Below are positions 1 through 64,000 of a stretch of DNA of 64,000 bases, piece after piece; the stretch's first letter is position 1; each line of letters starts with the position of its first letter. Below the pieces are notes generated by a model. The model was not told the DNA's origin. It ran no database searches and saw only the letters and a program-made list of their open reading frames with translations. The translations under genes were made by a program, and so were the position numbers. Source of the DNA: Caloramator sp. E03 (GTDB lineage Bacteria; Bacillota; Clostridia; Clostridiales; Caloramatoraceae); assembly GCF_006016075.1 (NCBI RefSeq), contig NZ_CP040093.1, positions 2,397,501 through 2,461,500 of the forward strand. The letters are read 5' to 3'.

Positions 1-210
1 CACTTGCGGGGTGGCTTCAATTATAAAAAGTTAAATCTAATTGATAAGCTTTTAATGTATCTTTTAAAGAAGAAAATTGAGCATAAAAAACCTGATGAAC
101 TTACCGACGATGAAAAAGGAATGCTTGCATGCTATAAACATCCTGTTGACTGGACAAATGAAAAATCAATAAAACCTATTGTTGAATTAATAAAAAGTAG
201 AACCAAATGA
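1..210 (+). CDS. Flavodoxin-domain protein, C-terminal end only
   Basis: The frame is open from the first base of the window (reading H-L-R-G-G-F-N-Y) to a TGA at 208-210, so this is the 3' end of a gene that starts outside. The residues LRGGFNY, followed by a lysine-rich helix and a DDEKGML...PVDWT stretch, look like the C-terminus of the small flavodoxin-domain proteins related to menaquinone-dependent protoporphyrinogen oxidase. Such proteins bind FMN and transfer electrons; the FMN-binding part is not in the window. The apparent TTG start at position 4 lies inside the conserved motif and is not the real start. The assignment rests on this one short tail. Confidence 0.55.
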   Translation, partial: HLRGGFNYKKLNLIDKLLMYLLKKKIEHKKPDELTDDEKGMLACYKHPVDWTNEKSIKPIVELIKSRTK

Positions 211-271
211 CAGTTATATACAACATAAATAGAAATTATAATAAAAATTGGTATAAGAGAGGGAAGTAAAA

Positions 272-763
272 ATGACAAATAAAAAAATAAATACCTGTTG
301 CTGTTGTGGTGGAAAAGAGACATCTCATAAAATAGAAAATGACAATACATGTCCTGTGTGTAAAACATCAGGAGTCAAAGTAAAAAATATTACAGTCAGA
401 CATTTGGTAGTTGATACATTAACAGAATTGGTCGGAGATACAGATTATTATATATGCATGAATGAAGAATGTGACATTGTTTATTATAATCCAGAATTAG
501 GTGTTAAATTTAATAAGCAGCAAGTGAAAGTGCCTATATGGTTTAAAAAAGATGCCAATCCTAAATATGCCTGCTACTGCAGCAAAGTTACTGAGGAGCA
601 GGTTATAAATGCCGTTATAAAAGATGGGGTAAAAACAGTTAAGGATATTATAGAAATCACAGGGGCTATGAAAAACAGCCAATGTGAAAAGAATAACCCC
701 TTAGGGAAGTGCTGCCACAAGATAATTCAGGAGGCTATAGATAAAGGGTTATCCATGAAATGA
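272..763 (+). CDS. CopZ-type zinc/[2Fe-2S] protein
   Basis: This 163-residue protein begins with a Cys-rich segment (CCCCGG at residues 9-14, CPVC near 28-31) and has further cysteines at CMNEEC in the middle. That layout is typical of the N-terminal zinc domain of Archaeoglobus-type CopZ. The second half (YACYCSKVTEEQV... then GKCCHKII) has the C-x-C and CC spacing of a BFD-like [2Fe-2S] domain. No MxCxxC copper-chaperone domain follows, so it is the Fe-S/zinc module alone. A ribosome site (GAGAGGGAAG) lies just upstream of the ATG. Its neighbours are other redox and membrane genes. A role in redox or metal handling is inferred; the copper link is only by family name. Confidence 0.65.
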   Translation: MTNKKINTCCCCGGKETSHKIENDNTCPVCKTSGVKVKNITVRHLVVDTLTELVGDTDYYICMNEECDIVYYNPELGVKFNKQQVKVPIWFKKDANPKYACYCSKVTEEQVINAVIKDGVKTVKDIIEITGAMKNSQCEKNNPLGKCCHKIIQEAIDKGLSMK

Positions 764-831
764 AATAAATATGATTGTATTTTTATATATTATATAAGAT
801 ATAAAAAATGGAATGCATGAGAGGTTTGAGT

Positions 832-1215
832 ATGATAAAAAGAATGAAAGAAAAAATAAATGAATTAAAGAAGCAGGTTTTTGCTTTATATCTGGCATAT
901 AAAAAGAAGGAGACGCCTTTAATTGCAAAGGTCTTTACTGCTATTGTTGTTGCATATGCACTAAGCCCCATAGACCTGATACCTGACTTTATTCCTGTAT
1001 TAGGATATTTGGACGACTTCATACTGATACCTATGGGTGTTGCAATTGCATTAAAGTTGATACCAGTAGAAATTATGGAAGAATGCAGGAAAGAAGCCGA
1101 GACAAAATTGAAAAGTGATATTCCAGAAGCCAAGGCAGCAGGTGTGATTATTGTAATGCTGTGGATATTAATTTTAGGATTTATCGGGTATAGAATACTT
1201 AAAATTATTATATAG
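832..1215 (+). CDS. DUF1232 membrane protein
   Basis: The protein is about 127 residues. It has the DUF1232 (YkvA-like) signature: a hydrophobic segment containing YALSPIDLIPDFIPVLGYLDD, which is diagnostic for this family of small membrane-associated proteins of unknown function. A second hydrophobic helix closes the C-terminus (IIVMLWILILGFIGYRIL). I chose the ATG at 832 because GAGGT precedes it at a good distance; an in-frame ATG at 808 has no clear ribosome site. It stands in a run of same-strand membrane and redox genes. No specific function can be assigned. Confidence 0.7.
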   Translation: MIKRMKEKINELKKQVFALYLAYKKKETPLIAKVFTAIVVAYALSPIDLIPDFIPVLGYLDDFILIPMGVAIALKLIPVEIMEECRKEAETKLKSDIPEAKAAGVIIVMLWILILGFIGYRILKIII

Positions 1216-1257
1216 ATAAGATATTATAAATTATTTAAATAGAAAGAAGGGATCAAT

Positions 1258-1983
1258 TTGGATACTCTATGGACATACATTGTTCTTTTCGCAGGCAGTT
1301 TTTTGGCTGCTGCAATATCAGGAGCAGCAGGTTTTGGAGGTGCGTTGCTGTTGCTTCCACTCTTATCGAAAACAATTGGTACAACAATGGCTGTGCCGAT
1401 ATTAACAATTGCACAGTTAATTGGCAATTTATCACGGGTTTTCTTTGGTTTTAAACAAATTAAATGGAAACCTGTATATATGTTTATAATAGGTGCAGTA
1501 CCAATGAGTGTCTTAGGAGCATTTTCTTTTGTAAAAGTGCAGAAAGAAATCATTACAAGAGGAATTGGATTTGCTATTATTGTTTTTGTGGCATTAAAAT
1601 ATTTCAAAGTGCTTAAATTTGAACCTAGCGACAGAACAATGCTGATTGGCGGGGCAGTGACAGGTTTGATTTCAGGTCTTGTCGGCAGCGCAGGACCGAT
1701 AGGGGCGGCATTGTTTCTTTCATTGAACCTTTCACCTGTATCATACATTGCAAGTGAAGCAGTAACTGCTGTTGCTATGCACATTTCAAAGACAGTTATT
1801 TATCAGAGGTATCTTGGTATTGGACTATATGCGCTGGGAATTGGATTATTCATGGGTATTGCTATGATTACAGGCACATGGGCTGGCAAAAAAGTGATTG
1901 AAAAAATGCCTAAAGAAAAATTTGTGAAGTTTGTAGGTATTCTTTTAACACTTATTGGATTACAAATGATGATATGGGGTTAA
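1258..1983 (+). CDS. TauE/SafE (TSUP) family permease
   Basis: This is a 241-residue, highly hydrophobic protein with about seven membrane segments. It shows the paired glycine-rich repeats of the sulfite exporter TauE/SafE family: SGAAGFGGALLLLP near residues 20-33, and SGLVGSAGPIGAAL in the second half. Members move sulfite, sulfonates or other organic anions; the substrate here cannot be read from sequence. The start is TTG, preceded by AAGAAGGG at normal spacing. It is followed at 40 bp by another membrane protein on the same strand. Confidence 0.8.
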   Translation: MDTLWTYIVLFAGSFLAAAISGAAGFGGALLLLPLLSKTIGTTMAVPILTIAQLIGNLSRVFFGFKQIKWKPVYMFIIGAVPMSVLGAFSFVKVQKEIITRGIGFAIIVFVALKYFKVLKFEPSDRTMLIGGAVTGLISGLVGSAGPIGAALFLSLNLSPVSYIASEAVTAVAMHISKTVIYQRYLGIGLYALGIGLFMGIAMITGTWAGKKVIEKMPKEKFVKFVGILLTLIGLQMMIWG

Positions 1984-2023
1984 GTAATTCTCCAATTCAA
2001 TTTATTAGAAGGGGTAGATAAGT

Positions 2024-2461
2024 TTGCTTTTTAGCAGTGAACAGGTTAACAGGGGCATGAAAATCGTAAATACAGGTATAATTATTTTAATTTTTCTTTT
2101 ACTTGCAGATATTGCTATAAGTTTAGTATCTAAAGGTATTAAAGGATTAACGGGAAAAACATTTATTAGTGGAATAATTCTATTTAACATATTTTTGTAC
2201 TGTAAAGGCAACAGGATAGCATTTAAAATAACAATGTTTTTACTTTCAGGAGTTTATATTTTTATCTTTGGTTTACTGCCTGTCTATTTGGTTTTTGGAC
2301 TGCTGCGCATGCTAAATATTTTGGATGCTTTTGGCGGTGCTTTATATTTGGTTGTCCCAGGCATAATTATTACAGCAGTAAGTATTTTGGTATTTAAAAC
2401 AGAATTTTATGAGGATGTTCTGGCTTTTAAAACTTACTGGCTGGAAAAGATAAAAAAGTGA
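2024..2461 (+). CDS. Small four-helix membrane protein, unknown
   Basis: This is a 145-residue protein that I do not recognise. It has about four hydrophobic segments (near residues 17-35, 47-60, 66-95 and 103-122) and a basic C-terminal tail. The start is TTG with AGAAGGGG upstream. It lies 40 bp after the TauE/SafE gene and 90 bp before the membrane ferredoxin, so co-transcription with both is plausible. Confidence 0.5.
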   Translation: MLFSSEQVNRGMKIVNTGIIILIFLLLADIAISLVSKGIKGLTGKTFISGIILFNIFLYCKGNRIAFKITMFLLSGVYIFIFGLLPVYLVFGLLRMLNILDAFGGALYLVVPGIIITAVSILVFKTEFYEDVLAFKTYWLEKIKK

Positions 2462-2550
2462 ACTAGCATATTAAAGAAGAAAAATTAGAGCCAAGGGGTT
2501 AAGGAATGATTCTAAAAATACAGTAAAGATGTATCGTGAGGTGGACAAGA

Positions 2551-3378
2551 TTGAGAAAATTTAAAATACCGATATATATGCTTATGATATTTATTTGCAT
2601 ATCAATTGGCTTGTGGATTTGGTCTGATAATGTTTTCTATCTCTTCAATTTCATGTATATAGGCTTTCTTGTGTCTTTCGGTATCTTCTTGCTGATAAAA
2701 AAATACAAATATTCAAGACAGGTTGTGCAGTTTGGCGTGGGATTATATATGCTTGCCTATCTTGGGCTTATATGCCGTGAGAATATGCAGATAGAAGGTT
2801 TCTGGTACTACTTGTTCATGGGGGTGTTTCAAGCAGCAGTAATACATTATGCTGTAGCCAAAATTATTGGCCCGCTGTTATTTGGAAGAGGATGGTGCGG
2901 ATATGCCTGTTGGACTGCTGCTGTTCTAGATTTGCTGCCTTATAGAATACCTGAAAATCCTCGGATAAAAAGACTATCATTTATACGGTATGTGATGTTT
3001 TTAGCCTCTATTTTATTTATAAGTGCGTTGTTCTTATTAAAAGTCCGTGACATTGAAGTTGTGATGTTTTGGAGTTTTATTGCGGGGAATATCATATACT
3101 ATACAGTTGGAATAATAATGGCTTTCATACTGAAAGACAACAGGGCTTTTTGTAAATATATCTGTCCTATAACTGTATTTTTAAAACCATCAAGTTATTT
3201 TTCTCTTCTAAGGGTAAAATCAGACAGCCAAAAGTGCATTTCTTGCGGAAAATGCAAAAGAGTATGTCCCATGAATGTAGATATTTTAGACAGCAAAAGA
3301 AGCAGGGAAAATGGGACAGAGTGCATTTTATGCATGGAATGTGTGAAAAGTTGTCCTAAAAGCGCTGTTTACTTTTAA
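2551..3378 (+). CDS. NapH/CcoG-like polytopic membrane ferredoxin
   Basis: The N-terminal two thirds contain about five to six membrane helices. A GRGWCGYACW motif follows the fourth, and FCKYICPITVF follows the last; paired Cys motifs of this kind are typical of NapH-type membrane proteins. The C-terminus is a 2x[4Fe-4S] ferredoxin (CISCGKCKRVCPMNVD and CILCMECVKSCP). Such proteins pass electrons across or along the membrane to a reductase. No obvious terminal enzyme is beside it, so the partner is unknown. I prefer the TTG at 2551, which has GAGGTGG seven bases upstream, over the in-frame GTG at 2536, which overlaps that ribosome site. Confidence 0.75.
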   Translation: MRKFKIPIYMLMIFICISIGLWIWSDNVFYLFNFMYIGFLVSFGIFLLIKKYKYSRQVVQFGVGLYMLAYLGLICRENMQIEGFWYYLFMGVFQAAVIHYAVAKIIGPLLFGRGWCGYACWTAAVLDLLPYRIPENPRIKRLSFIRYVMFLASILFISALFLLKVRDIEVVMFWSFIAGNIIYYTVGIIMAFILKDNRAFCKYICPITVFLKPSSYFSLLRVKSDSQKCISCGKCKRVCPMNVDILDSKRSRENGTECILCMECVKSCPKSAVYF

Positions 3379-3392
3379 ACACGATAAAAAGG

Positions 3393-3578
3393 GTGTTAAT
3401 TAACCAGATTATAGAAGGATTGATTGCGCCGAATCAGGGGTTTTTCCCTGAATATACATCAGGAGAATATAAAAGAGGGAACTGCACTATGATTGTAAGC
3501 AGGGGGCTTGGAAACAGCATTATTCCCCAAAGGATTTTCAACCATCCAGAGATTGTTGTTTTGACGCTGTCAAAATAA
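3393..3578 (+). pseudogene. 3' remnant of a calcineurin-like metallophosphoesterase
   Basis: About 60 codons remain: GLIAPNQGFFPEYTSG, then MIVSRGLGNSIIPQRIFN and a final strand PEIVVLTL. This is the C-terminal end of YkuE-type metallophosphoesterases. All metal-binding N-terminal motifs are missing, and the reading frame begins 14 bases after the previous stop with no good ribosome site. I read it as the leftover of a deleted gene rather than a real small protein. Confidence 0.65.
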
Positions 3579-3612
3579 AAGGAAGTATTTTAAACTTTAT
3601 ACAAAATAGGTA

Positions 3613-3643
3613 TTGACTATCACCTTAGGTGTTAGCCTATGAT
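3613..3643 (+). promoter_or_regulatory. MerR-type promoter with operator in a 19-bp spacer
   Basis: A -35 TTGACT (3613-3618) and a -10 TATGAT (3638-3643) are separated by 19 bp. The spacer contains the dyad CACCTTAGGTG (3620-3630), which extends outward with one mismatch to CTA/TAG. A stretched spacer with a centred dyad is the hallmark of promoters controlled by MerR-family activators. It sits just upstream of a merR-like gene, so autoregulation is likely. Confidence 0.8.
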
Positions 3644-3661
3644 AATTACGAGGTGATAAGA

Positions 3662-4543
3662 ATGTTAATTAAAGATGTATGTAGAGAATGTAAATTGACG
3701 AAGAAAGCAGTTGAGTATTATGAACAGGAGGGACTTATATCTCCAAGGGTAGAGGATAATGGTTATCGGAATTACAGTGATGAAGATATTCCTGTATTAA
3801 AAGAAATTGGAGTTTTAAGGAAATTAGGCATTAGTATTTCTGAAATCAAAGGTATTCTTGCAAGTAAAAATAAAGCCGCTGCTCTGGCAAAGTGCAAATA
3901 TAAAATGGATTTAGAAGTTGAAAAATCAATGGTTAAGAAAAAATGCCTGGAACAGTTAATAAAAGACTATGACATTGAGCAGGCAATTACCTATATTGAA
4001 AAAGACATTGAGAAGCAATTTACAATCAAAGAGAAACTGCTGCAAGCATTTCCAGGAGGTTATGGGATGTATCTATGCGTACATTTTGGACAGTTTCTTA
4101 ATGGGAGAATTGATACTGAGGAAAAAGAAAGGGCATATAATAAAATTGTTGATTATTTGGATAAAATTCAAGAAATAGAATTTCCCAAAGAACTGGAAGA
4201 ATTTTTGCAGCAGGGTCTTGGACAGATGAAAGAAGCAGATATGCAGAGAATTAATTCATCTATAATAGATTCAGTAAATAATATAGATATGTATATAGAA
4301 GAAAATAAAGAAGACATTGAAAAATATTTGGAATACAGAAACTCAGATGAATATAAAAAATCACCAGCCTGTAAAATACAGCAATTATTATTGAAATTTC
4401 AGCAAGATAGCGGATATTACGATATATTTATTAAAAATTTAAAAATATTGAGCGACTCATATAGGGAGTATTTTGAAAAACTCCAGGCTGCAAATAAAGC
4501 ATTTATAGATAAATATCCACAATTTGATAATATTTATTTATAA
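3662..4543 (+). CDS. MerR family transcriptional regulator
   Basis: The protein has about 294 residues from the ATG at 3662, which has GAGGTGAT upstream; a longer in-frame start at 3629 would lie inside the promoter and is rejected. The N-terminus is a winged helix-turn-helix (IKDVCRECKLTKKAVEYYEQEGL, then GYRNYSDEDI) followed by the dimer helix, as in MerR proteins. The remaining 200 residues are a long helical and acidic domain that I cannot match to a known effector domain. No Cys-based metal site of the MerR/ZntR type is evident, so a small organic effector is more likely. The promoter directly upstream has a 19-bp spacer with a dyad. Confidence 0.8.
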   Translation: MLIKDVCRECKLTKKAVEYYEQEGLISPRVEDNGYRNYSDEDIPVLKEIGVLRKLGISISEIKGILASKNKAAALAKCKYKMDLEVEKSMVKKKCLEQLIKDYDIEQAITYIEKDIEKQFTIKEKLLQAFPGGYGMYLCVHFGQFLNGRIDTEEKERAYNKIVDYLDKIQEIEFPKELEEFLQQGLGQMKEADMQRINSSIIDSVNNIDMYIEENKEDIEKYLEYRNSDEYKKSPACKIQQLLLKFQQDSGYYDIFIKNLKILSDSYREYFEKLQAANKAFIDKYPQFDNIYL

Positions 4544-4606
4544 GGTGTAGTTCTACAATAATAATCTTATGACAAGCAAACTTATCAAAAATTAAAGAAT
4601 TAATAA

Positions 4607-4658
4607 AAGTCACGGTAAAATAAGAGTAAAAACCTTATTAAAACCGTGACTTGTTTTT
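4607..4658 (+). terminator. Rho-independent terminator
   Basis: The arms AAGTCACGGT (4607-4616) and ACCGTGACTT (4643-4652) pair perfectly, with a smaller nested pair inside, and are followed by GTTTTTAT. It ends the merR-like transcription unit. The 260 bases after it up to the transposase fragment are AT-rich, with nothing else I can name. Confidence 0.75.
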
Positions 4659-4920
4659 ATCTGGAAAGAGTTTGGGAAATAGTATTAAGGCGAGAGGGGC
4701 AAGGCTTTAGGGGTATTAGGTTTTGCCATGATTTTTTGTGAATACAACAGTATATATTAATATTAATGGGTTATAAGAATATTTTTGTACAAAATGGAAG
4801 TTAGTGTAAAATTATTGTAGGATAATAGGATATATTGCCATAGAATTGAAGAGAAGATATCATCCTGCTAAAATAAATAAATTGGAAAACAAATCTAAAA
4901 TAGAAAGAATGACATCTTCT

Positions 4921-5353
4921 ATGTACAACAGTATACAACAATTTAATGAATTTGGGGTAAAGAAAATTGAAAAAGAAATAAAAAATTTCATAAGTGAAAG
5001 AAAAGATTTTGCTGATTTAGTTTTGGGATTAAGGGAAGAACTTTTTGAATTGGGGAAAAACATACTAACTGAAGTTTTAGAGGATATGGATGAATATATT
5101 CGTAATAGTGAACATAGAAAAAAGAGTTGGGAAATAGTAAGGAAAGATAAAACAAGTCTTTTAACCAGCTTTGGAATGATTAGATATAACAGGACGTATT
5201 TTAAATCTAAAAAAGATGGCAAAAGGCACTATCTTGTTGATGAGATAGTAGGAATAGGACCACATGATAGGATAAGTTCAGATGTAGTGATAAATGCAAT
5301 TGAAGAGGCTATTAAAAGTAGTTATAGAAAAGCAGGAGAAAAAGCAGCATACA
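4921..5353 (+). pseudogene. Truncated ISLre2-family (UPF0236) transposase
   Basis: From the ATG at 4921 the product reads as the N-terminal third of the UPF0236/ISLre2 transposases (MYNSIQQFNEFGVKKIEKEI, GPHDRISSDV, then SSYRKAGEKAAY). The homology stops at AGEKAAY, exactly where the inverted-repeat tip of the IS21 element begins at 5354. The remaining two thirds of the gene are nowhere in the window. The open frame continues only by chance into IS21 to a stop at 5406. Confidence 0.8.
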
Positions 5354-5406
5354 TGTTATTGTCAATAAAAATTCCCCACTTTCGGGAAGATTTTTTCCCC
5401 ACCTAA

Positions 5407-5772
5407 AAAGGTAAAAAAATAAACACTTAATATTTATTTATCTTTAGATAAGGATTCCTCTGACATTGCCTTAATAACTGGGAGTGTAAATAAATCTGTG
5501 TATTTAGTTGAGGAGCAACTCCTTCAAGACAAGTTTTAGACTAAATCCAAAAAGATATTTTATTTACTTTCACTACTAATTGTTACCATAAATTAGGTTT
5601 TTATGCATAATGTTGATTAATTTTGGTTAAAATTTTTATAATGAGTGGGTCTATGTCTATGCATAACAAACTCGCGATTAGAGCATTGTTATAATTTTTG
5701 AAGCGAAAGGAGACCTAGGTCGACTGAAGCTTCAAAAATTTTTTGTTTTTTGTAAATTATATTTAGTATTAG
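5407..5772. other. Non-coding tail of the IS21/IS256 composite
   Basis: There is no credible gene here. The stretch holds a perfect 12-bp inverted repeat, AATTTTTGAAGC (5693-5704) with GCTTCAAAAATT (5729-5740), followed by a T-rich run, which is terminator-like. The left end of the IS256 copy must lie within this region, but I cannot fix its exact base because no convincing terminal repeat pair could be read by eye. Confidence 0.45.
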
Positions 5773-6978
5773 CTATATTCTTCCCGGATATATTATCATA
5801 AGCTGATTGATTACCATATCCCAGTTTCTATACCTTTGAGTCCACTTCTTATCTATATTTTTAACCGATAGATAAAGCATTTTTTCTAATGACAAATCTG
5901 TGGGGAATATAGTTTTTGTCTTAGTTACTTTTCTAAACTGCCTGTGTAGACTTTCTATTATGTTTGTAGTATACATGATTTTTCTTATTTCATCAGGGAA
6001 TTTAAAGAAAGGTGATATTACATCCCAGTTGTTTTCCCAACTCTTAATTGCATATGGATATTGAGAGCCCCATTTCTGTTCTACTTCCTTAAGTTTTTCT
6101 TTAGCTACCTCCTCATTCAATGCGTTATATACATTTTTAAAGTCTTTTGTAAACTCTTTAAGATGTTTGTATGAAACATATTTAAATGAATTTCTCAATT
6201 GATGTATTATGCACCTTTGTATTTCTGACTTTGGATAAGCTGCTTGTATAGCTTCTTTCATTCCAGTGAGACCATCAACACAGAAAACCAGAACATCTTC
6301 TACACCCCTGCCCTTAAGGTCGTTAAGGACTCCAAGCCAGAATCTTGATGATTCATTTTCTCCTATCCATATACCAAGAACTTCTTTATATCCCTCAATG
6401 TTAACCCCAAGAACAACATAAGCTGCACGATTAAGAATACGTCCTTCTTCTCTTACTTTATAGTGTATAGCATCCATAAATATAAAGGAATAAATTTTTT
6501 CTAAAGGTCTACTTTGCCATTCCTTAACTTCTGGAATAATACGATCTGTAATTTTACTAACAAGCTCTGGTGATATATCTATGCCATAGAGATCTTTAAT
6601 TTGATCCTGTATATCTCTTGTGCTCATTCCTCTAGCATAAAGGGATATTATCTTATCTTCAATTCCAGAGATATCTGTTTTATTTTTAGGAACAATTTTA
6701 GGCTCAAATTCGCCATTTCTGTCTCTTGGGACATCGATTTCCATTTCACCAAATTCAGTTTTAATTGTTTTTTTAGAAAATCCATTTCTGCTGTTATCGG
6801 TTTGCTTATTTTTTACATCATATTTTTCATAGCCTAAAGTTGTATCAAGCTCCGCTTGAAGCATTTCTTCTAAGACATCTTTAAATAATTCTTTAAGGGT
6901 AGATTGGATTCCAGCTACACTTGTGATGTTATTTTCTTTAATAAATTCTTTTAGTTGTGCTTTTGATAAAAGTGACAT
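5773..6978 (-). CDS. IS256-family (mutator type) transposase
   Basis: This is a full-length, 401-residue DDE transposase of the IS256/mutator family. The catalytic triad regions are visible: FIFMDAIHYK (first Asp), VFCVDGLTGMKEA (second Asp), and TTNIIESLHRQFRK (Glu). The C-terminus ends in the usual IIYPGRI. A strong ribosome site precedes the ATG at 6978. It lies 57 bp beyond istB on the same strand and appears to have inserted at the very end of istB, because the last residues of IstB look atypical. The gene looks intact. Confidence 0.93.
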   Translation of the reverse strand: MSLLSKAQLKEFIKENNITSVAGIQSTLKELFKDVLEEMLQAELDTTLGYEKYDVKNKQTDNSRNGFSKKTIKTEFGEMEIDVPRDRNGEFEPKIVPKNKTDISGIEDKIISLYARGMSTRDIQDQIKDLYGIDISPELVSKITDRIIPEVKEWQSRPLEKIYSFIFMDAIHYKVREEGRILNRAAYVVLGVNIEGYKEVLGIWIGENESSRFWLGVLNDLKGRGVEDVLVFCVDGLTGMKEAIQAAYPKSEIQRCIIHQLRNSFKYVSYKHLKEFTKDFKNVYNALNEEVAKEKLKEVEQKWGSQYPYAIKSWENNWDVISPFFKFPDEIRKIMYTTNIIESLHRQFRKVTKTKTIFPTDLSLEKMLYLSVKNIDKKWTQRYRNWDMVINQLMIIYPGRI

Positions 6979-7035
6979 TAAAAATCTCCTCCTTGTCCTT
7001 TTCTCTTAATTCTTGCCAAGAAGGAGATACTTAAA

Positions 7036-7800
7036 TCACTTTACACAAAATTTTTTACATACTCTAATAACTCCTTCTCTTTGCTTCATTCTATAGCTCT
7101 CACCTTTTATAACTACAAAATGGCAATGATGTACAAACCTATCCAAAATAGCGGTAGCTAAGACAGGATCATAAAAAATTCTTGCCCATTCTTCAAATAC
7201 TTTATTAGACGTTATAATTATAGAGCCATTCTCATATCTTCTTGAGATTATTTCATAAAAATCATCAACGCTATTTTGATTAAGCTTCTTAAGTCCTAAT
7301 TCATCTAATATAAGTAAATCAGGTGCTGTATAATATCTTAGCTTTTGATGAAAAGAATTATCTGCCCTTGATATATAAAGCTCTTCTAGCATTTCATTTA
7401 CGGTAGTAAAAAGTACTTTATACCCTTGGGCAACTGCTTTTAACCCTATAGAAATAGCTAAATGAGTTTTACCTGTTCCTGGCGGACCTATAAAGGCCAC
7501 ATTTTCTTTTTTGCGGACAAATTCACAGGTCGCCAGATTATATATAAACCTTTTATTTATATTAGGTTGATAATTAAAATTATATTCTTCAAGGGTTTTA
7601 TGTTGTGGAAACTTTGCTTTACTTGTTCTTTTTATATTGCTATTATTTTGTCTATTTAAAACTTCGTCATTTATAAGTAGTTCAAAAAATTCCATATAGG
7701 ATAAGTTGCTTTTCAATGCTTCTTCATTTCTAACATCAAGAGTCTTTATTATTCCTGAAAGCTTTAAATCCCTAAGACGTATCATCAATGAATCATTCAT
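7036..7800 (-). CDS. istB: IS21 helper ATPase IstB
   Basis: This 254-residue AAA+ protein acts with IstA in IS21 transposition and target selection. Walker A (GPPGTGKTHLA) lies near residues 105-115, and Walker B (LLILDELG) near 165. The last dozen residues (GVIRVCKKFCVK) diverge from the normal short, basic IstB tail; they probably come from the end of the adjoining IS256 insertion. Its start codon overlaps the istA stop by 4 bp (ATGA), indicating translational coupling. Confidence 0.92.
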   Translation of the reverse strand: MNDSLMIRLRDLKLSGIIKTLDVRNEEALKSNLSYMEFFELLINDEVLNRQNNSNIKRTSKAKFPQHKTLEEYNFNYQPNINKRFIYNLATCEFVRKKENVAFIGPPGTGKTHLAISIGLKAVAQGYKVLFTTVNEMLEELYISRADNSFHQKLRYYTAPDLLILDELGLKKLNQNSVDDFYEIISRRYENGSIIITSNKVFEEWARIFYDPVLATAILDRFVHHCHFVVIKGESYRMKQREGVIRVCKKFCVK

Positions 7801-9281
7801 CTTTTTAACTCTCCTAAGACTGATAATTTATCATATTCTTTTAAATCTCTTGTAAGGCATGTTTCTTTCTCATTTGTATAGCTTTCATTTGATTGTACTG
7901 GTAAATTTATTATTCGTTTTTCACATATTCTTTTTACAACTTTATAGCTGTATGCATCATATGATATAGCTCTTAAGCAGGCTGCGTCTATTACTTCATC
8001 ACTATAATCCTTCCTTAAAGATAATATACCTGCAATAGTTCTATAATCATATTTTTTAAGTTTATCCTGATTTATGAAGTTTTCAAAGAACTTAAGGGCA
8101 TTATCCCCAACCTCTTTAATTTCTTTTCTTTGTCTTGACAATATATCTTCACTTGATATATTCTTACTAGTAGGATAATGTTCATTATTTGTTGTGTAAT
8201 GGCCCTTATCACCCTTCCAAAGTGAGTGTAGGGCTATTTCTTTTTCTTTAAAGTAGATTTTAACTAAATCATTTACTATGATGGCCTCAACTTCTTGTCC
8301 AATGTATGCATAAGGTACTGAATAATAATTACCGTCATAAGATATGTGGCAGTTTGTATTGACTTTACATTTGACAGAGTGAGATAAGATAAAGTCCTCT
8401 GTTGGAAGTGGTAAGAGTTTCTCTTTTTCTATTGAGTTGAAAACTTCAGCGGGAATTTTCTTTGTTGTACCATGCTTTCTTGCATTGGCAATAGTATTAA
8501 GCCATAATTTTGAAAAGCTTATCGCTTCATCTATGTTTTTAAAATCTCTTCCTTTAAAGCAATTATTCTTTACATAATCAACACTAGATTCCACTTTTCC
8601 CTTATCTGTTGGAGTTCTTACTCTGCAGGGCTGTGCCCAAAATCCATAATGAGCAGCGAAAGCTGCATAATTTTTTTGTACCGTTGGTTCATAAAAGTCT
8701 GCTTCTAAAATTCCAGATTTTAAATTGTCTATTTTTACTGTTTCAGGGACCCCTCCAAAATATTTAAAAGCATTTTTATGACATTCTATAAATGTTTTAA
8801 CTGATTGATTTAGCACAACTTCTATATACATATATCTTGAATAACTTAATGTCATTACAAAAACCCATGCCTTTTTATGCTTGCCATTTACATTTATTGT
8901 ACCTATGTATCCAAAATCAACCTGTGCTTCTTCCCCTGGAAGAGCATTTAATACCATATAGGCCTTTGGAGGCTGATTTTTTATACTATTAACATATCTT
9001 TTTACTGTATCATAGCTGCCTGTAAAATTAAATTCTCTTTGCATGTCTTGAAATATTCGCATCGCTCCAAGATCTTTAGCAACTTGAATATTAATATATT
9101 CTTTATATGGATCAAGGATAGAAGGTTTTGTTTTCCTTTCCACTACTCCTTTCTCATCAATTTTATTAAGTACATTTCTTACTGTTTTTCTATCGATTTT
9201 AAGAATTGATGCAATTTGAGTTTTGTTATATCCCTTTTTGAAAAGTGTTTTTATTGTTGTATGCATTTCTACCCCCAGCAT
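7797..9281 (-). CDS. istA: IS21 transposase IstA
   Basis: This is a 494-residue transposase. It has an N-terminal helix-turn-helix (YNKTQIASILKIDRKTVRNVL) and an rve-type DDE integrase core: AQVDFGYI gives the first Asp, VKIDNLKSG the second, and KGKVESSVDY the Glu. A Mu-type C-terminal domain follows. It is intact. The ATG is preceded by AAAGGAGGG and the gene is translationally coupled to istB. Confidence 0.93.
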   Translation of the reverse strand: MLGVEMHTTIKTLFKKGYNKTQIASILKIDRKTVRNVLNKIDEKGVVERKTKPSILDPYKEYINIQVAKDLGAMRIFQDMQREFNFTGSYDTVKRYVNSIKNQPPKAYMVLNALPGEEAQVDFGYIGTINVNGKHKKAWVFVMTLSYSRYMYIEVVLNQSVKTFIECHKNAFKYFGGVPETVKIDNLKSGILEADFYEPTVQKNYAAFAAHYGFWAQPCRVRTPTDKGKVESSVDYVKNNCFKGRDFKNIDEAISFSKLWLNTIANARKHGTTKKIPAEVFNSIEKEKLLPLPTEDFILSHSVKCKVNTNCHISYDGNYYSVPYAYIGQEVEAIIVNDLVKIYFKEKEIALHSLWKGDKGHYTTNNEHYPTSKNISSEDILSRQRKEIKEVGDNALKFFENFINQDKLKKYDYRTIAGILSLRKDYSDEVIDAACLRAISYDAYSYKVVKRICEKRIINLPVQSNESYTNEKETCLTRDLKEYDKLSVLGELKR

Positions 9282-9386
9282 TTTAATCCCTCCTTTAAAG
9301 ATATTTTAATCTTCAAAGGAGTATTATTTCCATTCTTGCTGGGGAAAAAATCTTCCCTTTTTCGGGTAATTTTATTTTACCAGTAA

Positions 9387-9430
9387 CAATGTATTACAAC
9401 AAAAGGCATGAGAGAATAGGGCACCTTTTC
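9387..9430 (+). pseudogene. 44-bp scrap of a REP-associated transposase gene
   Basis: Bases 9387-9430 are identical, over 44 bp, to 33418-33461 inside the REP-associated transposase gene (the region encoding MYYNKRHERIGHLF). Identity stops abruptly on the right at 9431; on the left it abuts the IS21 tip. It marks a recombination or deletion scar. Confidence 0.85.
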
Positions 9431-9838
9431 TAAGATGGTTAAGTTTTATATTTTATTTTTTAATCTAAATTTCATTTTTTAAATCTGAATTATATTAATT
9501 GAATAAAATTATTAATTAATTAGTATAAAAAAAAGAAATTTTTTTGAAATTACAAATGTTAAATTAAAATTAAACTAAATTAAGTATCAATGCTGATAAT
9601 TGACCTAGATAATCAAAATTTTGGATAAAGGAATTTTGGAAAAAATTCCAATATAAGAGGAGATGGTATAGATATTATATACCATACCTATTGGAAGGTA
9701 TTGTAAAAGTTAAGGGGAGAAGCATTTGAATTATGTAGTAAAAAATGCGATAAGGTATAACAGAAGGAATCATGTACCATGTAGTGATGGTTAAAAAATT
9801 GTTATTCAATCTATTAAAAAAAGAAAGGTGAGGTATGT
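9431..9838. promoter_or_regulatory. AT-rich leader of the first C-glycoside locus, with two dyads
   Basis: The stretch is non-coding and very AT-rich. Two adjacent inverted repeats stand out: ATGGTATA (9663-9670) with TATACCAT (9678-9685), perfect with a 7-base loop, and the overlapping ATACCT (9684-9689) with AGGTAT (9696-9701). They lie about 140-175 bases upstream of the first gene of the locus and are candidate operator sites. TTGACC at about 9600 with a GGATAA about 17 bp later is a possible weak promoter. The assignments are by pattern only. Confidence 0.4.
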
Positions 9839-10702
9839 ATGAATAAAATAATTGGTCCTAAACGAGGTGTTTCGCTTTATAGTTATTCAGGTGAATTTGG
9901 CATAACAATGGAATTAGAAGATTGTTTTAAGGATTTGTACGATATGGGGGCTTGTGGAATAGAAATTCTAGCAAATTCGCACATTGATAATTATCCAGAA
10001 TTAAGCGAAGAATTTGTTGAGAAGTGGCAGTATTTGTGCAATAAATATGAAATTGAGCCAGTAGAATATGGTCATTGGTTAGATACAAGGCTTTATCGTG
10101 ATAGAAATCTTACATTAAAAGAATGTTTGGAAATGTTGGAGCAGGATTTTAAAATTGCTAACAAACTTGGATTTCACATATTGAGGACAAAGCTTGGCGT
10201 CATAGATGATTTTTTGAATCCAGTTGAAAATTGGAGGGAAATAATTACAGCAGCTCTTCCTCTTGCAGAAAAATACAATGTGGTTATGTGCCCGGAAATT
10301 CATTTACCAACAATTCTATCGGATAAAATGGTAGAAGATTATGTGAATTTTATTATAAAAACTAATACAAAGAATTTTAGGTTAAATATTGATATGAGTG
10401 TATTTCAAAATCGTTTTGATTTAACCGAATTACCATATCCAGATGAAAGACATTCGGAGCCTGAAGAACTAATTCCATTGCTTCCTTATGTTAAGTGTAT
10501 TCATGCAAAATTCAATGCGATGGATGATAATTTTAATGAAATGACCATTCCATATCCACCTGTACTTGAAATTTTAAAGGAGCATAAATGGGACGGCTAT
10601 TTAATAAGCGAATACGAGGGAGTAAATAAAGACGTCCCAGGCTACACTTCACATGAGTTAAGAAAACATCATGTTATGATGAAACGGATATTGGGATATT
10701 AA
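9839..10702 (+). CDS. C-glycoside deglycosidase alpha-subunit-like TIM-barrel protein (DgpC/CarB/DfgA type), compact form
   Basis: This 287-residue sugar-isomerase/epimerase-like TIM barrel (xylose-isomerase-like fold) is followed by a DUF6379 gene and a Gfo/Idh oxidoreductase. That set defines C-glycoside deglycosidases, in which this subunit holds the catalytic metal and cleaves the C-C bond of a 3-oxo-glycoside. Probable metal ligands are E153 (CPEIH), D185 (NIDMS), H222 (IHAKF) and E258 (ISEYE). The N-terminus GVSLYSYSGEF matches the other two alpha copies at 41.7 and 44.2 kb. It lacks about 40-50 residues that those copies carry between the metal Asp and His. The start is ATG with AAAGGTGAGG upstream. 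The family and context are good; the substrate is unknown, and O-glycoside cleavage is also possible. Confidence 0.75.
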   Translation: MNKIIGPKRGVSLYSYSGEFGITMELEDCFKDLYDMGACGIEILANSHIDNYPELSEEFVEKWQYLCNKYEIEPVEYGHWLDTRLYRDRNLTLKECLEMLEQDFKIANKLGFHILRTKLGVIDDFLNPVENWREIITAALPLAEKYNVVMCPEIHLPTILSDKMVEDYVNFIIKTNTKNFRLNIDMSVFQNRFDLTELPYPDERHSEPEELIPLLPYVKCIHAKFNAMDDNFNEMTIPYPPVLEILKEHKWDGYLISEYEGVNKDVPGYTSHELRKHHVMMKRILGY

Positions 10703-10938
10703 AGTGGTCTATATACAACAAATAGACTGTGTAAGAAATGGCAATTTTAGTGTATGGGTATACATAAAAGAGCGGGAAAGTACAAGAATTAGAAAAAATC
10801 CGTATTAACTTTAAAATAATACTACAGTTATCTCATCTCAAAAGAAAACATAAAGGACAATCGTAAATCTTCTTTATTAAATTTTTATAAGGTGATACAG
10901 ATTTGTGTCTGTAATAATTATGCGAGGAGGAAGTAAAG
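10703..10938. other. Intergenic gap with a small dyad
   Basis: A 236-bp AT-rich gap separates the alpha and beta genes, unlike the tight spacing in the second locus. It holds the dyad ACAGA (10897-10901) with TCTGT (10908-10912) close to the next ribosome site. No terminator is obvious, so the beta gene may have its own regulated start or be read through. Confidence 0.3.
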
Positions 10939-11370
10939 ATGTTAGAGAAAGAAGTCATTCAATATAGAGGTTTTCATAACATATATGAAAACGGTGTTTG
11001 TGTAGGTTTTCAATTATGCATACGATCACCCTATTACCGTGGTGTCTGGTTGTCTCAGATTCGACCTGGTCGTGTAATTGTAGATGGCGAAATATTTCCA
11101 TGGGATACTATTATCTGGGTTATTAATGGCAGGGAGTATACTACTGATGAACTTTCTAAAAGTGGTCGAGAATTCTGGAGGCTTACTGAACCAGCAGTTC
11201 TAAAGGTAAAAAAACCTGGCGGACTAAAGCAAGGTTATCATGACGTTAGTGTACGGTTTGGTTTTAGCTCTTCTTATATGCCTCCATCTATGGATCAATT
11301 TAGTGATGATGCTGAATATACTACATTTAACGGGGGGACTTATTCTAGAAAGAATATGATAATTGTTTAA
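10939..11370 (+). CDS. DUF6379 protein: C-glycoside deglycosidase beta-subunit-like (DgpB/CarC/DfgB type)
   Basis: This is a 143-residue beta-rich protein with the family landmarks seen in all three copies in this window: GF near residue 23 followed by YYRGVWLS, then KPGGL, then a closing SSYMPP strand. In characterised C-glycoside deglycosidases the small DUF6379 subunit packs on the TIM-barrel subunit and is required for activity. Here it follows the compact alpha gene and precedes an oxidoreductase. The ribosome site GAGGAGG is strong. The function is inferred from family and context; the partner is most likely the product of the gene at 9839. Confidence 0.75.
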   Translation: MLEKEVIQYRGFHNIYENGVCVGFQLCIRSPYYRGVWLSQIRPGRVIVDGEIFPWDTIIWVINGREYTTDELSKSGREFWRLTEPAVLKVKKPGGLKQGYHDVSVRFGFSSSYMPPSMDQFSDDAEYTTFNGGTYSRKNMIIV

Positions 11371-11503
11371 AACAGAGGGGCTCAAAATGATTTGCAGTTA
11401 ATAGAAAAGCTGTCGCAAAATATATAAATATATAATTGCGAGTTAAGACTTAGTTTGGAATATGTTAACAAACAATTAAAACTAAAAATGAAAGGTGAAT
11501 TTT

Positions 11504-12553
11504 ATGGATATTCATTTAGGTATTATCGGATATGGAGGAATGGGAAAATGGCATGCTAAAAATGCTGCAAGAGCTGCTGGCGTAAAAGTAGCTGCTGTTT
11601 GTGATATTGATGAGGAAAAAATTAAAGAAGGTACAAAAGATGGATTTGTTACCTATTCTTCTGCTGAAGAACTTCTAGCAGATTCAAATGTTAATACTGT
11701 TGTGTTGACTGTACCGAATCATTTACATAAAGAAATGTGCTTAAAAGCTGCTGTTGCTAAAAAAAATGTTATTACAGAAAAACCTGCAGCATTAAGTGTG
11801 GCTGAACTTGATGAAATGGAATCAATATGCAAAAAAGAGGGGGTATTCCTTACTGTTCATCAAAATAGAAGATGGGATAAAGATATGCTCATTATAAAAA
11901 AAATTTATGAGGAAGGGATTTTAGGCAAAATTTTTAGTATTGAATCTAAGTTGCATTCAGCAAATGGGTATATGCACGAATGGCATTTGTATAAAAAGTA
12001 TGGTGGTGGCATGCTCTACGATTGGGGGCCTCATCTAATCGACCAAATACTTTTTATGATGCCCAATGCGAAAATAAAAAGTTTATACGCAGATATAAAG
12101 AATGTATTGCATGAGGAAGTTGATGATTATTTTAAAATATTAATGAAGATGGATAATGGTATAACGGTGCATATAGAGCTTTCAACATATATGTTAAAAT
12201 ATGCTCCACGTTGGGTTGTGGGAGGAGATAAAGGAACAGCCGTGATAAACAGTTTCGCTTGTGATGGTACGATTTACCGTACGGGCAAGCTTCTCGAAAA
12301 GCTACCGCCACAAATCACTGAGACAATAGCAGGTCCGACAAGGCAGTTCGCTCCGGTTCCTCCTGGAGGGATCATAGAAGAGCCTTTGCCACAAGTAGAA
12401 TCAGACTGGGTAGATTTTTATAAAAATGTCAGAGATGTGTTAAACGGTAAAGCAGAGTCTCTTATTAAGATTTCAGAGGTGCGCAGAGTATTAGCAGTTA
12501 TGGAGGCAGTAAGGCGATCGGCAGAAAGTGGTGAAGCTATCGCCTTTGAATAA
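11504..12553 (+). CDS. Gfo/Idh/MocA-family oxidoreductase, paired with the deglycosidase subunits
   Basis: This is a 349-residue NAD(P)-dependent dehydrogenase. The Rossmann motif is GIIGYGGMGKWHA (residues 6-18), the catalytic Lys is K93 in TEKPA, and YDWGPHLID (H177) matches the family's substrate-site His. It is a close paralogue of the gene at 38816 (shared GGGMLYDWG, SGPTR/AGPTR segment and MEA...SA..G ending). In C-glycoside catabolism a Gfo/Idh enzyme (DgpA type) oxidises the sugar C3 hydroxyl before C-C cleavage. I chose the ATG at 11504 with AAAGGTG upstream over the GTG at 11495. The exact substrate and reaction direction are not visible. Confidence 0.8.
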   Translation: MDIHLGIIGYGGMGKWHAKNAARAAGVKVAAVCDIDEEKIKEGTKDGFVTYSSAEELLADSNVNTVVLTVPNHLHKEMCLKAAVAKKNVITEKPAALSVAELDEMESICKKEGVFLTVHQNRRWDKDMLIIKKIYEEGILGKIFSIESKLHSANGYMHEWHLYKKYGGGMLYDWGPHLIDQILFMMPNAKIKSLYADIKNVLHEEVDDYFKILMKMDNGITVHIELSTYMLKYAPRWVVGGDKGTAVINSFACDGTIYRTGKLLEKLPPQITETIAGPTRQFAPVPPGGIIEEPLPQVESDWVDFYKNVRDVLNGKAESLIKISEVRRVLAVMEAVRRSAESGEAIAFE

Positions 12554-12612
12554 AATAAGAATAAGAACGAAATATGATTTGTTATACAGCAAAATAAATT
12601 TCATTCCATAAT

Positions 12613-12663
12613 CCCGTAGTAAATGCAGGATAATCCCTGCTTTACTGCGGGGTTTGTTTTTTT
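12613..12663 (+). terminator. Rho-independent terminator of the first C-glycoside locus
   Basis: CCCGTAGTAAA-t-GCAGG (12613-12629) pairs with CCTGC-TTTACTGCGGG (12637-12652) around a short loop and is followed by a T-rich run. It closes the 9.8-12.6 kb locus. Confidence 0.85.
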
Positions 12664-12809
12664 GAAGCAAGAAAAATATATTATTTTATTGAATAAAAGA
12701 AAATAGAGCAGAAAAATAAGTAACTGCTATTTCTGAATATAGATTAAAGAAGCTTTTTTCAGTTTCCTAAAAGAAATAGATAAAATTAATAGAAACATTA
12801 TACAAGCAG

Positions 12810-12903
12810 AGGGACGGTTACTTATTTCATACACAATATCTTCAAAATTAGGGGGCCATCCATAAAATATTATGTTTATTTAATATAATAAGTAACCGTC
12901 CCT
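12810..12903. repeat. Miniature inverted-repeat element, copy 1
   Basis: The 94-bp unit has terminal inverted repeats AGGGACGGTTACTTATT and AATAAGTAACCGTCCCT. Its core matches the copy at 63833-63929 closely (CATACACAATATCT, CAAAAT.AGGGGG, TAAAATATTATGT). A reverse-oriented relative lies at 34340-34418. The same terminal sequence flanks the REP-associated transposase gene at 33.2 kb. Confidence 0.85.
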
Positions 12904-12940
12904 CCTGTTATAAAAGTGAGGCTTCTAATTACGTTTACCA

Positions 12941-12960
12941 AGGGACAGTTAATTATTTTT
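12941..12960. repeat. Degenerate half copy of the same repeat end
   Basis: AGGGACAGTTAATTATTTTT differs from the repeat end at two positions. It lies about 40 bp beyond copy 1. Confidence 0.6.
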
Positions 12961-13195
12961 TATATTTAAGATACAATTAGTACAAGCTATTAGATAAGAA
13001 TACAGTTAATATTTATTTTAATTTTTTAAAAGTCAATTAATAATATATGTTTTTAAAAATGTTTTTTAATATAATATATATTAAAGATATGTAGTAAAAA
13101 AGTTGAAAATAATAGAATAGAAAATAGAAGTATAGGTTAGTATAATCTTCATATATATGGCTATAAAATAAACTAACACAAAGGAGGATAATGTA

Positions 13196-15829
13196 ATGAA
13201 AACTGCAAAGGAAACTATTTACGAATTCATACAAAAGGAAATATATGGTAAAAGTGAAAATAAAAATGGTCTGGAAACAAAAACTATTGCTGAATCATTA
13301 GGCATGCAGCGTTCAAATGTAAGTGCTATATTAAATGAATTAGTAAAAGAAGGGAAACTCATTAAAACATCAACAAGACCAGTTTATTATAAAATACCTG
13401 AACAAACTCATAAAAGTACAGAAAAATCATGTTTTACCAGATTAATTGGGCATAATGGTAGTTTAAGAAATGCTATTCAATTAGCAAAAGCTGCAATATT
13501 ATATTTTCCTTCTAGCTTAAATGTTTTATTATCTTCTAAGCCTGGATGTGGGACAACTTATTTTGCTTCTTTGATGTTTGAATTTGCAAAAGAAATGAAT
13601 GTTTTGTCTAAAGATGCTCCTTATATAAAAATTGATTGTAGGCATTATTCAAAGAATATTTCCGTATTAAATGATGAAATCTTTGGTATTAATGGAAATT
13701 TAAATAATAGCTGTTTTGCAAGAGCGCAGGGAGGAATGCTCTTTATTGATAATGTTGATTTATTAGATGCAAAACAACAAAGCTGTCTATTTGGGTTTTT
13801 GGATACAGGAAAGATTTATTCAGAAGATAAATCTAAGTCATTAGATTGTAGTAATTTGTTTTTAGTATTATCCTGTTCACCACAAAGCAACTTACATATT
13901 AATCGTATGATTCCTGTTACTATAGAACTGCCTGAATTAAAAGATCGTCCCTTAGAGGAACGATTTGATCTTATTAATCATTTTTTTCTGCTTGAAGCAT
14001 CAAGTTCAAACCGTTGCATTAAAGTTACTGATGAATCAATTAAAGCATTGCTTTTATCGGATTTTAATCATAATGTTAAAGAATTGCAGCTTAATATTAA
14101 AGCTGCATGTGCCAATGCTTATGTAAGGGTAGTTAATGAGCCAGAGCAGGATATTTGTGTATGTATCAATGATTTTAAGGGCCAGATTAGAAGGAGTCTG
14201 TTGAAATTAAAAGGCAGTGATAATGAAATAGATGTAATAATAGGAAGCAGGGAAACAATTATTTATGACAAAAATACTGCTAATCAGGGAGATTATTATT
14301 CGAATTCTTTAGTAGATATGTATTCTGAAATTAAAAAACAGTATGATGATTTATCAAATCTGGGGATTAATGATAGGGGAATTAAAAATGTTATAAATAA
14401 TCATATTCGTAATTTATTGAAAAGATATAGTTATTATAACTGGATTAATAACTCAAATAATTTGGAGCAGCTTTCAAAAATTGTAGATCCAAAGATAATA
14501 GATATTGTTACTAATTTTTTAAATGCTTGCAAAAAAGAACTTGGAACAAATTTAAGGCCAAATGTATTTTATGGTCTTTGTTTACATATTAATTCATTGT
14601 TAACTTTAAATTTTAGCCAGCCACGAATTGATAATGATCAAATTGTTAAAATTGTTCAGAACTACCCACAAGAGTATGCAGCCAGTGTACAATTTGCTGC
14701 AATTTTAAAAGAAAAGATGAATTTGGACTTACCTATTCATGAGATTGTTTTGATTGCTATGTTTTTAATTGAAAGCGATGAGAATAATGACGATGGACAC
14801 CCTGTTTTGCTTTACATTATGCATGGCAGTGGAACTGCTTCTTCTTTAAAAGATGTTACTAATAGTTTAACCCAATGCAATAATGCATATAGCTATGATT
14901 TAGCTTTAAATATTGGAACAAAACAAGCTATGGAAGAGATTAAGGCTCTGATTAAAAAAATAGATACTGGAAAAGGAGTTATAGTTATATATGATATGGG
15001 CTCCATTAAGACAATGCTTGAAACAATATCAGAAGAAATAGATGTAAAAATAAGATATATTAATATTCCTATCACATTAATAGGAATTAATATTGCAAGA
15101 AAATGCTTAATGGAAAGTGATATTGATTATATCTACCACATAGCTAATTTAGAAATGAACAACTTGCAGAAAAATGAAAAGAAGCATAACAGTATTATTA
15201 TTACTCTGTGTCATACAGGAGAAGGAGGTGCAATGCAATTAAAGCTCTATATAGATAATTATTCAAAACTTGGAATGAAGACAATAGCTCTTGCAATATC
15301 CAATCGCGATGAACTTTTAAGAGAAGTTTTAGAACTAAAAAAAACATATCATATTCACAGCTTTGTTGGAACCTATGATCCCAAGCTGTTTGGTATTCCA
15401 TTTATTCCTATACAAAAGATTTTTGAAAGCCCTAAAGAAGATTTAGATCGTGTTTTAATGTTTGAACCACTTAGTTCATCATCTATTAACTATAATGATA
15501 TATATCAGTATTTAGAAGAACAATTTAAGTATACTTCAATATCTAAGCTTAAAGCTGTATTACCGGAAATTATTGATAAATTTAGTATGCTCTACTCATT
15601 AACTGAAGAACAAAGAGTTGGATTATTTATGCATTTAGCTTGTTTAGTAGAAAGATTATTAGAAGGTAAGGCAGTTACTAATAATGCTGATAAAAATAAA
15701 ATAATTTCAATATTTGAAGAGGATTATAATGCCATTGTTAGAATTTTAAAAACCTTGGAAAAGACATTTAAGATAATAATAAATGATGATGAAATTGCTA
15801 ATATTATAATGATTATTAAAAAGATATAA
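13196..15829 (+). CDS. LevR-like PTS-controlled transcriptional activator
   Basis: This 877-residue regulator starts with a winged HTH (residues 25-65, TIAESLGMQRSNVSAILNEL). A AAA+-like module follows (about 80-300), then a PRD (about 380-535), an EIIA-Man-like domain (LLYIMHGSGTASS), an EIIB-like segment (TLCHTGEGG) and a C-terminal PRD. This is LevR architecture, in which PTS phosphorylation of His residues tunes activity. The AAA+ module is unusual: Walker A is SSKPGCGTTY, and the sigma-54-contacting GAFTGA loop is absent between DEIFG and ARAQGGMLFIDN. Activation through sigma-54 is therefore doubtful. It directly precedes the PTS genes it presumably controls. The ATG has AAGGAGG upstream. 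Confidence 0.85.
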   Translation: MKTAKETIYEFIQKEIYGKSENKNGLETKTIAESLGMQRSNVSAILNELVKEGKLIKTSTRPVYYKIPEQTHKSTEKSCFTRLIGHNGSLRNAIQLAKAAILYFPSSLNVLLSSKPGCGTTYFASLMFEFAKEMNVLSKDAPYIKIDCRHYSKNISVLNDEIFGINGNLNNSCFARAQGGMLFIDNVDLLDAKQQSCLFGFLDTGKIYSEDKSKSLDCSNLFLVLSCSPQSNLHINRMIPVTIELPELKDRPLEERFDLINHFFLLEASSSNRCIKVTDESIKALLLSDFNHNVKELQLNIKAACANAYVRVVNEPEQDICVCINDFKGQIRRSLLKLKGSDNEIDVIIGSRETIIYDKNTANQGDYYSNSLVDMYSEIKKQYDDLSNLGINDRGIKNVINNHIRNLLKRYSYYNWINNSNNLEQLSKIVDPKIIDIVTNFLNACKKELGTNLRPNVFYGLCLHINSLLTLNFSQPRIDNDQIVKIVQNYPQEYAASVQFAAILKEKMNLDLPIHEIVLIAMFLIESDENNDDGHPVLLYIMHGSGTASSLKDVTNSLTQCNNAYSYDLALNIGTKQAMEEIKALIKKIDTGKGVIVIYDMGSIKTMLETISEEIDVKIRYINIPITLIGINIARKCLMESDIDYIYHIANLEMNNLQKNEKKHNSIIITLCHTGEGGAMQLKLYIDNYSKLGMKTIALAISNRDELLREVLELKKTYHIHSFVGTYDPKLFGIPFIPIQKIFESPKEDLDRVLMFEPLSSSSINYNDIYQYLEEQFKYTSISKLKAVLPEIIDKFSMLYSLTEEQRVGLFMHLACLVERLLEGKAVTNNADKNKIISIFEEDYNAIVRILKTLEKTFKIIINDDEIANIIMIIKKI

Positions 15830-15837
15830 AAAAATAT

Positions 15838-15877
15838 AAAGATATACCTTGTTAAATAAATGGGTATATCTTTTTTT
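15838..15877 (+). terminator. Terminator after the LevR-like gene
   Basis: AAAGATATACC (15838-15848) pairs with GGTATATC plus T residues (15863-15877). The structure ends in seven or more T. It separates the regulator from the PTS operon, which therefore needs its own promoter. Confidence 0.75.
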
Positions 15878-15933
15878 ATAGAGTTATATCTCTTATATAA
15901 AATCTAAAAAATTATACTTATATATAGTGCAAC

Positions 15934-16104
15934 TATACACTATATAAAAAATTAAATAAAAATTTATACACTAAGTTTTAATACTGTTGGTGTTTATAAA
16001 AAAAGAGTGTTTCTTTTAATATATACTAAATATACACTATATAAAAAGTGTTTTTTTATTTACTTTTGGGCATTTTGACAGAAGTAAGCTTTATACACTA
16101 AAAT
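15934..16104 (+). promoter_or_regulatory. PTS operon promoter with four TATACACTA repeats
   Basis: TATACACTA occurs four times on the same strand: 15934, 15965, 16031 and 16092. The first and third copies extend identically through TATATAAAAA. A sigma-70-like promoter TTGACA (16075-16080), 18-bp spacer, TAAAAT (16099-16104) overlaps the fourth copy. The repeats are good candidates for binding sites of the LevR-like protein. I found no -24/-12 (GG-N10-GC) sigma-54 promoter here, which agrees with the regulator's lost GAFTGA loop. Confidence 0.6.
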
Positions 16105-16153
16105 AAAGTTAATCCCAAAAGAATTAAACAGTATAAAAAAGGAGGAATATTAT

Positions 16154-16462
16154 ATGCACGATACAAACGATATGATATCAATGACGATTATTGCAAATTC
16201 GGGAGATGCACGTTCTTATGCCTTTCAAGCATTACAAGAAGCTAAATTAGGAAATTTTGAAGCAGCAGAGCAGCTTTTGGCTAAATCTAAAGAATCAGAA
16301 AATATAGCTCATAAAGCACAAACGGAGCTATTATTTAAAGAAGCTAATGGTGATAAGCAGGATGTTAATGTATTACTTGTTCATGCACAGGATCATTTGA
16401 TGACAAGTATGCTTGCAGCTGAACTTATTAAAGAAATTATTTTATTATATAAAAATAAATAA
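16154..16462 (+). CDS. PTS lactose/cellobiose-family EIIA
   Basis: This is a 102-residue, all-helical phosphocarrier. The phosphorylated His is H77 in LLVHAQDHLMTSM, the family signature. It takes phosphate from HPr and passes it to the EIIB encoded 18 bp downstream. The length is typical for the family. It is the first gene of a PTS-GH1 operon, with AAGGAGG before the ATG. Expression is probably under the LevR-like regulator upstream. Confidence 0.93.
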   Translation: MHDTNDMISMTIIANSGDARSYAFQALQEAKLGNFEAAEQLLAKSKESENIAHKAQTELLFKEANGDKQDVNVLLVHAQDHLMTSMLAAELIKEIILLYKNK

Positions 16463-16480
16463 AATAAGGGGGAAAATGGT

Positions 16481-16786
16481 ATGAAAATCTTATTAGTATG
16501 TGCTGGAGGAATGTCAACAAGTATCCTCATGAAAAAAATGGAAAGCTATTGGAAGGAGGCAGGAGAAGAACTTGAGATTAAAGCAGTAGGATTAGGAGAG
16601 TATCAAGATGTATATCAAAATTATGATATTGTTCTGGTAGGCCCTCAAGTATCATATCGATTAAATGAAATAAAGGAAAATACAGGATTACCCTGTGCTG
16701 CAATACAATCCTTTGATTATGCTGTTGCAAATTGTCCTAATATTATGAAATTAGCAAAAAAATTATTTGAAGAAAAAAATAAGTAA
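16481..16786 (+). CDS. PTS lactose/cellobiose-family EIIB
   Basis: This 101-residue protein has the cysteine P-loop at its N-terminus: C7 in LLVCAGGMSTS is the phosphorylated residue. It receives phosphate from EIIA and gives it to the incoming sugar on EIIC. The start has GGGGGAAAA upstream. It lies between the EIIA and EIIC genes with 14-18 bp gaps, so the three are co-transcribed. Confidence 0.93.
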   Translation: MKILLVCAGGMSTSILMKKMESYWKEAGEELEIKAVGLGEYQDVYQNYDIVLVGPQVSYRLNEIKENTGLPCAAIQSFDYAVANCPNIMKLAKKLFEEKNK

Positions 16787-16800
16787 GGAGAGTGAGTGAA

Positions 16801-18129
16801 ATGGAAAAAGTATTTGAAAGCAAGTTTATGATAAAGCTTCAGGATTTTGGACAGGCCCTTGGAAGAAATAAATTCTTATCTGCCTTGCAAGCAAGTATGA
16901 TGTCTTTAATGGGTATTATAATGGTTGGTGCTTTATCACAAATTATATGCTCATTAGGCAGTGAAACTATGCTTAACCTATTTAGTTCAAAGAGTAAGCT
17001 TTATTCAACGCTTTATCTACCATATCAATTTACAATGAATATGTTATCCTTATGGATTGTTGCATTACTTGCATTCAATTATGCAAAGAACTTAAAAATG
17101 AAATCTCCAATTATGAATGCCATCGATGCATTGGTGTGTTTCTTGTTAGTTTCTGGTACTCTAATTACAACTAAAGAAGGACTAGTAGGTATCGATATGA
17201 CTTATCTTGGAGCCCAGGGCATGTTTATTGGGTTTCTTGTAGCATTTATTTCTGTGCACATTGAAAAATTCTGTGCTGATAAGAATATTCGTATAAAAAT
17301 GCCAGAGGTTGTTCCACCATTTTTACAAGATGGTTTTTCATCAATTTTACCGTTATTATTTAGTATAGTTTTTTTCCTTGTTATTTCCTCAATTGTATCA
17401 ATAGCTACAGGTGGGGCTTATAATATATGCTCAGGATTTATGAAAATATTAGGAGTTCCATTATATGCATTAACATCAGTTCCAGGTATGTTTATTCTTT
17501 GTACATTTGGTGCAATATTATGGTGTTTTGGTATTCATGGTACTATGATTTTGATTCCAATTATTATGCCTATAGCTATACAGGCTGCAGTTACAAACGG
17601 GGCATTACACCAAGCAGGAAAGCCACTTGTTTTCTATCCAGTTGCATTATTTGGAGCAATGGCTGTTTGTGGTGGTACAGGTAATACTTTAGCTCTTGCA
17701 CTATTTGGATTGCGTTCTAAATCTAAACAGATTAATGCTGTTGCAAAAATTTCTGCTGTTCCTGGATGGTTTGGAATTAATGAGCCACTTACATTTGGTA
17801 TGCCAATTATGTACAATCCTATTCTTTGTATCCCTTATGTTTTAAATATTCCAATTGTCATGTTATGTACATATATAGGATATAAAATAGGATTTTTACA
17901 ACCTGCATGGATTCCTATTTCAACATTGCTTCCAATGGGCTTTGGTCAATATCTATCTACATTAAGATGGCAAAATGCTATTTGGGATTATTTAATGTTA
18001 ATACCTACTGCACTTGTCTGGTATCCATTTTTCAAGATTTATGAAAAACAATTAATTGCAAAAGAAGCTGCTTTGGAAGAAGGAGAAAAGAAATTAGAAA
18101 GAGAATATAAAATAAATGAAAGTATTTAG
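16801..18129 (+). CDS. PTS lactose/cellobiose-family EIIC permease
   Basis: This is a 442-residue membrane permease of the EIIC cellobiose/diacetylchitobiose type with about ten helices. The family landmarks GIHG (CFGIHGTMILIP), GGTGNT and FGINEPLTFG are present. It imports and phosphorylates a beta-linked disaccharide or a beta-glucoside. I prefer the ATG at 16801 because the ribosome site AAGGAG ends 10 bases before it; the GTG at 16792 is too close. The adjoining GH1 is of the phospho type, so the imported glycoside is probably 6-phosphorylated. Confidence 0.92.
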   Translation: MEKVFESKFMIKLQDFGQALGRNKFLSALQASMMSLMGIIMVGALSQIICSLGSETMLNLFSSKSKLYSTLYLPYQFTMNMLSLWIVALLAFNYAKNLKMKSPIMNAIDALVCFLLVSGTLITTKEGLVGIDMTYLGAQGMFIGFLVAFISVHIEKFCADKNIRIKMPEVVPPFLQDGFSSILPLLFSIVFFLVISSIVSIATGGAYNICSGFMKILGVPLYALTSVPGMFILCTFGAILWCFGIHGTMILIPIIMPIAIQAAVTNGALHQAGKPLVFYPVALFGAMAVCGGTGNTLALALFGLRSKSKQINAVAKISAVPGWFGINEPLTFGMPIMYNPILCIPYVLNIPIVMLCTYIGYKIGFLQPAWIPISTLLPMGFGQYLSTLRWQNAIWDYLMLIPTALVWYPFFKIYEKQLIAKEAALEEGEKKLEREYKINESI

Positions 18130-18145
18130 AATGGAGGTTAAATAG

Positions 18146-19627
<1,482 letters not shown>

Positions 19628-19643
19628 TTATAAAAAATTTATT

Positions 19644-19680
19644 AGCGTCAATAGTAATAAAACTATTGACGCTATGGTTT
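19644..19680 (+). terminator. Strong hairpin terminator of the PTS-GH1 operon
   Basis: AGCGTCAATAGT (19644-19655) pairs perfectly with ACTATTGACGCT (19662-19673), followed by a T-rich run. Confidence 0.9.
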
Positions 19681-19693
19681 TGTTTTATGAATA

Positions 19694-20406
19694 CCACGGG
19701 CTATGCCCGTGGTTCTAAAAAGCTTATAGCTATGGGTAGAAAAAATTTTCCTCCTTTGATAGAATAAATGATAACGGTCTGCCAACCGAAATCAAATCAA
19801 AGGAGGAAAACAATATGGATAATGAAAGTTTATCACATACCAAATGGAATTGTAAATATCATATTGTATTTGCACCAAAATATAGACGCAAATAATATAT
19901 GGGAAAATAAAAGAAGACATAGGCAAGATATTAAGAAAATTATGTGAATATAAAGGAGTAGAAATAATAGAAGCAAACGCATGTAAGGATCATATACATA
20001 TGCTTGTAAGTATACCACCTAAATTAAGCGTAGCACAGTTTATGGGATATTTAAAAGGGAAAAGTTCATTGATGATATTTGATAGACATGCAAATTTAAA
20101 ATATAAGTATGGGAATAGACAGTTTTGGTGTAAAGGATATTATGTAGATACAGTAGGCAGAAATAAAAAAGTGATAGAAGAGTATATAAAGAATCAATTA
20201 CAGGAAGACATAGCGTATGATCAAATAAGTTTGAAAGAATATATAGACCCGTTTACGGGTGAGCCGGTGAACAAAGGCAAAAAATAAGCCCCTTTAGGGG
20301 CAGCCTGAAAAAAATATGCGGTTGGCAGACAATTCAGCGTGTCTTTAGACACAGCCAGTAATATGCCCTTATAGGGCTAATGCAAACCACCCGTTTTACG
20401 GGTGGT
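19694..20406 (+). mobile_element. IS200/IS605-family element with terminal hairpins
   Basis: The left hairpin is CCACGGGCTATGCCCGTGG (19694-19712) and the right is ACCACCCG-TTTTA-CGGGTGGT (20386-20406). These are the subterminal structures recognised by HUH Y1 transposases. Between them lies a tnpA gene and, after it, a CCCCTTTAGGGG hairpin near 20290. There are no terminal inverted repeats, as is normal for this family. It sits between the PTS-GH1 terminator and the esterase gene, so it may have separated genes that were once one operon. Exact cleavage sites were not determined. Confidence 0.8.
19815..20287 (+). pseudogene. tnpA: IS200/IS605 TnpA with a frameshift
   Basis: The product begins at the ATG at 19815 (AAGGAGG upstream) with the normal TnpA start (KWNCKYHIVFAPKYRRK), then hits TAA at 19893-19895. 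Losing one base near 19890 explains this; in the next frame the protein continues normally through KEDIGKI, the HUH motif DHIHMLVSIP, and the catalytic Tyr region GYYVDTVGRN to a stop at 20287. The rejoined protein would be about 156 residues, the usual length. It is either a dead copy or a sequencing error in an A-run. Confidence 0.85.
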
Positions 20407-20548
20407 CATGATTATTAATGAAACACTTTTGTATAGAGTGGCTTTATGTCAATAAAATTGTTAAATCATAATTCAGAATTTTTAGCTAAATTTTTAATTA
20501 GGTAATGATTTTATATTTTGACAAAAAAATAATAATGGAGGAATAAAA

Positions 20549-21382
20549 ATGGCTTTAATTCAAGTTAATTTTTTATCTAAAACATTAATGAGGACTGTTC
20601 CCATAAATGTAATATTACCAGTAGATAAGTTATTATTTCCAGGTATGCCAGAGAGAGATGACAAGCCATATAAGACATTATATTTGTTACATGGCATATT
20701 TGGAAATTATACTGATTGGGTATCTGGTACAAATATTCAAAGATGGGCACAAGAGAATGACCTTGCTGTTGTAATGCCTTCTGGTGATAATATGTTTTAT
20801 GTAGATAACCCTAAGATTAGTAGTTACTATGGGGAATTTATAGGAAAGGAATTAGTTGAAATTACAAGAAAGATGTTTCCTCTTTCTAAAAGGAGGGAAG
20901 ATACTTATATAGCAGGCTTATCAATGGGGGGATATGGTGCTATTAGAAATGGTTTGAAATATCATGATACATTTGGATATATTGCAGGATTATCTTCAGC
21001 TTTAATTATTGATGACATTGAAAAAAGAACAGATGATGTTCAATTCTTTTTTGAAAGCCGTTCTTTTGCTGAAGGATGTTTTGGAGATCTTACTAAGGTT
21101 AAAAATAGTGATATGAATCCAAAATGGCTTATAAAAAAGCTGGTTGAAGAAAAAGTGGATATTCCTAAAATTTATATGGCCTGTGGAAAAGATGATTTTT
21201 TATTTAAAGCAAACCAAGAATTTAAAGATTACTTAGATGAACTTGGTGTTGAGGTTACCTTTGAAGTAGGACCTGGAGGACATGAATGGGATTTTTGGAA
21301 CAGGTATATTTATAAGGTTTTGCAATGGCTGCCTTTGGAAAAGAATAGTGTTGGTATTGATAGTGGTAATATAGGTATTTAA
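20549..21382 (+). CDS. Esterase D-like acyl esterase (alpha/beta hydrolase)
   Basis: This is a 277-residue cytoplasmic alpha/beta hydrolase of the tributyrin esterase/acetylesterase group. The nucleophile is S125 in AGLSMGGYGA, the acid is D215 or D216 in CGKDDF, and the His is H245 in GPGGHEWDFW. An oxyanion-type LLHGIFGNYTDW lies near residue 46. No signal peptide is seen. It follows the IS200 copy and precedes a ROK kinase on the same strand. In this setting removal of acetyl or malonyl groups from imported glycosides is a reasonable guess; the acyl substrate cannot be read from sequence. Confidence 0.85.
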   Translation: MALIQVNFLSKTLMRTVPINVILPVDKLLFPGMPERDDKPYKTLYLLHGIFGNYTDWVSGTNIQRWAQENDLAVVMPSGDNMFYVDNPKISSYYGEFIGKELVEITRKMFPLSKRREDTYIAGLSMGGYGAIRNGLKYHDTFGYIAGLSSALIIDDIEKRTDDVQFFFESRSFAEGCFGDLTKVKNSDMNPKWLIKKLVEEKVDIPKIYMACGKDDFLFKANQEFKDYLDELGVEVTFEVGPGGHEWDFWNRYIYKVLQWLPLEKNSVGIDSGNIGI

Positions 21383-21473
21383 TTTAATAATTTGTTTGAA
21401 GAGCAAAGTATAGATTTTTAAAATAAAAAGTAGTGAAGAAAAGCTATTATAAACATTAGCTAGGGAGGCATTT

Positions 21474-22406
21474 ATGAAACTTTTAGTTATAGATGTAGGT
21501 GGTACAGCTATTAAATATGCCCTTATGAATGACAGTGCAGAATTTATTGAAAAAGGTACAGTGGCAACACCAAAAGATACAATAGAGCATTTTGTTGAAG
21601 TAATTGGTACGATTTATGATAAATACAAAGGGCAAATTGATGGTATTGCTATGAGTATGCCAGGACGTATTGACTCTGATAGGGGATATTTATACACAGG
21701 AGGAGCTTTAAGATATAATGATGATAAAGATATTGTTTCAATTCTCAAAAATCGTTGTCCTGTAAATATAACGGTTGAGAACGATGGAAAATGTGCAGCA
21801 CTGGCAGAAGTTTGGAAAGGCAATCTTATGGATTGCGATGATGCAGTTGTAGTTATTTTAGGTACAGGGGTTGGTGGAGGTGTTATTAAAGACAAGAAAC
21901 TTCACAAAGGCAAACATTTTATTGCAGGTGAGTTTAGTTTTGTTATTACTGATAATAATCTGCAGGAAGGAAGTTTTTCTAATTGGTGGGGAACGCAGTC
22001 TAGTGCTTCAGCACTATGTATGCAAGTAGCCAAAGCAAAAAAAATGAAACCTGAGGATGTAGATGGGTATAAGGTATTTGAGTATGCCAATAGCGGTGAT
22101 GAAGAAGTACTTAATATACTTGATGATTATTGTTATAAGCTAGCTATCCAGTTATATAACTTACAGTATATCTATGATCCTGAGAAAATAGCGATTGGTG
22201 GTGGTATAAGCAAACAGGACATTTTACTTGAATATATTCAAAAAAATATTGACAAGCTTGCTAAGACTTTACCTTTTGTTATGGTAAAACCAAAGGTAGT
22301 TAGATGTAAATTTAATAATGATTCAAACTTAATTGGAGCATTGTATGTATATATTACAAAATATATGGATGGAGAAAACTTTTTCACACTAACCGTACCA
22401 CATTAA
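21474..22406 (+). CDS. ROK-family sugar kinase
   Basis: This 310-residue ROK kinase has the ATP-binding start LVIDVGGTAIKYAL, the catalytic Asp in VENDGKCAALAE, and the glycine-rich ILGTGVGGGV loop. The usual ROK zinc cluster (CxCGxxGC) is not present; GEFSFVITD occupies that area. It probably phosphorylates glucose or a related hexose freed by the glycosidases of this region. The ATG follows TAGGGAGGC. It is 91 bp downstream of the esterase and convergent with the AraC gene. Confidence 0.85.
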   Translation: MKLLVIDVGGTAIKYALMNDSAEFIEKGTVATPKDTIEHFVEVIGTIYDKYKGQIDGIAMSMPGRIDSDRGYLYTGGALRYNDDKDIVSILKNRCPVNITVENDGKCAALAEVWKGNLMDCDDAVVVILGTGVGGGVIKDKKLHKGKHFIAGEFSFVITDNNLQEGSFSNWWGTQSSASALCMQVAKAKKMKPEDVDGYKVFEYANSGDEEVLNILDDYCYKLAIQLYNLQYIYDPEKIAIGGGISKQDILLEYIQKNIDKLAKTLPFVMVKPKVVRCKFNNDSNLIGALYVYITKYMDGENFFTLTVPH

Positions 22407-22414
22407 CTTTAATT

Positions 22415-22508
22415 AATCAAAATGGTGTTAATATAATTTTGTAGCTGTGTCTTCTATGATTTCTTTGAGATATTATACCTACAAAATTATACTAACACCA
22501 AATTGATT
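22415..22508. repeat. 30-bp inverted repeat between convergent genes
   Basis: The arms 22415-22444 and 22479-22508 are reverse complements over 30 positions with about three mismatches, and enclose 34 bases. It lies between the ends of the ROK kinase and the AraC gene, so it can serve as a bidirectional terminator. The arm length is greater than a terminator needs, and a small mobile element is an alternative. Confidence 0.6.
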
Positions 22509-22529
22509 TATATATTTCAGTCTTATCTA

Positions 22530-23681
22530 TTAAGAGCTAATTACATTATTTTTACAATAATACATATTTCTATAACTTTTTGGAGTAACGCCATAGTATT
22601 TTTTGAAAACCCTTGTAAAATGATCTGGACTGTCATAACCGTTTTGTTCAGCAATTTGTTCTATTGACATATTAGTATTAGTCAATAATTTCTTTGAATT
22701 TTCCATCTTTAATTTAGTTATTATTGTTGTAAAGTTCATATTTGTATTTGTTTTAATTAATTTGCTTATATAAGCTTCACTATAATGAAAGTAATTTGCA
22801 AGTGAACGAAGTGTAAGTGTTTGAAAGTTTTGCTGAATATATTGCAATATTGAAATAAAATCTATTTTTTCCTTCTCATTGCTATCAAACCTATAAAAAC
22901 ATATCGTATCACTATATTTACGAAGTATATTAGAAAATAAAATATTTACAAAATTTATGCAACATGTATTTGAAAAAGAATCCATGATATAGCTTTCCAT
23001 ACTAATATTTTTTAATAGCATTTTTATTTCACTTTGATTATCAGTATTGAAAAGTAAATAATTACCTTTTCTGTTTTTCCCATAGAATATATTTCTAAAG
23101 AATATAGATAAAAGATTTTTTTGAGTAAGCAGATTAAAAAAAGTATGTTCAAATGTACTTTGTCTTATTAGAATACTTACAACTAAGCTGTTTTCGCAAG
23201 GAAGAACATCATGAATTGAGTGAGGTGCAATAATGCACATTTCTCCTTCTTTTAAAATTCTTTGTTCTCTTTCAAATATCTGAATACATTGTCCATAGAA
23301 AACATAATTAATTTCGAAAAAGTCATGAGAATGGAAAAGGTTTTTAATATAATTTATATGTTTAATAAAAAACACATCGCGATTACCAGGGATTATCATA
23401 TTTTCATTAATTTGTCCATTATCAGGAGTGAGCATTCCGTATGTAATTTCAACTGGCAACTTATGTATCAAATCATTAAATTCTTCATCAGATAGATTTC
23501 CCCAAAAAGTATTAAAAGATAATTTTGGTTTTATAAATGTATGCTTATTAGAAGAATATAAAAGCCTAACTGCCTCATTAAAAGAAATATTTTGTTTATA
23601 TTTTATATATCTATCTTTAATTGTTTCTTGAACTTGTCCTAATGTTACATATCCATGTATATTATAATCCATATATTTCAC
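22530..23681 (-). CDS. AraC-family transcriptional regulator
   Basis: This is a 383-residue protein with an N-terminal cupin-like sensor region (HSHDFFEINYVFYG...EGEMCIIAPHSIHDVLP, about residues 130-175) and a C-terminal AraC HTH pair (LRSLANYFHYSEAYISKLI, then SIEQIAEQNGYDSPDHFTRVFKKYYGVTPKSYR). It is divergent from the GH1-transporter-esterase-rhamnosidase run that starts at 23828, so it probably activates that run in response to a sugar or glycoside. The intervening 146 bases are AT-rich and must hold both promoters. Confidence 0.88.
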   Translation of the reverse strand: MKYMDYNIHGYVTLGQVQETIKDRYIKYKQNISFNEAVRLLYSSNKHTFIKPKLSFNTFWGNLSDEEFNDLIHKLPVEITYGMLTPDNGQINENMIIPGNRDVFFIKHINYIKNLFHSHDFFEINYVFYGQCIQIFEREQRILKEGEMCIIAPHSIHDVLPCENSLVVSILIRQSTFEHTFFNLLTQKNLLSIFFRNIFYGKNRKGNYLLFNTDNQSEIKMLLKNISMESYIMDSFSNTCCINFVNILFSNILRKYSDTICFYRFDSNEKEKIDFISILQYIQQNFQTLTLRSLANYFHYSEAYISKLIKTNTNMNFTTIITKLKMENSKKLLTNTNMSIEQIAEQNGYDSPDHFTRVFKKYYGVTPKSYRNMYYCKNNVISS

Positions 23682-23827
23682 CTTATTATGATTAATATTT
23701 ATATTATTAATTTTAAATTATGAGAATTATTAATTCAATTATGAGGACAAAAAAAGTCGGATTTATTTAAATTTTGAGACAAGTAATTTTAAAATCAAAT
23801 TATTATACTTAAAGGGGAGGGATAAAT

Positions 23828-25111
23828 ATGATAGATATATTTAATTATAAAACAGTAAAATTTCCAGATAACTTTTTATGGGGTGCAAGTACAGCAGGTC
23901 AACAGATTGAAGGAAATAATAATTCTTTTTATGATAGTGAAGAATTCTTACCTAAATCAGCATTTGGTGAACTATCTTACGAATATGCAGGACTTGCTTG
24001 TAACAGTTATGAAATGTTCGAAAAAGATATAGAGCTTTTGAAAAAAATGAATTTAAAAATATACCGTATGTCTATTGAATGGAGCAGAATTGAGCCAGAA
24101 GAAGGAATTTTTAATGAAGAAGCTGTAAAACACTATCAAAGAATATTTAATCTGTTGAAAGAAAATAATATAAAGCTGTGTCTTACATTGCATCATTTTT
24201 CACATCCAGTATGGTTTCATAAAAAGGGATTCTTTAATACCCTTGAAAATATGAAATATTGGGAAAGATATCTTAAATTTATTGTTCCTAAAATAAAAGA
24301 ATATGTAGATTACTGGATTATTTTAAATGAACTTAATTTGCCTTATGTATATACAGTTGAACAACGTGTAAATATGCTGCATTATCATGCAAGAGGATAT
24401 CACATAATAAAGCATTATTCTGATAAACCTGCAAGTTCAGCTCATTCATACTCAGAAAAATACCCTTTAAGAGGAAAACATGATAAAATAGACAATTTAA
24501 TGAGTGAACTTTATGATTACCAAGAAAATGAGTTTTTCTTTAATGCAATAAGAACAGGAGAGATCTGTATGCCATTTATGGATGGCCAATATGTAAGTGA
24601 ATTAAAAGATAGCTGTGATTATTGGGCTCTTAATACATATATAAGGCAAATCATAGATGGGCATAGAAAAAATCCTTATGCAGATTTTTATAATGCAACC
24701 CATTTGAATAATTTAGATGTTCCTTTTTATACTGAGGAGATTTTTCCAGAAATTATTATAAACATGTTATTAAGATGTAAAGATAAGCCGTGTTTAATTA
24801 CAGAAAATGGTATAGCAACTATTGATGATAGGATTAGAATTGTTTATATTTCTGCAATACTACAAAGTTTAAAGGAAGCAATAGATTTAGGTGTAAATGT
24901 ATTTGGATATATGCATTGGTCTTTAATAGATAATTGGGAATGGGGAAGTTTTAAGCCAACCTTTGGGCTTGCTAAAGTAGATAGAAAAACCTTTGAAAGG
25001 GAAATTAAAAAGAGTGGACATTTCTATGGAGAAATAGCAAAAAATAATCTTTTTTCACAAGAGATACTTCAAAAATATTTAAATGAAATTCCTTCTGTAA
25101 TAAACAGATAA
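23828..25111 (+). CDS. GH1 beta-glucosidase, short form
   Basis: This is a 427-residue GH1 enzyme with acid/base E168 (WIILNELN) and nucleophile E326 (LITENGIA). The C-terminal SLIDNWEWGSFKPTFGLAKVD is the pattern of enzymes acting on non-phosphorylated glycosides, unlike the phospho-type copy at 18.1 kb. It is paired with a GPH cation symporter gene 69 bp downstream rather than a PTS, which agrees. It is about 20-40 residues shorter than typical, mainly in the segment between the two Glu. No signal peptide is seen, so it acts inside the cell. Confidence 0.88.
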   Translation: MIDIFNYKTVKFPDNFLWGASTAGQQIEGNNNSFYDSEEFLPKSAFGELSYEYAGLACNSYEMFEKDIELLKKMNLKIYRMSIEWSRIEPEEGIFNEEAVKHYQRIFNLLKENNIKLCLTLHHFSHPVWFHKKGFFNTLENMKYWERYLKFIVPKIKEYVDYWIILNELNLPYVYTVEQRVNMLHYHARGYHIIKHYSDKPASSAHSYSEKYPLRGKHDKIDNLMSELYDYQENEFFFNAIRTGEICMPFMDGQYVSELKDSCDYWALNTYIRQIIDGHRKNPYADFYNATHLNNLDVPFYTEEIFPEIIINMLLRCKDKPCLITENGIATIDDRIRIVYISAILQSLKEAIDLGVNVFGYMHWSLIDNWEWGSFKPTFGLAKVDRKTFEREIKKSGHFYGEIAKNNLFSQEILQKYLNEIPSVINR

Positions 25112-25180
25112 TTTTTTAAAATTAATGCCTCAAAAATTTTAATTATAAATAAAAATTTTAAAAATGAGGGGGAATACTTT

Positions 25181-26530
25181 ATGAATGAACAAAAAAAAGA
25201 ATCAAACACGAGGTTTGGCATCGCCTGGGCACTTGCTAACGGAGGAGGCTATATGTTAATACAAGCAACAGTAGCAAGTTACATCGCAGTTTTTATGACA
25301 GATTATATTGGTATTGCAGCTGGGGTAGCTTCAGTTATTATGGGTTTAGCTTCATTGTGGGATGCAATAAATGATCCTATTATGGGAGTTATTGCCGACA
25401 GGACAAAGTCAAGATGGGGAAGATACAGACCTTACTTTTTGTTTGCCCCAATATTTTTTGTAATTGTAAGCGTTTTGCTCTTTTTAAATCCTAAAGGATT
25501 ATCTGAGAGTGGTAAAATAGCTTGGACTTCTATTTTTTATGTTGGTTTTGGAATGTTAAATACAGTTTGTACAATGCCTACAATGGCAATCGTTCCAGCA
25601 CATGTAAAGGAGTTTGATGAAAGAAATAAAATATTTACATGGGGTGCTATTGCAACTGCATTTTCTTTTACAATTGCTTCATCATACTCAATTAATATTT
25701 CAAAATTTTTTGGAAGCTGGGTTCCAATGATATTAATTTATGGTATATTAATGATTATAAGTTATTTATGGCTATTTAAGGTATCAAAGGAAAGATATTT
25801 AATTGATATTGATGCTGAAAAAAGACCTATATCAAAGGATATAAAAATAATATTTAAACATAAAGAAATCTATCCTGTTATAATTATTTGGATGCTTTGT
25901 TCTCTTGGTTTTGGTTTAATGTTTGCTACATCAGTATATTATGTAATGTATTATTTAGCAAGACCTGATTTAATATCAAAATATATGCTTGTTCTATCAA
26001 TAGGTGCTTTTATATCTATGTCAGTAATTATGCCTTTAGCAATAAAAATATTTAAATGTGGGCATAAAGCATTATTGTGGTCCCAACTTTTAACAGCAAT
26101 TTGTTATATTATACTTTTCTTCTTTGGCAAGAATAATTTTACTTTCCTTTGTGTTGTATCTTTTATTGCTACATCGCTTTCAGCTATGGAAAACTCACTT
26201 ATTAATTTGTTATTAGCAGATAGCATAGACTTTATTCAATTAAAAGATGGAGTTTCATTAAATGCAACTCTTTCTTCTATAAAAGGTTTTGCTTTTAAAT
26301 GTGGGACAACCTTACAATCATCAGGTATTTTAGCTGTATTAGCAATTACAGGATATGTTGCTGGAGCAATAGGTCATCAGCCTGAATCAGCAATGCTTGG
26401 TATTAATTCATTAAGATTTTTAATTCCTGCTATGATTTCTTTAATTGTAGTTATTCTTTGCATTTTCTATCCTTTACAAAAGCACTATGCTGAATTTGAA
26501 AAAATGAAAGAAAAAATGGTGGCTATGTAA
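25181..26530 (+). CDS. GPH-family glycoside/sugar cation symporter
   Basis: This 449-residue MFS-type permease has twelve predicted helices. The GPH signature is present near residues 60-90: LWDAINDPIMGVIADRTKSR and WGRYRPYFL. GPH carriers bring in glycosides, pentosides and hexuronides with Na+ or H+. Its neighbours are a GH1, an esterase and two rhamnosidases, so an imported plant glycoside is likely. The start ATG has GAGGGGGAA upstream. A paralogue lies at 48.2 kb. Confidence 0.9.
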   Translation: MNEQKKESNTRFGIAWALANGGGYMLIQATVASYIAVFMTDYIGIAAGVASVIMGLASLWDAINDPIMGVIADRTKSRWGRYRPYFLFAPIFFVIVSVLLFLNPKGLSESGKIAWTSIFYVGFGMLNTVCTMPTMAIVPAHVKEFDERNKIFTWGAIATAFSFTIASSYSINISKFFGSWVPMILIYGILMIISYLWLFKVSKERYLIDIDAEKRPISKDIKIIFKHKEIYPVIIIWMLCSLGFGLMFATSVYYVMYYLARPDLISKYMLVLSIGAFISMSVIMPLAIKIFKCGHKALLWSQLLTAICYIILFFFGKNNFTFLCVVSFIATSLSAMENSLINLLLADSIDFIQLKDGVSLNATLSSIKGFAFKCGTTLQSSGILAVLAITGYVAGAIGHQPESAMLGINSLRFLIPAMISLIVVILCIFYPLQKHYAEFEKMKEKMVAM

Positions 26531-26650
26531 TTAAATGATTTTATAAAGTAATTTTAAAAATCTTAAATTCTTTGTATTTATATTTTTTAATTACCGTTTT
26601 TATCTTTACTAAAACGATAAATATTAGAGCTATGAGCCATTAATAATTTT

Positions 26651-26690
26651 ATCTCTCCTTTGGAGTGATAAAAAAATTCCAGGGAGAGAT
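26651..26690. promoter_or_regulatory. Hairpin or operator upstream of the hydrolase gene
   Basis: ATCTCTCC (26651-26658) pairs with GGAGAGAT (26683-26690), with a small nested TTGGA/TTCCA pair. No T-run follows, so it could be a protein-binding or mRNA-level site rather than a terminator. It lies about 55 bases before the next gene. Confidence 0.35.
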
Positions 26691-26744
26691 GAAATTTAAA
26701 TATCTATATAAATAAGACTCATTAAAGAAAAAGGAGATGTGTTT

Positions 26745-27653
26745 ATGAATTTAGAGGTAATTAATTTAAGAGAAGACAGACCTGTCACCCTTACCTCATA
26801 TATTATTGATAAATCGTCTGAGATTGAATGGGAAAAAAGACCAGCAGTTGTTATCTGCCCAGGTGGTGGGTTTCAAATGACATCTGATAGAGAAGCTGAG
26901 CCTATTGCTGTATCTTTTCTTGGGAAAGGCTATAATGCTTTTGTTTTAAGATATACAACTGGCAGTATGGGAGTTAAAAAAATCTATCCTGAAATATTAT
27001 ACGATTTAGCAAATGCAATTATTATGATAAAAAATAATGCAGAAAAATGGAATGTTGATACTGAAAGAATTGCTATAATAGGTTTTTCAGCAGGTGGAAC
27101 ACTTGCTGCAATGTATAGCGTTCATTGGCATAGAGAGTGGCTCTTAAGTTCACTCAATGTCAATTCTGATATTTTAAAGGTAGCAGCAGTTATTTTAGGA
27201 TACCCTACAACAGATTTTGAGTTAATGTTAAAAATAATAGAAGAAGAAGGGGACAAAAGTTTAGGATTTTTTGATTTAACACCAAAAGATATTTTTTATA
27301 ATAAGTGTTCGCTATTAACAGGAAATGATAACTTTACTAATGAACAACTTAAGATATTAAGTCCAATAAATTATATTGATGATAAAACAGTCCCAACATT
27401 TTTATGGCATACAGCTAATGATGATCTTATTGATGTTGAAAATTCTCTTAAATATGCTTGTAAACTTGCAAGTAATAATATACCCTTTGAATTGCACATC
27501 TTTGAAGATGGTATCCATGGTTTGTCACTGGCAAATAAAGTTACAGCAGCTGCACTATACGATGATAAGAGGAATAATTTACATATAAATCCTTCTGTAG
27601 AAAAATGGACTGAACTTATGTACACATGGCTCAAAAAATATTTAGAAGATTAA
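26745..27653 (+). CDS. Alpha/beta hydrolase (BD-FAE/acetylxylan-esterase-like)
   Basis: The protein is 302 residues from the ATG at 26745, which has AAGGAG eight bases upstream; the GTG at 26739 is less well placed. An oxyanion region CPGGGFQMTSDREAEP, the nucleophile elbow GFSAGG, the acid in ANDDLID and the His in FEDGIHG match the small carbohydrate-esterase-like hydrolases often found in plant-polysaccharide loci. No signal peptide is seen. It lies between the GPH transporter and the rhamnosidases; removing acyl groups from imported glycosides is inferred. Confidence 0.8.
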   Translation: MNLEVINLREDRPVTLTSYIIDKSSEIEWEKRPAVVICPGGGFQMTSDREAEPIAVSFLGKGYNAFVLRYTTGSMGVKKIYPEILYDLANAIIMIKNNAEKWNVDTERIAIIGFSAGGTLAAMYSVHWHREWLLSSLNVNSDILKVAAVILGYPTTDFELMLKIIEEEGDKSLGFFDLTPKDIFYNKCSLLTGNDNFTNEQLKILSPINYIDDKTVPTFLWHTANDDLIDVENSLKYACKLASNNIPFELHIFEDGIHGLSLANKVTAAALYDDKRNNLHINPSVEKWTELMYTWLKKYLED

Positions 27654-27698
27654 AGCATGAAATAAATATTATTTAGATAAGAAATTAGAGGTTGGAAA

Positions 27699-30341
27699 AT
27701 GTTTGTTATAGCAAAATGTTTTACTAACAATAAAGTAGGTAAAGTATATATAGATTGCAATGAAATATCATTTGGATGGCAATTAGAATCAGATAAAAAC
27801 AATGTATATCAAAAATCATATAGAATAATTTTATATGATGAATTAAAAGATGTCATATATGATACTAAAAAGGTTGATAGCAGTCAACAAATAAATATAT
27901 ATTATAACGATATAAAATTAGAAAGTAAAAAAGAATATTATTGGAAGGTAATTGTGTGGAACAATTATGATGATATTGCAGAAAGCAGCCTTATAAATTT
28001 CGAAACAGGATTTTTAAAATCTCAATGTTGGGAAGCAAAGTGGATTGAGGCAAATATTCCCATTAAGTCGACAAAAGAAGGATTTAATATTAGTGAAATA
28101 TTTTCTTACCACCCTAACATTAATGAACTAGAAGATATAAAATTGGATCCACCAATTACCTTTTACAAGGATTTTTTTATAAAAAATAAAGAAATAAAAA
28201 AGGCAAGGATTTACATTACTGCCCATGGCATTTATGAAGCTAAAATCAATGGCATAAAAGTTAGTGATGAATATTTTAATCCAGGCTTTACGACATATTC
28301 AAAGCTACTTTATTATCAGATTTACGATATTTATAATTTACTCAAAAATGGGAAAAATGATATTTCAATTACTGTTGCAGATGGATGGTATAAAGGAAGA
28401 ATAGGTCTTGCTGCTATAGGACATCAGTTTGGAGATAATATTGCTTTATTGGCCCAAATTGAAATTGAGTATATTGATGGAGAAAAACAAATTATTGGAA
28501 CAGATAAATCATTTAAAGCATTTTCAGAGGAAATAGAGTATTCTGATTTATTTATTGGGGAAAAACATAATTATAATAAACCAATTACATATTATGAAGT
28601 AATAGAGAAAGATTATGGATATAACAATATAAGATTAGATATTGCAGAAAAAGTAAGATGTATAGAAAAAATAAAACCTGAAAGAATAGTTAAAAGCCCC
28701 AAAGGTGAAATTATAATCGATTTTGGAAAAAATATTGCTGGTATTGTTGAAGTTAAAGTAAAAGGGAAAAATGGAGATGTTGTAAAATTACAGCATGCTG
28801 AAGAACTTGATAATGAAGGTAATTTTTTCTTTAATGTAATGGGCCAAAATAAGTATCAAACAGATATTTATATTTTAAAAGGTGAGGAAGAGGAAATTTT
28901 AGCACCTAAATTTACATATCATGGCTTTAGATATGTAAAAGTAATTAGCTATCCTGGAGAAATAAATAAAGCTAATTTTACAGCATACATATTATCTACT
29001 GATTTAGAAAGAACAGGAAAAGTCGCAACTTCCAATGAAAAAATAAATAAACTTTTACAAAACATATATAACTCTCAACAAAGCAATTTTATATCAATAC
29101 CAACAGATTGTCCACAAAGAGAAAAGGCAGGATGGACTGGAGATGCTCAAATTTTCATTGAAACAGCTATTTTTAATATGAAAGTAGATAATTTCATGAA
29201 AAGATGGCTATATAATATGAAACTTGACCAATATAAAAATGGACAAGTACCATCAGTTATCCCATGGATAGAATCAGATGAAAAACTTTCAAATGGTTTT
29301 GGGAATATATCTTCTGCTGGTTGGTCAGATGCTTGTATAATAATACCATGGTATTTATATTTGCATTATGAAGATATGGATTTTCTTAAAGATAATTACG
29401 ACATGATGAAAAAATGGTTAAAATACGTAGAAGAAAGATGTGCTTCAAATGTTACTGAATCCTCAAAGGATTATGAAAGGTATCTTTGGGATATGGATTT
29501 CCATTATGGTGATTGATATATACCAAGCATAGTTGATGAAAATGGAAAAACAGATCCTATGAAATCAGCTAACTTGACTTCAAAACAAGTTGCAACAATG
29601 TATTTTGCTTATTCCTCTGAATTATTATCTAAAATTGCAAATGTTCTTAAAAGAAAAGAGGATGAAGAATACTATCTTGATTTATCAAATAAAATAAAGG
29701 ATGCTTTTGTTAAAAAGTTTGTTGATAATGAAGGTAAAATATTAAATGATTTACAGGGTTTATATGCGTTAGCAGCTTATTTTAAAATAGGAAATGAAAA
29801 ATTAAATGCAATATTTATAAATAGGTTAACTAAAAAAATTATTGAAAATGGTTATAGATTGGATACTGGTTTTTTATCAACACCTATTTTATTAGATGTA
29901 TTGTTTAAGTATGGAAAAAAAGATTTGGCTTATAAACTATTGTTGCAAGAAGAATGCCCTTCCTGGCTATATATGGTTAATAAAGGTGCAACGACTATTT
30001 GGGAATCGTGGAATGCAATTAATCCTGATAATACAAGGAATATAATATCGTATAACCATTATGCCTTAGGAAGTGTTCAAAGTTTTATTGTTAAAAGGAT
30101 TATAGGATTTAATAAATTACCACCTAATGATTTAAGTGGAGCTAACTTTATTATTGAACCAGATTTTGAAGCACCATTTGAGCATTTTACGTTATCTTAT
30201 ATGAGCCAATATGGAGAATTGTATATTGACTGGAAGAGATTAAACTCAAAAATAAAACTTAAAATACCTGTTGGAGTAAGAGCAATATTAAGATTGTATA
30301 ATAAAGAACTTATTTTAGGCTCAGGGGAATATGAATTTTAA
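27699..30341 (+). pseudogene. GH78 alpha-L-rhamnosidase interrupted by an in-frame TGA
   Basis: The frame from the ATG at 27699 runs 605 codons to TGA at 29514-29516, then continues in the same frame to a TAA at 30339-30341. The total of about 880 residues is a full GH78. The TGA stands where the family has Trp (HYGDW; the paralogue 1.4 kb downstream reads FGDWLALD), so a single TGG-to-TGA change explains it. The active-site stretch reads DCPQREKAGWTGD, one residue shorter than DCPQRDERLGWTGD in the paralogue, which may further alter activity. It is a pseudogene, or a sequencing error at one base. Confidence 0.85.
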
Positions 30342-30400
30342 TATTGTAATTGTGTGGTATAGCTAAGAATAAAGGCATAATGATGAAAGAGGTGTTATAA

Positions 30401-33049
30401 ATGGCTTTATTTATTAAAGAAGTTAGATGTGAATATTTAATAAATCCAATAGGTATATCAACATTAAAGCCAAGGTTTTCGTGGATTATAGACTCAGATA
30501 GAAATGGAACAAAACAGACAGCATATCAAATTGTATTTTCAAAGGATGAAACTTTTTCAAGTATTTTTTATGATACTGGGAAAATTAATTCATATAATTC
30601 AGTTCATGTAGAATATAATGGTCCTAAGCTTTGTGAACAGCAAAGATATTATTATAGGATAAGAATTTGGGACAACTATGGTAATATATCTGATTATTCT
30701 GATATAAATTTCTTTGAAGTTGGTATTATTGATAATAATAGATGGATTGCAGACTGGATAGCAGTAGAGGATAAAGACAATAACCCAATGTGTCCATATT
30801 TTAGAAAAGAATTTACTTTGCAAAAAGATATTAAAAAGGCAGTGATATATGTAAGTGCATTAGGCCTTTATGAACTATTTTTAAATGGTAAAAGGGTTGG
30901 GGATTATTACTTTACTCCAGGTTGGACATCATATAAGAAAAGAATTCAGTATCAAACTTATGATGTTACAAGTTTAATAAAAGAAGGAAAAAATGTATTA
31001 GGCTCAATTCTTGGGAATGGATGGTTTAAAGGATATCTTACTTGGGAAGAAAAGAACAACATATATGGAGATAAGTTAGCACTAATACTTCAGCTTCATA
31101 TATATTATCAAGATGGGAGCATTGATATTTTAAAGACTGATAATAGTTGGAAATACAACCATGGGCCAATTATATCCTCCGAATTATATCATGGAGAGGT
31201 CTATGATGCTAATTTTGAGCTTGTAGATTGGAATATAGAAAACTATGATGATACTAACTGGAAAAATGCAGTTGTATTAAATCATTCAAAGAGTATTTTA
31301 GTGGGACAAGAAAATATACCAGCTAAAAAAATGCAGGAGATAAAGCCAATAAAACTAATAATTACTCCTAAAAATGAGAGGGTGATTGACTTTGGGCAAA
31401 ACATGGTTGGTTTTGTTCGATTTAAAGTAAAAGGAAATAAAGGTGACAAGGTTATACTAAGACATGCCGAAGTGTTAGATAAAGAAGGTAATTTTTATTT
31501 AGATAACATTAGAAAAGCAAAACAAACTATTGAATATACTTTGAAAGGTGAAGAAGAGGAAATATTTGAGCCTCATTTTACCTATCAGGGTTTTAGATAT
31601 GTCAATGTATTAGAGTATCCTGGAGAAATTGATTTAGATAATTTTACGGGTGTTGTAATATATTCTGGAATGCAAACAACAGGAGAGTTTGAATGTTCTG
31701 ATGAAGATATAAACAGGCTTCAGCAAAATATAGTATGGAGCCAAAAAGGAAACTTTGTAGATGTTCCAACTGACTGTCCTCAAAGGGATGAAAGATTAGG
31801 TTGGACAGGTGATGCTCAGGTATTTATAAGAACTGCATGTTTTAATATGGATGTTGCTTTGTTTTTTAAAAAGTGGCTTAATGACTTAAGTGCTGACCAG
31901 CTTGAAGAAGGAGGAATACCATTTGTTATTCCTGATGCAATAGGAAACAATAAAACTCCTACTGAATGGGGAGAGCCTCACTCAGCTGCAGCATGGGGAG
32001 ATGCTGCAACAATATGCCCTTGGACTATATATAATTGCTATGCAGATGAAAGGATACTTGAAAGTCAGTATCAGAGTATGAAAAAATGGGTTGAATATAT
32101 TAGACATCAGGGGAGTAATGAGTTTTTATGGAATACTGGTTTTCAATTTGGAGATTGGCTTGCTCTTGATGCTAAGGAAGGAAGCTATACAGGGGCAACG
32201 CCAATGGACTTTATTGCAACAGCATTTTATGCATACTCAACATGGATTCTTTTTAACAGTGCTAAGGTTTTAGGATTAGAGGAAGATTATAATGAATATA
32301 AAAGGCTTTATGAAAATATAGTTAGAGAGTTTAGAAAAGAGTTTGTATCACCCAATGGTAGGCTTGTTTCAAATACACAAACAGCTCATGTTCTAACACT
32401 GATGTTTAACTTGCTTGAAGAAAAGCACATTAATAGGAATGTGGAAGAACTTGTGAAACTCATTGAAACAAATAACTATCATCTTACAACTGGATTTGTT
32501 GGGACACCGTATCTTTGCCACGTTTTAACAAAATATGGGAGAAACGACATAGCATTAAAACTACTACTTAAAAAAGATTGTCCATCTTGGCTATATCAGA
32601 TAACTAAAGGTGCTACAACTATATGGGAGCACTGGGATGGTATTAAAGAAGACGGAAGCTTTTGGAGTGCTGATATGAACTCATTTAACCATTACGCTTA
32701 TGGGGCAATTGGCGAATGGATGTATAATGTTATAGGAGGATTAAACTTAATAGAACCAGGATACAAAAAATTCTCAATAAAACCATATTTTGAATACTTC
32801 AGTTGTGTAAAACTTAGATACAAGTCTTTATATGGTGATATTGTTGTTAACTGGGAAAGAAATGAAAAAAGCATTTCACTTAAAGTTAAAGTCCCAGTAA
32901 ATACACAGGCAGAAATAATATTAGATAATATAAAGAAAGAGACCTTAAAAGATATTAAAATCGATGAAATTATAGATATAGTTCAAGAAAATAGTATGTA
33001 TAAAATACTAGTAGGTTCAGGAAACTATACATTTGAGTTTGAAAAATAA
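30401..33049 (+). CDS. GH78 alpha-L-rhamnosidase
   Basis: This intact enzyme of 882 residues has N-terminal beta-sandwich domains (fibronectin-like start, then the YVSALGLYELFLNGKRVGD accessory domain) and the (alpha/alpha)6 catalytic barrel. The catalytic acidic cluster is in DCPQRDERLGWTGDAQ, and GATTIWEHWDG lies near the C-terminus. It has no signal peptide, so it removes rhamnose from imported compounds such as flavonoid rutinosides or neohesperidosides. It lies 59 bp after the broken paralogue. The two share about half their residues by eye and look like an old duplication. Confidence 0.92.
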   Translation: MALFIKEVRCEYLINPIGISTLKPRFSWIIDSDRNGTKQTAYQIVFSKDETFSSIFYDTGKINSYNSVHVEYNGPKLCEQQRYYYRIRIWDNYGNISDYSDINFFEVGIIDNNRWIADWIAVEDKDNNPMCPYFRKEFTLQKDIKKAVIYVSALGLYELFLNGKRVGDYYFTPGWTSYKKRIQYQTYDVTSLIKEGKNVLGSILGNGWFKGYLTWEEKNNIYGDKLALILQLHIYYQDGSIDILKTDNSWKYNHGPIISSELYHGEVYDANFELVDWNIENYDDTNWKNAVVLNHSKSILVGQENIPAKKMQEIKPIKLIITPKNERVIDFGQNMVGFVRFKVKGNKGDKVILRHAEVLDKEGNFYLDNIRKAKQTIEYTLKGEEEEIFEPHFTYQGFRYVNVLEYPGEIDLDNFTGVVIYSGMQTTGEFECSDEDINRLQQNIVWSQKGNFVDVPTDCPQRDERLGWTGDAQVFIRTACFNMDVALFFKKWLNDLSADQLEEGGIPFVIPDAIGNNKTPTEWGEPHSAAAWGDAATICPWTIYNCYADERILESQYQSMKKWVEYIRHQGSNEFLWNTGFQFGDWLALDAKEGSYTGATPMDFIATAFYAYSTWILFNSAKVLGLEEDYNEYKRLYENIVREFRKEFVSPNGRLVSNTQTAHVLTLMFNLLEEKHINRNVEELVKLIETNNYHLTTGFVGTPYLCHVLTKYGRNDIALKLLLKKDCPSWLYQITKGATTIWEHWDGIKEDGSFWSADMNSFNHYAYGAIGEWMYNVIGGLNLIEPGYKKFSIKPYFEYFSCVKLRYKSLYGDIVVNWERNEKSISLKVKVPVNTQAEIILDNIKKETLKDIKIDEIIDIVQENSMYKILVGSGNYTFEFEK

Positions 33050-33167
33050 AAAAAGACAAAAGGGACAGTTACTTATTTTTATCAATATTTACACCTTCAT
33101 GAATAGAACCACCTCCTACTTGGAAAAATAATACTGAAAATATAATCTAAGTCGGAGGTGTTTTGTT

Positions 33168-34076
33168 ATGCCAAGAATGGCAAGAATGAAGTCCTTTGAT
33201 TGCATCTATCATATTATGGTTAAAAGCATTGTTGAGGCCCCCCTCTTTAAAGACGATGATGATAAAGTAAAATTTATGGAATTTGTTAAAAAATCTCAGG
33301 AACAGTTTGAGTTTAAAGTTTATTCCTACTGCCTTATGGATAACCACGCCCACTTCATAATAGACGCAAACGGTGCGGACATATCGAAGATAATGCACTT
33401 TATCAACTACAAATATGCAATGTATTACAACAAAAGGCATGAGAGAATAGGGCACCTTTTCCACGATAGATTTAAAAGCCTTATAGTTGATAATGACAGA
33501 TATCTTTTTGCCTTAACAGCCTACGTTCACTTTAACGCAACAGATATAAAGGGTTATGAAACAAACCCACAGGATTATCGCTTTTCATCTTTGGGGATAT
33601 TTTTAGCAGAAAAGAAAGATGAGTTTGAACTTATAGATGACAGCTTTATACTTTCAATGTTTAGTCTAAAGGAAGCAGCTGCACGAGCAATGTATCGTGA
33701 TTTTATATTTAAAGTAAAAAGTGTAGTAGATGCAAAAAAGCAGGAGTTTAAAAATGAGCCTACGGAATACAGGAGTATGAGAAGGGTACTTATAAGGGAC
33801 TTATCCCCTGAGAAGATAATAGAGATAATATCAGAAAGGTTTAACATAGACAAATTAATGCTTAAGATAAAAAGGGCAAAGGGAGCGAAGGAGGCAAAGG
33901 CGATACTGTGCTTTGTATTAAGAAAGTTTTGTGATTTAAAATGCTCTGATATATGTAAGATACTTGGCAGCATAGGGCAAGCGAACGTATCAAGGCTATG
34001 CTCTTTAGGGGCTGAGCTTATAAAGGAGGAGAGGTATAGAGTAATAGCGGAGGAGATATTGGCTATATGCGTATAA
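33168..34076 (+). CDS. REP-associated tyrosine transposase (Y1, HUH family)
   Basis: This is a 302-residue protein. It starts like REP-associated transposases (MPRMARMKSFDCIYHIMVK) and carries the HUH motif in CLMDNHAHFIID. The catalytic Tyr is likely in the HFINYKYAMYYNKRH segment. A long C-terminal extension ends in a helix-turn-helix-like stretch (SDICKILGSIGQANVSRL) that may bind the repeats. The start has GGAGGTG upstream. The gene is full length, and a 44-bp fragment of a second copy lies at 9387. Confidence 0.9.
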   Translation: MPRMARMKSFDCIYHIMVKSIVEAPLFKDDDDKVKFMEFVKKSQEQFEFKVYSYCLMDNHAHFIIDANGADISKIMHFINYKYAMYYNKRHERIGHLFHDRFKSLIVDNDRYLFALTAYVHFNATDIKGYETNPQDYRFSSLGIFLAEKKDEFELIDDSFILSMFSLKEAAARAMYRDFIFKVKSVVDAKKQEFKNEPTEYRSMRRVLIRDLSPEKIIEIISERFNIDKLMLKIKRAKGAKEAKAILCFVLRKFCDLKCSDICKILGSIGQANVSRLCSLGAELIKEERYRVIAEEILAICV

Positions 34077-34339
34077 GTGTTTAATGTTAAATTAAATAAT
34101 CAAGTAATAATTTTTAAAAGTATGATTTCTATATAGAATTAAGGAAAAAAGGTGTACAAGCTATTATAAAACCTTAATAATTAAATCAACAGAATATAAG
34201 AAATAATGAATTAAGATTATAAAAATTATTAGTAAGGGGTTTATTATATTAAAATTATATTTCAGTCTATTAATGTGTGCTGAATTTTAGATGATATAAA
34301 TAGAGAAATCATCTTGTATTTGTTTGCTAATTTTTATAT

Positions 34340-34418
34340 AATAAGTAACCGTCCTAACTTATGTGTGGATATCCCCCTAATTTTGCAGATATAGTGTATA
34401 AAATAAGTAACCGTCCCT
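34340..34418 (-). repeat. Miniature repeat element, copy 2 (reverse)
   Basis: Read on the minus strand it starts AGGGACGGTTACTTATT and continues with a core (ACACTATATCTGCAAAAT, AGGGGGATAT) matching the copies at 12810 and 63833. Its other end carries GGACGGTTACTTATT in direct rather than inverted orientation, so it is a rearranged copy. A further solitary end lies at 34474-34490. Confidence 0.75.
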
Positions 34419-34549
34419 CGTCTTGCCAATTTATGTATCACCGATTCACCTATTCCTACAATTGATTAATGCTAATAAGTAACCGTCCCAATATTCAATG
34501 TATAAAAGATATTACCGTGCTTATAATAAAATAAAAAAGGTGACTTCAA

Positions 34550-36106
34550 ATGCTAAAGAAAATAGAAAATAATATAAAGCATTTAAAAAATCTATCTTCA
34601 AATAAAAATGAAAAGGCAAAGGAATTAACATATTCACAAGAAGAATATGAAATTGATATAAGTTTAGAAAAAAATCTGTTAAGTTTAAAAAAAGTTTTTG
34701 GAAAAAGCAGTGATATAATTTATAGAGAGTTTAAAATTGGAATAAAAAAACAGATTAAAGCATTATTGTGCTTTATTGATGGACTTGTTGATAAAGAAAC
34801 TCTTAATGAACATATAATAAAGGCGTTAGCCGTTGATTTTCATTTGATAGGTGAAGATATCGAAGGTACAAATATTTATGCTGCTATAAAGGAAAACATA
34901 TTAACTGTATCTGATGTAAAAGAAATAAGTTCTTTTAACGAAGCTGTAGGTTTAATTTTGGATGGAGAAGTTGCACTATTTTTAGATAATTATAATGCTG
35001 TGCTTATGATTGATGTAAAGGGATGGGCATCAAGAAGCATTACAGAGCCTGATACAGAAGTTGGTATAAGGGGTTCCCATGAAGGCTTTACAGAAACATT
35101 AAGAATTAATACATCATTGTTAAGAAGAATAATAAAAAATACGAAGCTTACTTTCGAATCATTTAGATTAGGCAAACAAACCCGTACAGAAATATGTATA
35201 GCATATATAGAAGGCATTGCAGATAAAAAAATAGTAGATGAGGTTAGAAGTAGAATAAATAAAATAAATGCTGATTCAATTTTAGAGTCAGGTTATGTTG
35301 AACAATATATTTCGGATCATCCATTATCTATTTTTTCTACTGTAGGGAATAGTGAAAAACCTGAAAAGGTCGCTGCAAAGATATTAGAAGGAAGAGTTGC
35401 TATTTTGTGTAGTGGTACTCCTGTTGTTTTAACTGTACCATTTTTGTTTATTGAAAATTTTCAAGTTAGTGAGGATTATTATGATAAGCCTGCATTTGCA
35501 AGTTTTGAGAGGATATTGAGATTACTTGCTTTTTTAATTTCTACTTTTTTACCAGCTATATATATATCCCTTGAAACTTTTCATCAAGAAATGATACCTT
35601 CAATTCTTCTCACAACAATGGCAGCAGCAAGAGAAGGAATACCTTTTCCAGCATTTATTGAAACTTTATTTATGATAACAACATTTGAGCTTTTAAGGCA
35701 GTCTGGTCTTAGAATGCCAAGACAGGTAGGCTCTGCAGTCAGCATTGTAGGGGCACTTGTCATTGGAGAGTCTGCTGTAAAGGCAGGTTTAATAAGTAAT
35801 CCTATGATAATAATAGCTGGATTTACAGGAGTTGCAAGTCAGATCATTCCTTCAATTGCTAATGCCGTAAATATATTAAGATATATATTTATAATTTTAA
35901 GTGCAGCCTTTGGATTTTATGGAATGGAAATAGGCATTATTATGTTGCTTGCTTATATGTGTTCATTAGAATCCTTTGGAGTGCCATACTTGTCACCTTT
36001 ATCTCCAATCAAATGGGAAGGTTTAAAGGATTGTATAATTAGATTTCCATTGTGGTTTATGAACTTAGGTTTTAAATCAATAACAAGTAATAACTCACGC
36101 AAGTAG
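34550..36106 (+). CDS. gerKA: GerA-family spore germination receptor subunit A
   Basis: This 518-residue GerAA/GerKA protein has a hydrophilic N-terminal domain (about 1-290) and a membrane domain with about five to six helices (about 300-500). The family motif VGIRGSHEGFTETLRINTSLLRRII is clear, as is EGIPFPAFIETLFMI. The A subunit forms the ligand-gated channel of the germinant receptor in the spore inner membrane. The gene is followed after 12 bp by the C subunit gene. Expression is expected in the forespore; I could not pin down a sigma-G promoter with certainty. Confidence 0.93.
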   Translation: MLKKIENNIKHLKNLSSNKNEKAKELTYSQEEYEIDISLEKNLLSLKKVFGKSSDIIYREFKIGIKKQIKALLCFIDGLVDKETLNEHIIKALAVDFHLIGEDIEGTNIYAAIKENILTVSDVKEISSFNEAVGLILDGEVALFLDNYNAVLMIDVKGWASRSITEPDTEVGIRGSHEGFTETLRINTSLLRRIIKNTKLTFESFRLGKQTRTEICIAYIEGIADKKIVDEVRSRINKINADSILESGYVEQYISDHPLSIFSTVGNSEKPEKVAAKILEGRVAILCSGTPVVLTVPFLFIENFQVSEDYYDKPAFASFERILRLLAFLISTFLPAIYISLETFHQEMIPSILLTTMAAAREGIPFPAFIETLFMITTFELLRQSGLRMPRQVGSAVSIVGALVIGESAVKAGLISNPMIIIAGFTGVASQIIPSIANAVNILRYIFIILSAAFGFYGMEIGIIMLLAYMCSLESFGVPYLSPLSPIKWEGLKDCIIRFPLWFMNLGFKSITSNNSRK

Positions 36107-36118
36107 AGGTGGCCCAAT

Positions 36119-37303
36119 TTGCTAAAAAGGCTTTTTATTTTCATTATTTGCTTTGCAACTGTAGCATTTACAGGCTGTTGGGATAGAAGGGAATTAAACA
36201 CAATAGGAATAGTGTATGGTGTTGCAATAGATAAGGATATGGATAAAAATGAATATATTATTACTGCTCAGGTAATACGTCCATCCCAATTAAATAGCAA
36301 GGGCAGCTTAAAATCTCCGGTTGAATTGGTTACATCAAGGGGGAGAACAATATCTGATGCAATTAAAAGTATCACACTGTTTTTTGATAAAAAATTGTTT
36401 TTTAATCACAATAAATTTATAGTAATTAGTAAGGATGTTGCTAAAGAAGGAATTTTAAGTATCATAGATTTTTTCTTTAGGGATCGAGAGCTGAGAAAGT
36501 CAATATGGGTTATTATTTCAAAAGAAGAAAAAGCAAGTGATATATTAGGAGTTATTCATGGAATATCAGATATCCAGGCAGCTTATGTTGATGAGATTGT
36601 TGATTTAAAAGATGCAAATGGCAAAATGAGCAATATAAAATTAATAGAGCTGTCTCAGAGATTATATTCAGAGGGTATTGAACCAATTGCATCTGTTGCC
36701 CAGATAAAGAAATTTCCATTATATCCTATTGAAATTAAAGAAGAAATAGAAAACAAAGGATTAAATTTTTATGGCACAGCTGTATTTAAAGGAGATAAAT
36801 TAGTTGGATATTTAGATGATATTGAAACTATGGGGCTTAATTGGATAACCAATAAAATGAGAAATTGTGTTATAGTTATACCCGGGCTTGTAGATAATAA
36901 CAAAAAAATTTCAATTCAAATTAACAATGCAAAAACAGAAATAAAACCTGAGTTGATAGATAGCAACTATTTATTAAATATAAAGGTAAAGGCAAGTGGA
37001 AATATAGGTGAAACGGAAGAATGTATTGATTTTACTAATGATGAAAACTTTATTAAATTACAAAATGAAGTTAATAAGGTAGTTAAAGAACAAATAGAAA
37101 AAGTTATAAATAAACAGCAAAAACAGTTCGAATCAGATATTTTCGGGTTTGGATCGGCTTTAAATAAAAAATACCCACATGAATGGCTTAAAATAAAGGA
37201 TAACTGGGATAAGATATTTTCTAACGTAAAATACAATATAGAAGTTGAAATTAAAATATTAAATTCGGGATTAACTATGAAAAGTGAAGAGATAGAAAAA
37301 TAA
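36119..37303 (+). CDS. gerKC: Ger(x)C-family germination lipoprotein
   Basis: This is a 394-residue lipoprotein with a signal peptide and lipobox (FTGCWDRREL, Cys near residue 20), followed by the Ger(x)C domain. It is the C subunit of the germinant receptor, anchored on the outer face of the spore inner membrane. The start is TTG with GAGGTGG upstream. It is translated from the same message as the A subunit, and a hairpin follows directly after the stop. Confidence 0.93.
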   Translation: MLKRLFIFIICFATVAFTGCWDRRELNTIGIVYGVAIDKDMDKNEYIITAQVIRPSQLNSKGSLKSPVELVTSRGRTISDAIKSITLFFDKKLFFNHNKFIVISKDVAKEGILSIIDFFFRDRELRKSIWVIISKEEKASDILGVIHGISDIQAAYVDEIVDLKDANGKMSNIKLIELSQRLYSEGIEPIASVAQIKKFPLYPIEIKEEIENKGLNFYGTAVFKGDKLVGYLDDIETMGLNWITNKMRNCVIVIPGLVDNNKKISIQINNAKTEIKPELIDSNYLLNIKVKASGNIGETEECIDFTNDENFIKLQNEVNKVVKEQIEKVINKQQKQFESDIFGFGSALNKKYPHEWLKIKDNWDKIFSNVKYNIEVEIKILNSGLTMKSEEIEK

Positions 37304-37336
37304 AAGTTATAATGTTGTATGCATTATAACTTTTTA
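37303..37336. terminator. Bidirectional terminator
   Basis: AAAGTTATAATG (37303-37314) pairs with CATTATAACTTT (37322-37333), with T-runs on both sides. It ends the gerKA-gerKC transcript and, from the other strand, the small ORF and gerKB transcript. Confidence 0.75.
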
Positions 37337-37470
37337 ATTATAAATCTAAATAAGTAATATAAAGCTACTATAAATAAAATAACTGAATAAATATATCCTG
37401 ATAAAGACAAAATACAGGGACCTATTCCTGATTTTATTAGCGTTTCTTTAGTTTGAAATAAATCAATCAT
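37324..37470 (-). CDS. 48-residue single-span membrane protein downstream of gerKB
   Basis: This small ORF on the minus strand begins with ATG at 37470, preceded by AAGAAGG at good spacing, and starts 12 bases after the gerKB stop. The product begins MIDLFQTKETLIKSG and has one long hydrophobic helix (about residues 28-43) ending in KK. The position, ribosome site and membrane span support a real gene co-transcribed with gerKB. It may be an accessory D-type subunit like the small membrane proteins known in some germinant-receptor operons, but I do not recognise the sequence. Confidence 0.5.
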   Translation of the reverse strand: MIDLFQTKETLIKSGIGPCILSLSGYIYSVILFIVALYYLFRFIIKKL

Positions 37471-37482
37471 ACTTAAACCTTC

Positions 37483-38565
37483 TTAACTGTTTATTTTTAA
37501 ATATTTTATTATTAACAACATTATAGGTATTATTATTTGAAAAGGAAGATGAATATATAATGGAGTCATTTTAAGTCCAAGCCATACATGATATGAATAA
37601 TTAGGCTCAAATACCTTTGAGTACCAAGATACAACTATACAAATTAAAATTAAAAGCCATTTGAAGTTTTTAAGCTTAAATAGGGTTGAAAGTGCCAATA
37701 CACCTCCATATAAGAATATTGCTGCTTTATAAAAGCCACCTATAAAAATAATTGCTATTCCAATTGCATCAAGGTTGGTTATTATATCAGCAATATTAAT
37801 TAATTTTATTACTTCTAAAAATGGAATGGTTACATAAGAGGCTATAGCAGGCCCTAATACACAAAGGGTTATAACAGTTGTTAAGGTAAGTATTATTCCA
37901 GATGCAATAATAGCAATATAAGATATTTTATTAACACTTTCAATAGCATCAACGTAACACCAGAACATAAGGAAAACTATAATTTCTCCAAATGGGAAAA
38001 AAATTAACTGTGAAAAAACGGGAGTTAATATTGTTTTTATATCATTTGATAGTATAGGCTTTAACTGATCTATATTAAAATATCCAGAAGCTGATATAAA
38101 AATGTATGAAGATATTATGAAAATCAATAATATTGGAAAGTTAATTTCACTTGTACGCCCTAAAACTTCTAATCCAAATGTAAGTACATAAGCAATGCAT
38201 AATACAAAGATAATGTTTATTACAATAAAAGGAGTATTAGGAAGGAACGTTATAGATATTAATTCTGTAAAATCTCTAATATTTCTTGTAAATATATAAA
38301 TAAAATAAAGACCATAAAAAAATACAAGAGGATATCCTATATATTTACCCAATATTTTAATTATTATTTCTGCAAAATTTTCTTTATATGATATTTTTAA
38401 AATCTTAAGATAAATATTTAATAAAATAAGGCCTAAAGGTATTGAAATCAAAATAGAAACCCATGCATCCTGCTTTGCATCAATACCCAATACAAAAAGG
38501 GTAGTGCTTCCTATTTCAAACAGCATCATTAAACAAAAGAGTTGGGTTTTATTAAGCCTAAGCAT
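37483..38565 (-). CDS. gerKB: GerAB/GerKB-family germination permease
   Basis: This is a 360-residue membrane protein with ten hydrophobic segments in the APC-like fold of the endospore germination permeases. It is the B subunit, which recognises the nutrient germinant. It is on the opposite strand to gerKA-gerKC and convergent with them. A separate gerKB beside a gerKA-gerKC operon is a known clostridial layout. The ATG has AGGTGGGA upstream. The start region is clear and no frameshift is seen. Confidence 0.9.
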   Translation of the reverse strand: MLRLNKTQLFCLMMLFEIGSTTLFVLGIDAKQDAWVSILISIPLGLILLNIYLKILKISYKENFAEIIIKILGKYIGYPLVFFYGLYFIYIFTRNIRDFTELISITFLPNTPFIVINIIFVLCIAYVLTFGLEVLGRTSEINFPILLIFIISSYIFISASGYFNIDQLKPILSNDIKTILTPVFSQLIFFPFGEIIVFLMFWCYVDAIESVNKISYIAIIASGIILTLTTVITLCVLGPAIASYVTIPFLEVIKLINIADIITNLDAIGIAIIFIGGFYKAAIFLYGGVLALSTLFKLKNFKWLLILICIVVSWYSKVFEPNYSYHVWLGLKMTPLYIHLPFQIIIPIMLLIIKYLKINS

Positions 38566-38815
38566 TTTCCCACCTGATTAACTTATTTTTATTTTATGTT
38601 TCCAAAGTAAAATAAAAGTTATTCCATAGAGTTGTAATAGATTAAAATATATATTTTAATTTTTAATATGTTTTTATAATTATTCTACATAATAAATTAA
38701 CAAATTAATGTTTTATATATTTTTTAATTAAGATGTCGAATGTATTAGATTAATTAATTATATATAATCAAAATATAGTTATTACATTTAAGTTAAAAAG
38801 GGGTTGATTTTATAT
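38566..38815. promoter_or_regulatory. Divergent AT-rich intergenic region before the second C-glycoside locus
   Basis: About 250 AT-rich bases separate gerKB from the first oxidoreductase gene and must hold both promoters. No confident promoter pair or dyad could be singled out. The sequence TCGAATGT at about 38733 recurs at about 48105 upstream of the GPH transporter, which may be chance. Confidence 0.3.
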
Positions 38816-39874
38816 ATGAGTATAAAATTTGGGATAATAGGATTTGGCTTTATGGGGCATGTTCATGCAAGTACATTGGCAAAGCTTAAAGAAGCAGAAC
38901 TTATAGCAATATGTGATATAGACGATGAAAAATTATCAGATGCACCACAGGGAGTAAGACTATGTAAAGATATGGATGAATTACTTTCAATAAAGGATAT
39001 AGATGTTGTTATTTTATCTGTACCTAATCATATACATAAAGAAGCTGTTATAAAAGCTGCAAGAGCAGGAAAAAATATTCTCCTTGAAAAACCTGCAGCT
39101 CTATCTGTTAAAGAATTTGATGAGATGATGAAAGTAGTAAAGGAGTGCAATGTTAAATTTTCAGTACATCATCAAAGACGCTATGATAAGGATTTTCGTA
39201 TCGCAAAAGAAGTCTATGATAAAAATATGGTTGGACAAATATATACAATTCAGACTATGCTCTATGGTATAAATGGGAATATGCATGATTGGCATGTGTT
39301 TAAAAAATATGGTGGAGGAATGCTTTATGACTGGGGCGTACATTTAATAGATCAGATGCTATGGATGGTTGATTCTAAAATAAAAACTATTTTTGCATAT
39401 ATACGTAATGTAATTAATGAGGAAGTAGATGATTATTTTAAAATACTTCTTAGATTTGAAAATGGCATATTAGGTGAAATTGAGCTTGGTACTTATTTCC
39501 TTGCTGATAAGGAAAAATGGTTTGAAAGGCACTGGTTTATTGGCGGTAATAAAGGAAGCATGTATGTTGATGGGTTTGAGCCAATAGGAAAAATTGCAAG
39601 AACAACAAGGCTTCTTACGAATGTTCCAGGAAAAACAACTATGACCGCATCAGGTCCAACAAGGTCATTTGGGCCACCGCAGCCTGGAATTTTAGTAACA
39701 GAGGATTTACCAAAGGTAGATGTTGATCATATTATGTATTTTGAAAACTTTTTAAAGGCATTAAAAGGTGAAGAAGAATTTATTGTAAAACCAGAGCAGG
39801 TAAGAAGAGTGCTTTCAGTTATGGAAGCATCATGGGAATCTGCAAGAACAGGAAAAAGTATTGATTTTGAATAA
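38816..39874 (+). CDS. Gfo/Idh/MocA oxidoreductase, first of two in the second C-glycoside locus
   Basis: This is a 352-residue NAD(P)-dependent oxidoreductase. The Rossmann motif GIIGFGFMGHVHA is at residues 6-18, the catalytic Lys is K92 in LEKPA, and the substrate-site His is H176 in YDWGVHLID. It is a close paralogue of the enzyme at 11504 and more distant from the one at 40115. I chose the ATG at 38816 with AAGGGG upstream; the TTG at 38804 touches the ribosome site. It could oxidise the glycoside at C3, or reduce the released 3-oxo-sugar; sequence cannot tell which. Confidence 0.8.
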   Translation: MSIKFGIIGFGFMGHVHASTLAKLKEAELIAICDIDDEKLSDAPQGVRLCKDMDELLSIKDIDVVILSVPNHIHKEAVIKAARAGKNILLEKPAALSVKEFDEMMKVVKECNVKFSVHHQRRYDKDFRIAKEVYDKNMVGQIYTIQTMLYGINGNMHDWHVFKKYGGGMLYDWGVHLIDQMLWMVDSKIKTIFAYIRNVINEEVDDYFKILLRFENGILGEIELGTYFLADKEKWFERHWFIGGNKGSMYVDGFEPIGKIARTTRLLTNVPGKTTMTASGPTRSFGPPQPGILVTEDLPKVDVDHIMYFENFLKALKGEEEFIVKPEQVRRVLSVMEASWESARTGKSIDFE

Positions 39875-40114
39875 TTTTTTTAGGCGTATTGCAAAATGTT
39901 TTATGCAGTACGCTTTTTATTATGTAAAAAATATACAGATTAAATTTTTTATTCGATTTTTTAATTTTTTTGATTTAAGTTAAGAATATGATTTTTTAAA
40001 AGACAAAATTAGAACAATAAAAGAATAATTAATAGAATGAGTTCATATATAATGAAAAGTTATAATTATTATAACAGAATATTAAAAAAATTTATATAAA
40101 GTGAGGTAATGAAA

Positions 40115-41224
40115 ATGAAAAAGTTAAGAGTAGGAATTATTGGATGCGGTGGTATTGCAAACCAAAAACATCTTCCAGCACTAAAATTTAATAAGGATTT
40201 ATGCGAAATAGTAGCATTTTGTGACATCATTGAAGAGAGAGCAGTAAAGGCTGCAAAAGAATATGGTACAGAAGATGCAAAAGTCTATACAGATTACAAA
40301 GAACTGTTAAAGGATGAATCGATTGATGTTGTACATGTATTGACACCAAATGTATCCCATAGCCCAATTACAGTAGCTGCATTTGAAGCAGGAAAACATG
40401 TAATGTGTGAAAAGCCTATGGCCCATAATACTGAAGCTGCCCAAGCTATGTTAGATGCATGGAAAAAGTCAGGAAAGAAATTTACAATTGGATATCAAAA
40501 CAGATTCCGTCCAGAAGTACAAGCTCTTCATACTGCATGCCAAAATGGTGAATTGGGCGAAATCTACTTTGCAAAAGCACATGCAGTTAGAAGAAGAGCA
40601 GTTCCAACTTGGGGAGTATTTCCAGATAAATCAAAACAAGGTGGAGGACCTCTAATAGATATTGGAACACATGCACTTGATATAACTCTCTGGATGATGA
40701 ATAATTATAAACCTGTATCAGTTACAGGTTCAGTATTCCAAAAGATAGGTACGTTAGAAAATGGTCCAGAGGGGAATTTGTTTGGCCCATGGGATCCAAA
40801 GACTTATGAAGTAGAAGATTCAGCCTTTGGATTTGTAAAGATGGAAAATGGAGCAACTATTTTCTTAGAAGCATCTTGGGCATTAAATGTTTTAGAATCT
40901 AAAGAAGCTGCAACAACACTTTGCGGAACAAAAGCAGGTGCAGAGATAAAATCAGGTATGAGCTATCCTGTTAATGAATTGATATACAATAGGGCTCATA
41001 ATGGCATGTTAACTGAAGAGAAAAATTCTGCAGGTGGGAATATTGCATATTTTTCAGGTAATGTATCAGAGCCAGGAGTAATTGAAGCAAAACAATGGTT
41101 AGAAGCAATAATAAATGATAAGGAGCCACTTGTAAATCCTGAGCAGGCATTTGTTGTAACAAAGATATTGGATGCTATATATAAATCTGCAGAATCAGGA
41201 AAGGAAATAGTATTTGAGTATTAG
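40115..41224 (+). CDS. Gfo/Idh/MocA oxidoreductase (DgpA-like)
   Basis: This is a 369-residue enzyme with Rossmann motif GIIGCGGIANQKHL, catalytic K100 in CEKPMA, and the family Asp/His pair in LIDIGTHALDI (D182, H186). A loop with HAVRRRAVPTWGVF follows the hinge and is likely to line the substrate pocket. This form resembles the DgpA type, which oxidises C-glucosides to the 3-oxo form with NAD+. It lies 12 bp before a beta-subunit gene and starts the compact part of the operon. The ATG at 40115 has GAGGT at proper spacing; the ATG at 40109 is too near it. Confidence 0.8.
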   Translation: MKKLRVGIIGCGGIANQKHLPALKFNKDLCEIVAFCDIIEERAVKAAKEYGTEDAKVYTDYKELLKDESIDVVHVLTPNVSHSPITVAAFEAGKHVMCEKPMAHNTEAAQAMLDAWKKSGKKFTIGYQNRFRPEVQALHTACQNGELGEIYFAKAHAVRRRAVPTWGVFPDKSKQGGGPLIDIGTHALDITLWMMNNYKPVSVTGSVFQKIGTLENGPEGNLFGPWDPKTYEVEDSAFGFVKMENGATIFLEASWALNVLESKEAATTLCGTKAGAEIKSGMSYPVNELIYNRAHNGMLTEEKNSAGGNIAYFSGNVSEPGVIEAKQWLEAIINDKEPLVNPEQAFVVTKILDAIYKSAESGKEIVFEY

Positions 41225-41235
41225 GGGTGTTCTTT

Positions 41236-41682
41236 ATGGCTTTTGGAATGAGATTAGTTTTTACTGATATAATTCAAAATAACAGCTTGAAAAATTATTA
41301 TGTAAATGGGAAAAAAAGCGGCTTTGAGTTTGATATTCGTTTAGCTTATTATAGAGGGCAATATTTATCTTGTATTGACAAGTTTGAAGTAGCAGTAGAT
41401 GGAGAAAAAATAGACAGTAAAGATATTACTTTTTGCCTAAATGGTAAAGAATTTAGTGTATTCCAGCTTCCATACTTAATTTCAGAATTTTGGACAATCG
41501 TTACACCTGCAAAAATAAGAGTTAGAAAACCAGGAGGGTTATCATTAGGAGAACATGAAATTGAACTAACTTTAATACTCAGAAGTCCTTATATGCCGCT
41601 TCCTGGCGGTGAAGGAGATCGTGCTTATGTTCCAATTGACAGCAGCGATAAAAAGATACTGTCAATTGTAGAACAAAATTAA
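41236..41682 (+). CDS. DUF6379 beta subunit, second copy
   Basis: This is a 148-residue DUF6379 protein with the conserved landmarks GFEFDIR, YYRGQYLS, RKPGGL and RSPYMP. It is most likely the obligate small partner of the alpha subunit encoded 13 bp downstream. I chose the ATG at 41236, preceded by AGGGGTG. Outside the landmarks it differs strongly from the other two beta copies, which suggests pairs tuned to different glycosides. The activity is inferred. Confidence 0.75.
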   Translation: MAFGMRLVFTDIIQNNSLKNYYVNGKKSGFEFDIRLAYYRGQYLSCIDKFEVAVDGEKIDSKDITFCLNGKEFSVFQLPYLISEFWTIVTPAKIRVRKPGGLSLGEHEIELTLILRSPYMPLPGGEGDRAYVPIDSSDKKILSIVEQN

Positions 41683-41695
41683 GGAGGGCTTTGAG

Positions 41696-42670
41696 ATGAG
41701 TAATATTAAATTAGGAATTTCGTTATATTGTTTTACAAATGAATATATTAAAGGAATATATACATTAGAAGATTGTATTAAAACTGCAGCTGAATTGGGT
41801 GCTGAAGGTTATGAAATTGTTGCAACTCAAATGATACCTTCATATCCTTATGTCAATGAAAAGTTTTTAGGGGAAATAAAAGCAATGTCTGCAGCTTATG
41901 GAATTAAGCCTATATGTTATGCAGCAAATACTGATAAAGGTTTAAGATGCGATAGAAACCTAACAGATGATGAAATTTTAACATCAACAATTAATGATAT
42001 AAAGAGTGCACATAAATTAGGCTGTAAGATAATGAGAGTTCAGTATTTACTATCCCCAGAGGTTATGGCTAAATTAGCACCCTATGCAGAGGAATATGGT
42101 ATTAAAATTGGTGTAGAGATGCACAATCCAGAAACTCCATCTAGCGAGGCTATGCAAAAGTATTTAGAGGTATTTGAAAAAACGGGTTCAAAATATATTG
42201 GCTTTATACCAGACCTTGGATGCTTTGCAACTAAACCTAATAAACCTCATTGGGATGAGGCAATTGCTAAAGGAGCCCCTGTTGAGCTGTTAGAAATGGC
42301 TGCCCAGATGAGATATGATGGAGTACCAAGAAATGAAGCAAGGGAAAGGCTTATAAAAGCAGGTGCAAATGGAGCAGTGCTAGGCTGCTTTGAAGCTATG
42401 AACGGATTTGTTACATTCTATAAAGAGCCTGACTTAGAAGGACTAAAGAAAGTTATGCCCTATTGTATTCATTTTCATGGTAAGTTCCATTATATTTACG
42501 ATAATCTTGAAGAGGCAAGTATTCCTTATGATAAGGTTCTTCCTGTAATAAAGGATTCAGATTTTGAAGGATATATTATGTCAGAATATGAGGATCATAT
42601 ATCAGGAAGAGCAGTAGAAATGACAAAGAAGCATCTTTTAATGGAAAGAAAAATACTATTTGGAGAATAA
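41696..42670 (+). CDS. C-glycoside deglycosidase alpha-like TIM-barrel protein, second copy
   Basis: This is a 324-residue TIM barrel. The N-terminus GISLYCFTNEY matches the other alpha copies. Probable metal ligands are E141 (VEMH), D173 (IPDLG), H261 (HFHGKF) and E297 (MSEYE), with K263 nearby. Between the metal Asp and His it carries an extra helical segment of about 45 residues that the compact copy at 9839 lacks. It is translationally close to the beta gene before it, with AAGGAGGG upstream. The most likely role is C-C bond cleavage of 3-oxo-C-glycosides in complex with DUF6379; the substrate is unknown. Confidence 0.78.
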   Translation: MSNIKLGISLYCFTNEYIKGIYTLEDCIKTAAELGAEGYEIVATQMIPSYPYVNEKFLGEIKAMSAAYGIKPICYAANTDKGLRCDRNLTDDEILTSTINDIKSAHKLGCKIMRVQYLLSPEVMAKLAPYAEEYGIKIGVEMHNPETPSSEAMQKYLEVFEKTGSKYIGFIPDLGCFATKPNKPHWDEAIAKGAPVELLEMAAQMRYDGVPRNEARERLIKAGANGAVLGCFEAMNGFVTFYKEPDLEGLKKVMPYCIHFHGKFHYIYDNLEEASIPYDKVLPVIKDSDFEGYIMSEYEDHISGRAVEMTKKHLLMERKILFGE

Positions 42671-42699
42671 AGTTAAAAAATATTTAAGGGGAGATAAAG

Positions 42700-43614
42700 G
42701 TGAAATTAGGTTTTGTAAGTGCTATATTACCGGATTTGACTTTTGAGCAAGTGATAGATTTTGCATCAGAAAATGGATTTTCCTGTGTAGAAATGATGTG
42801 CTGGCCGGTTGGTAAAGCTGAAAGAAGATACGCAGGTGTTACCCATATAGATGTTACAGATATGACTAAAGAAAAAGCGTCATATATAAATAACTATGCA
42901 AAATCAAAAGGTGTTACAATTTCAGCTTTAGGATATTATCCAAATCCATTAGATCCTGATTTAGAGAAAAGGATATTTTATATCGAACATATAAAAAGAT
43001 TAATAAAGGCTGCAAATATGCTTGGAATAAATACTGTAACTACATTTATCGGCAGAGATAAAACCAAAACTGTAGAAGAGAACCTTCAAATATTTAAAGA
43101 GGTTTGGATTCCTATAGTTAAATTTGCAGAAGAAAATAATGTAAAAATTGCAATTGAAAATTGTCCTATGCTTTTTACATACGATGAATGGCCGGGGGGG
43201 TTAAATCTTGCAACAACTCCAAGTATATGGAGAAGAATGTTTGAGTTAATCCCAAGTGCAAATTTTGGGCTAAATTATGATCCATCCCACTTTGTATGGC
43301 AGCAAATAGATTATATAAAGCCTGTATATGAATTTAGCAAAAGGATATTCCATGTTCATTTTAAAGATATAAAAGTTTATAAGGATAAATTAGACCAGGT
43401 AGGCATTATGGCAACGCCACTTGAATATATTTCTCCAAAGATTCCAGGTCTTGGGGATGTGAATTGGGGTAAGTTTGTTTCGGCTTTAACTGATATAAGA
43501 TATACCGGACCAGCATGCATAGAAATAGAGGATAAGGCCTTTGAAGATTCTTTAGAGTCAGTTAAAAAATCAATAATTATAAGCAGAAATTATATGAAAC
43601 AATTTATTGTTTAA
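42700..43614 (+). CDS. Sugar isomerase/epimerase-like TIM-barrel protein, separate subgroup
   Basis: This 304-residue xylose-isomerase-like barrel clearly differs from the three alpha subunits: it starts [16 protein letters not shown] and lacks the GVSLYSY motif. Metal ligands are likely E153 (AIENCP), D194 (NYDPSHF), H220 (HVHFKD) and E275 or E277 (CIEIEDK). It resembles epimerases and isomerases found with Gfo/Idh dehydrogenases. In this operon it may process the 3-oxo-hexose released by deglycosylation, by epimerisation or isomerisation. The start is GTG with AGGGGAGA upstream. The substrate is inference only. Confidence 0.7.
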
Positions 43615-43731
43615 TTGTTATTTTAAAGATGCTGTTTTTATTTAAAAGGATATAGCAGATTATGTTTTTTAATGTTCTTAAAAAGCTGAAAGAGATAAAA
43701 ACATTAAATATATAAATGGAGGAGAGGTTGA

Positions 43732-44163
43732 ATGTTTGATAAATATCTAATCTGCCCTTATGGTTTTCGTAACGTTATATCTGAAACGGGAAATATAGAA
43801 GGTTTTGAGCTTAAAATAAGAATTCCTTATTATAGAGGGGTTCCACTATCTTGTGTTGATGAAATAAAGGTAGCAATAAGTGGTGGAATCGGAGGAGAAA
43901 CTCAGGTTTTTACAAATGATGTTATACGCTTTACTGTAAATAGTGGAAGTTTTATGATGAATGAAATGTCTACAGTAGCTACAAAGAGATGGAACTTTGA
44001 TGAAGATGCAACTTTAAAAATCTATAAACCTGGTGGACTGGTTTATATTGATTATCAAGTAGAGGTATGGATTGCAATTCGTGCTCCTTATGGCAAGTTT
44101 ACAGGACATGATAAAAAGATATTAGTTTTGGAAGAAGATAAATATTTAACAGTTAAAGAGTAA
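43732..44163 (+). CDS. DUF6379 beta subunit, third copy
   Basis: This is a 143-residue DUF6379 protein with the landmarks GFELKIR, YYRGVPLS, YKPGGL and RAPYG. It carries a glycine-rich insert (SGGIGGETQ) in the loop after the YYRG strand that the other two lack. It is preceded by GGAGGAGAGG and followed after 30 bp by the third alpha gene, so these two probably form a complex. A 117-bp gap separates it from the previous gene. Confidence 0.75.
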   Translation: MFDKYLICPYGFRNVISETGNIEGFELKIRIPYYRGVPLSCVDEIKVAISGGIGGETQVFTNDVIRFTVNSGSFMMNEMSTVATKRWNFDEDATLKIYKPGGLVYIDYQVEVWIAIRAPYGKFTGHDKKILVLEEDKYLTVKE

Positions 44164-44193
44164 TAAAGATGATTAATTAAAGGGGGCTACTTT

Positions 44194-45174
44194 ATGAGTA
44201 AAATCAAACGAGGTGTATCTTTATATAGTTACCAAGAGGAATATTTTCATCGTAAAATGAAGCTTGAAGATTGTATTAAAGCAGTTGCTGATATTGGAGC
44301 AACTGGTGTTGAAATAATCCCAGAGCAGATGATAAACGAATATCCTAATCTTTCTGAAGCCTTTATTGAAAAATGGTTTGGTTGGATGGAAAAGTACAAG
44401 CTAACACCGACCTGTGCCGATGTATTCTCTGAATCACTTATGTTTAAAAATAGGATTTTATCAGATGACGAACTTGTAGACTTAATGGAAAGAGATTTAA
44501 AGGTTGCAAAACAGTTAGGATGTTTTGTTATAAGGACTTTATGCACTACTCCTGTAAGAATAATAGAAAAAAGCTTACCATTAGCTGAAAAGTATAATAT
44601 TAAAATAGGATTGGAAATTCATGCTCCTTTAAATTTAGATTCTTCATGGTTTGATCCTTATAAGCGTTTAATTGACAAGTATGGAAGCGAGTGGTTTGGA
44701 ATTATTCCTGATATGGGAGTATTCCAATTAAGGCCAAGCCAAATTCAAGCAGAAAGAGCAGTACGCGATGGAGCAAATCCTAAAATTGTAGAATATATAA
44801 ATAAAGCTTTTGAGGCAAAGGCTGATATGAAAAAAGTAAGGGAAGATATAGCAAAGATGGGGGCAAATGCTCAAGACTTTGCATGGCTTGGCTCAGTATC
44901 CCGAATACTATATACTAATCCAGAAGTATTAAAGAAGCATAAGGATTATATTTTCCATATTCATGGTAAATTCTATAATATGCGTGAAGATTTAACCGAT
45001 GAATGTTTGGATTATGAAAATGTAATAAAAGTTCTAAAAGAAATAGGCTATGATGGATACATTTCAAGTGAATATGAAGGGAACAGGACTCTCCATGATG
45101 CTTTACCTGTTGATAGTGTAGAGCAGGTTGCAAGGCAACATAAAATGTTAAAACGATTACTTGGAGAAGAATAA
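44194..45174 (+). CDS. C-glycoside deglycosidase alpha-like TIM-barrel protein, third copy
   Basis: This 326-residue barrel begins GVSLYSYQEEY. Probable metal ligands are E141 (LEIH), D173 (IPDMG), H257 (HIHGKF) and E293 (SSEYE), equivalent to those of the second copy. It has the long form with the extra helical segment between Asp and His. It is the last gene of the operon, closed by a large hairpin terminator. The three alpha copies share the active-site frame but differ in pocket loops, which fits different aglycones or attachment positions. The function is by family and context. Confidence 0.78.
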   Translation: MSKIKRGVSLYSYQEEYFHRKMKLEDCIKAVADIGATGVEIIPEQMINEYPNLSEAFIEKWFGWMEKYKLTPTCADVFSESLMFKNRILSDDELVDLMERDLKVAKQLGCFVIRTLCTTPVRIIEKSLPLAEKYNIKIGLEIHAPLNLDSSWFDPYKRLIDKYGSEWFGIIPDMGVFQLRPSQIQAERAVRDGANPKIVEYINKAFEAKADMKKVREDIAKMGANAQDFAWLGSVSRILYTNPEVLKKHKDYIFHIHGKFYNMREDLTDECLDYENVIKVLKEIGYDGYISSEYEGNRTLHDALPVDSVEQVARQHKMLKRLLGEE

Positions 45175-45191
45175 TACTAATATACTTTTAC

Positions 45192-45256
45192 AAGGATGGT
45201 TATCAATAATTAGCTATTGATAAAGGACTAATTATTGTAAACTATCCTTTATCTTT
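45192..45256 (+). terminator. Large hairpin terminator of the second C-glycoside operon
   Basis: AAGGATGGTT (45192-45201) pairs with AACTATCCTT (45240-45249), and inside it CAATAATTAG pairs with CTAATTATTG. A short TATCTTT follows. The rest of the gap to 45444 is AT-rich and must contain the promoter for the next gene; TATAAT at about 45298 is a possible -10. Confidence 0.7.
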
Positions 45257-45444
45257 AAATAATTAAAAGATATTTATATGCTTATATATTTTTTGCTATA
45301 ATAAATTTAACTGGATATGATATTTAATTAAAATTGATTTAAAAAATATTACAAAAAACAAGATATAATAAGTTTTTAGTAGATATCTAAAAATAATATA
45401 TTATTTTAAAAGTTTAATAACAATATTTTAGAGGGGACATGTAC

Positions 45445-47946
45445 ATGAATAATAAATTAAGTAAGAAAGATAGTGTTTATGGATTGCCAGTTAAAGCATA
45501 TTTAAATAATATAAGAAGGATATCTACCAATATTCAAAAAAATATTGAATTTATATTTGTATTAAAGGGAGAACTAAATATAGTTATAAATAATAAATCT
45601 TATAAATTAACTGAAACTGATGTCCTTTTAATTAACAATGGTGACGTTTATGAAATAAATGGTATAAAGGAAAACCTTGTTTTATTATTGCATATTGATT
45701 ATGATTTTTTTAATAAAGTAGCAAAAAAAGGAGAAAGCCTTTATTTATGTAATTCTTGTTTAGATAAGGATAAAAATTATGAAAGCATAAGGAAGATATT
45801 AGTTAAAATTATGCTTGAGTATTCAAAAAGAGAAGATAGCTATGAGCTTCAAATCATGTCTTTGTTGTACAAGCTTATTTATTTATTGAATAAGAATTTT
45901 TTAATTATAGATTCAAATAAAACATGTTCTTTAGAAGTGCAAAGCAATAAATATAATGAACGTATAAACAATATTTTAAAATATATTAAGCAAAACTATA
46001 ATCAGCAGATTTCTCTTTGTGATGTGGCAAAATCACAATATTTAACTCCTGAATATTTATCAAAGTTTTTTAAAACTCAAATGAATATAACATTTACAAA
46101 GTATTTAAATGAATTTAGGTTAGCTCAGGCAGTAAAGGAATTAATTCAAACAGATAATTCAGTTACAAAGATTGCAATGCAGAATGGATTTCCTAATTTA
46201 GCTGCATTTAATAAAATTTTCAAGGAAAAGTTTAATGTTACTCCAGCAGAGTACAGAAATCAGATAAGAAAAAAACAAACATTTATAGATGAGAGTGAAA
46301 AGTTATATTCAGAAACTATAAATGTTGAGTATGATAAAGCTATTGAGCATCTAGAAGAATACATTAATGTAGATGAAGAATTGAATATCAAAGATAAAGA
46401 AAAGGATTCAATGATTAGTAATAATATAGTTGTTGATGTAAATACAGTAAAAGGTGAGCAAATTAATCATTCATGGAATAATATGATAAACTTAGGTTAT
46501 GCACCTGATGGGTTAAGATTTGACTTTCAGCAGCATTTAATTGAAATACAAAATACTTTGAAATTTAAATATGCAAGATTCCAAGGTATTTTTAGTGATG
46601 AAATGCTTTTTGATACAGATCAGAATGAGAGAGACTTTGAATATAATTTTACAAAAATAGATAAGCTGATTGACTTTTTATATAGTATTGAAATGAAACC
46701 ATTTATAGAGCTTGGTAATAAGGCTAAAGTATTAAATTTGACACCGGATAAGATTTTATATTACAAAAATCCGTCAATTAATAATGGAGGTAAAGAATAT
46801 TTTAATTTGCTAAAGAAGTTTGTTGAGCATTGCATAAGCAGATATGGTATAGATGAAGTATCTCAATGGTATTTTGAAATTTGGAAGGAAGGAGATAAGA
46901 ATTATGTTATATGGGATGGCAACTTTAGTAAATATATTGATTTTTTTGAAAATTGTTACAATGTAATAAAACAGTTAGTCCCTAATGCTAAAGTTGGAGG
47001 ACCGGGTATGAATCCGGAAACAAATTTAAATTTTATGCCAGAGCTATTAAAACAGTGGGAAAAAAGAGAAGTAAGGCCTGATTTTTTTTCGGTGGTTTTA
47101 TATCCTTATGATATAGTTGAGGAGAAAAAATCTGATATTGAAAATAACTTATTAAGGCTTATATCTTCAACTGATAGGGATTTTCATAAGTTTTACTTAG
47201 ATAAGGTACTTAAAATTTTAAAGGCATCAGGAAGCTTAATTCCTGAAGTACATGTTACTGAATGGAATTGCAGTATTTCACATCGCCATCCTGCTAATGA
47301 TACTACATTTAAAGGCTCATATATAATAAAAAGCGTTATTGATACGCTGGATATTACAAATAGTTTTGGGTATTGGTTCTGTTCAGATCTTTCAGGAGAG
47401 CTAAAGGATTCAAAAACATTGCTGTATGGTGATATGGGGCTTATAAGTAAAGATGGAATAAGAAAACCTGGGTTCTATGCTTTTTGGATGTTAAAAAAAT
47501 TAGGAAATGTACTTGTAGGTAAAGGTGATGGTTATGTTATTACAAGAAAATCTTCATATAAATATGAGATTATAACCTATAACTATAAACATTTTGATTA
47601 TTTTTATTGTTTAAATGAAGAGATATCTGTAAGTATTGACAGGTATTATAGTATTTTTGAAGACTACCAAAATTTATATTTGAATATTTATTTAAAAGGA
47701 ATAAGGAGTGGTCACTACAGGGTAAAAAAGTATACCCTCAATAGAAGGCATGGAAGTATTTTAGATGAATGGATTAAAATGAATGGGATTAACAATCTCA
47801 GGAAGGATGAAATTAATTATTTAAAACAGATTTGTGTACCTAAGCAAACTATTTTCTATGTAGAATGTAAAGATGAATTAAAAATAGAAAGTATACTTGA
47901 GCCCCATGAAGTGAATTTGTATGAAATTGAATATGAGTATAAATAA
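45445..47946 (+). CDS. AraC-type regulator fused to a GH39 xylosidase-like domain
   Basis: This is an 833-residue fusion. It has an N-terminal cupin sensor (about 1-150), a double AraC HTH (about 170-275, with SLCDVAKSQYLTPEYLSKFF and PAEYRNQIRKK), a linker, and a GH39 beta-xylosidase-like barrel (about 330-830). The barrel keeps acidic residues at the usual places (YFEIWKEGD for the acid/base region, VTEWNCS for the nucleophile), so it could bind or even hydrolyse sugars. AraC-GH39 fusions are known in Firmicutes as sugar-responsive regulators. It stands between the C-glycoside operon and a GPH transporter and probably controls both. The ATG at 45445 suits the GAGGGG site. Confidence 0.85.
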   Translation: MNNKLSKKDSVYGLPVKAYLNNIRRISTNIQKNIEFIFVLKGELNIVINNKSYKLTETDVLLINNGDVYEINGIKENLVLLLHIDYDFFNKVAKKGESLYLCNSCLDKDKNYESIRKILVKIMLEYSKREDSYELQIMSLLYKLIYLLNKNFLIIDSNKTCSLEVQSNKYNERINNILKYIKQNYNQQISLCDVAKSQYLTPEYLSKFFKTQMNITFTKYLNEFRLAQAVKELIQTDNSVTKIAMQNGFPNLAAFNKIFKEKFNVTPAEYRNQIRKKQTFIDESEKLYSETINVEYDKAIEHLEEYINVDEELNIKDKEKDSMISNNIVVDVNTVKGEQINHSWNNMINLGYAPDGLRFDFQQHLIEIQNTLKFKYARFQGIFSDEMLFDTDQNERDFEYNFTKIDKLIDFLYSIEMKPFIELGNKAKVLNLTPDKILYYKNPSINNGGKEYFNLLKKFVEHCISRYGIDEVSQWYFEIWKEGDKNYVIWDGNFSKYIDFFENCYNVIKQLVPNAKVGGPGMNPETNLNFMPELLKQWEKREVRPDFFSVVLYPYDIVEEKKSDIENNLLRLISSTDRDFHKFYLDKVLKILKASGSLIPEVHVTEWNCSISHRHPANDTTFKGSYIIKSVIDTLDITNSFGYWFCSDLSGELKDSKTLLYGDMGLISKDGIRKPGFYAFWMLKKLGNVLVGKGDGYVITRKSSYKYEIITYNYKHFDYFYCLNEEISVSIDRYYSIFEDYQNLYLNIYLKGIRSGHYRVKKYTLNRRHGSILDEWIKMNGINNLRKDEINYLKQICVPKQTIFYVECKDELKIESILEPHEVNLYEIEYEYK

Positions 47947-47986
47947 AAAAGGCAGGTTAAAATATTAAATTTAGCCTGCCTTTTTT
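47947..47986 (+). terminator. Terminator after the AraC-GH39 gene
   Basis: AAAAGGCAGG (47947-47956) pairs with CCTGCCTTTT (47975-47984), with a T-run. Confidence 0.88.
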
Positions 47987-48142
47987 GTATAAAAATTTTC
48001 TAAACAAGGTTAAAAAAAATATATAAAAATTTAATATTATTTCCTTGTTAATTTATTGTATAATCAAAAAGTTTAAAATTTTATACACAATTATATAATA
48101 TATCGAATGTGTAAATATATGGTTTTAATTTATAATTTAAAC

Positions 48143-48154
48143 ATAGTCGACTAT
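48143..48154. promoter_or_regulatory. Palindromic operator candidate before the GPH transporter
   Basis: ATAGTCGACTAT is a perfect 12-bp palindrome, unusual for its central GTCGAC in such AT-rich DNA. It lies 25 bases before the transporter start, where a repressor or activator could act. Confidence 0.4.
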
Positions 48155-48179
48155 ATAAATTAATAAATGGGGGGATAAA

Positions 48180-49565
48180 ATGAATACTGAAATTGTAAGT
48201 AAAAAAACAAGTATTGCATCAGAGGGTAAGCTGAGCTTTATAACAAAATTTAGCTATGGAATTGGTGACTTTGCAAGCAATTTAAGCTGGTCAATGGTAT
48301 CATCTTATTTAATGATATTTTATACAGATACTTTTGGGCTTGCTCCGGTAGCTGTTGCAACACTTTTTTTAATTGCAAGGATATGGGACGGTATTAATGA
48401 TCCTATAATGGGACTGATTATGGAGCGTACAAAGAGTAAATATGGACGCTTTAGACCGTATTTATTATATGGGCCTATATTTTTAGCGATAGCAAATATA
48501 CTTACATTTACAGTTCCACACTTTTCTCCATTAGGAAAATTGATATTTGCATACGTTACTTACATATCATTGGATATGGCATATACTGCAGTTAATGTGC
48601 CTTATGGAGCTTTAGCAACCGTTATGACAAAGGATACGAATGAAAGAACAACCCTAAATACATTTAGAATGTTTTCTACAAATGCTGCTGCTATAGTTAT
48701 TGGAATGGTAACAATGCCTTTGATATTAAAAATTGGAAACGGAAATATGCAAAAAGGATATTTTTGGACAACTGTCCTTTATTCGTTGATTGCTGTACCT
48801 ATGTTCTGGTTAGTATTTAAAAACTGCAAAGAAGTAATAGAACCTCCAAAAGAACAACAACAAATTACATTAAAAGAGTCCTTTTTATGTGTTGCTAAAA
48901 ATTCACAGCTGCTATGTGTTATAATTTATGGATTTTTAGCTCTATCAACTCTCTTTGGAAGATTAGGATTGGTAGTTTATTATGCTATATATAATATGAA
49001 AAGACCAGATATGATAGCTGTTCTTATGACTACTGTTGGAGTAACAAATCTTATTTCTGTTGTTTTTGCACCGTATATTGCAAAGAAATTAGAAAAAAGG
49101 AAAGCTGCTATTGCTTCGTTACTTGTAGGAGCTATTGGACTATTGATAGTTTATTTTTCAGATTATAACAATATTCCTATGATATTAATAGGTTCTGTTA
49201 TATATGGCCTTAATGGCTTTGGTGCTCCTTTAATGCTTAGCATGACAGCAGACTGCATTGAATATGCTGAATGGAAAGTTGGAGTTCGTGCAGAAGGAAC
49301 AGTATATGCTACTGTAAGCTTGGCTACAAAGTTTGCTACGGCATTTGCAGGAAGTGCAGGGGCACTTGCATTGGCAGCTTATGGATATGTACCTAATGTT
49401 GCACAGACAGAATTAGCAATGAAAGGAATAAACATCGTAACTAATTTAGTACCTGCATTATTCTTACTTCTTGGAATAATACCGATGCTATTTTATAAAA
49501 TTGATACTAACTTCTTTTATAAGATAACAAGTGAAATCGAAGCAAGAAGAAATAAAAATAATTAG
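48180..49565 (+). CDS. GPH-family glycoside cation symporter, second copy
   Basis: This 461-residue MFS-type carrier has twelve helices and the GPH signature ARIWDGINDPIMGLIMERTKS followed by YGRFRPYLL. It imports a glycoside or sugar with Na+ or H+. It follows the AraC-GH39 regulator and the C-glycoside operon, so it is the best candidate for the uptake system of that pathway. GGGGGGA precedes the ATG. A terminator hairpin follows at 49.6 kb. Confidence 0.9.
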   Translation: MNTEIVSKKTSIASEGKLSFITKFSYGIGDFASNLSWSMVSSYLMIFYTDTFGLAPVAVATLFLIARIWDGINDPIMGLIMERTKSKYGRFRPYLLYGPIFLAIANILTFTVPHFSPLGKLIFAYVTYISLDMAYTAVNVPYGALATVMTKDTNERTTLNTFRMFSTNAAAIVIGMVTMPLILKIGNGNMQKGYFWTTVLYSLIAVPMFWLVFKNCKEVIEPPKEQQQITLKESFLCVAKNSQLLCVIIYGFLALSTLFGRLGLVVYYAIYNMKRPDMIAVLMTTVGVTNLISVVFAPYIAKKLEKRKAAIASLLVGAIGLLIVYFSDYNNIPMILIGSVIYGLNGFGAPLMLSMTADCIEYAEWKVGVRAEGTVYATVSLATKFATAFAGSAGALALAAYGYVPNVAQTELAMKGINIVTNLVPALFLLLGIIPMLFYKIDTNFFYKITSEIEARRNKNN

Positions 49566-49622
49566 AATATAAAATTATATGCTACGCCTTTGATTTTGTG
49601 TCTACTATATTGACATACATTT

Positions 49623-49670
49623 ACTTCTCTATAGCAATGTTATTAAAATGCTGCTATAGGGAAGTTTTTT
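49623..49670 (+). terminator. Terminator after the GPH gene
   Basis: ACTTC-t-CTATAGCA (49623-49636) pairs with TGCTATAG-g-GAAGT (49652-49665), followed by TTTTT. Confidence 0.85.
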
Positions 49671-49693
49671 ATGTCGAAAAAAGTATAGAATTG

Positions 49694-49748
49694 TTGACAG
49701 AGATATAAATTTATACTAATATATGATTATAAATGAATATAATCATAT
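49694..49748 (+). promoter_or_regulatory. ars promoter and ArsR operator
   Basis: TTGACA (49694-49699), a 17-bp spacer and TAATAT (49717-49722) form a good promoter. Overlapping its end is a perfect inverted repeat ATATGATTAT (49721-49730) with ATAATCATAT (49739-49748), separated by 8 bases. That is a typical position for ArsR repression. Confidence 0.85.
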
Positions 49749-49761
49749 AGGAGGTGATGGA

Positions 49762-50118
49762 TTGAATTTGATGGAAATTTTTAAAGCATTAGGGGATGAA
49801 AACCGGATTAGAATATTAAATTTGTTAATAAAACAGGAACTTTGTGTATGTGAGATAGAAGCAGTATTAAATATGACTCAGTCCAATGTTTCAAGACACC
49901 TGAACAAATTAAAAAATGCAGGTATTATAACCAGTGAAAAGAAATCACAGTGGGTTTACTATAAGATAGATAACAAATTTATTAAAGAAAATAATTTACT
50001 ATATGAATTCCTAAAAATAAAAATTGATGAAGATAAGCAATGGCTAAAGGATGCAGAAAGATTAAAAGCATATAAAAGCAGTAACTTGGGCTGTGAACAA
50101 TTGAGAAAAGATAATTAG
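49762..50118 (+). CDS. arsR: ArsR-family arsenic-responsive repressor
   Basis: This is a winged-HTH repressor of about 118 residues. The As(III)/Sb(III)-binding pair is in ELCVCEIE, and the recognition helix is MTQSNVSRHLNKLKNAGI. I chose the TTG at 49762, which has GAGGTG five bases upstream; an in-frame ATG at 49723 would coincide with the transcription start. It represses its own promoter through the dyad just upstream and heads an arsR-acr3-arsC operon. Confidence 0.9.
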   Translation: MNLMEIFKALGDENRIRILNLLIKQELCVCEIEAVLNMTQSNVSRHLNKLKNAGIITSEKKSQWVYYKIDNKFIKENNLLYEFLKIKIDEDKQWLKDAERLKAYKSSNLGCEQLRKDN

Positions 50119-50183
50119 TTTATTTAAGGATAATATATTGAAATTAAAGATGCAAATTAATTAACTAATTGGAGGTACTAAAA

Positions 50184-51239
50184 TTGAGTAACAATAAAGC
50201 AACAAAAGGAAGCAATGGATTAGGTTTTTTTGAAAAATACCTTACACTATGGGTTGCAGTATGTATTATAGTAGGAGTTGGCATAGGACAATTGATTCCT
50301 GCAATTCCTAAAACTTTAAGCAAATTTGAATATGCTAATGTATCAATTCCCGTTGCCATTCTTATATGGCTTATGATATACCCTATGATGCTAAAAATTG
50401 ATTTTTCAAGCATTATGAGGGTAACAAAGAAACCAAAGGGGCTTATAGTTACCTGTGTGACGAACTGGCTTATCAAGCCTTTTACAATGTATCTTATAGC
50501 AGCGTTTTTCTTAAAAGTAGTATTCAGAAGGTGGATTGGCCCAGATTTGGCAACAGAGTATTTGGCAGGTGCAGTATTATTAGGAGCAGCACCATGTACT
50601 GCTATGGTGTTTGTATGGAGTTATCTAACCAAAGGCGATCCAGCTTATACATTAGTTCAGGTAGCAGTTAATGACTTAATTATATTATTTGCATTTACAC
50701 CAATTGTAGCATTTCTATTAGGTGTAAGTAATGTAAGTGTTCCTTATGACACGCTGGTATTATCTACAGTCCTATTTGTTGTAATTCCTTTGGTTGGAGG
50801 ATACCTTACAAGAAGAAATATCATAAAAAATAAGGGGAAAGGGTATTTTGAAAATGTTTTTCTCAAAAAGTTTGATAATGTAACTGTTGCAGGATTACTT
50901 CTAACTTTAATAATTATTTTTTCTTTCCAGGGGGAAATTATTTTAAGTAATCCTTTGCATATCTTATTAATTGCTATACCATTAATTATCCAGACATTTT
51001 TAATTTTCTTTATCGCTTATGGATGGGCAAATATATGGAAGCTTCCACATGATATAGCAGCCCCTGCAGGAATGATTGGAGCAAGTAACTTCTTTGAACT
51101 TGCTGTTGCAGTTGCAATTTCACTCTTTGGGCTTGACTCAGGAGCTGCTCTTGCAACAGTTGTAGGGGTTTTGGTTGAAGTTCCAGTGATGCTGACACTT
51201 GTTAGAATAGCTAACAATACAAGGCATTGGTTTAGATAA
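50184..51239 (+). CDS. acr3: ACR3-family arsenite efflux permease
   Basis: This is a 351-residue membrane protein with ten helices of the ACR3/BASS fold. The conserved GAAPCTAMVFVWSYL carries the Cys needed for As(III) transport. It exports arsenite and antimonite. The start is TTG at 50184 with GGAGGT seven bases upstream. It lies between arsR and arsC in the operon. Confidence 0.95.
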   Translation: MSNNKATKGSNGLGFFEKYLTLWVAVCIIVGVGIGQLIPAIPKTLSKFEYANVSIPVAILIWLMIYPMMLKIDFSSIMRVTKKPKGLIVTCVTNWLIKPFTMYLIAAFFLKVVFRRWIGPDLATEYLAGAVLLGAAPCTAMVFVWSYLTKGDPAYTLVQVAVNDLIILFAFTPIVAFLLGVSNVSVPYDTLVLSTVLFVVIPLVGGYLTRRNIIKNKGKGYFENVFLKKFDNVTVAGLLLTLIIIFSFQGEIILSNPLHILLIAIPLIIQTFLIFFIAYGWANIWKLPHDIAAPAGMIGASNFFELAVAVAISLFGLDSGAALATVVGVLVEVPVMLTLVRIANNTRHWFR

Positions 51240-51265
51240 ACCGATGAAAGGAGAATATAAAATAT

Positions 51266-51667
51266 ATGAAAAAAAAGGTTGCATTTGTATGTGTCCATAA
51301 CTCCTGTAGATCTCAAATGGCAGAAGGATGGGCAAAGAAATTAGGAAGTGATGTACTAGAAGCATATTCTGCAGGAACGGAAAATTACCATGAAGTAAAA
51401 CCATTGGCAGTAAAGGTAATGGAAGAAGCAGGAGTTGATATGAGCAGTCATCATCCAAAACTATTAAGTGATATTCCTGCAAAGGTAGATATCTTAATAA
51501 CGATGGGGTGCAATGTTGAATGCCCTTATGTTCCATGCAAACACAGGGAAGATTGGGGGCTTACTGACCCATCAGGTGGCCCAATAGAAGATTATAGAAA
51601 AACAAGGGATATTATTAAGAAAAAAGTTGAGGATTTAATACAGAGAGTAAAAAATAACCAGATTTAA
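51266..51667 (+). CDS. arsC: Arsenate reductase (LMW-phosphatase, thioredoxin type)
   Basis: This is a 133-residue enzyme. The P-loop is C9-VHNSC-R15, and the redox cysteines are in MGCNVECPYVPC (C82, C86, C91) followed by EDWGLTDPSG with D101. It reduces As(V) to As(III) for export by Acr3. The family is that of Staphylococcus pI258 ArsC. The gene has GAAAGGAGA upstream and is followed by a terminator. Confidence 0.95.
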   Translation: MKKKVAFVCVHNSCRSQMAEGWAKKLGSDVLEAYSAGTENYHEVKPLAVKVMEEAGVDMSSHHPKLLSDIPAKVDILITMGCNVECPYVPCKHREDWGLTDPSGGPIEDYRKTRDIIKKKVEDLIQRVKNNQI

Positions 51668-51680
51668 AAAATAGTCTATA

Positions 51681-51729
51681 AACCTTACAGCAAATGCGAA
51701 GTAGTGCTTCGTTTTCTGTAGGGTTTTTT
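51681..51729 (+). terminator. Terminator of the ars operon
   Basis: AACCTTACAG with GCGAAG pairs with GCTTCG and CTGTAGGGTT around a short TAGT loop, followed by TTTTTT. Confidence 0.88.
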
Positions 51730-51768
51730 ATTTTATATCATCATTAAAAATTTATGAATAAATGGCAT

Positions 51769-51797
51769 TTGACAATAACAAAATAAGGATATATAAT
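51769..51797 (+). promoter_or_regulatory. Promoter of the NifX-MinD cluster
   Basis: TTGACA (51769-51774), a 17-bp spacer and a perfect TATAAT (51792-51797). The first gene starts about 90 bases further on, leaving a substantial untranslated leader. Confidence 0.85.
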
Positions 51798-51887
51798 GTA
51801 ATTAGCATAAGCCAATTACAAAAAGAGCTTGTAATATCTAACTGTATAAATTGTCCAATAATGAATAAAAAAAGTGGGGTGTTTTAT

Positions 51888-52283
51888 ATGAAAATTGCAG
51901 TTTCTTCAGAGGGTAAGGGCTTAAATAGTTTACTTGATGTAAGGTTCGGAAGGTGTAATTACTTTGTAATCTATGATACTGAAGGGGAGATAGCAAAGGC
52001 AATTGAAAATAAAGGCCAAATGTCAGGAGGAGGAGCAGGAATTGCAGCTGCTCAGCAAATTATTGATGAAGATGTAGATGTTGTAATCACTGGGAATTTA
52101 GGACCTAATGCTTTTAATCTTTTAAAAAATTCGGATATTAAGGTATACCGATGTGGCAGTATTAATGTTGAAAGGGCTATACAGCTTTTTAATGAAGGCA
52201 AGCTGGATGAATTAACACAAGCAGGTCCTGCCCATGCAGGAATGGGTATAGGAGCAGGAAGAGGATTTAGAGGGGGAAGATAG
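51888..52283 (+). CDS. NifX/NifB-type dinitrogenase Fe-Mo cofactor family protein
   Basis: This is a 131-residue protein of the NifX/orange-protein fold (MKIAVSSEGKGLNSLLDVRFGRCNYFVIYD, then VITGNLGPNAFNLL), with a glycine-rich GAGRGFRGGR tail. Members bind metal-sulfur clusters. I chose the ATG at 51888 with GTGGGGTG upstream; a longer frame from 51762 would begin inside the promoter. It is followed immediately by two MinD-like ATPase genes, which is the layout of orange-protein-like clusters. Confidence 0.8.
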   Translation: MKIAVSSEGKGLNSLLDVRFGRCNYFVIYDTEGEIAKAIENKGQMSGGGAGIAAAQQIIDEDVDVVITGNLGPNAFNLLKNSDIKVYRCGSINVERAIQLFNEGKLDELTQAGPAHAGMGIGAGRGFRGGR

Positions 52284-52284
52284 A

Positions 52285-53115
52285 TTGAACATAGCCATAT
52301 TAAGTGGAAAGGGAGGTACTGGTAAAACAACAGTATCTACCAGTCTTTCCGTTATTACAGGAGCAAATTATATTGACTGTGATGTTGAAGAGCCAAATGG
52401 GTTTATATTCTTAAACCCCTCACAATTAAAAAAAGAAGAAGTCATGGTTGATTATCCTATTGTTGATAAAAACAAGTGCAGTTTATGTGGTGAGTGTGTA
52501 AAAGTATGCCAATTTAATGCTTTGGTTAAAACAAAGAAAGAAATTATGCTATTTGAAAAACTATGTCATGGATGTCATGCATGTGGGATAGTGTGTAAAA
52601 ATGGAGCTATAACCTTTGAAAAAAGGACAATAGGAATAATTGAAGAAGGGCACTATGGTAGTTTAATTTGCAAAAGAGGAGTATTGAATGTAGGAGAACC
52701 AATGGCAGTACCAGTTATAAAAAAATTATTAAAGGATCTTCCAAAAGGCTTAAATATTATTGATTGTGCCCCGGGGACATCCTGTAATGTAGTAAATTCT
52801 CTTCAATATGCAGATTATGCAATATTAGTAACGGAGCCTTCTTCCTTTGGACTTCATGATTTAAAAATGGCAGTGCAGCTTGTAAGAAATTTTAATATTC
52901 CATTTGGTGTTATAATAAATAAATATAATACTGGGGATGAGAGAATTCAAAAATACTGTAAAGAAGAAAATATAAAAATATTGGGGATTATACCTTATAA
53001 AAGAGAGGCAGCAGAGGTTTATTCTTCAGGTAAAATGATTATAAATCTGCCTGAATATAAAAAAATATTTGAGGATATTGTAAAGAGTTTAAGGGAGGTG
53101 TTCCCTTGGAGCTGA
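52285..53115 (+). CDS. MinD/Mrp-type ATPase with inserted ferredoxin, first copy
   Basis: This is a 276-residue P-loop ATPase. The deviant Walker A is SGKGGTGKTTV at residues 7-17. A 2x[4Fe-4S] ferredoxin insert lies at about residues 65-104 (CSLCGECVKVC and CHGCHACGIVC). Such proteins handle or deliver Fe-S or metal clusters. The start is TTG, one base after the previous stop, and it overlaps the next gene by 10 bp, so the pair is translationally coupled and probably forms a heterodimer. Confidence 0.88.
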   Translation: MNIAILSGKGGTGKTTVSTSLSVITGANYIDCDVEEPNGFIFLNPSQLKKEEVMVDYPIVDKNKCSLCGECVKVCQFNALVKTKKEIMLFEKLCHGCHACGIVCKNGAITFEKRTIGIIEEGHYGSLICKRGVLNVGEPMAVPVIKKLLKDLPKGLNIIDCAPGTSCNVVNSLQYADYAILVTEPSSFGLHDLKMAVQLVRNFNIPFGVIINKYNTGDERIQKYCKEENIKILGIIPYKREAAEVYSSGKMIINLPEYKKIFEDIVKSLREVFPWS

Positions 53116-53984
53116 CAGTAATAAGCGGTAAGGGCGGTACAGGTAAAACCACAATAGCCTTAGCACTATCTGAACTTGCAAAAGATGTAGTAAAAGTAGA
53201 CTGCGATGTGGATGCACCTAATCTATACCTTTTTTATGATGGGAAAGATATAAAAAAGGAATACTTTTATGGGGAAAAGAAAGCGGTAATTGATAAAAGA
53301 TTTTGTATAGATTGCAAGGAATGTGAAAAGGTATGCCAGTTTGATGCGATAAAAGATGGTATAGTGAATTCATTTAAATGTGAAGGCTGTGGAGCATGTG
53401 TGCTGGTTTGCCCTGAAAAGATAATAAGGTTAAAAGAGCAAAAAACTGCTGATATATATATCACCCAAACTAATAAAGGAATTATTTCAAGAGCTCAGAT
53501 GGAAGTAGGCAGTGAAGGTTCTGGGAAGCTTATAACAAAGCTTCGCAGCAATGCCAGAAAGTTTGAAGATGATAATACAATTATAATTATTGATGGTTCT
53601 CCAGGGATTGGTTGCCCTGTAATATCTTCAATTACAGGAAGTGATGCAGTACTTATTGTTACAGAACCAACACAATCAGGCCTTGAAGATTTTAAGAGAA
53701 TAATGGAGCTGTGTAGGCATTTTGGTGTACTTACTTTTGTATGTATAAATAAATATGATATTAATTGTAAAATGACAGAAGAAATTGAGAAATATTGCAT
53801 AGATAATGATGTTTATTTAATTGGTAAAATACCTTATGATGATACAGTCATTAAATCAATTAATGAGTTAAAGTCTATTATCTATTATGAAAATAGTAAG
53901 GCAAATCAGGCTATAAGACTTATGTGGGATAATATTTGTAAACACATAAATTTATTAAATAATAATTTTAAGGAGGAATATTAA
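53106..53984 (+). CDS. MinD/Mrp-type ATPase with inserted ferredoxin, second copy
   Basis: This 292-residue paralogue of the preceding ATPase has Walker A SGKGGTGKTTI and a ferredoxin insert at about residues 67-102 (CIDCKECEKVC and CEGCGACVLVC). The start is TTG with GGGAGGTG upstream, inside the end of the first copy. Its stop overlaps the next start by one base. The two ATPases and two NifX-like proteins probably work as one complex, as in orange-protein clusters of other anaerobes. Confidence 0.88.
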   Translation: MELTVISGKGGTGKTTIALALSELAKDVVKVDCDVDAPNLYLFYDGKDIKKEYFYGEKKAVIDKRFCIDCKECEKVCQFDAIKDGIVNSFKCEGCGACVLVCPEKIIRLKEQKTADIYITQTNKGIISRAQMEVGSEGSGKLITKLRSNARKFEDDNTIIIIDGSPGIGCPVISSITGSDAVLIVTEPTQSGLEDFKRIMELCRHFGVLTFVCINKYDINCKMTEEIEKYCIDNDVYLIGKIPYDDTVIKSINELKSIIYYENSKANQAIRLMWDNICKHINLLNNNFKEEY

Positions 53985-54340
53985 TGAAGATAGCTATTGC
54001 AAGTGAAGGAATGTATGTAAGTGCACACTTTGGGCATTGTGAAGGATTTACAGTATATGAGGTTGAAGAAAGCAAGGTAGTAAATAAGGATTTAATACAA
54101 AATCCAGGGCACAGGCCAGGGTTCTTGCCTGATTTTCTAAGGGGATTAGGTATAAATGTTGTAATCGCAGGGGGAATGGGAGAAACAGCTCAGCAACTTT
54201 TTGCACAAAACAATATAGATGTTATAGTAGGTGTTGGAGGATATTGCGATGATGTTATAAAGCAGTATTTAAATGGAGAGCTAAAATCTACAGGAAGTAT
54301 ATGCAGGGAACACAAGCATGAAGGCCACTGCCATGAATAA
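53984..54340 (+). CDS. NifX-type protein, second copy, with His-rich tail
   Basis: This is a 118-residue NifX/orange-protein family member (MKIAIASEGMYVSAHFGHCEGFTVYE, NVVIAGGMGETAQQLF). It differs from the first copy by the AHFGHCEGF motif and a C-terminal CREHKHEGHCHE, which can bind metal. It overlaps the preceding ATPase stop by one base (TAATG) and has AAGGAGG upstream. Confidence 0.82.
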   Translation: MKIAIASEGMYVSAHFGHCEGFTVYEVEESKVVNKDLIQNPGHRPGFLPDFLRGLGINVVIAGGMGETAQQLFAQNNIDVIVGVGGYCDDVIKQYLNGELKSTGSICREHKHEGHCHE

Positions 54341-54357
54341 GTAACAGGGGTGCCTTT

Positions 54358-54840
54358 ATGGATGAGGTGATGAATAATGATTTGACAGAAGATAAATTTT
54401 TTCTTGTAAAAAATTTTATAGAAAAAAATGGATATAAATTTACACATCAAAGAAAATTGATATTACAGCAGCTTTGTATAGCTGAAAGACACTTGAGTGT
54501 GGAAGAGATTTATCAAAGGGTGAAAAAAAACATCGGTCTTGCAACAATATATAGAAATTTAAATATATTTAAAAGTATTGGTATAGTAAAAGAAATTGTT
54601 GTAGATGGAGTAAGTTATTATGAACTGAAAATCTATAGTAAAAAACCCCTGCATATACATTTTCAGTGTATTAAATGTAATGATATAATAGATATTGATG
54701 AAAGAGAGATTGCTTTAGAGTATTTAAAGTTAAATAAATCAATCCAAGAAAAAAATGATTTGGATATTTATGATGCAAATATAATGCTCATTGGGCTATG
54801 TAAAAGATGCAGGGAGGTAAATAAATGCCAAGACCGATAA
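54358..54840 (+). CDS. Fur-family metalloregulator
   Basis: This 160-residue Fur/PerR-type protein has a winged HTH (FTHQRKLILQQL, ATIYRNLNIFKSIGIVKEI) and a dimer domain with HIHFQCIKCNDIIDID. Two CxxC pairs (CIKC and CKRC) give a structural zinc site. Whether it senses iron, zinc or peroxide is unclear. It lies between the NifX-MinD genes and a DUF134 gene, overlapping the latter by 16 bp, so it probably regulates or is co-regulated with the cluster. Confidence 0.85.
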   Translation: MDEVMNNDLTEDKFFLVKNFIEKNGYKFTHQRKLILQQLCIAERHLSVEEIYQRVKKNIGLATIYRNLNIFKSIGIVKEIVVDGVSYYELKIYSKKPLHIHFQCIKCNDIIDIDEREIALEYLKLNKSIQEKNDLDIYDANIMLIGLCKRCREVNKCQDR

Positions 54841-55259
54841 AATGTAGAAGAGTTGAATTTTTCCCAGAAAATACTTATTTTGTACCACTGGGCAAAAGAA
54901 AGTGTGAAGTAGAAGAAATTGTCCTAAAGATTGAAGAACTTGAAGCAATGAGACTAAAGGATATTGAAGGTCTTAATCAGGAAGAATGTGCTGAGAAAAT
55001 GCAGGTTTCAAGGCAAACCTTTCAAAACATCATTGACAGTGCAAGAAATAAGGTAGCAGTGGCACTAACACAGGGAAAAGCAATACACATTACTGGAGGT
55101 TATTATACCTCAGATTCATGTAAGTTTAAGTGCTTAAATTGTGGTAATGTTTATGATTTGAATTATGAACACGATAAGCATACATGCCCTAGCTGTGGTT
55201 CAAAAGAAGTTGTTTGTGATAAAAAGAATAGATTCTGCCATAAATGGTGTGGGAAATAA
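54825..55259 (+). CDS. DUF134 DNA-binding protein with C-terminal zinc ribbon
   Basis: This 144-residue protein starts MPRPIKCRRVEFFPENTYF, the DUF134 hallmark, followed by a sigma-70 region 4-like HTH (EAMRLKDIEGLNQEECAEKMQVSRQTFQNII). It ends in a zinc ribbon (CLNCGNVYDL...CPSCGSKEV). DUF134 proteins are commonly encoded with NifX/orange-protein genes. It is the last gene of this cluster and overlaps the Fur gene. Confidence 0.85.
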   Translation: MPRPIKCRRVEFFPENTYFVPLGKRKCEVEEIVLKIEELEAMRLKDIEGLNQEECAEKMQVSRQTFQNIIDSARNKVAVALTQGKAIHITGGYYTSDSCKFKCLNCGNVYDLNYEHDKHTCPSCGSKEVVCDKKNRFCHKWCGK

Positions 55260-55285
55260 ATTAATATATTAAAAAAATAAGGAAG

Positions 55286-55328
55286 CAGTTCTTATGATTA
55301 TAATATCGTATGAACTGTTTTTTTTATT
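55286..55328 (+). terminator. Terminator of the NifX-MinD-Fur cluster
   Basis: CAGTTC (55286-55291) pairs with GAACTG (55312-55317) with partial inner pairing, followed by TTTTTTTTAT. Confidence 0.75.
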
Positions 55329-55483
55329 TTAAATGAAAAATTTTTACACAAATTCTTAAGAATATTGAAAATTATTTACAAGAGTGCTATCATTAAATTG
55401 TAAATAAAATCCATAATTGCTTAATGATTAAAATAAATGCTTATTATTAACAAAAGAGTTAATTTGAAAGGAGCATTCTATTT

Positions 55484-56332
55484 ATGCCTGGAGATATAGA
55501 TAAAATAAAATCTTTAATAAATAATATGAAACCTTCGGAAAGAAAAATTGCTGAATATATAATAAATAATACTGAAAAAATTTCTGATCTATCAATTGTT
55601 GAACTTGCGAAAGAAAGCAATACAAGTGAAGCATCAATAGTAAGATTTTGTAAAACTATGGGATATAAAGGTTATCAAGATATGAAGATAAAAATTTCAG
55701 TTGATTTTACTTATAAAGCAAAAAGCATTCAAGGATTTGTTAATGCCGATGATAGTGTAGAAATGATAATTAGTAAAATATCAAAAAATAATATGCAGTC
55801 AATAGAAAAGACAATGAATATATTAGATAAAAATGATGTAGAAAGAGCAGCTGAGGCTTTAATTAATGCCAGAAAAATTAATTTTTACGGAGTTGGAGCA
55901 TCTGCAATTGTTGCACAAGATGCTATGCAAAAATTCACGCGAATTAATGAATTTTGTACAGCATATAATGATATACATCTTCAGCTTGCATCAGCTTCTA
56001 ATTTGACAAATGGAGATGTGGCAGTTGGAATATCTTACTCAGGAAGAACTTCTGATACAGTAGATGTATTAAAAATAGCTAAAAATGCCGGTGCTACTAC
56101 AATATGTATAACAAAATTTGGTAATTCTCCTATTACTGAAGTTTCGGATATTAAATTGTTTATTTATTCAACAGAAGCCATTTTTAGAAGTGCTGCTATG
56201 GCTTCAAGGATAGTTCAAATGAATGTAATTGATATATTGTTTTCCATAGTGGCATGCAGAAAATATGACAAAATAATAAAATACCTTGAAAACACGAGCG
56301 AAGCTGTTTCGTCGCATAAATATATTAGATAA
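55484..56332 (+). CDS. RpiR-family regulator (MurR-like)
   Basis: This 282-residue protein has an N-terminal HTH_6 (IVELAKESNTSEASIVRFCKTMGYKGYQDMKI) and a C-terminal SIS sugar-phosphate-binding domain (INFYGVGASAIVA, VGISYSGRTSDTVD). At the head of a MurNAc-type operon it is probably the MurR-like repressor that senses MurNAc-6-phosphate. The ATG has GAAAGGAG upstream. It lies 22 bp before the next gene. Confidence 0.88.
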   Translation: MPGDIDKIKSLINNMKPSERKIAEYIINNTEKISDLSIVELAKESNTSEASIVRFCKTMGYKGYQDMKIKISVDFTYKAKSIQGFVNADDSVEMIISKISKNNMQSIEKTMNILDKNDVERAAEALINARKINFYGVGASAIVAQDAMQKFTRINEFCTAYNDIHLQLASASNLTNGDVAVGISYSGRTSDTVDVLKIAKNAGATTICITKFGNSPITEVSDIKLFIYSTEAIFRSAAMASRIVQMNVIDILFSIVACRKYDKIIKYLENTSEAVSSHKYIR

Positions 56333-56354
56333 AAAATTTATAAGAGGTGATTAT

Positions 56355-57440
56355 ATGGGTTTTGGTATTTCCGTTTATGCTACAGATAGTTTTACAAACA
56401 ATAAAAATTTTGAATATCTAAAAATGGCAAAAGAATGTGGAATAGAAATGGTATTTACTTCAATGCATTTACCTGAGGTAGATTATAAAAGCAAACTTAA
56501 AGAGATTATTGAGCTTATAGAATTTATTAAATCCCTTGGTATGAGATTAACAGTGGATATATCTCCTGTTACTATGAATATTTTAAATGCTTCAGCAAAT
56601 AACCTCAAGCCATTTTATAACTTAAATATTGATTGCTTAAGGCTTGACTATGGCTTTTCAGAGGATGATATATCAGAAATGAGCAATAATAGCTTTGAAA
56701 TTGAATTAGAATTAAATGCCAGTACTATTAACGAGAATCAGATTGAAAAAATTAAATTCATGGGAGCAGATCTAAAAAAAATAAGAACATGTCACAACTT
56801 TTATCCAAGACCATATACAGGACTTTCATATAACTTTTTTAAAGATAAAACAACAATGATAAAAAAGTATGGGTTAAAAGTAGGTGCATTTATTCCTTCT
56901 CAAAAAGGAAGGCGTGGCCCATTGTATGAAGGTTTACCTACTATAGAGGAACACAGAAATATTTCTCCATCAACTGCAGCTAAATATTTTATTTACACAG
57001 GAATGGTAGATGATATTTATTTTGGAGATGCATTTGCTTCTTTAGATGAATTAAAAAGTGTGACAGCAATTGATAATAATATTATTGAAATGGATATTGA
57101 ACTGAATAAGGATATATCTGAACATGAAAAAGATATTATTTTTCTAGATGTTCACACAAATAGGGGTGATGCCTCAGAATATATTATTAGATCTGAAGAA
57201 TCAAGAGGTTATGCTAAAATTGGTCAAGCTATTCAACCAAACAATACAATTGAAAGAAAAAAATACTGTGTTACTATTGACAACATGCTATTTAAAAGAT
57301 ATTCTGGTGAACTCCAGATTTGTATGACTGATTTACCAGAAGATGAAAGGGTAAACGTTATAGGATATATACCTAAAGAGCAGCATATACTTGCTGATAT
57401 GATTAAACCTTGCAGCAAATTTAGATTTAAGAAAGGATGA
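56355..57440 (+). CDS. mupG: DUF871-family 6-phospho-N-acetylmuramidase-like hydrolase (MupG)
   Basis: This is a 361-residue DUF871 protein: an N-terminal TIM barrel ([15 protein letters not shown]..., [29 protein letters not shown]) and a C-terminal cyclophilin-like beta domain. MupG-type enzymes split MurNAc-6-phosphate-GlcNAc taken up by the MurP PTS. The ATG at 56355 has AAGAGGTG upstream; a longer frame from 56286 overlaps the regulator and is rejected. It is directly followed by the etherase gene. Confidence 0.88.
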
Positions 57441-57447
57441 TGCATTT

Positions 57448-58347
57448 ATGTTTGAAAAATTAATTACAGAAGGTAGAAATCCAAATACACTTGATATTGA
57501 TAAGTTAGATACCCTTAGTATGTTAAAAAAAATAAATGATGAGGATAAAAAGGTACCCTTTGCTATTGAAAAGGAACTTCCTAAAATTGCAGAGGTTGTT
57601 GATAAAACAGCAGAAAGGTTAAAAAAAGGTGGAAGGCTCATATATATTGGTGCTGGCACGAGTGGAAGGTTGGGTATACTTGATGCTTCTGAATGCCCTC
57701 CAACATTTGGTACTGATCCAGAAATGGTTCAGGGGATAATTGCTGGTGGAGAGAGAGCAATAATAATGTCTGTTGAAGGTGCAGAAGATGATGAGAATTT
57801 AGGCAAAAAAGATTTAATAAAAAAAGGATTGAATAATAAAGATGTAGTTGTTGGGATAGCAGCAAGTGGCAGGACTCCTTATGTAATAAAAGCATTAGAA
57901 TATGCCAGGGAAATTGGAGCTTATACTGTAGGAATTACTTGTAATCCTGATTGTGTAATGAAAGAAGTGGTAGATACTTTAATTTCTCCAGTTGTTGGGG
58001 CTGAAGTTATTATGGGTTCTACAAGGATGAAGGCAGGAACAGCACAAAAGCTAATATTGAATATGATATCTACAGGTACTATGATAAAGCTTGGAAAAGT
58101 TTACAGCAATCTTATGGTAGATGTAAAGGCATCAAACATTAAATTAATTGATAGAGCTAAAAGAATATTAAAACTTGCAACAAATGCAGATGATGAATTA
58201 ATAAATGAAACTTTGGAATCAACAAATTATAATGTTAAACTTTCAATACTTATTATTTTAACAAAAATGGATAAGGATTCTGCATCTAAATTACTTGATG
58301 AGTCAGAGGGCTATATTGCAAAAGCAATAGAAAAAGTTAAATCTTAA
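57448..58347 (+). CDS. murQ: N-acetylmuramic acid 6-phosphate etherase
   Basis: This 299-residue SIS-domain enzyme has the family signature [23 protein letters not shown], and [19 protein letters not shown]. It removes D-lactate from MurNAc-6-phosphate to give GlcNAc-6-phosphate. It lies seven bases after mupG with GAAAGGATG upstream. The length is normal and no frameshift is seen. Confidence 0.95.
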
Positions 58348-58455
58348 AATACTTTTTAGTATAGCTGTTTTAAGATTGGATATCGTAAGAGAAAGGATTT
58401 TAAAGCAGTATACTTTAAAATCCTATATTTTATATTTTAAATAAAAGGGGGAGAA

Positions 58456-59886
58456 ATGAATATGGCACTATCATCAAAAGAAGTTGCTAAACAAGTTATT
58501 GACAACGTTGGTGGGCTGGAAAATATAAGTGGAAACGCAACATGTATGACTAGGCTTCATGTTACAGTAGTTGACACAAGTAAGGTTAATGTTGAGGCAC
58601 TAAAGAAAATTGAAGGTGTAATGGGTGTAGTTGAGGGGCAAACTGTTCAGATTGTATTTGGACCAGGAAAAGTAAACAAGATTGGCTTAGAATTTTCAGA
58701 ATTGACTAAAATTCCTCTTGGAAGCCAAAGCGATAATGTAAAAGAATTAGCAAAGGAAAATAAAAGAAATATAGAAAAGAAACAGACATCAAAAGTTCAA
58801 ATTTTCCTTAAGCATTTTGCAAACATATTTGTACCATTACTTCCAGGTATTATTGCTGCAGGTATGATTAACGGAATTACAAATGTAATTAACGTTTCAA
58901 CGAAAAAAGCTTATGTAGGGCAATGGTGGTATGCGTTGATTATGACATTAGGATGGGCATTATTCTTATATCTTCCTATATTTGTTGGCATGAATGCAGC
59001 AAAAGAGTTTAAAGGATCAGCGATATTAGGTGCAATTGGTGGAGCTTTATCGGTATCTGTTCCAGCTATGCCTTTATTAGCTATGATAGGTGAAAAACCA
59101 ATTTTACTGCCAATTACAAATCAGCAGTTTGCACCAGCAGCAGGTGGACTGTTAGCAGCATTATTTACAGGTATATTCTTTGCGTATTTAGAAAGATTTG
59201 TGCGTAAATATGTTCCAGAAATATTAGATACTTTCTTAACACCATTGATTACTGTAATAGTTGGGGGCTTTGTTTCACTTTTAGTAATACAGCCCTTTGG
59301 TTCCTGGTTAAATAGCGGCATTTATTCAGGATTGAATTTTATATATACAAAACTAGGGGTAATTGGGGCTTATATTTTATCTTCTACTTTCCTTCCAATA
59401 GTTTCAGTTGGTCTTCATAGAGCTCTTACACCTATTCATGCAATGCTTAATGATCCTAATGGGCCTACAAAAGGGATTAATTATCTGCTGCCAATACTTA
59501 TGATGGCAGGTGGTGGACAGGTTGGAGCTGGATTTGCTTTATATTTAAAAACAAGAAGTGAAAAGTTAAAATCATTTATAAGAGCAGCATTACCTGTTGG
59601 TATACTTGGAATTGGAGAACCTTTAATGTATGCAGTAACTCTTCCTCTTTTAAAACCATTTATAACAGCATGTTTAGGAGCTGGATTAGGCGGAATTATG
59701 ATACGTTTATTTAAAATAGGTACAATCTCTCAAGGAGTTTCTGGTTTATTTGGTTTATTAATTGTTGTTCCTGGGCAGCAGTTACAGTTTATAATTTCTA
59801 TGCTTGCAGCATATACAGGTGGATTTGTTTTAACATGGTTATTTGGTATTGAAGAAGATAAAATCCAGAATATATTTGGAGAATAA
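58456..59886 (+). CDS. murP: PTS EIIBC, MurNAc-type (MurP-like)
   Basis: This is a 476-residue glucose-superfamily EIIBC. The EIIB domain carries the phospho-Cys C30 in GNATCMTRLHV; the EIIC domain has about ten helices and the GIGEPLMYAVTLPL motif. It has no fused EIIA, so it depends on the separate EIIA encoded at 60854. With murQ and mupG beside it, the sugar is probably MurNAc or MurNAc-GlcNAc. GGGGGAGA precedes the ATG. Confidence 0.9.
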   Translation: MNMALSSKEVAKQVIDNVGGLENISGNATCMTRLHVTVVDTSKVNVEALKKIEGVMGVVEGQTVQIVFGPGKVNKIGLEFSELTKIPLGSQSDNVKELAKENKRNIEKKQTSKVQIFLKHFANIFVPLLPGIIAAGMINGITNVINVSTKKAYVGQWWYALIMTLGWALFLYLPIFVGMNAAKEFKGSAILGAIGGALSVSVPAMPLLAMIGEKPILLPITNQQFAPAAGGLLAALFTGIFFAYLERFVRKYVPEILDTFLTPLITVIVGGFVSLLVIQPFGSWLNSGIYSGLNFIYTKLGVIGAYILSSTFLPIVSVGLHRALTPIHAMLNDPNGPTKGINYLLPILMMAGGGQVGAGFALYLKTRSEKLKSFIRAALPVGILGIGEPLMYAVTLPLLKPFITACLGAGLGGIMIRLFKIGTISQGVSGLFGLLIVVPGQQLQFIISMLAAYTGGFVLTWLFGIEEDKIQNIFGE

Positions 59887-59958
59887 AGGAGGGGATAGCC
59901 CCTTCTTTATTAAAATATAATTAATATATTAAGATAGATTTTTAGAAGGAGATATAAA

Positions 59959-60837
59959 ATGATAGACCTGCACATACACACTTCTTTATCAGATGGTGCA
60001 TTTTCAATAGACGAGATAATAGAGTTTGTAAATAAATTAGACATAACCTATATATCAATTACAGATCATAATCATGCATTAGCTTATGAGAAACAAAATC
60101 TATCTAAACTAAATAATTTTAAAAGCCATATAATTACTGGATGTGAAATTGCGACATCTTATGAAGGATATATAATTGAAATTCTGGGATATGGAGTTAA
60201 ACCTGATATTATAAATTCTTGGTATAGAGATTTTTATAGCGATGAAAATTTAAAAAAGAATGAGATATGGTTATTTAATAAATTAAAAAAATTATGTATA
60301 AAAGAAAACTTAAAAATTGAGGATGATATTTCATTAGGTGAAATAAAAAAAGGATGTTCAAAAAGAGTAATTTATAAAAGCTTAATTAAGTTTAAGGAAA
60401 ATTTAGATGTTATGGGAACTAAAAGCTATCATGATTTTTTAAGACTTATGCTATATAATCCTAAACATTCGCTTTTTTTAAATGAAGCAGAAACATATCC
60501 ATCACTTAAAGATGTAGTTGATTTAATTCATCATGCCAAAGGTCTTGCTTTTCTTGCACATCCTTTTGAATATGCTTTTGATAATACCTTTGAAATTATT
60601 GAAAATATTTTAAAATTAGTTTCATTAGATGGTATTGAGTGTTTTCACCCTTCTGCAACAGTTGAAAACAGTCATGAATTAGAATGCTTTTGTAAAGGAC
60701 ATTCATTATATATAAGTGGAGGAAGTGACTTTCATAATTTTAAAAGAAATATAGGTATAGGGCTTTCAAGCAACAACTTGCCAATTAATGATGAATTAAT
60801 TATTCCTTGGCTTAAGGAAAACATGTTAATAAAGTAA
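59959..60837 (+). CDS. PHP-domain metal-dependent phosphoesterase-like protein
   Basis: This 292-residue PHP protein begins with MIDLHIHTSLSDG and ITDHNHA, and has GCEIATSYEG, FLAHPFEY and SGGSDFHNF further on. These give the His/Asp cluster for a tri-metal site. PHP proteins of this size often hydrolyse nucleotides or sugar phosphates. Its place between the MurP-like EIIBC and its EIIA is unexpected; a role in this operon, such as removing phosphate from a muropeptide-derived sugar, is a guess. It has AAGGAGA upstream. Confidence 0.82.
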   Translation: MIDLHIHTSLSDGAFSIDEIIEFVNKLDITYISITDHNHALAYEKQNLSKLNNFKSHIITGCEIATSYEGYIIEILGYGVKPDIINSWYRDFYSDENLKKNEIWLFNKLKKLCIKENLKIEDDISLGEIKKGCSKRVIYKSLIKFKENLDVMGTKSYHDFLRLMLYNPKHSLFLNEAETYPSLKDVVDLIHHAKGLAFLAHPFEYAFDNTFEIIENILKLVSLDGIECFHPSATVENSHELECFCKGHSLYISGGSDFHNFKRNIGIGLSSNNLPINDELIIPWLKENMLIK

Positions 60838-60853
60838 TAACAGGAGGAATATT

Positions 60854-61324
60854 ATGAAAGAATTGGATTTTGTATCACCATTAAATGGGGAAATTATACC
60901 ATTAGAAGAGGTTAAGGATCCTGTAATATCACAGAAAATATTAGGAGAAGGTTTTGCCATTAAACCAGAAGATGGCAAGGTAGTTAGCCCTGTAAATGGA
61001 GTAATAACAGCTTTATACCCTACAGGTCATGCAATAGGGATACTTAGTTCTGATGGATATGAGCTGCTAATTCATATTGGAGTAAATACTTTTAAGCTTA
61101 ATAATGGACAAATAAAAATTTATATTAAAACTGGACAGTATGTAAAACAAAATGATCTTCTTGTTGAATTTGATAAAGAGGAGTTGGAAGCATTAGGGGT
61201 AGATATTACAACTTCAATACTTTTTACGAATAAAGAGGAGTTTAAATTATTGAAACATCATGAATATATAACTACAAAGGACAAACATATTTTTCAAATA
61301 GGGAAAAGCAATGCTGTGTTGTGA
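60854..61324 (+). CDS. PTS glucose-type EIIA
   Basis: This is a 156-residue EIIA-Glc-family protein. The two active-site His are H59 (PTGHAIGI) and H74 (LLIHIGVNT); H74 is the phosphorylated one. It most likely supplies phosphate to the EIIBC encoded at 58456. The ATG has CAGGAGG upstream and lies 16 bp after the PHP gene. Confidence 0.93.
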   Translation: MKELDFVSPLNGEIIPLEEVKDPVISQKILGEGFAIKPEDGKVVSPVNGVITALYPTGHAIGILSSDGYELLIHIGVNTFKLNNGQIKIYIKTGQYVKQNDLLVEFDKEELEALGVDITTSILFTNKEEFKLLKHHEYITTKDKHIFQIGKSNAVL

Positions 61325-61380
61325 TTACTATAACTGTTTATATGTTTGATTAAATATAATTTTTAAGAGGGGGAGTTATT

Positions 61381-63417
61381 ATGAGAAAGATGTTTAAAAA
61401 GTTTTTAGCTTTTATTATTATCACTTCCTTAATTTTAACATCGTCAGTAACTTCAAGGCTTAAAATTGCAAATGCTGAAAATTTATTTCAAAATAGCAGC
61501 AGCCAAAAGGTTACTATTGTGGACGAATTATATAAAGAATCCCAAGTAAAATTTAGATTTCCAGAAGAAAATCCAACTAGTAGGAAATATGCAAGGTATA
61601 AAAGAGTATTTAAAGCTTATGAAGGAAGGGGAAATTTGATTATTGAGAATCATGGAGCTCAAACAGCAGAAATATATGTAAACGGATATTATGTTCCAAT
61701 AAATGATGCTTTAAGTTCCCAAAATGGCATTGCTCAGGTAGACATTGGTAAGTATACACATGATGGGGAAAATACACTTGAGGTTGTTAATGTTACTCCA
61801 GCTAATTCCTATATAAATGTTAAAGTTTTATATCCCGAACTTGTTTACGGAAAACCAGAAGATGTTGGAGTTGATAGTAGTAGATTTAATATAGTTGATA
61901 GATTTATAAATGCTGAAATAAGTCAAGGATTTCCAGGAGCTGCACTTATTGTAATTAAGGATGGTAAAATTATAAAAAACACTGCTTATGGCACTAAAAT
62001 GGCATGGGATGGTTATAATAAAGTAGAAAACCCTGAACAAATGACAGTTGATACATTGTTTGATCTTGCTTCAAATACAAAAATGTTTGCTACCAATTTG
62101 GCATTAATGAAGCTTGTAAGTGAAGGGAAAATTAAGGTAACAGATTTGGTATCAAAGTATTTGGATAATTTTGAAGATGGACCTAATGATGTTTATAAGG
62201 GAAAAGCTACTATAACACTTGAAGATTTAATGAAACACAGAGCAGGGTTTTCAGCAGATATTCATTATTTTAATCCTAAAACTGCAAATAATCTCTATTC
62301 ACAGGATAAAGAAACGACAATAAAGATGCTTTCTAAGACTCCACTTTCATATACGCCAAGAAGTAAAACATTATATAGTGATGTAGATTATATGATACTT
62401 GGGGTTGTTGTTGAAAAAGTAACTGGAATGCCATTGGATGAATATGTTGAAAACAATATATATAAACCCTTAGGGCTTAAAAATACTGTATTTAATCCTC
62501 TTAAAAAAGGGTTCAGCGTTAATGATTGTGCTGCTACTGAGAGAAATGGAAATACAAGGGATGGTTCGGTATACTTTCCTAATATAAGAACTAGCGTTAT
62601 TCGGGGACAAGTTCATGATGAAAAGGCTTTTTATTGCATGGATGGTGTTTCTGGTCATGCAGGATTGTTTTCTACTACTCATGATTTAGCAGTCCTTGCA
62701 CAGTTAATATTAAATGGTGGAGGATACGGAGGATACAAACTCTGTGATAAAAATACACTTGCCCAGTTTATAAAACCATCAGATGAAGATAATGCCTATG
62801 GACTTGGATGGGATAGAAATGCTGATAATGAGGCTCCATGGGAATTTGGTGCCTATGCAAGTGAGCTTACAATTGGTCATACAGGTTGGACGGGAACAGT
62901 AACCTGCATTGATCCTAAAAAAGATATGGCTATAATTCTACTTACAAATCAGAGGAATTGTCCATGTCCTAATGGAGTTTTTGATACAAGTGCATTTGAA
63001 ACAGGAAGATATGGAAGTATTTTGACGATGGTTGAAGAAGCAATACTAAATAAAGGTTATGATAATGGAGCAGGATTGATACAAGCTGCAAAAGATCAGA
63101 TAGCAATTGCTCAAAGCTCTAAAACTGTACTTAGCACAAGAGAAGCACAGGCAACAATAGATATACTTCCAGAAGGAGCAATAAAAGATCAATTAGAATA
63201 TGAGCTATTTGTAATTCAAACAACGGTAGATCCATCAACAGCTTTGAATAAAGCTATTAATATGGTACAAAAAGCTAAATCCAGCTTAAAACAGTCTGAT
63301 ATAGATATTGCAGAAAAATATATAAATGCCCTTCAAGATGGAAAGGATAAGGACATGCTAAAACAAAAAATTGATATTATAAAAAATGCATTAAATACTA
63401 TATTAAAGGAATTTTAA
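61381..63417 (+). CDS. Secreted serine hydrolase, AmiE/penicillin-binding-like
   Basis: This is a 678-residue exported protein. It has a signal peptide (about 1-32, cleavage near ANA), an N-terminal beta-sandwich (about 45-150), a beta-lactamase-fold domain (about 160-550) and a helical C-terminal domain (about 555-678). The catalytic motifs are S231-NTK234, Y332-S-D334 and H500-TGWTG. In Bacillus the MurNAc operon includes AmiE, a serine enzyme of this family that removes peptides from MurNAc. A similar extracellular role before MurP uptake is likely. A beta-lactamase or esterase role cannot be excluded. It is the last gene of the operon. Confidence 0.82.
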   Translation: MRKMFKKFLAFIIITSLILTSSVTSRLKIANAENLFQNSSSQKVTIVDELYKESQVKFRFPEENPTSRKYARYKRVFKAYEGRGNLIIENHGAQTAEIYVNGYYVPINDALSSQNGIAQVDIGKYTHDGENTLEVVNVTPANSYINVKVLYPELVYGKPEDVGVDSSRFNIVDRFINAEISQGFPGAALIVIKDGKIIKNTAYGTKMAWDGYNKVENPEQMTVDTLFDLASNTKMFATNLALMKLVSEGKIKVTDLVSKYLDNFEDGPNDVYKGKATITLEDLMKHRAGFSADIHYFNPKTANNLYSQDKETTIKMLSKTPLSYTPRSKTLYSDVDYMILGVVVEKVTGMPLDEYVENNIYKPLGLKNTVFNPLKKGFSVNDCAATERNGNTRDGSVYFPNIRTSVIRGQVHDEKAFYCMDGVSGHAGLFSTTHDLAVLAQLILNGGGYGGYKLCDKNTLAQFIKPSDEDNAYGLGWDRNADNEAPWEFGAYASELTIGHTGWTGTVTCIDPKKDMAIILLTNQRNCPCPNGVFDTSAFETGRYGSILTMVEEAILNKGYDNGAGLIQAAKDQIAIAQSSKTVLSTREAQATIDILPEGAIKDQLEYELFVIQTTVDPSTALNKAINMVQKAKSSLKQSDIDIAEKYINALQDGKDKDMLKQKIDIIKNALNTILKEF

Positions 63418-63489
63418 ATAATTTAGCAAAAACTCTATTAAAAATATTTATTTTAAAGTAGTGTGAAATTAAGGCTTTTGTCAATAGTT

Positions 63490-63523
63490 GGGCGGGTATT
63501 TATTCAAAATGCCTGCCCCTTCT
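63490..63523 (+). terminator. Probable terminator of the MurNAc operon
   Basis: GGGCGGG (63490-63496) pairs with CCTGCCC (63512-63518) with one G-T pair, followed by CTTCTTATTT. The T-run is poor. Confidence 0.5.
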
Positions 63524-63556
63524 TATTTACATTCACAGGCACATTCACAGGTTCAC

Positions 63557-63573
63557 AGGGACGGTTACTTATT
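63557..63573. repeat. Solitary repeat end
   Basis: AGGGACGGTTACTTATT is identical to the terminal repeat of the miniature elements at 12810 and 63833. Confidence 0.8.
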
Positions 63574-63629
63574 ATCTGAGTTTTTCAAACACATTCATAG
63601 TTCATAAGAACGGTTAGTGTGAAAAAGTT

Positions 63630-63803
63630 TTCTCCATCCTTGGTGCCCATCCTTGGTGCCTGGGAAGGCTCCGAAAAATAGCACATTAAAATTTGCTGTA
63701 ACAATATATAGTAGCGCATAATAGTATTGAAATGCTATATATCGTATGTTTTTCAATAAAACTTTATTTTTTCGGAGGTCTCCCTGGCACCGGAGATGGA
63801 GAA
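63630..63803. repeat. 174-bp inverted-repeat element
   Basis: The left end (from TTCTCCATCC to CTCCGAAAAA near 63678) is an imperfect reverse complement of the right end (TTTTTTCGGAGG from 63767 to GGAGATGGAGAA at 63803), with a 13-bp tandem duplication in the left arm. The interior is AT-rich and non-coding. It looks like a second, unrelated miniature inverted-repeat element. Confidence 0.6.
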
Positions 63804-63832
63804 TAGGTTCATAGGTTCATAGGTAGGTTCAT

Positions 63833-63929
63833 AGGGACGGTTACTTATTTCATACACAATATCTGCAAAATCAGGGGGACATGTATAAAATATTATGTCT
63901 ATTATTTAATATAATAAGTAACCGTCCCT
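63833..63929. repeat. Miniature inverted-repeat element, copy 3
   Basis: The 97-bp unit has ends AGGGACGGTTACTTATT and AATAAGTAACCGTCCCT, and a core nearly identical to the copy at 12810-12903. Confidence 0.85.
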
Positions 63930-64000
63930 TCTGTTACCTTTGAAAAAACACAAACTTTTTCATGCCGTCGTTGTGGCTCCTTTTAGTCATGACCTGTTAC

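Follow-up and report, generated by a model that had tools for sequence, protein, structure and literature searches.

A predicted C-glycoside deglycosylation cluster with two unlike lyase pairs in Caloramator sp. E03

Why should one bacterial gene cluster carry two different alpha/beta pairs that resemble C-glycoside deglycosidases (CGDs)? Puerarin, orientin, mangiferin and other C-glycosides withstand hydrolysis, and release of the aglycone depends on which bacteria cleave which compound. The question is raised by a 64-kb stretch of DNA (the window) from Caloramator sp. E03, a spore-forming Clostridia bacterium. We put the probability at about 0.8 that this cluster is a dgp-type system for four-step deglycosylation of 3-keto-glycosides (C-glycosides), in which a common core would be combined with exchangeable lyase pairs; the activities and substrates are predictions from sequence.

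Gene order and predicted transcript ends

The genes between 38816 and 45174 all lie on the + strand and comprise two CGDB beta subunits, two alpha subunits, two Gfo/Idh oxidoreductases and an extra TIM barrel (Table 1). The two Gfo/Idh genes of the original prediction were confirmed on this strand, its "one further isomerase" gene is present as the barrel at 42700, and the start codons that it placed at 38816 and 41236 are both genuine in-frame ATGs. It had also described one same-strand run ended by a hairpin. The common strand and the 3' hairpin held up (the segment 45170-45270 folded at -22.1 kcal/mol, z = -4.7), but folding placed a terminator-like hairpin within the run as well, with a 12-pair stem (-16.8 kcal/mol, z = -3.9, none of 200 shuffled sequences equally stable). 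Both hairpins were found by folding and were passed over by a simple scanner that admitted only short loops and few mismatches. The hairpin and U tract at 39882-39917 speak against a single operon extending from 38816 to 45174. Because this hairpin parts gfoA2 from gfoA, the likely transcription unit predicted from the hairpins is 40109-45174, without gfoA2.

Two genes downstream of the cluster that the original prediction did not mention, a GPH-family symporter and an AraC-family regulator that carries a fused GH39-like domain, are probably associated with it. Homologues of the regulator adjoin CGD loci in many genomes, and symporter homologues also lie next to CGD loci. A CGDB/alpha/Gfo-Idh set at 9839-12553, 28 kb upstream of the cluster, was likewise absent from that prediction. 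GH1 and GH78 genes for O-glycoside cleavage are also present in the island within the window.

Table 1. Features of the cluster, its neighbours and the upstream set, in window coordinates
Feature	Coordinates	Strand	Evidence
alpha3, CGD alpha subunit, EuCGD/DfgA-type, without lid domain	9839..10702	+	7bvs E=2.9e-108, 57% identity
beta3, CGD beta subunit, DfgB-type	10939..11370	+	PF19906 E=2.3e-35; DfgB E=5.9e-39
Third Gfo/Idh gene, beside pair 3	11495..12553	+	Pfam
gfoA2, Gfo/Idh/MocA oxidoreductase, DgpA2-type	38816..39874	+	PDB 9m37 E=1.8e-142, 478 bits; Pfam Gfo/Idh
Intrinsic-terminator-like hairpin with U tract	about 39882..39917	+	between gfoA2 and gfoA
gfoA, DgpA orthologue, predicted glycoside C3-oxidising Gfo/Idh enzyme	40109..41224	+	PDB 7xr9 DgpA E=5e-179
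beta1, CGD beta subunit, DgpB-type	41236..41682	+	PF19906 E=4.8e-38
alpha1, CGD alpha subunit, DgpC/PuCGD-type, predicted metal-dependent C-C lyase	41696..42670	+	DgpC E=1.1e-130
Third TIM barrel, putative 2-hydroxy-3-keto-glucal hydratase	42700..43614	+	sequence match to AtHYD (8ro4), E=7e-4
beta2, divergent CGD beta subunit	43732..44163	+	PF19906 E=4.4e-28
alpha2, CGD alpha subunit of a divergent orphan lineage	44194..45174	+	8qvc E=4e-91
Hairpin 3' of alpha2, likely transcript end	45192..45249	+	long stem
AraC-family regulator fused to GH39-like domain, candidate glycoside-responsive	45439..47946	+	Pfam HTH_18 4.3e-19, GH39 5.9e-55
GPH-family sugar/glycoside symporter	48180..49565	+	TIGR00792 E=8e-128

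Alpha/beta pairs of the CGD family

The beta genes of the cluster had been assigned to DUF6379, and an HMM search bore this out: PF19906 matched beta1, beta2 and beta3 with 129.9, 97.8 and 121.3 bits, far above the cut-off of 27.6. These three genes, all within the window, were the only CGDB matches in the genome. A literature search with the text term DUF6379 found no paper. The two partner barrels, for which conserved metal ligands had been claimed, are both AP_endonuc_2 proteins with the full metal/catalytic set. In an alignment with PuCGD numbering, alpha1, alpha2 and alpha3 keep all seven residues, i.e. the ligands E141, D173, H263, K265 and E299 and the catalytic residues H143 and E301. 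A YYRG motif is invariant in all eight aligned betas, beta1 to beta3 included, and its Tyr corresponds to Tyr39 of PuCGE beta, which is required for C-C cleavage; this role and those of the metal ligands and catalytic residues come from work on CGDs (PMC8563793, PMC13273386). The beta and alpha genes are separated by 13 bases in pair 1 and by 30 bases in pair 2, and beta-alpha fusions of 484-495 aa exist in two other loci (L065 and L067). CGD alphas are TIM barrels that either carry a lid domain, as in PuCGD and AgCGD2, or lack it, as in EuCGD, and the alphas here fit this scheme. Assignment of the pairs to the CGD family is supported at the level of sequence, residues and predicted structure.

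The claim that the two pairs of the cluster are divergent also proved correct. Alpha1 and alpha2 are 33% identical and occupy separate parts of the tree, which excludes a recent tandem duplication. The most likely explanation for two unlike pairs is that they would differ in aglycone or attachment specificity.

Pair 1 is closest to DgpA/DgpB/DgpC (PuCGD/PuCGE) of the human gut strain PUE (Dorea-like), in which dgpABC forms one operon (PMC11170127); homologues stand side by side here too. Among PDB betas, beta1 matched 9m3a_B (E = 4.9e-45) and DgpB (4.3e-40). Alpha1 is 57% identical to DgpC and fell in the PuCGD clade (support 100/99 for the 13-row set). It shares the catalytic residues and the lid-domain spacing of the PUE enzyme, with a D-to-H distance of 88. 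Unlike the PUE operon, the unit contains a second, dissimilar pair, and PuCGD Tyr303, a residue named as the block to C6-glycosides (PMC8563793), is replaced by His in alpha1. Comparison with PuCGD Tyr303 and Leu7 gave no C6/C8 call for either pair 1 or pair 2, as alpha1 has this His and beta2 is without the N-terminal extension.

Pair 3 is EuCGD-like and probably C6-selective, to judge from its resemblance to the C6-selective EuCGD/DfgAB of Eubacterium cellulosolvens. Alpha3 grouped in the EuCGD clade (support 100/99), has the same D-to-H spacing as EuCGD (37), and shares its long loop and the equivalent of Leu128. This pair lies outside the main operon with its own Gfo/Idh gene, which is 74% identical to a Gfo/Idh gene in the CGD cluster (L040) of genome G072.

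Proposed pathway and competing readings

The gfoA product scored 598 bits against DgpA (7xr9) over the full length (residues 3-363 of 371) and 515 bits against DgpA1 (9m3d). The gfoA2 product matched P581a DgpA2 in its isoorientin complex (9m37), and gfoA2 is a candidate glycoside 3-dehydrogenase or 3-keto-sugar reductase. For the 42700 barrel, a fold search returned AtHYD at about E = 1e-16 (9.8e-17; 18-19% identity) as the best among functionally characterised matches, behind an uncharacterised protein and narrowly ahead of epimerases. Among 99 relatives, this barrel was found at 68% identity or more in exactly the five CGDB-positive genomes (p = 1.4e-8, ignoring phylogeny). In the class sample the overlap was 3/7 (p = 1.2e-4), with a 42700-type barrel (55-72%) in four genomes without CGDB, and the barrel fails as a CGD-only marker at that level. 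Weak homology and gene context suggest that it is a probable 2-hydroxy-3-keto-glucal hydratase.

In the proposed pathway a DgpA-type Gfo/Idh enzyme would oxidise C3 of the glucosyl residue, and an alpha/beta CGD complex would then use Mn2+ and the catalytic His to beta-eliminate the aglycone, breaking a C-C or C-O bond and leaving 2-hydroxy-3-keto-glucal. The 42700 barrel would hydrate this product to 3-keto-glucose, which a Gfo/Idh enzyme would reduce to glucose with re-oxidation of the cofactor. Oxidation, hydration and reduction would form the common core, and the pairs would set aglycone and position specificity. With PuCGD-like pair 1 and unlike pair 2 on one predicted transcript and EuCGD-like pair 3 at a distance, the substrate range may be wider. 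The AtOGE/AtHYD operon of Agrobacterium tumefaciens follows the same logic of oxidation, elimination, hydration and reduction, whereas its lyase is an O-glycoside eliminase without sequence kinship to CGD (PMC10628242).

The pairs might instead mainly cleave 3-keto O-glycosides (or other glycosides) in a general oxidative degradation of glycosides, with C-glycosides as a side activity. PuCGE cleaves both 3-keto O- and C-glucosides (PMC10628242), related barrel/Gfo modules lie by a non-CGD barrel in another locus (L057), much as in the Agrobacterium operon, and GH1 and GH78 enzymes are encoded in the same island. However, the latter could handle O-glycosides, so a beta-subunit system would be needed mainly for C-glycosides, and the beta Tyr for C-C cleavage is retained in all three pairs. 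We consider a primary role in O-glycoside cleavage unlikely.

Pair 2 is the most divergent part of the predicted C-glycoside system. Alpha2 belongs to no well-supported clade; beta2 is the most divergent beta, with a 6-residue insert, no YMP motif and a best PDB beta match of only E = 2.7e-12. Both features would fit drift to another 3-keto-sugar reaction, e.g. hydration or isomerisation, or redundancy of the pair. Against this, the seven metal/catalytic residues and the YYRG Tyr are retained, neither gene has internal stops, and the nearest characterised enzyme of alpha2 is a true CGD, DaCGD of Deinococcus aerius (8qvc/8umc), which is also its closest solved relative. The AlphaFold2 model of alpha2 (pLDDT 90.6) aligned with DaCGD at TM 0.93 and 46% identity and has four helices (183-236) at the lid position; a fold search with the model returned CGDs at E <= 1.1e-22, well ahead of other barrels (2.3e-13). 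DaCGD differs in coming from another phylum, in the weak similarity of beta2 (E = 4.6e-6) and in its surroundings, the core here being dgp-type. Drift or redundancy of pair 2 is improbable on this evidence. That an inositol/sugar-epimerase operon (IolE/IolG/xylose isomerase-like) was misread as CGD is very improbable, given that the AP_endonuc_2 label on the barrels and weak IolG/IolE-like NCBIfam matches, the latter far under curated cut-offs, stand against CGDB betas far above theirs and strong DgpA, DgpBC and DaCGD matches; the CGDB and solved-structure matches refute it for the alpha/beta pairs and leave it possible only for the 42700 barrel.

Conserved core and variable lyases

Median pairwise identity across 21 loci was 72% for gfoA, 62% for gfoA2 and 70% for the barrel compared with 32% for alpha, a contrast with some bias, since only core homologues with at least 55% identity to the window were admitted. 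Across syntenic loci gfoA was 70-89% identical. A family-mate (G007, a draft assembly of 490 contigs) has the core intact and lacks pair 1, of which a 9-codon stub is left (24 of 28 bases). The new observation is that the oxidoreductases and the extra barrel are conserved across loci and the lyases are not, and that a relative without pair 1 keeps the core. We read the locus as a common oxidation, hydration and reduction core with exchangeable lyase pairs.

The view that characterised systems usually have one pair was weakened: among 41 CGDB-positive genomes surveyed, 19 had at least two copies (range 2-13), and Catenibacillus genomes have 3-6 dgpBC clusters each (PMC11170127). Several DgpBC sets and DgpA homologues in Catenibacillus scindens and C. 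decagia have been proposed to broaden the C-glycoside range (PMC11170127). There DgpBC is encoded in several clusters with dgpA separate, whereas in Caloramator sp. E03 dgpA and two unlike pairs belong to a single predicted unit. Six genomes, this one among them, carry two divergent pairs within a single run on one strand; the other five (L035, L063, L064, L065 and L068) disproved uniqueness of the arrangement.

More tentatively, C-glycoside catabolism in Clostridia may be modular, with pairs gained, lost and stacked on one core, and alpha2/beta2 might cleave a class of C-glycosides outside the range of characterised CGDs; we regard this combined proposal as possible rather than probable. The locus supplies a named candidate for the hydration step, the 42700 barrel, and two unlike pairs on one core would allow aglycone and position specificity to be assigned within one background. 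For genome miners, the pattern of conserved core and variable lyases would mean that core genes mark the pathway and that the pairs need substrate tests.

Gene content and identity of the lyase pairs

All seven genes between 38816 and 45174 were found intact on the forward strand, with in-frame ATGs confirmed at 38816 and 41236, the start codons proposed earlier. The original prediction of two DUF6379 genes, two TIM-barrel genes with metal-ligand motifs, two Gfo/Idh genes and one further barrel was borne out by Pfam at the proposed coordinates, and the metal ligands of alpha1 and alpha2 are conserved. The C-glycoside deglycosidase (CGD) beta-subunit family (CGDB, PF19906, i.e. DUF6379) was present in 0 of 14 control genomes and exceeded its cut-off in only 7 of 393 genomes of the class, so these matches are not due to chance.

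Features of the CGD operon and of the upstream CGD set
Feature	Position	Strand	Assignment
gfoA2	38816-39874	+	Pfam Gfo/Idh
gfoA	40109-41224	+	Pfam Gfo/Idh
beta1	41236-41682	+	CGDB (PF19906), 129.9 bits (cut-off 27.6)
alpha1	41696-42670	+	Pfam xylose-isomerase-like barrel
barrel	42700-43614	+	Pfam xylose-isomerase-like barrel
beta2	43732-44163	+	CGDB (PF19906), 97.8 bits (cut-off 27.6)
alpha2	44194-45174	+	Pfam xylose-isomerase-like barrel
alpha3	9839-10702	+	Third CGD set; EuCGD/DfgAB match, E=2.9e-108
beta3	10939-11370	+	Third CGD set; EuCGD/DfgAB match, E=5.9e-39
Gfo/Idh gene of third CGD set	11495-12553	+	

Pair 1 (alpha1 and beta1) matched DgpC (E=1.1e-130, 57% identity) and DgpB (E=4.3e-40) of strain PUE, as well as W974-1 DgpC2/B2. 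Alpha2 matched the CGD of Deinococcus aerius (8qvc; E=4e-91, 46%); its partner beta2 was far from all solved beta subunits (best E=2.7e-12). A third set of EuCGD/DfgAB type (pair 3), absent from the earlier prediction, lies 28 kb upstream at 9839-12553. A tree built from 58 alphas placed alpha1 and alpha3 within the PuCGD and EuCGD clades, respectively (100/99 each), and alpha2 in no well-supported set; the two operon pairs are thus divergent, as had been proposed. The metal ligands and catalytic His/Glu defined by mutagenesis (PMC8563793) were complete in the aligned alpha1, alpha2 and alpha3, and the beta-subunit tyrosine named in PMC13273386 was present in beta1, beta2 and beta3. The AlphaFold2 model of alpha2 (pLDDT 90.6) contains four helices (183-236) at the lid position, and its best PDB match was the D. 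aerius CGD (TM 0.93). Every CGD ranked above every other barrel in the fold search, with a clear gap (E<=1.1e-22 versus 2.3e-13). The locus is well supported as a real dgp-type cluster in an expanded form.

Proposed pathway and transcription unit

The product of gfoA is closely related to DgpA (598 bits to 7xr9); the nearest match of gfoA2 was P581a DgpA2, the structure of which was solved with isoorientin. The barrel protein is not a CGD alpha; it showed a weak sequence match to the 2-hydroxy-3-keto-glucal hydratase AtHYD, which was also the top match of known function for its predicted fold (E=9.8e-17), with epimerases close behind. The scheme put forward for the operon of strain PUE and its analogue in Agrobacterium comprises oxidation, elimination, hydration and reduction (PMC10628242), so the function still to be expected here is a hydratase, for which the barrel is a candidate by analogy. 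From gene content and conserved residues we infer, as the best reading, a four-step pathway in which a DgpA-type enzyme would oxidize C3, a CGD would carry out elimination, the barrel would hydrate the product and a Gfo/Idh enzyme would reduce it. Pair 3 likely prefers C6-glycosides, since the EuCGD long loop, Leu128 equivalent and YMPP segment are all kept. Pair 1 is PuCGD-like except that His replaces Tyr303, which reportedly blocks C6-glycosides (PMC8563793); its substrate range may therefore be wider. The residue alignment allowed no assignment of C6/C8 preference for pair 2.

The gfoA2/gfoA gap (39874-40109) contains a predicted hairpin of 12 pairs (-16.8 kcal/mol, z -3.9, 0 shuffles equally stable) with a U tract after it, an arrangement typical of an intrinsic terminator. 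The gaps from gfoA through beta1, alpha1, barrel and beta2 to alpha2 are 11, 13, 29, 117 and 30 bases; folding of the 117-base gap gave structure at chance level only (z 0.68). Another strong hairpin lies 3' of alpha2 (z -4.7). These features argue for a likely transcription unit of 40109-45174, with gfoA2 separate. Thus the proposal of one same-strand run ended by a hairpin held for the strand and the closing hairpin but not for the single run, as the terminator-like hairpin makes more than one transcript probable.

Genomic surroundings

The stretch separating pair 3 from the operon carries genes for a lactose/cellobiose PTS, GH1 glucosidases, esterases, a ROK protein, an MFS/GPH transporter and GH78 rhamnosidases, and IS elements (5773-9281 and 33168-34076; Mutator-type transposase, IS21-type pair and IS200-like transposase) lie around them. 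Because of this gene set and the IS elements, the region looks like a plant-glycoside utilisation island. CGDB was found in 0 of 2 genus-mates. One GH78 alpha-L-rhamnosidase gene is broken into two ORFs (27699-29516 and 29559-30341), the catalytic domain being interrupted, and is followed by an intact paralogue (30401-33049). The product of 45439-47946 joins an AraC regulator to a GH39-like domain, and its homologues recur beside CGD loci. It keeps the TEWN motif; as its acid/base motif reads WKEG instead of the usual WNEP, it may be a sensor rather than an enzyme.

Distribution of lyase pairs around a shared core

Three combined searches yielded 41 distinct genomes above the CGDB cut-off, 19 with at least two CGDB genes and one (G518) with the maximum of 13. 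Two pairs occurred in a same-strand run in six genomes (Caloramator sp. E03, G067, G502, G557, G726 and G759). Alphas within a run were only 28-34% identical in the five of six genomes compared, so stacking joins unlike pairs. The closest parallel, G726 (L063), has AraC-GH39, a PuCGD-type pair (54/61%), DgpA and then a divergent pair. Natural beta-alpha fusion proteins of 484-495 aa (L065 9441-10928; L067 5397-6857 and 10641-12095) resemble the Microbacterium testaceum CGD (8qrz). Neither the family nor the presence of several pairs per genome is new, and other genomes share the arrangement; in Catenibacillus, several dgpBC clusters per genome were proposed to be linked to a broad C-glycoside range (PMC11170127).

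The family-mate G007 carries gfoA2 (86%), gfoA (89%) and barrel (87%) in the same order at ~80% DNA identity, and pair 1 is absent, homology spanning 39937-41263 and restarting at 42676. At the junction (L036 4582-4640, G007:C137) a beta1 stub matches 24 of the first 28 bases (maximum of 20 in 5000 shuffles) and reads MAFGLRIVF (nine codons), followed by nine further codons and a stop. Since G072 (L040) has gfoA-beta1-alpha1-barrel in the order seen here, loss of pair 1 in G007 is the simpler reading. No pair 2 was found downstream of barrel in G007, G067, G072 or G096, and pair 2 is therefore a lineage-specific addition within our sample.

Among the 99 nearest genomes, own included, barrel homologues of at least 68% identity occurred in exactly the five CGDB-positive ones (hypergeometric 1.4e-8, phylogeny ignored); the barrel/CGDB overlap in the class sample was 3/7 (1.2e-4). 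Two loci (L057 and L058) combine a DgpA-like gene (60%) with a related barrel (41%), CGDB being absent within the fetched stretch. L057, in which this barrel adjoins the DgpA-like gene and another small barrel, resembles the Agrobacterium O-glycoside operon and is possibly an O-glycoside elimination operon.

Median pairwise identity over 21 loci was 72% for gfoA, 62% for gfoA2, 70% for barrel and 32% for alphas, and the best alpha match was below the gfoA match in 134 of 153 locus pairs, a contrast biased by picking core homologues at >=55% identity to the window. The opposite bias applies to L004-L010, which were located via alpha2 similarity; where the core was present, the contrast was repeated (alpha ~40%, gfoA 71-75%, barrel 62-65%), and L008 was without the core. 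The same type of core adjoins alphas from several deep clades. The pattern across loci suggests a shared core with exchangeable lyases, and this pattern, together with the orphan pair 2, is worth testing.
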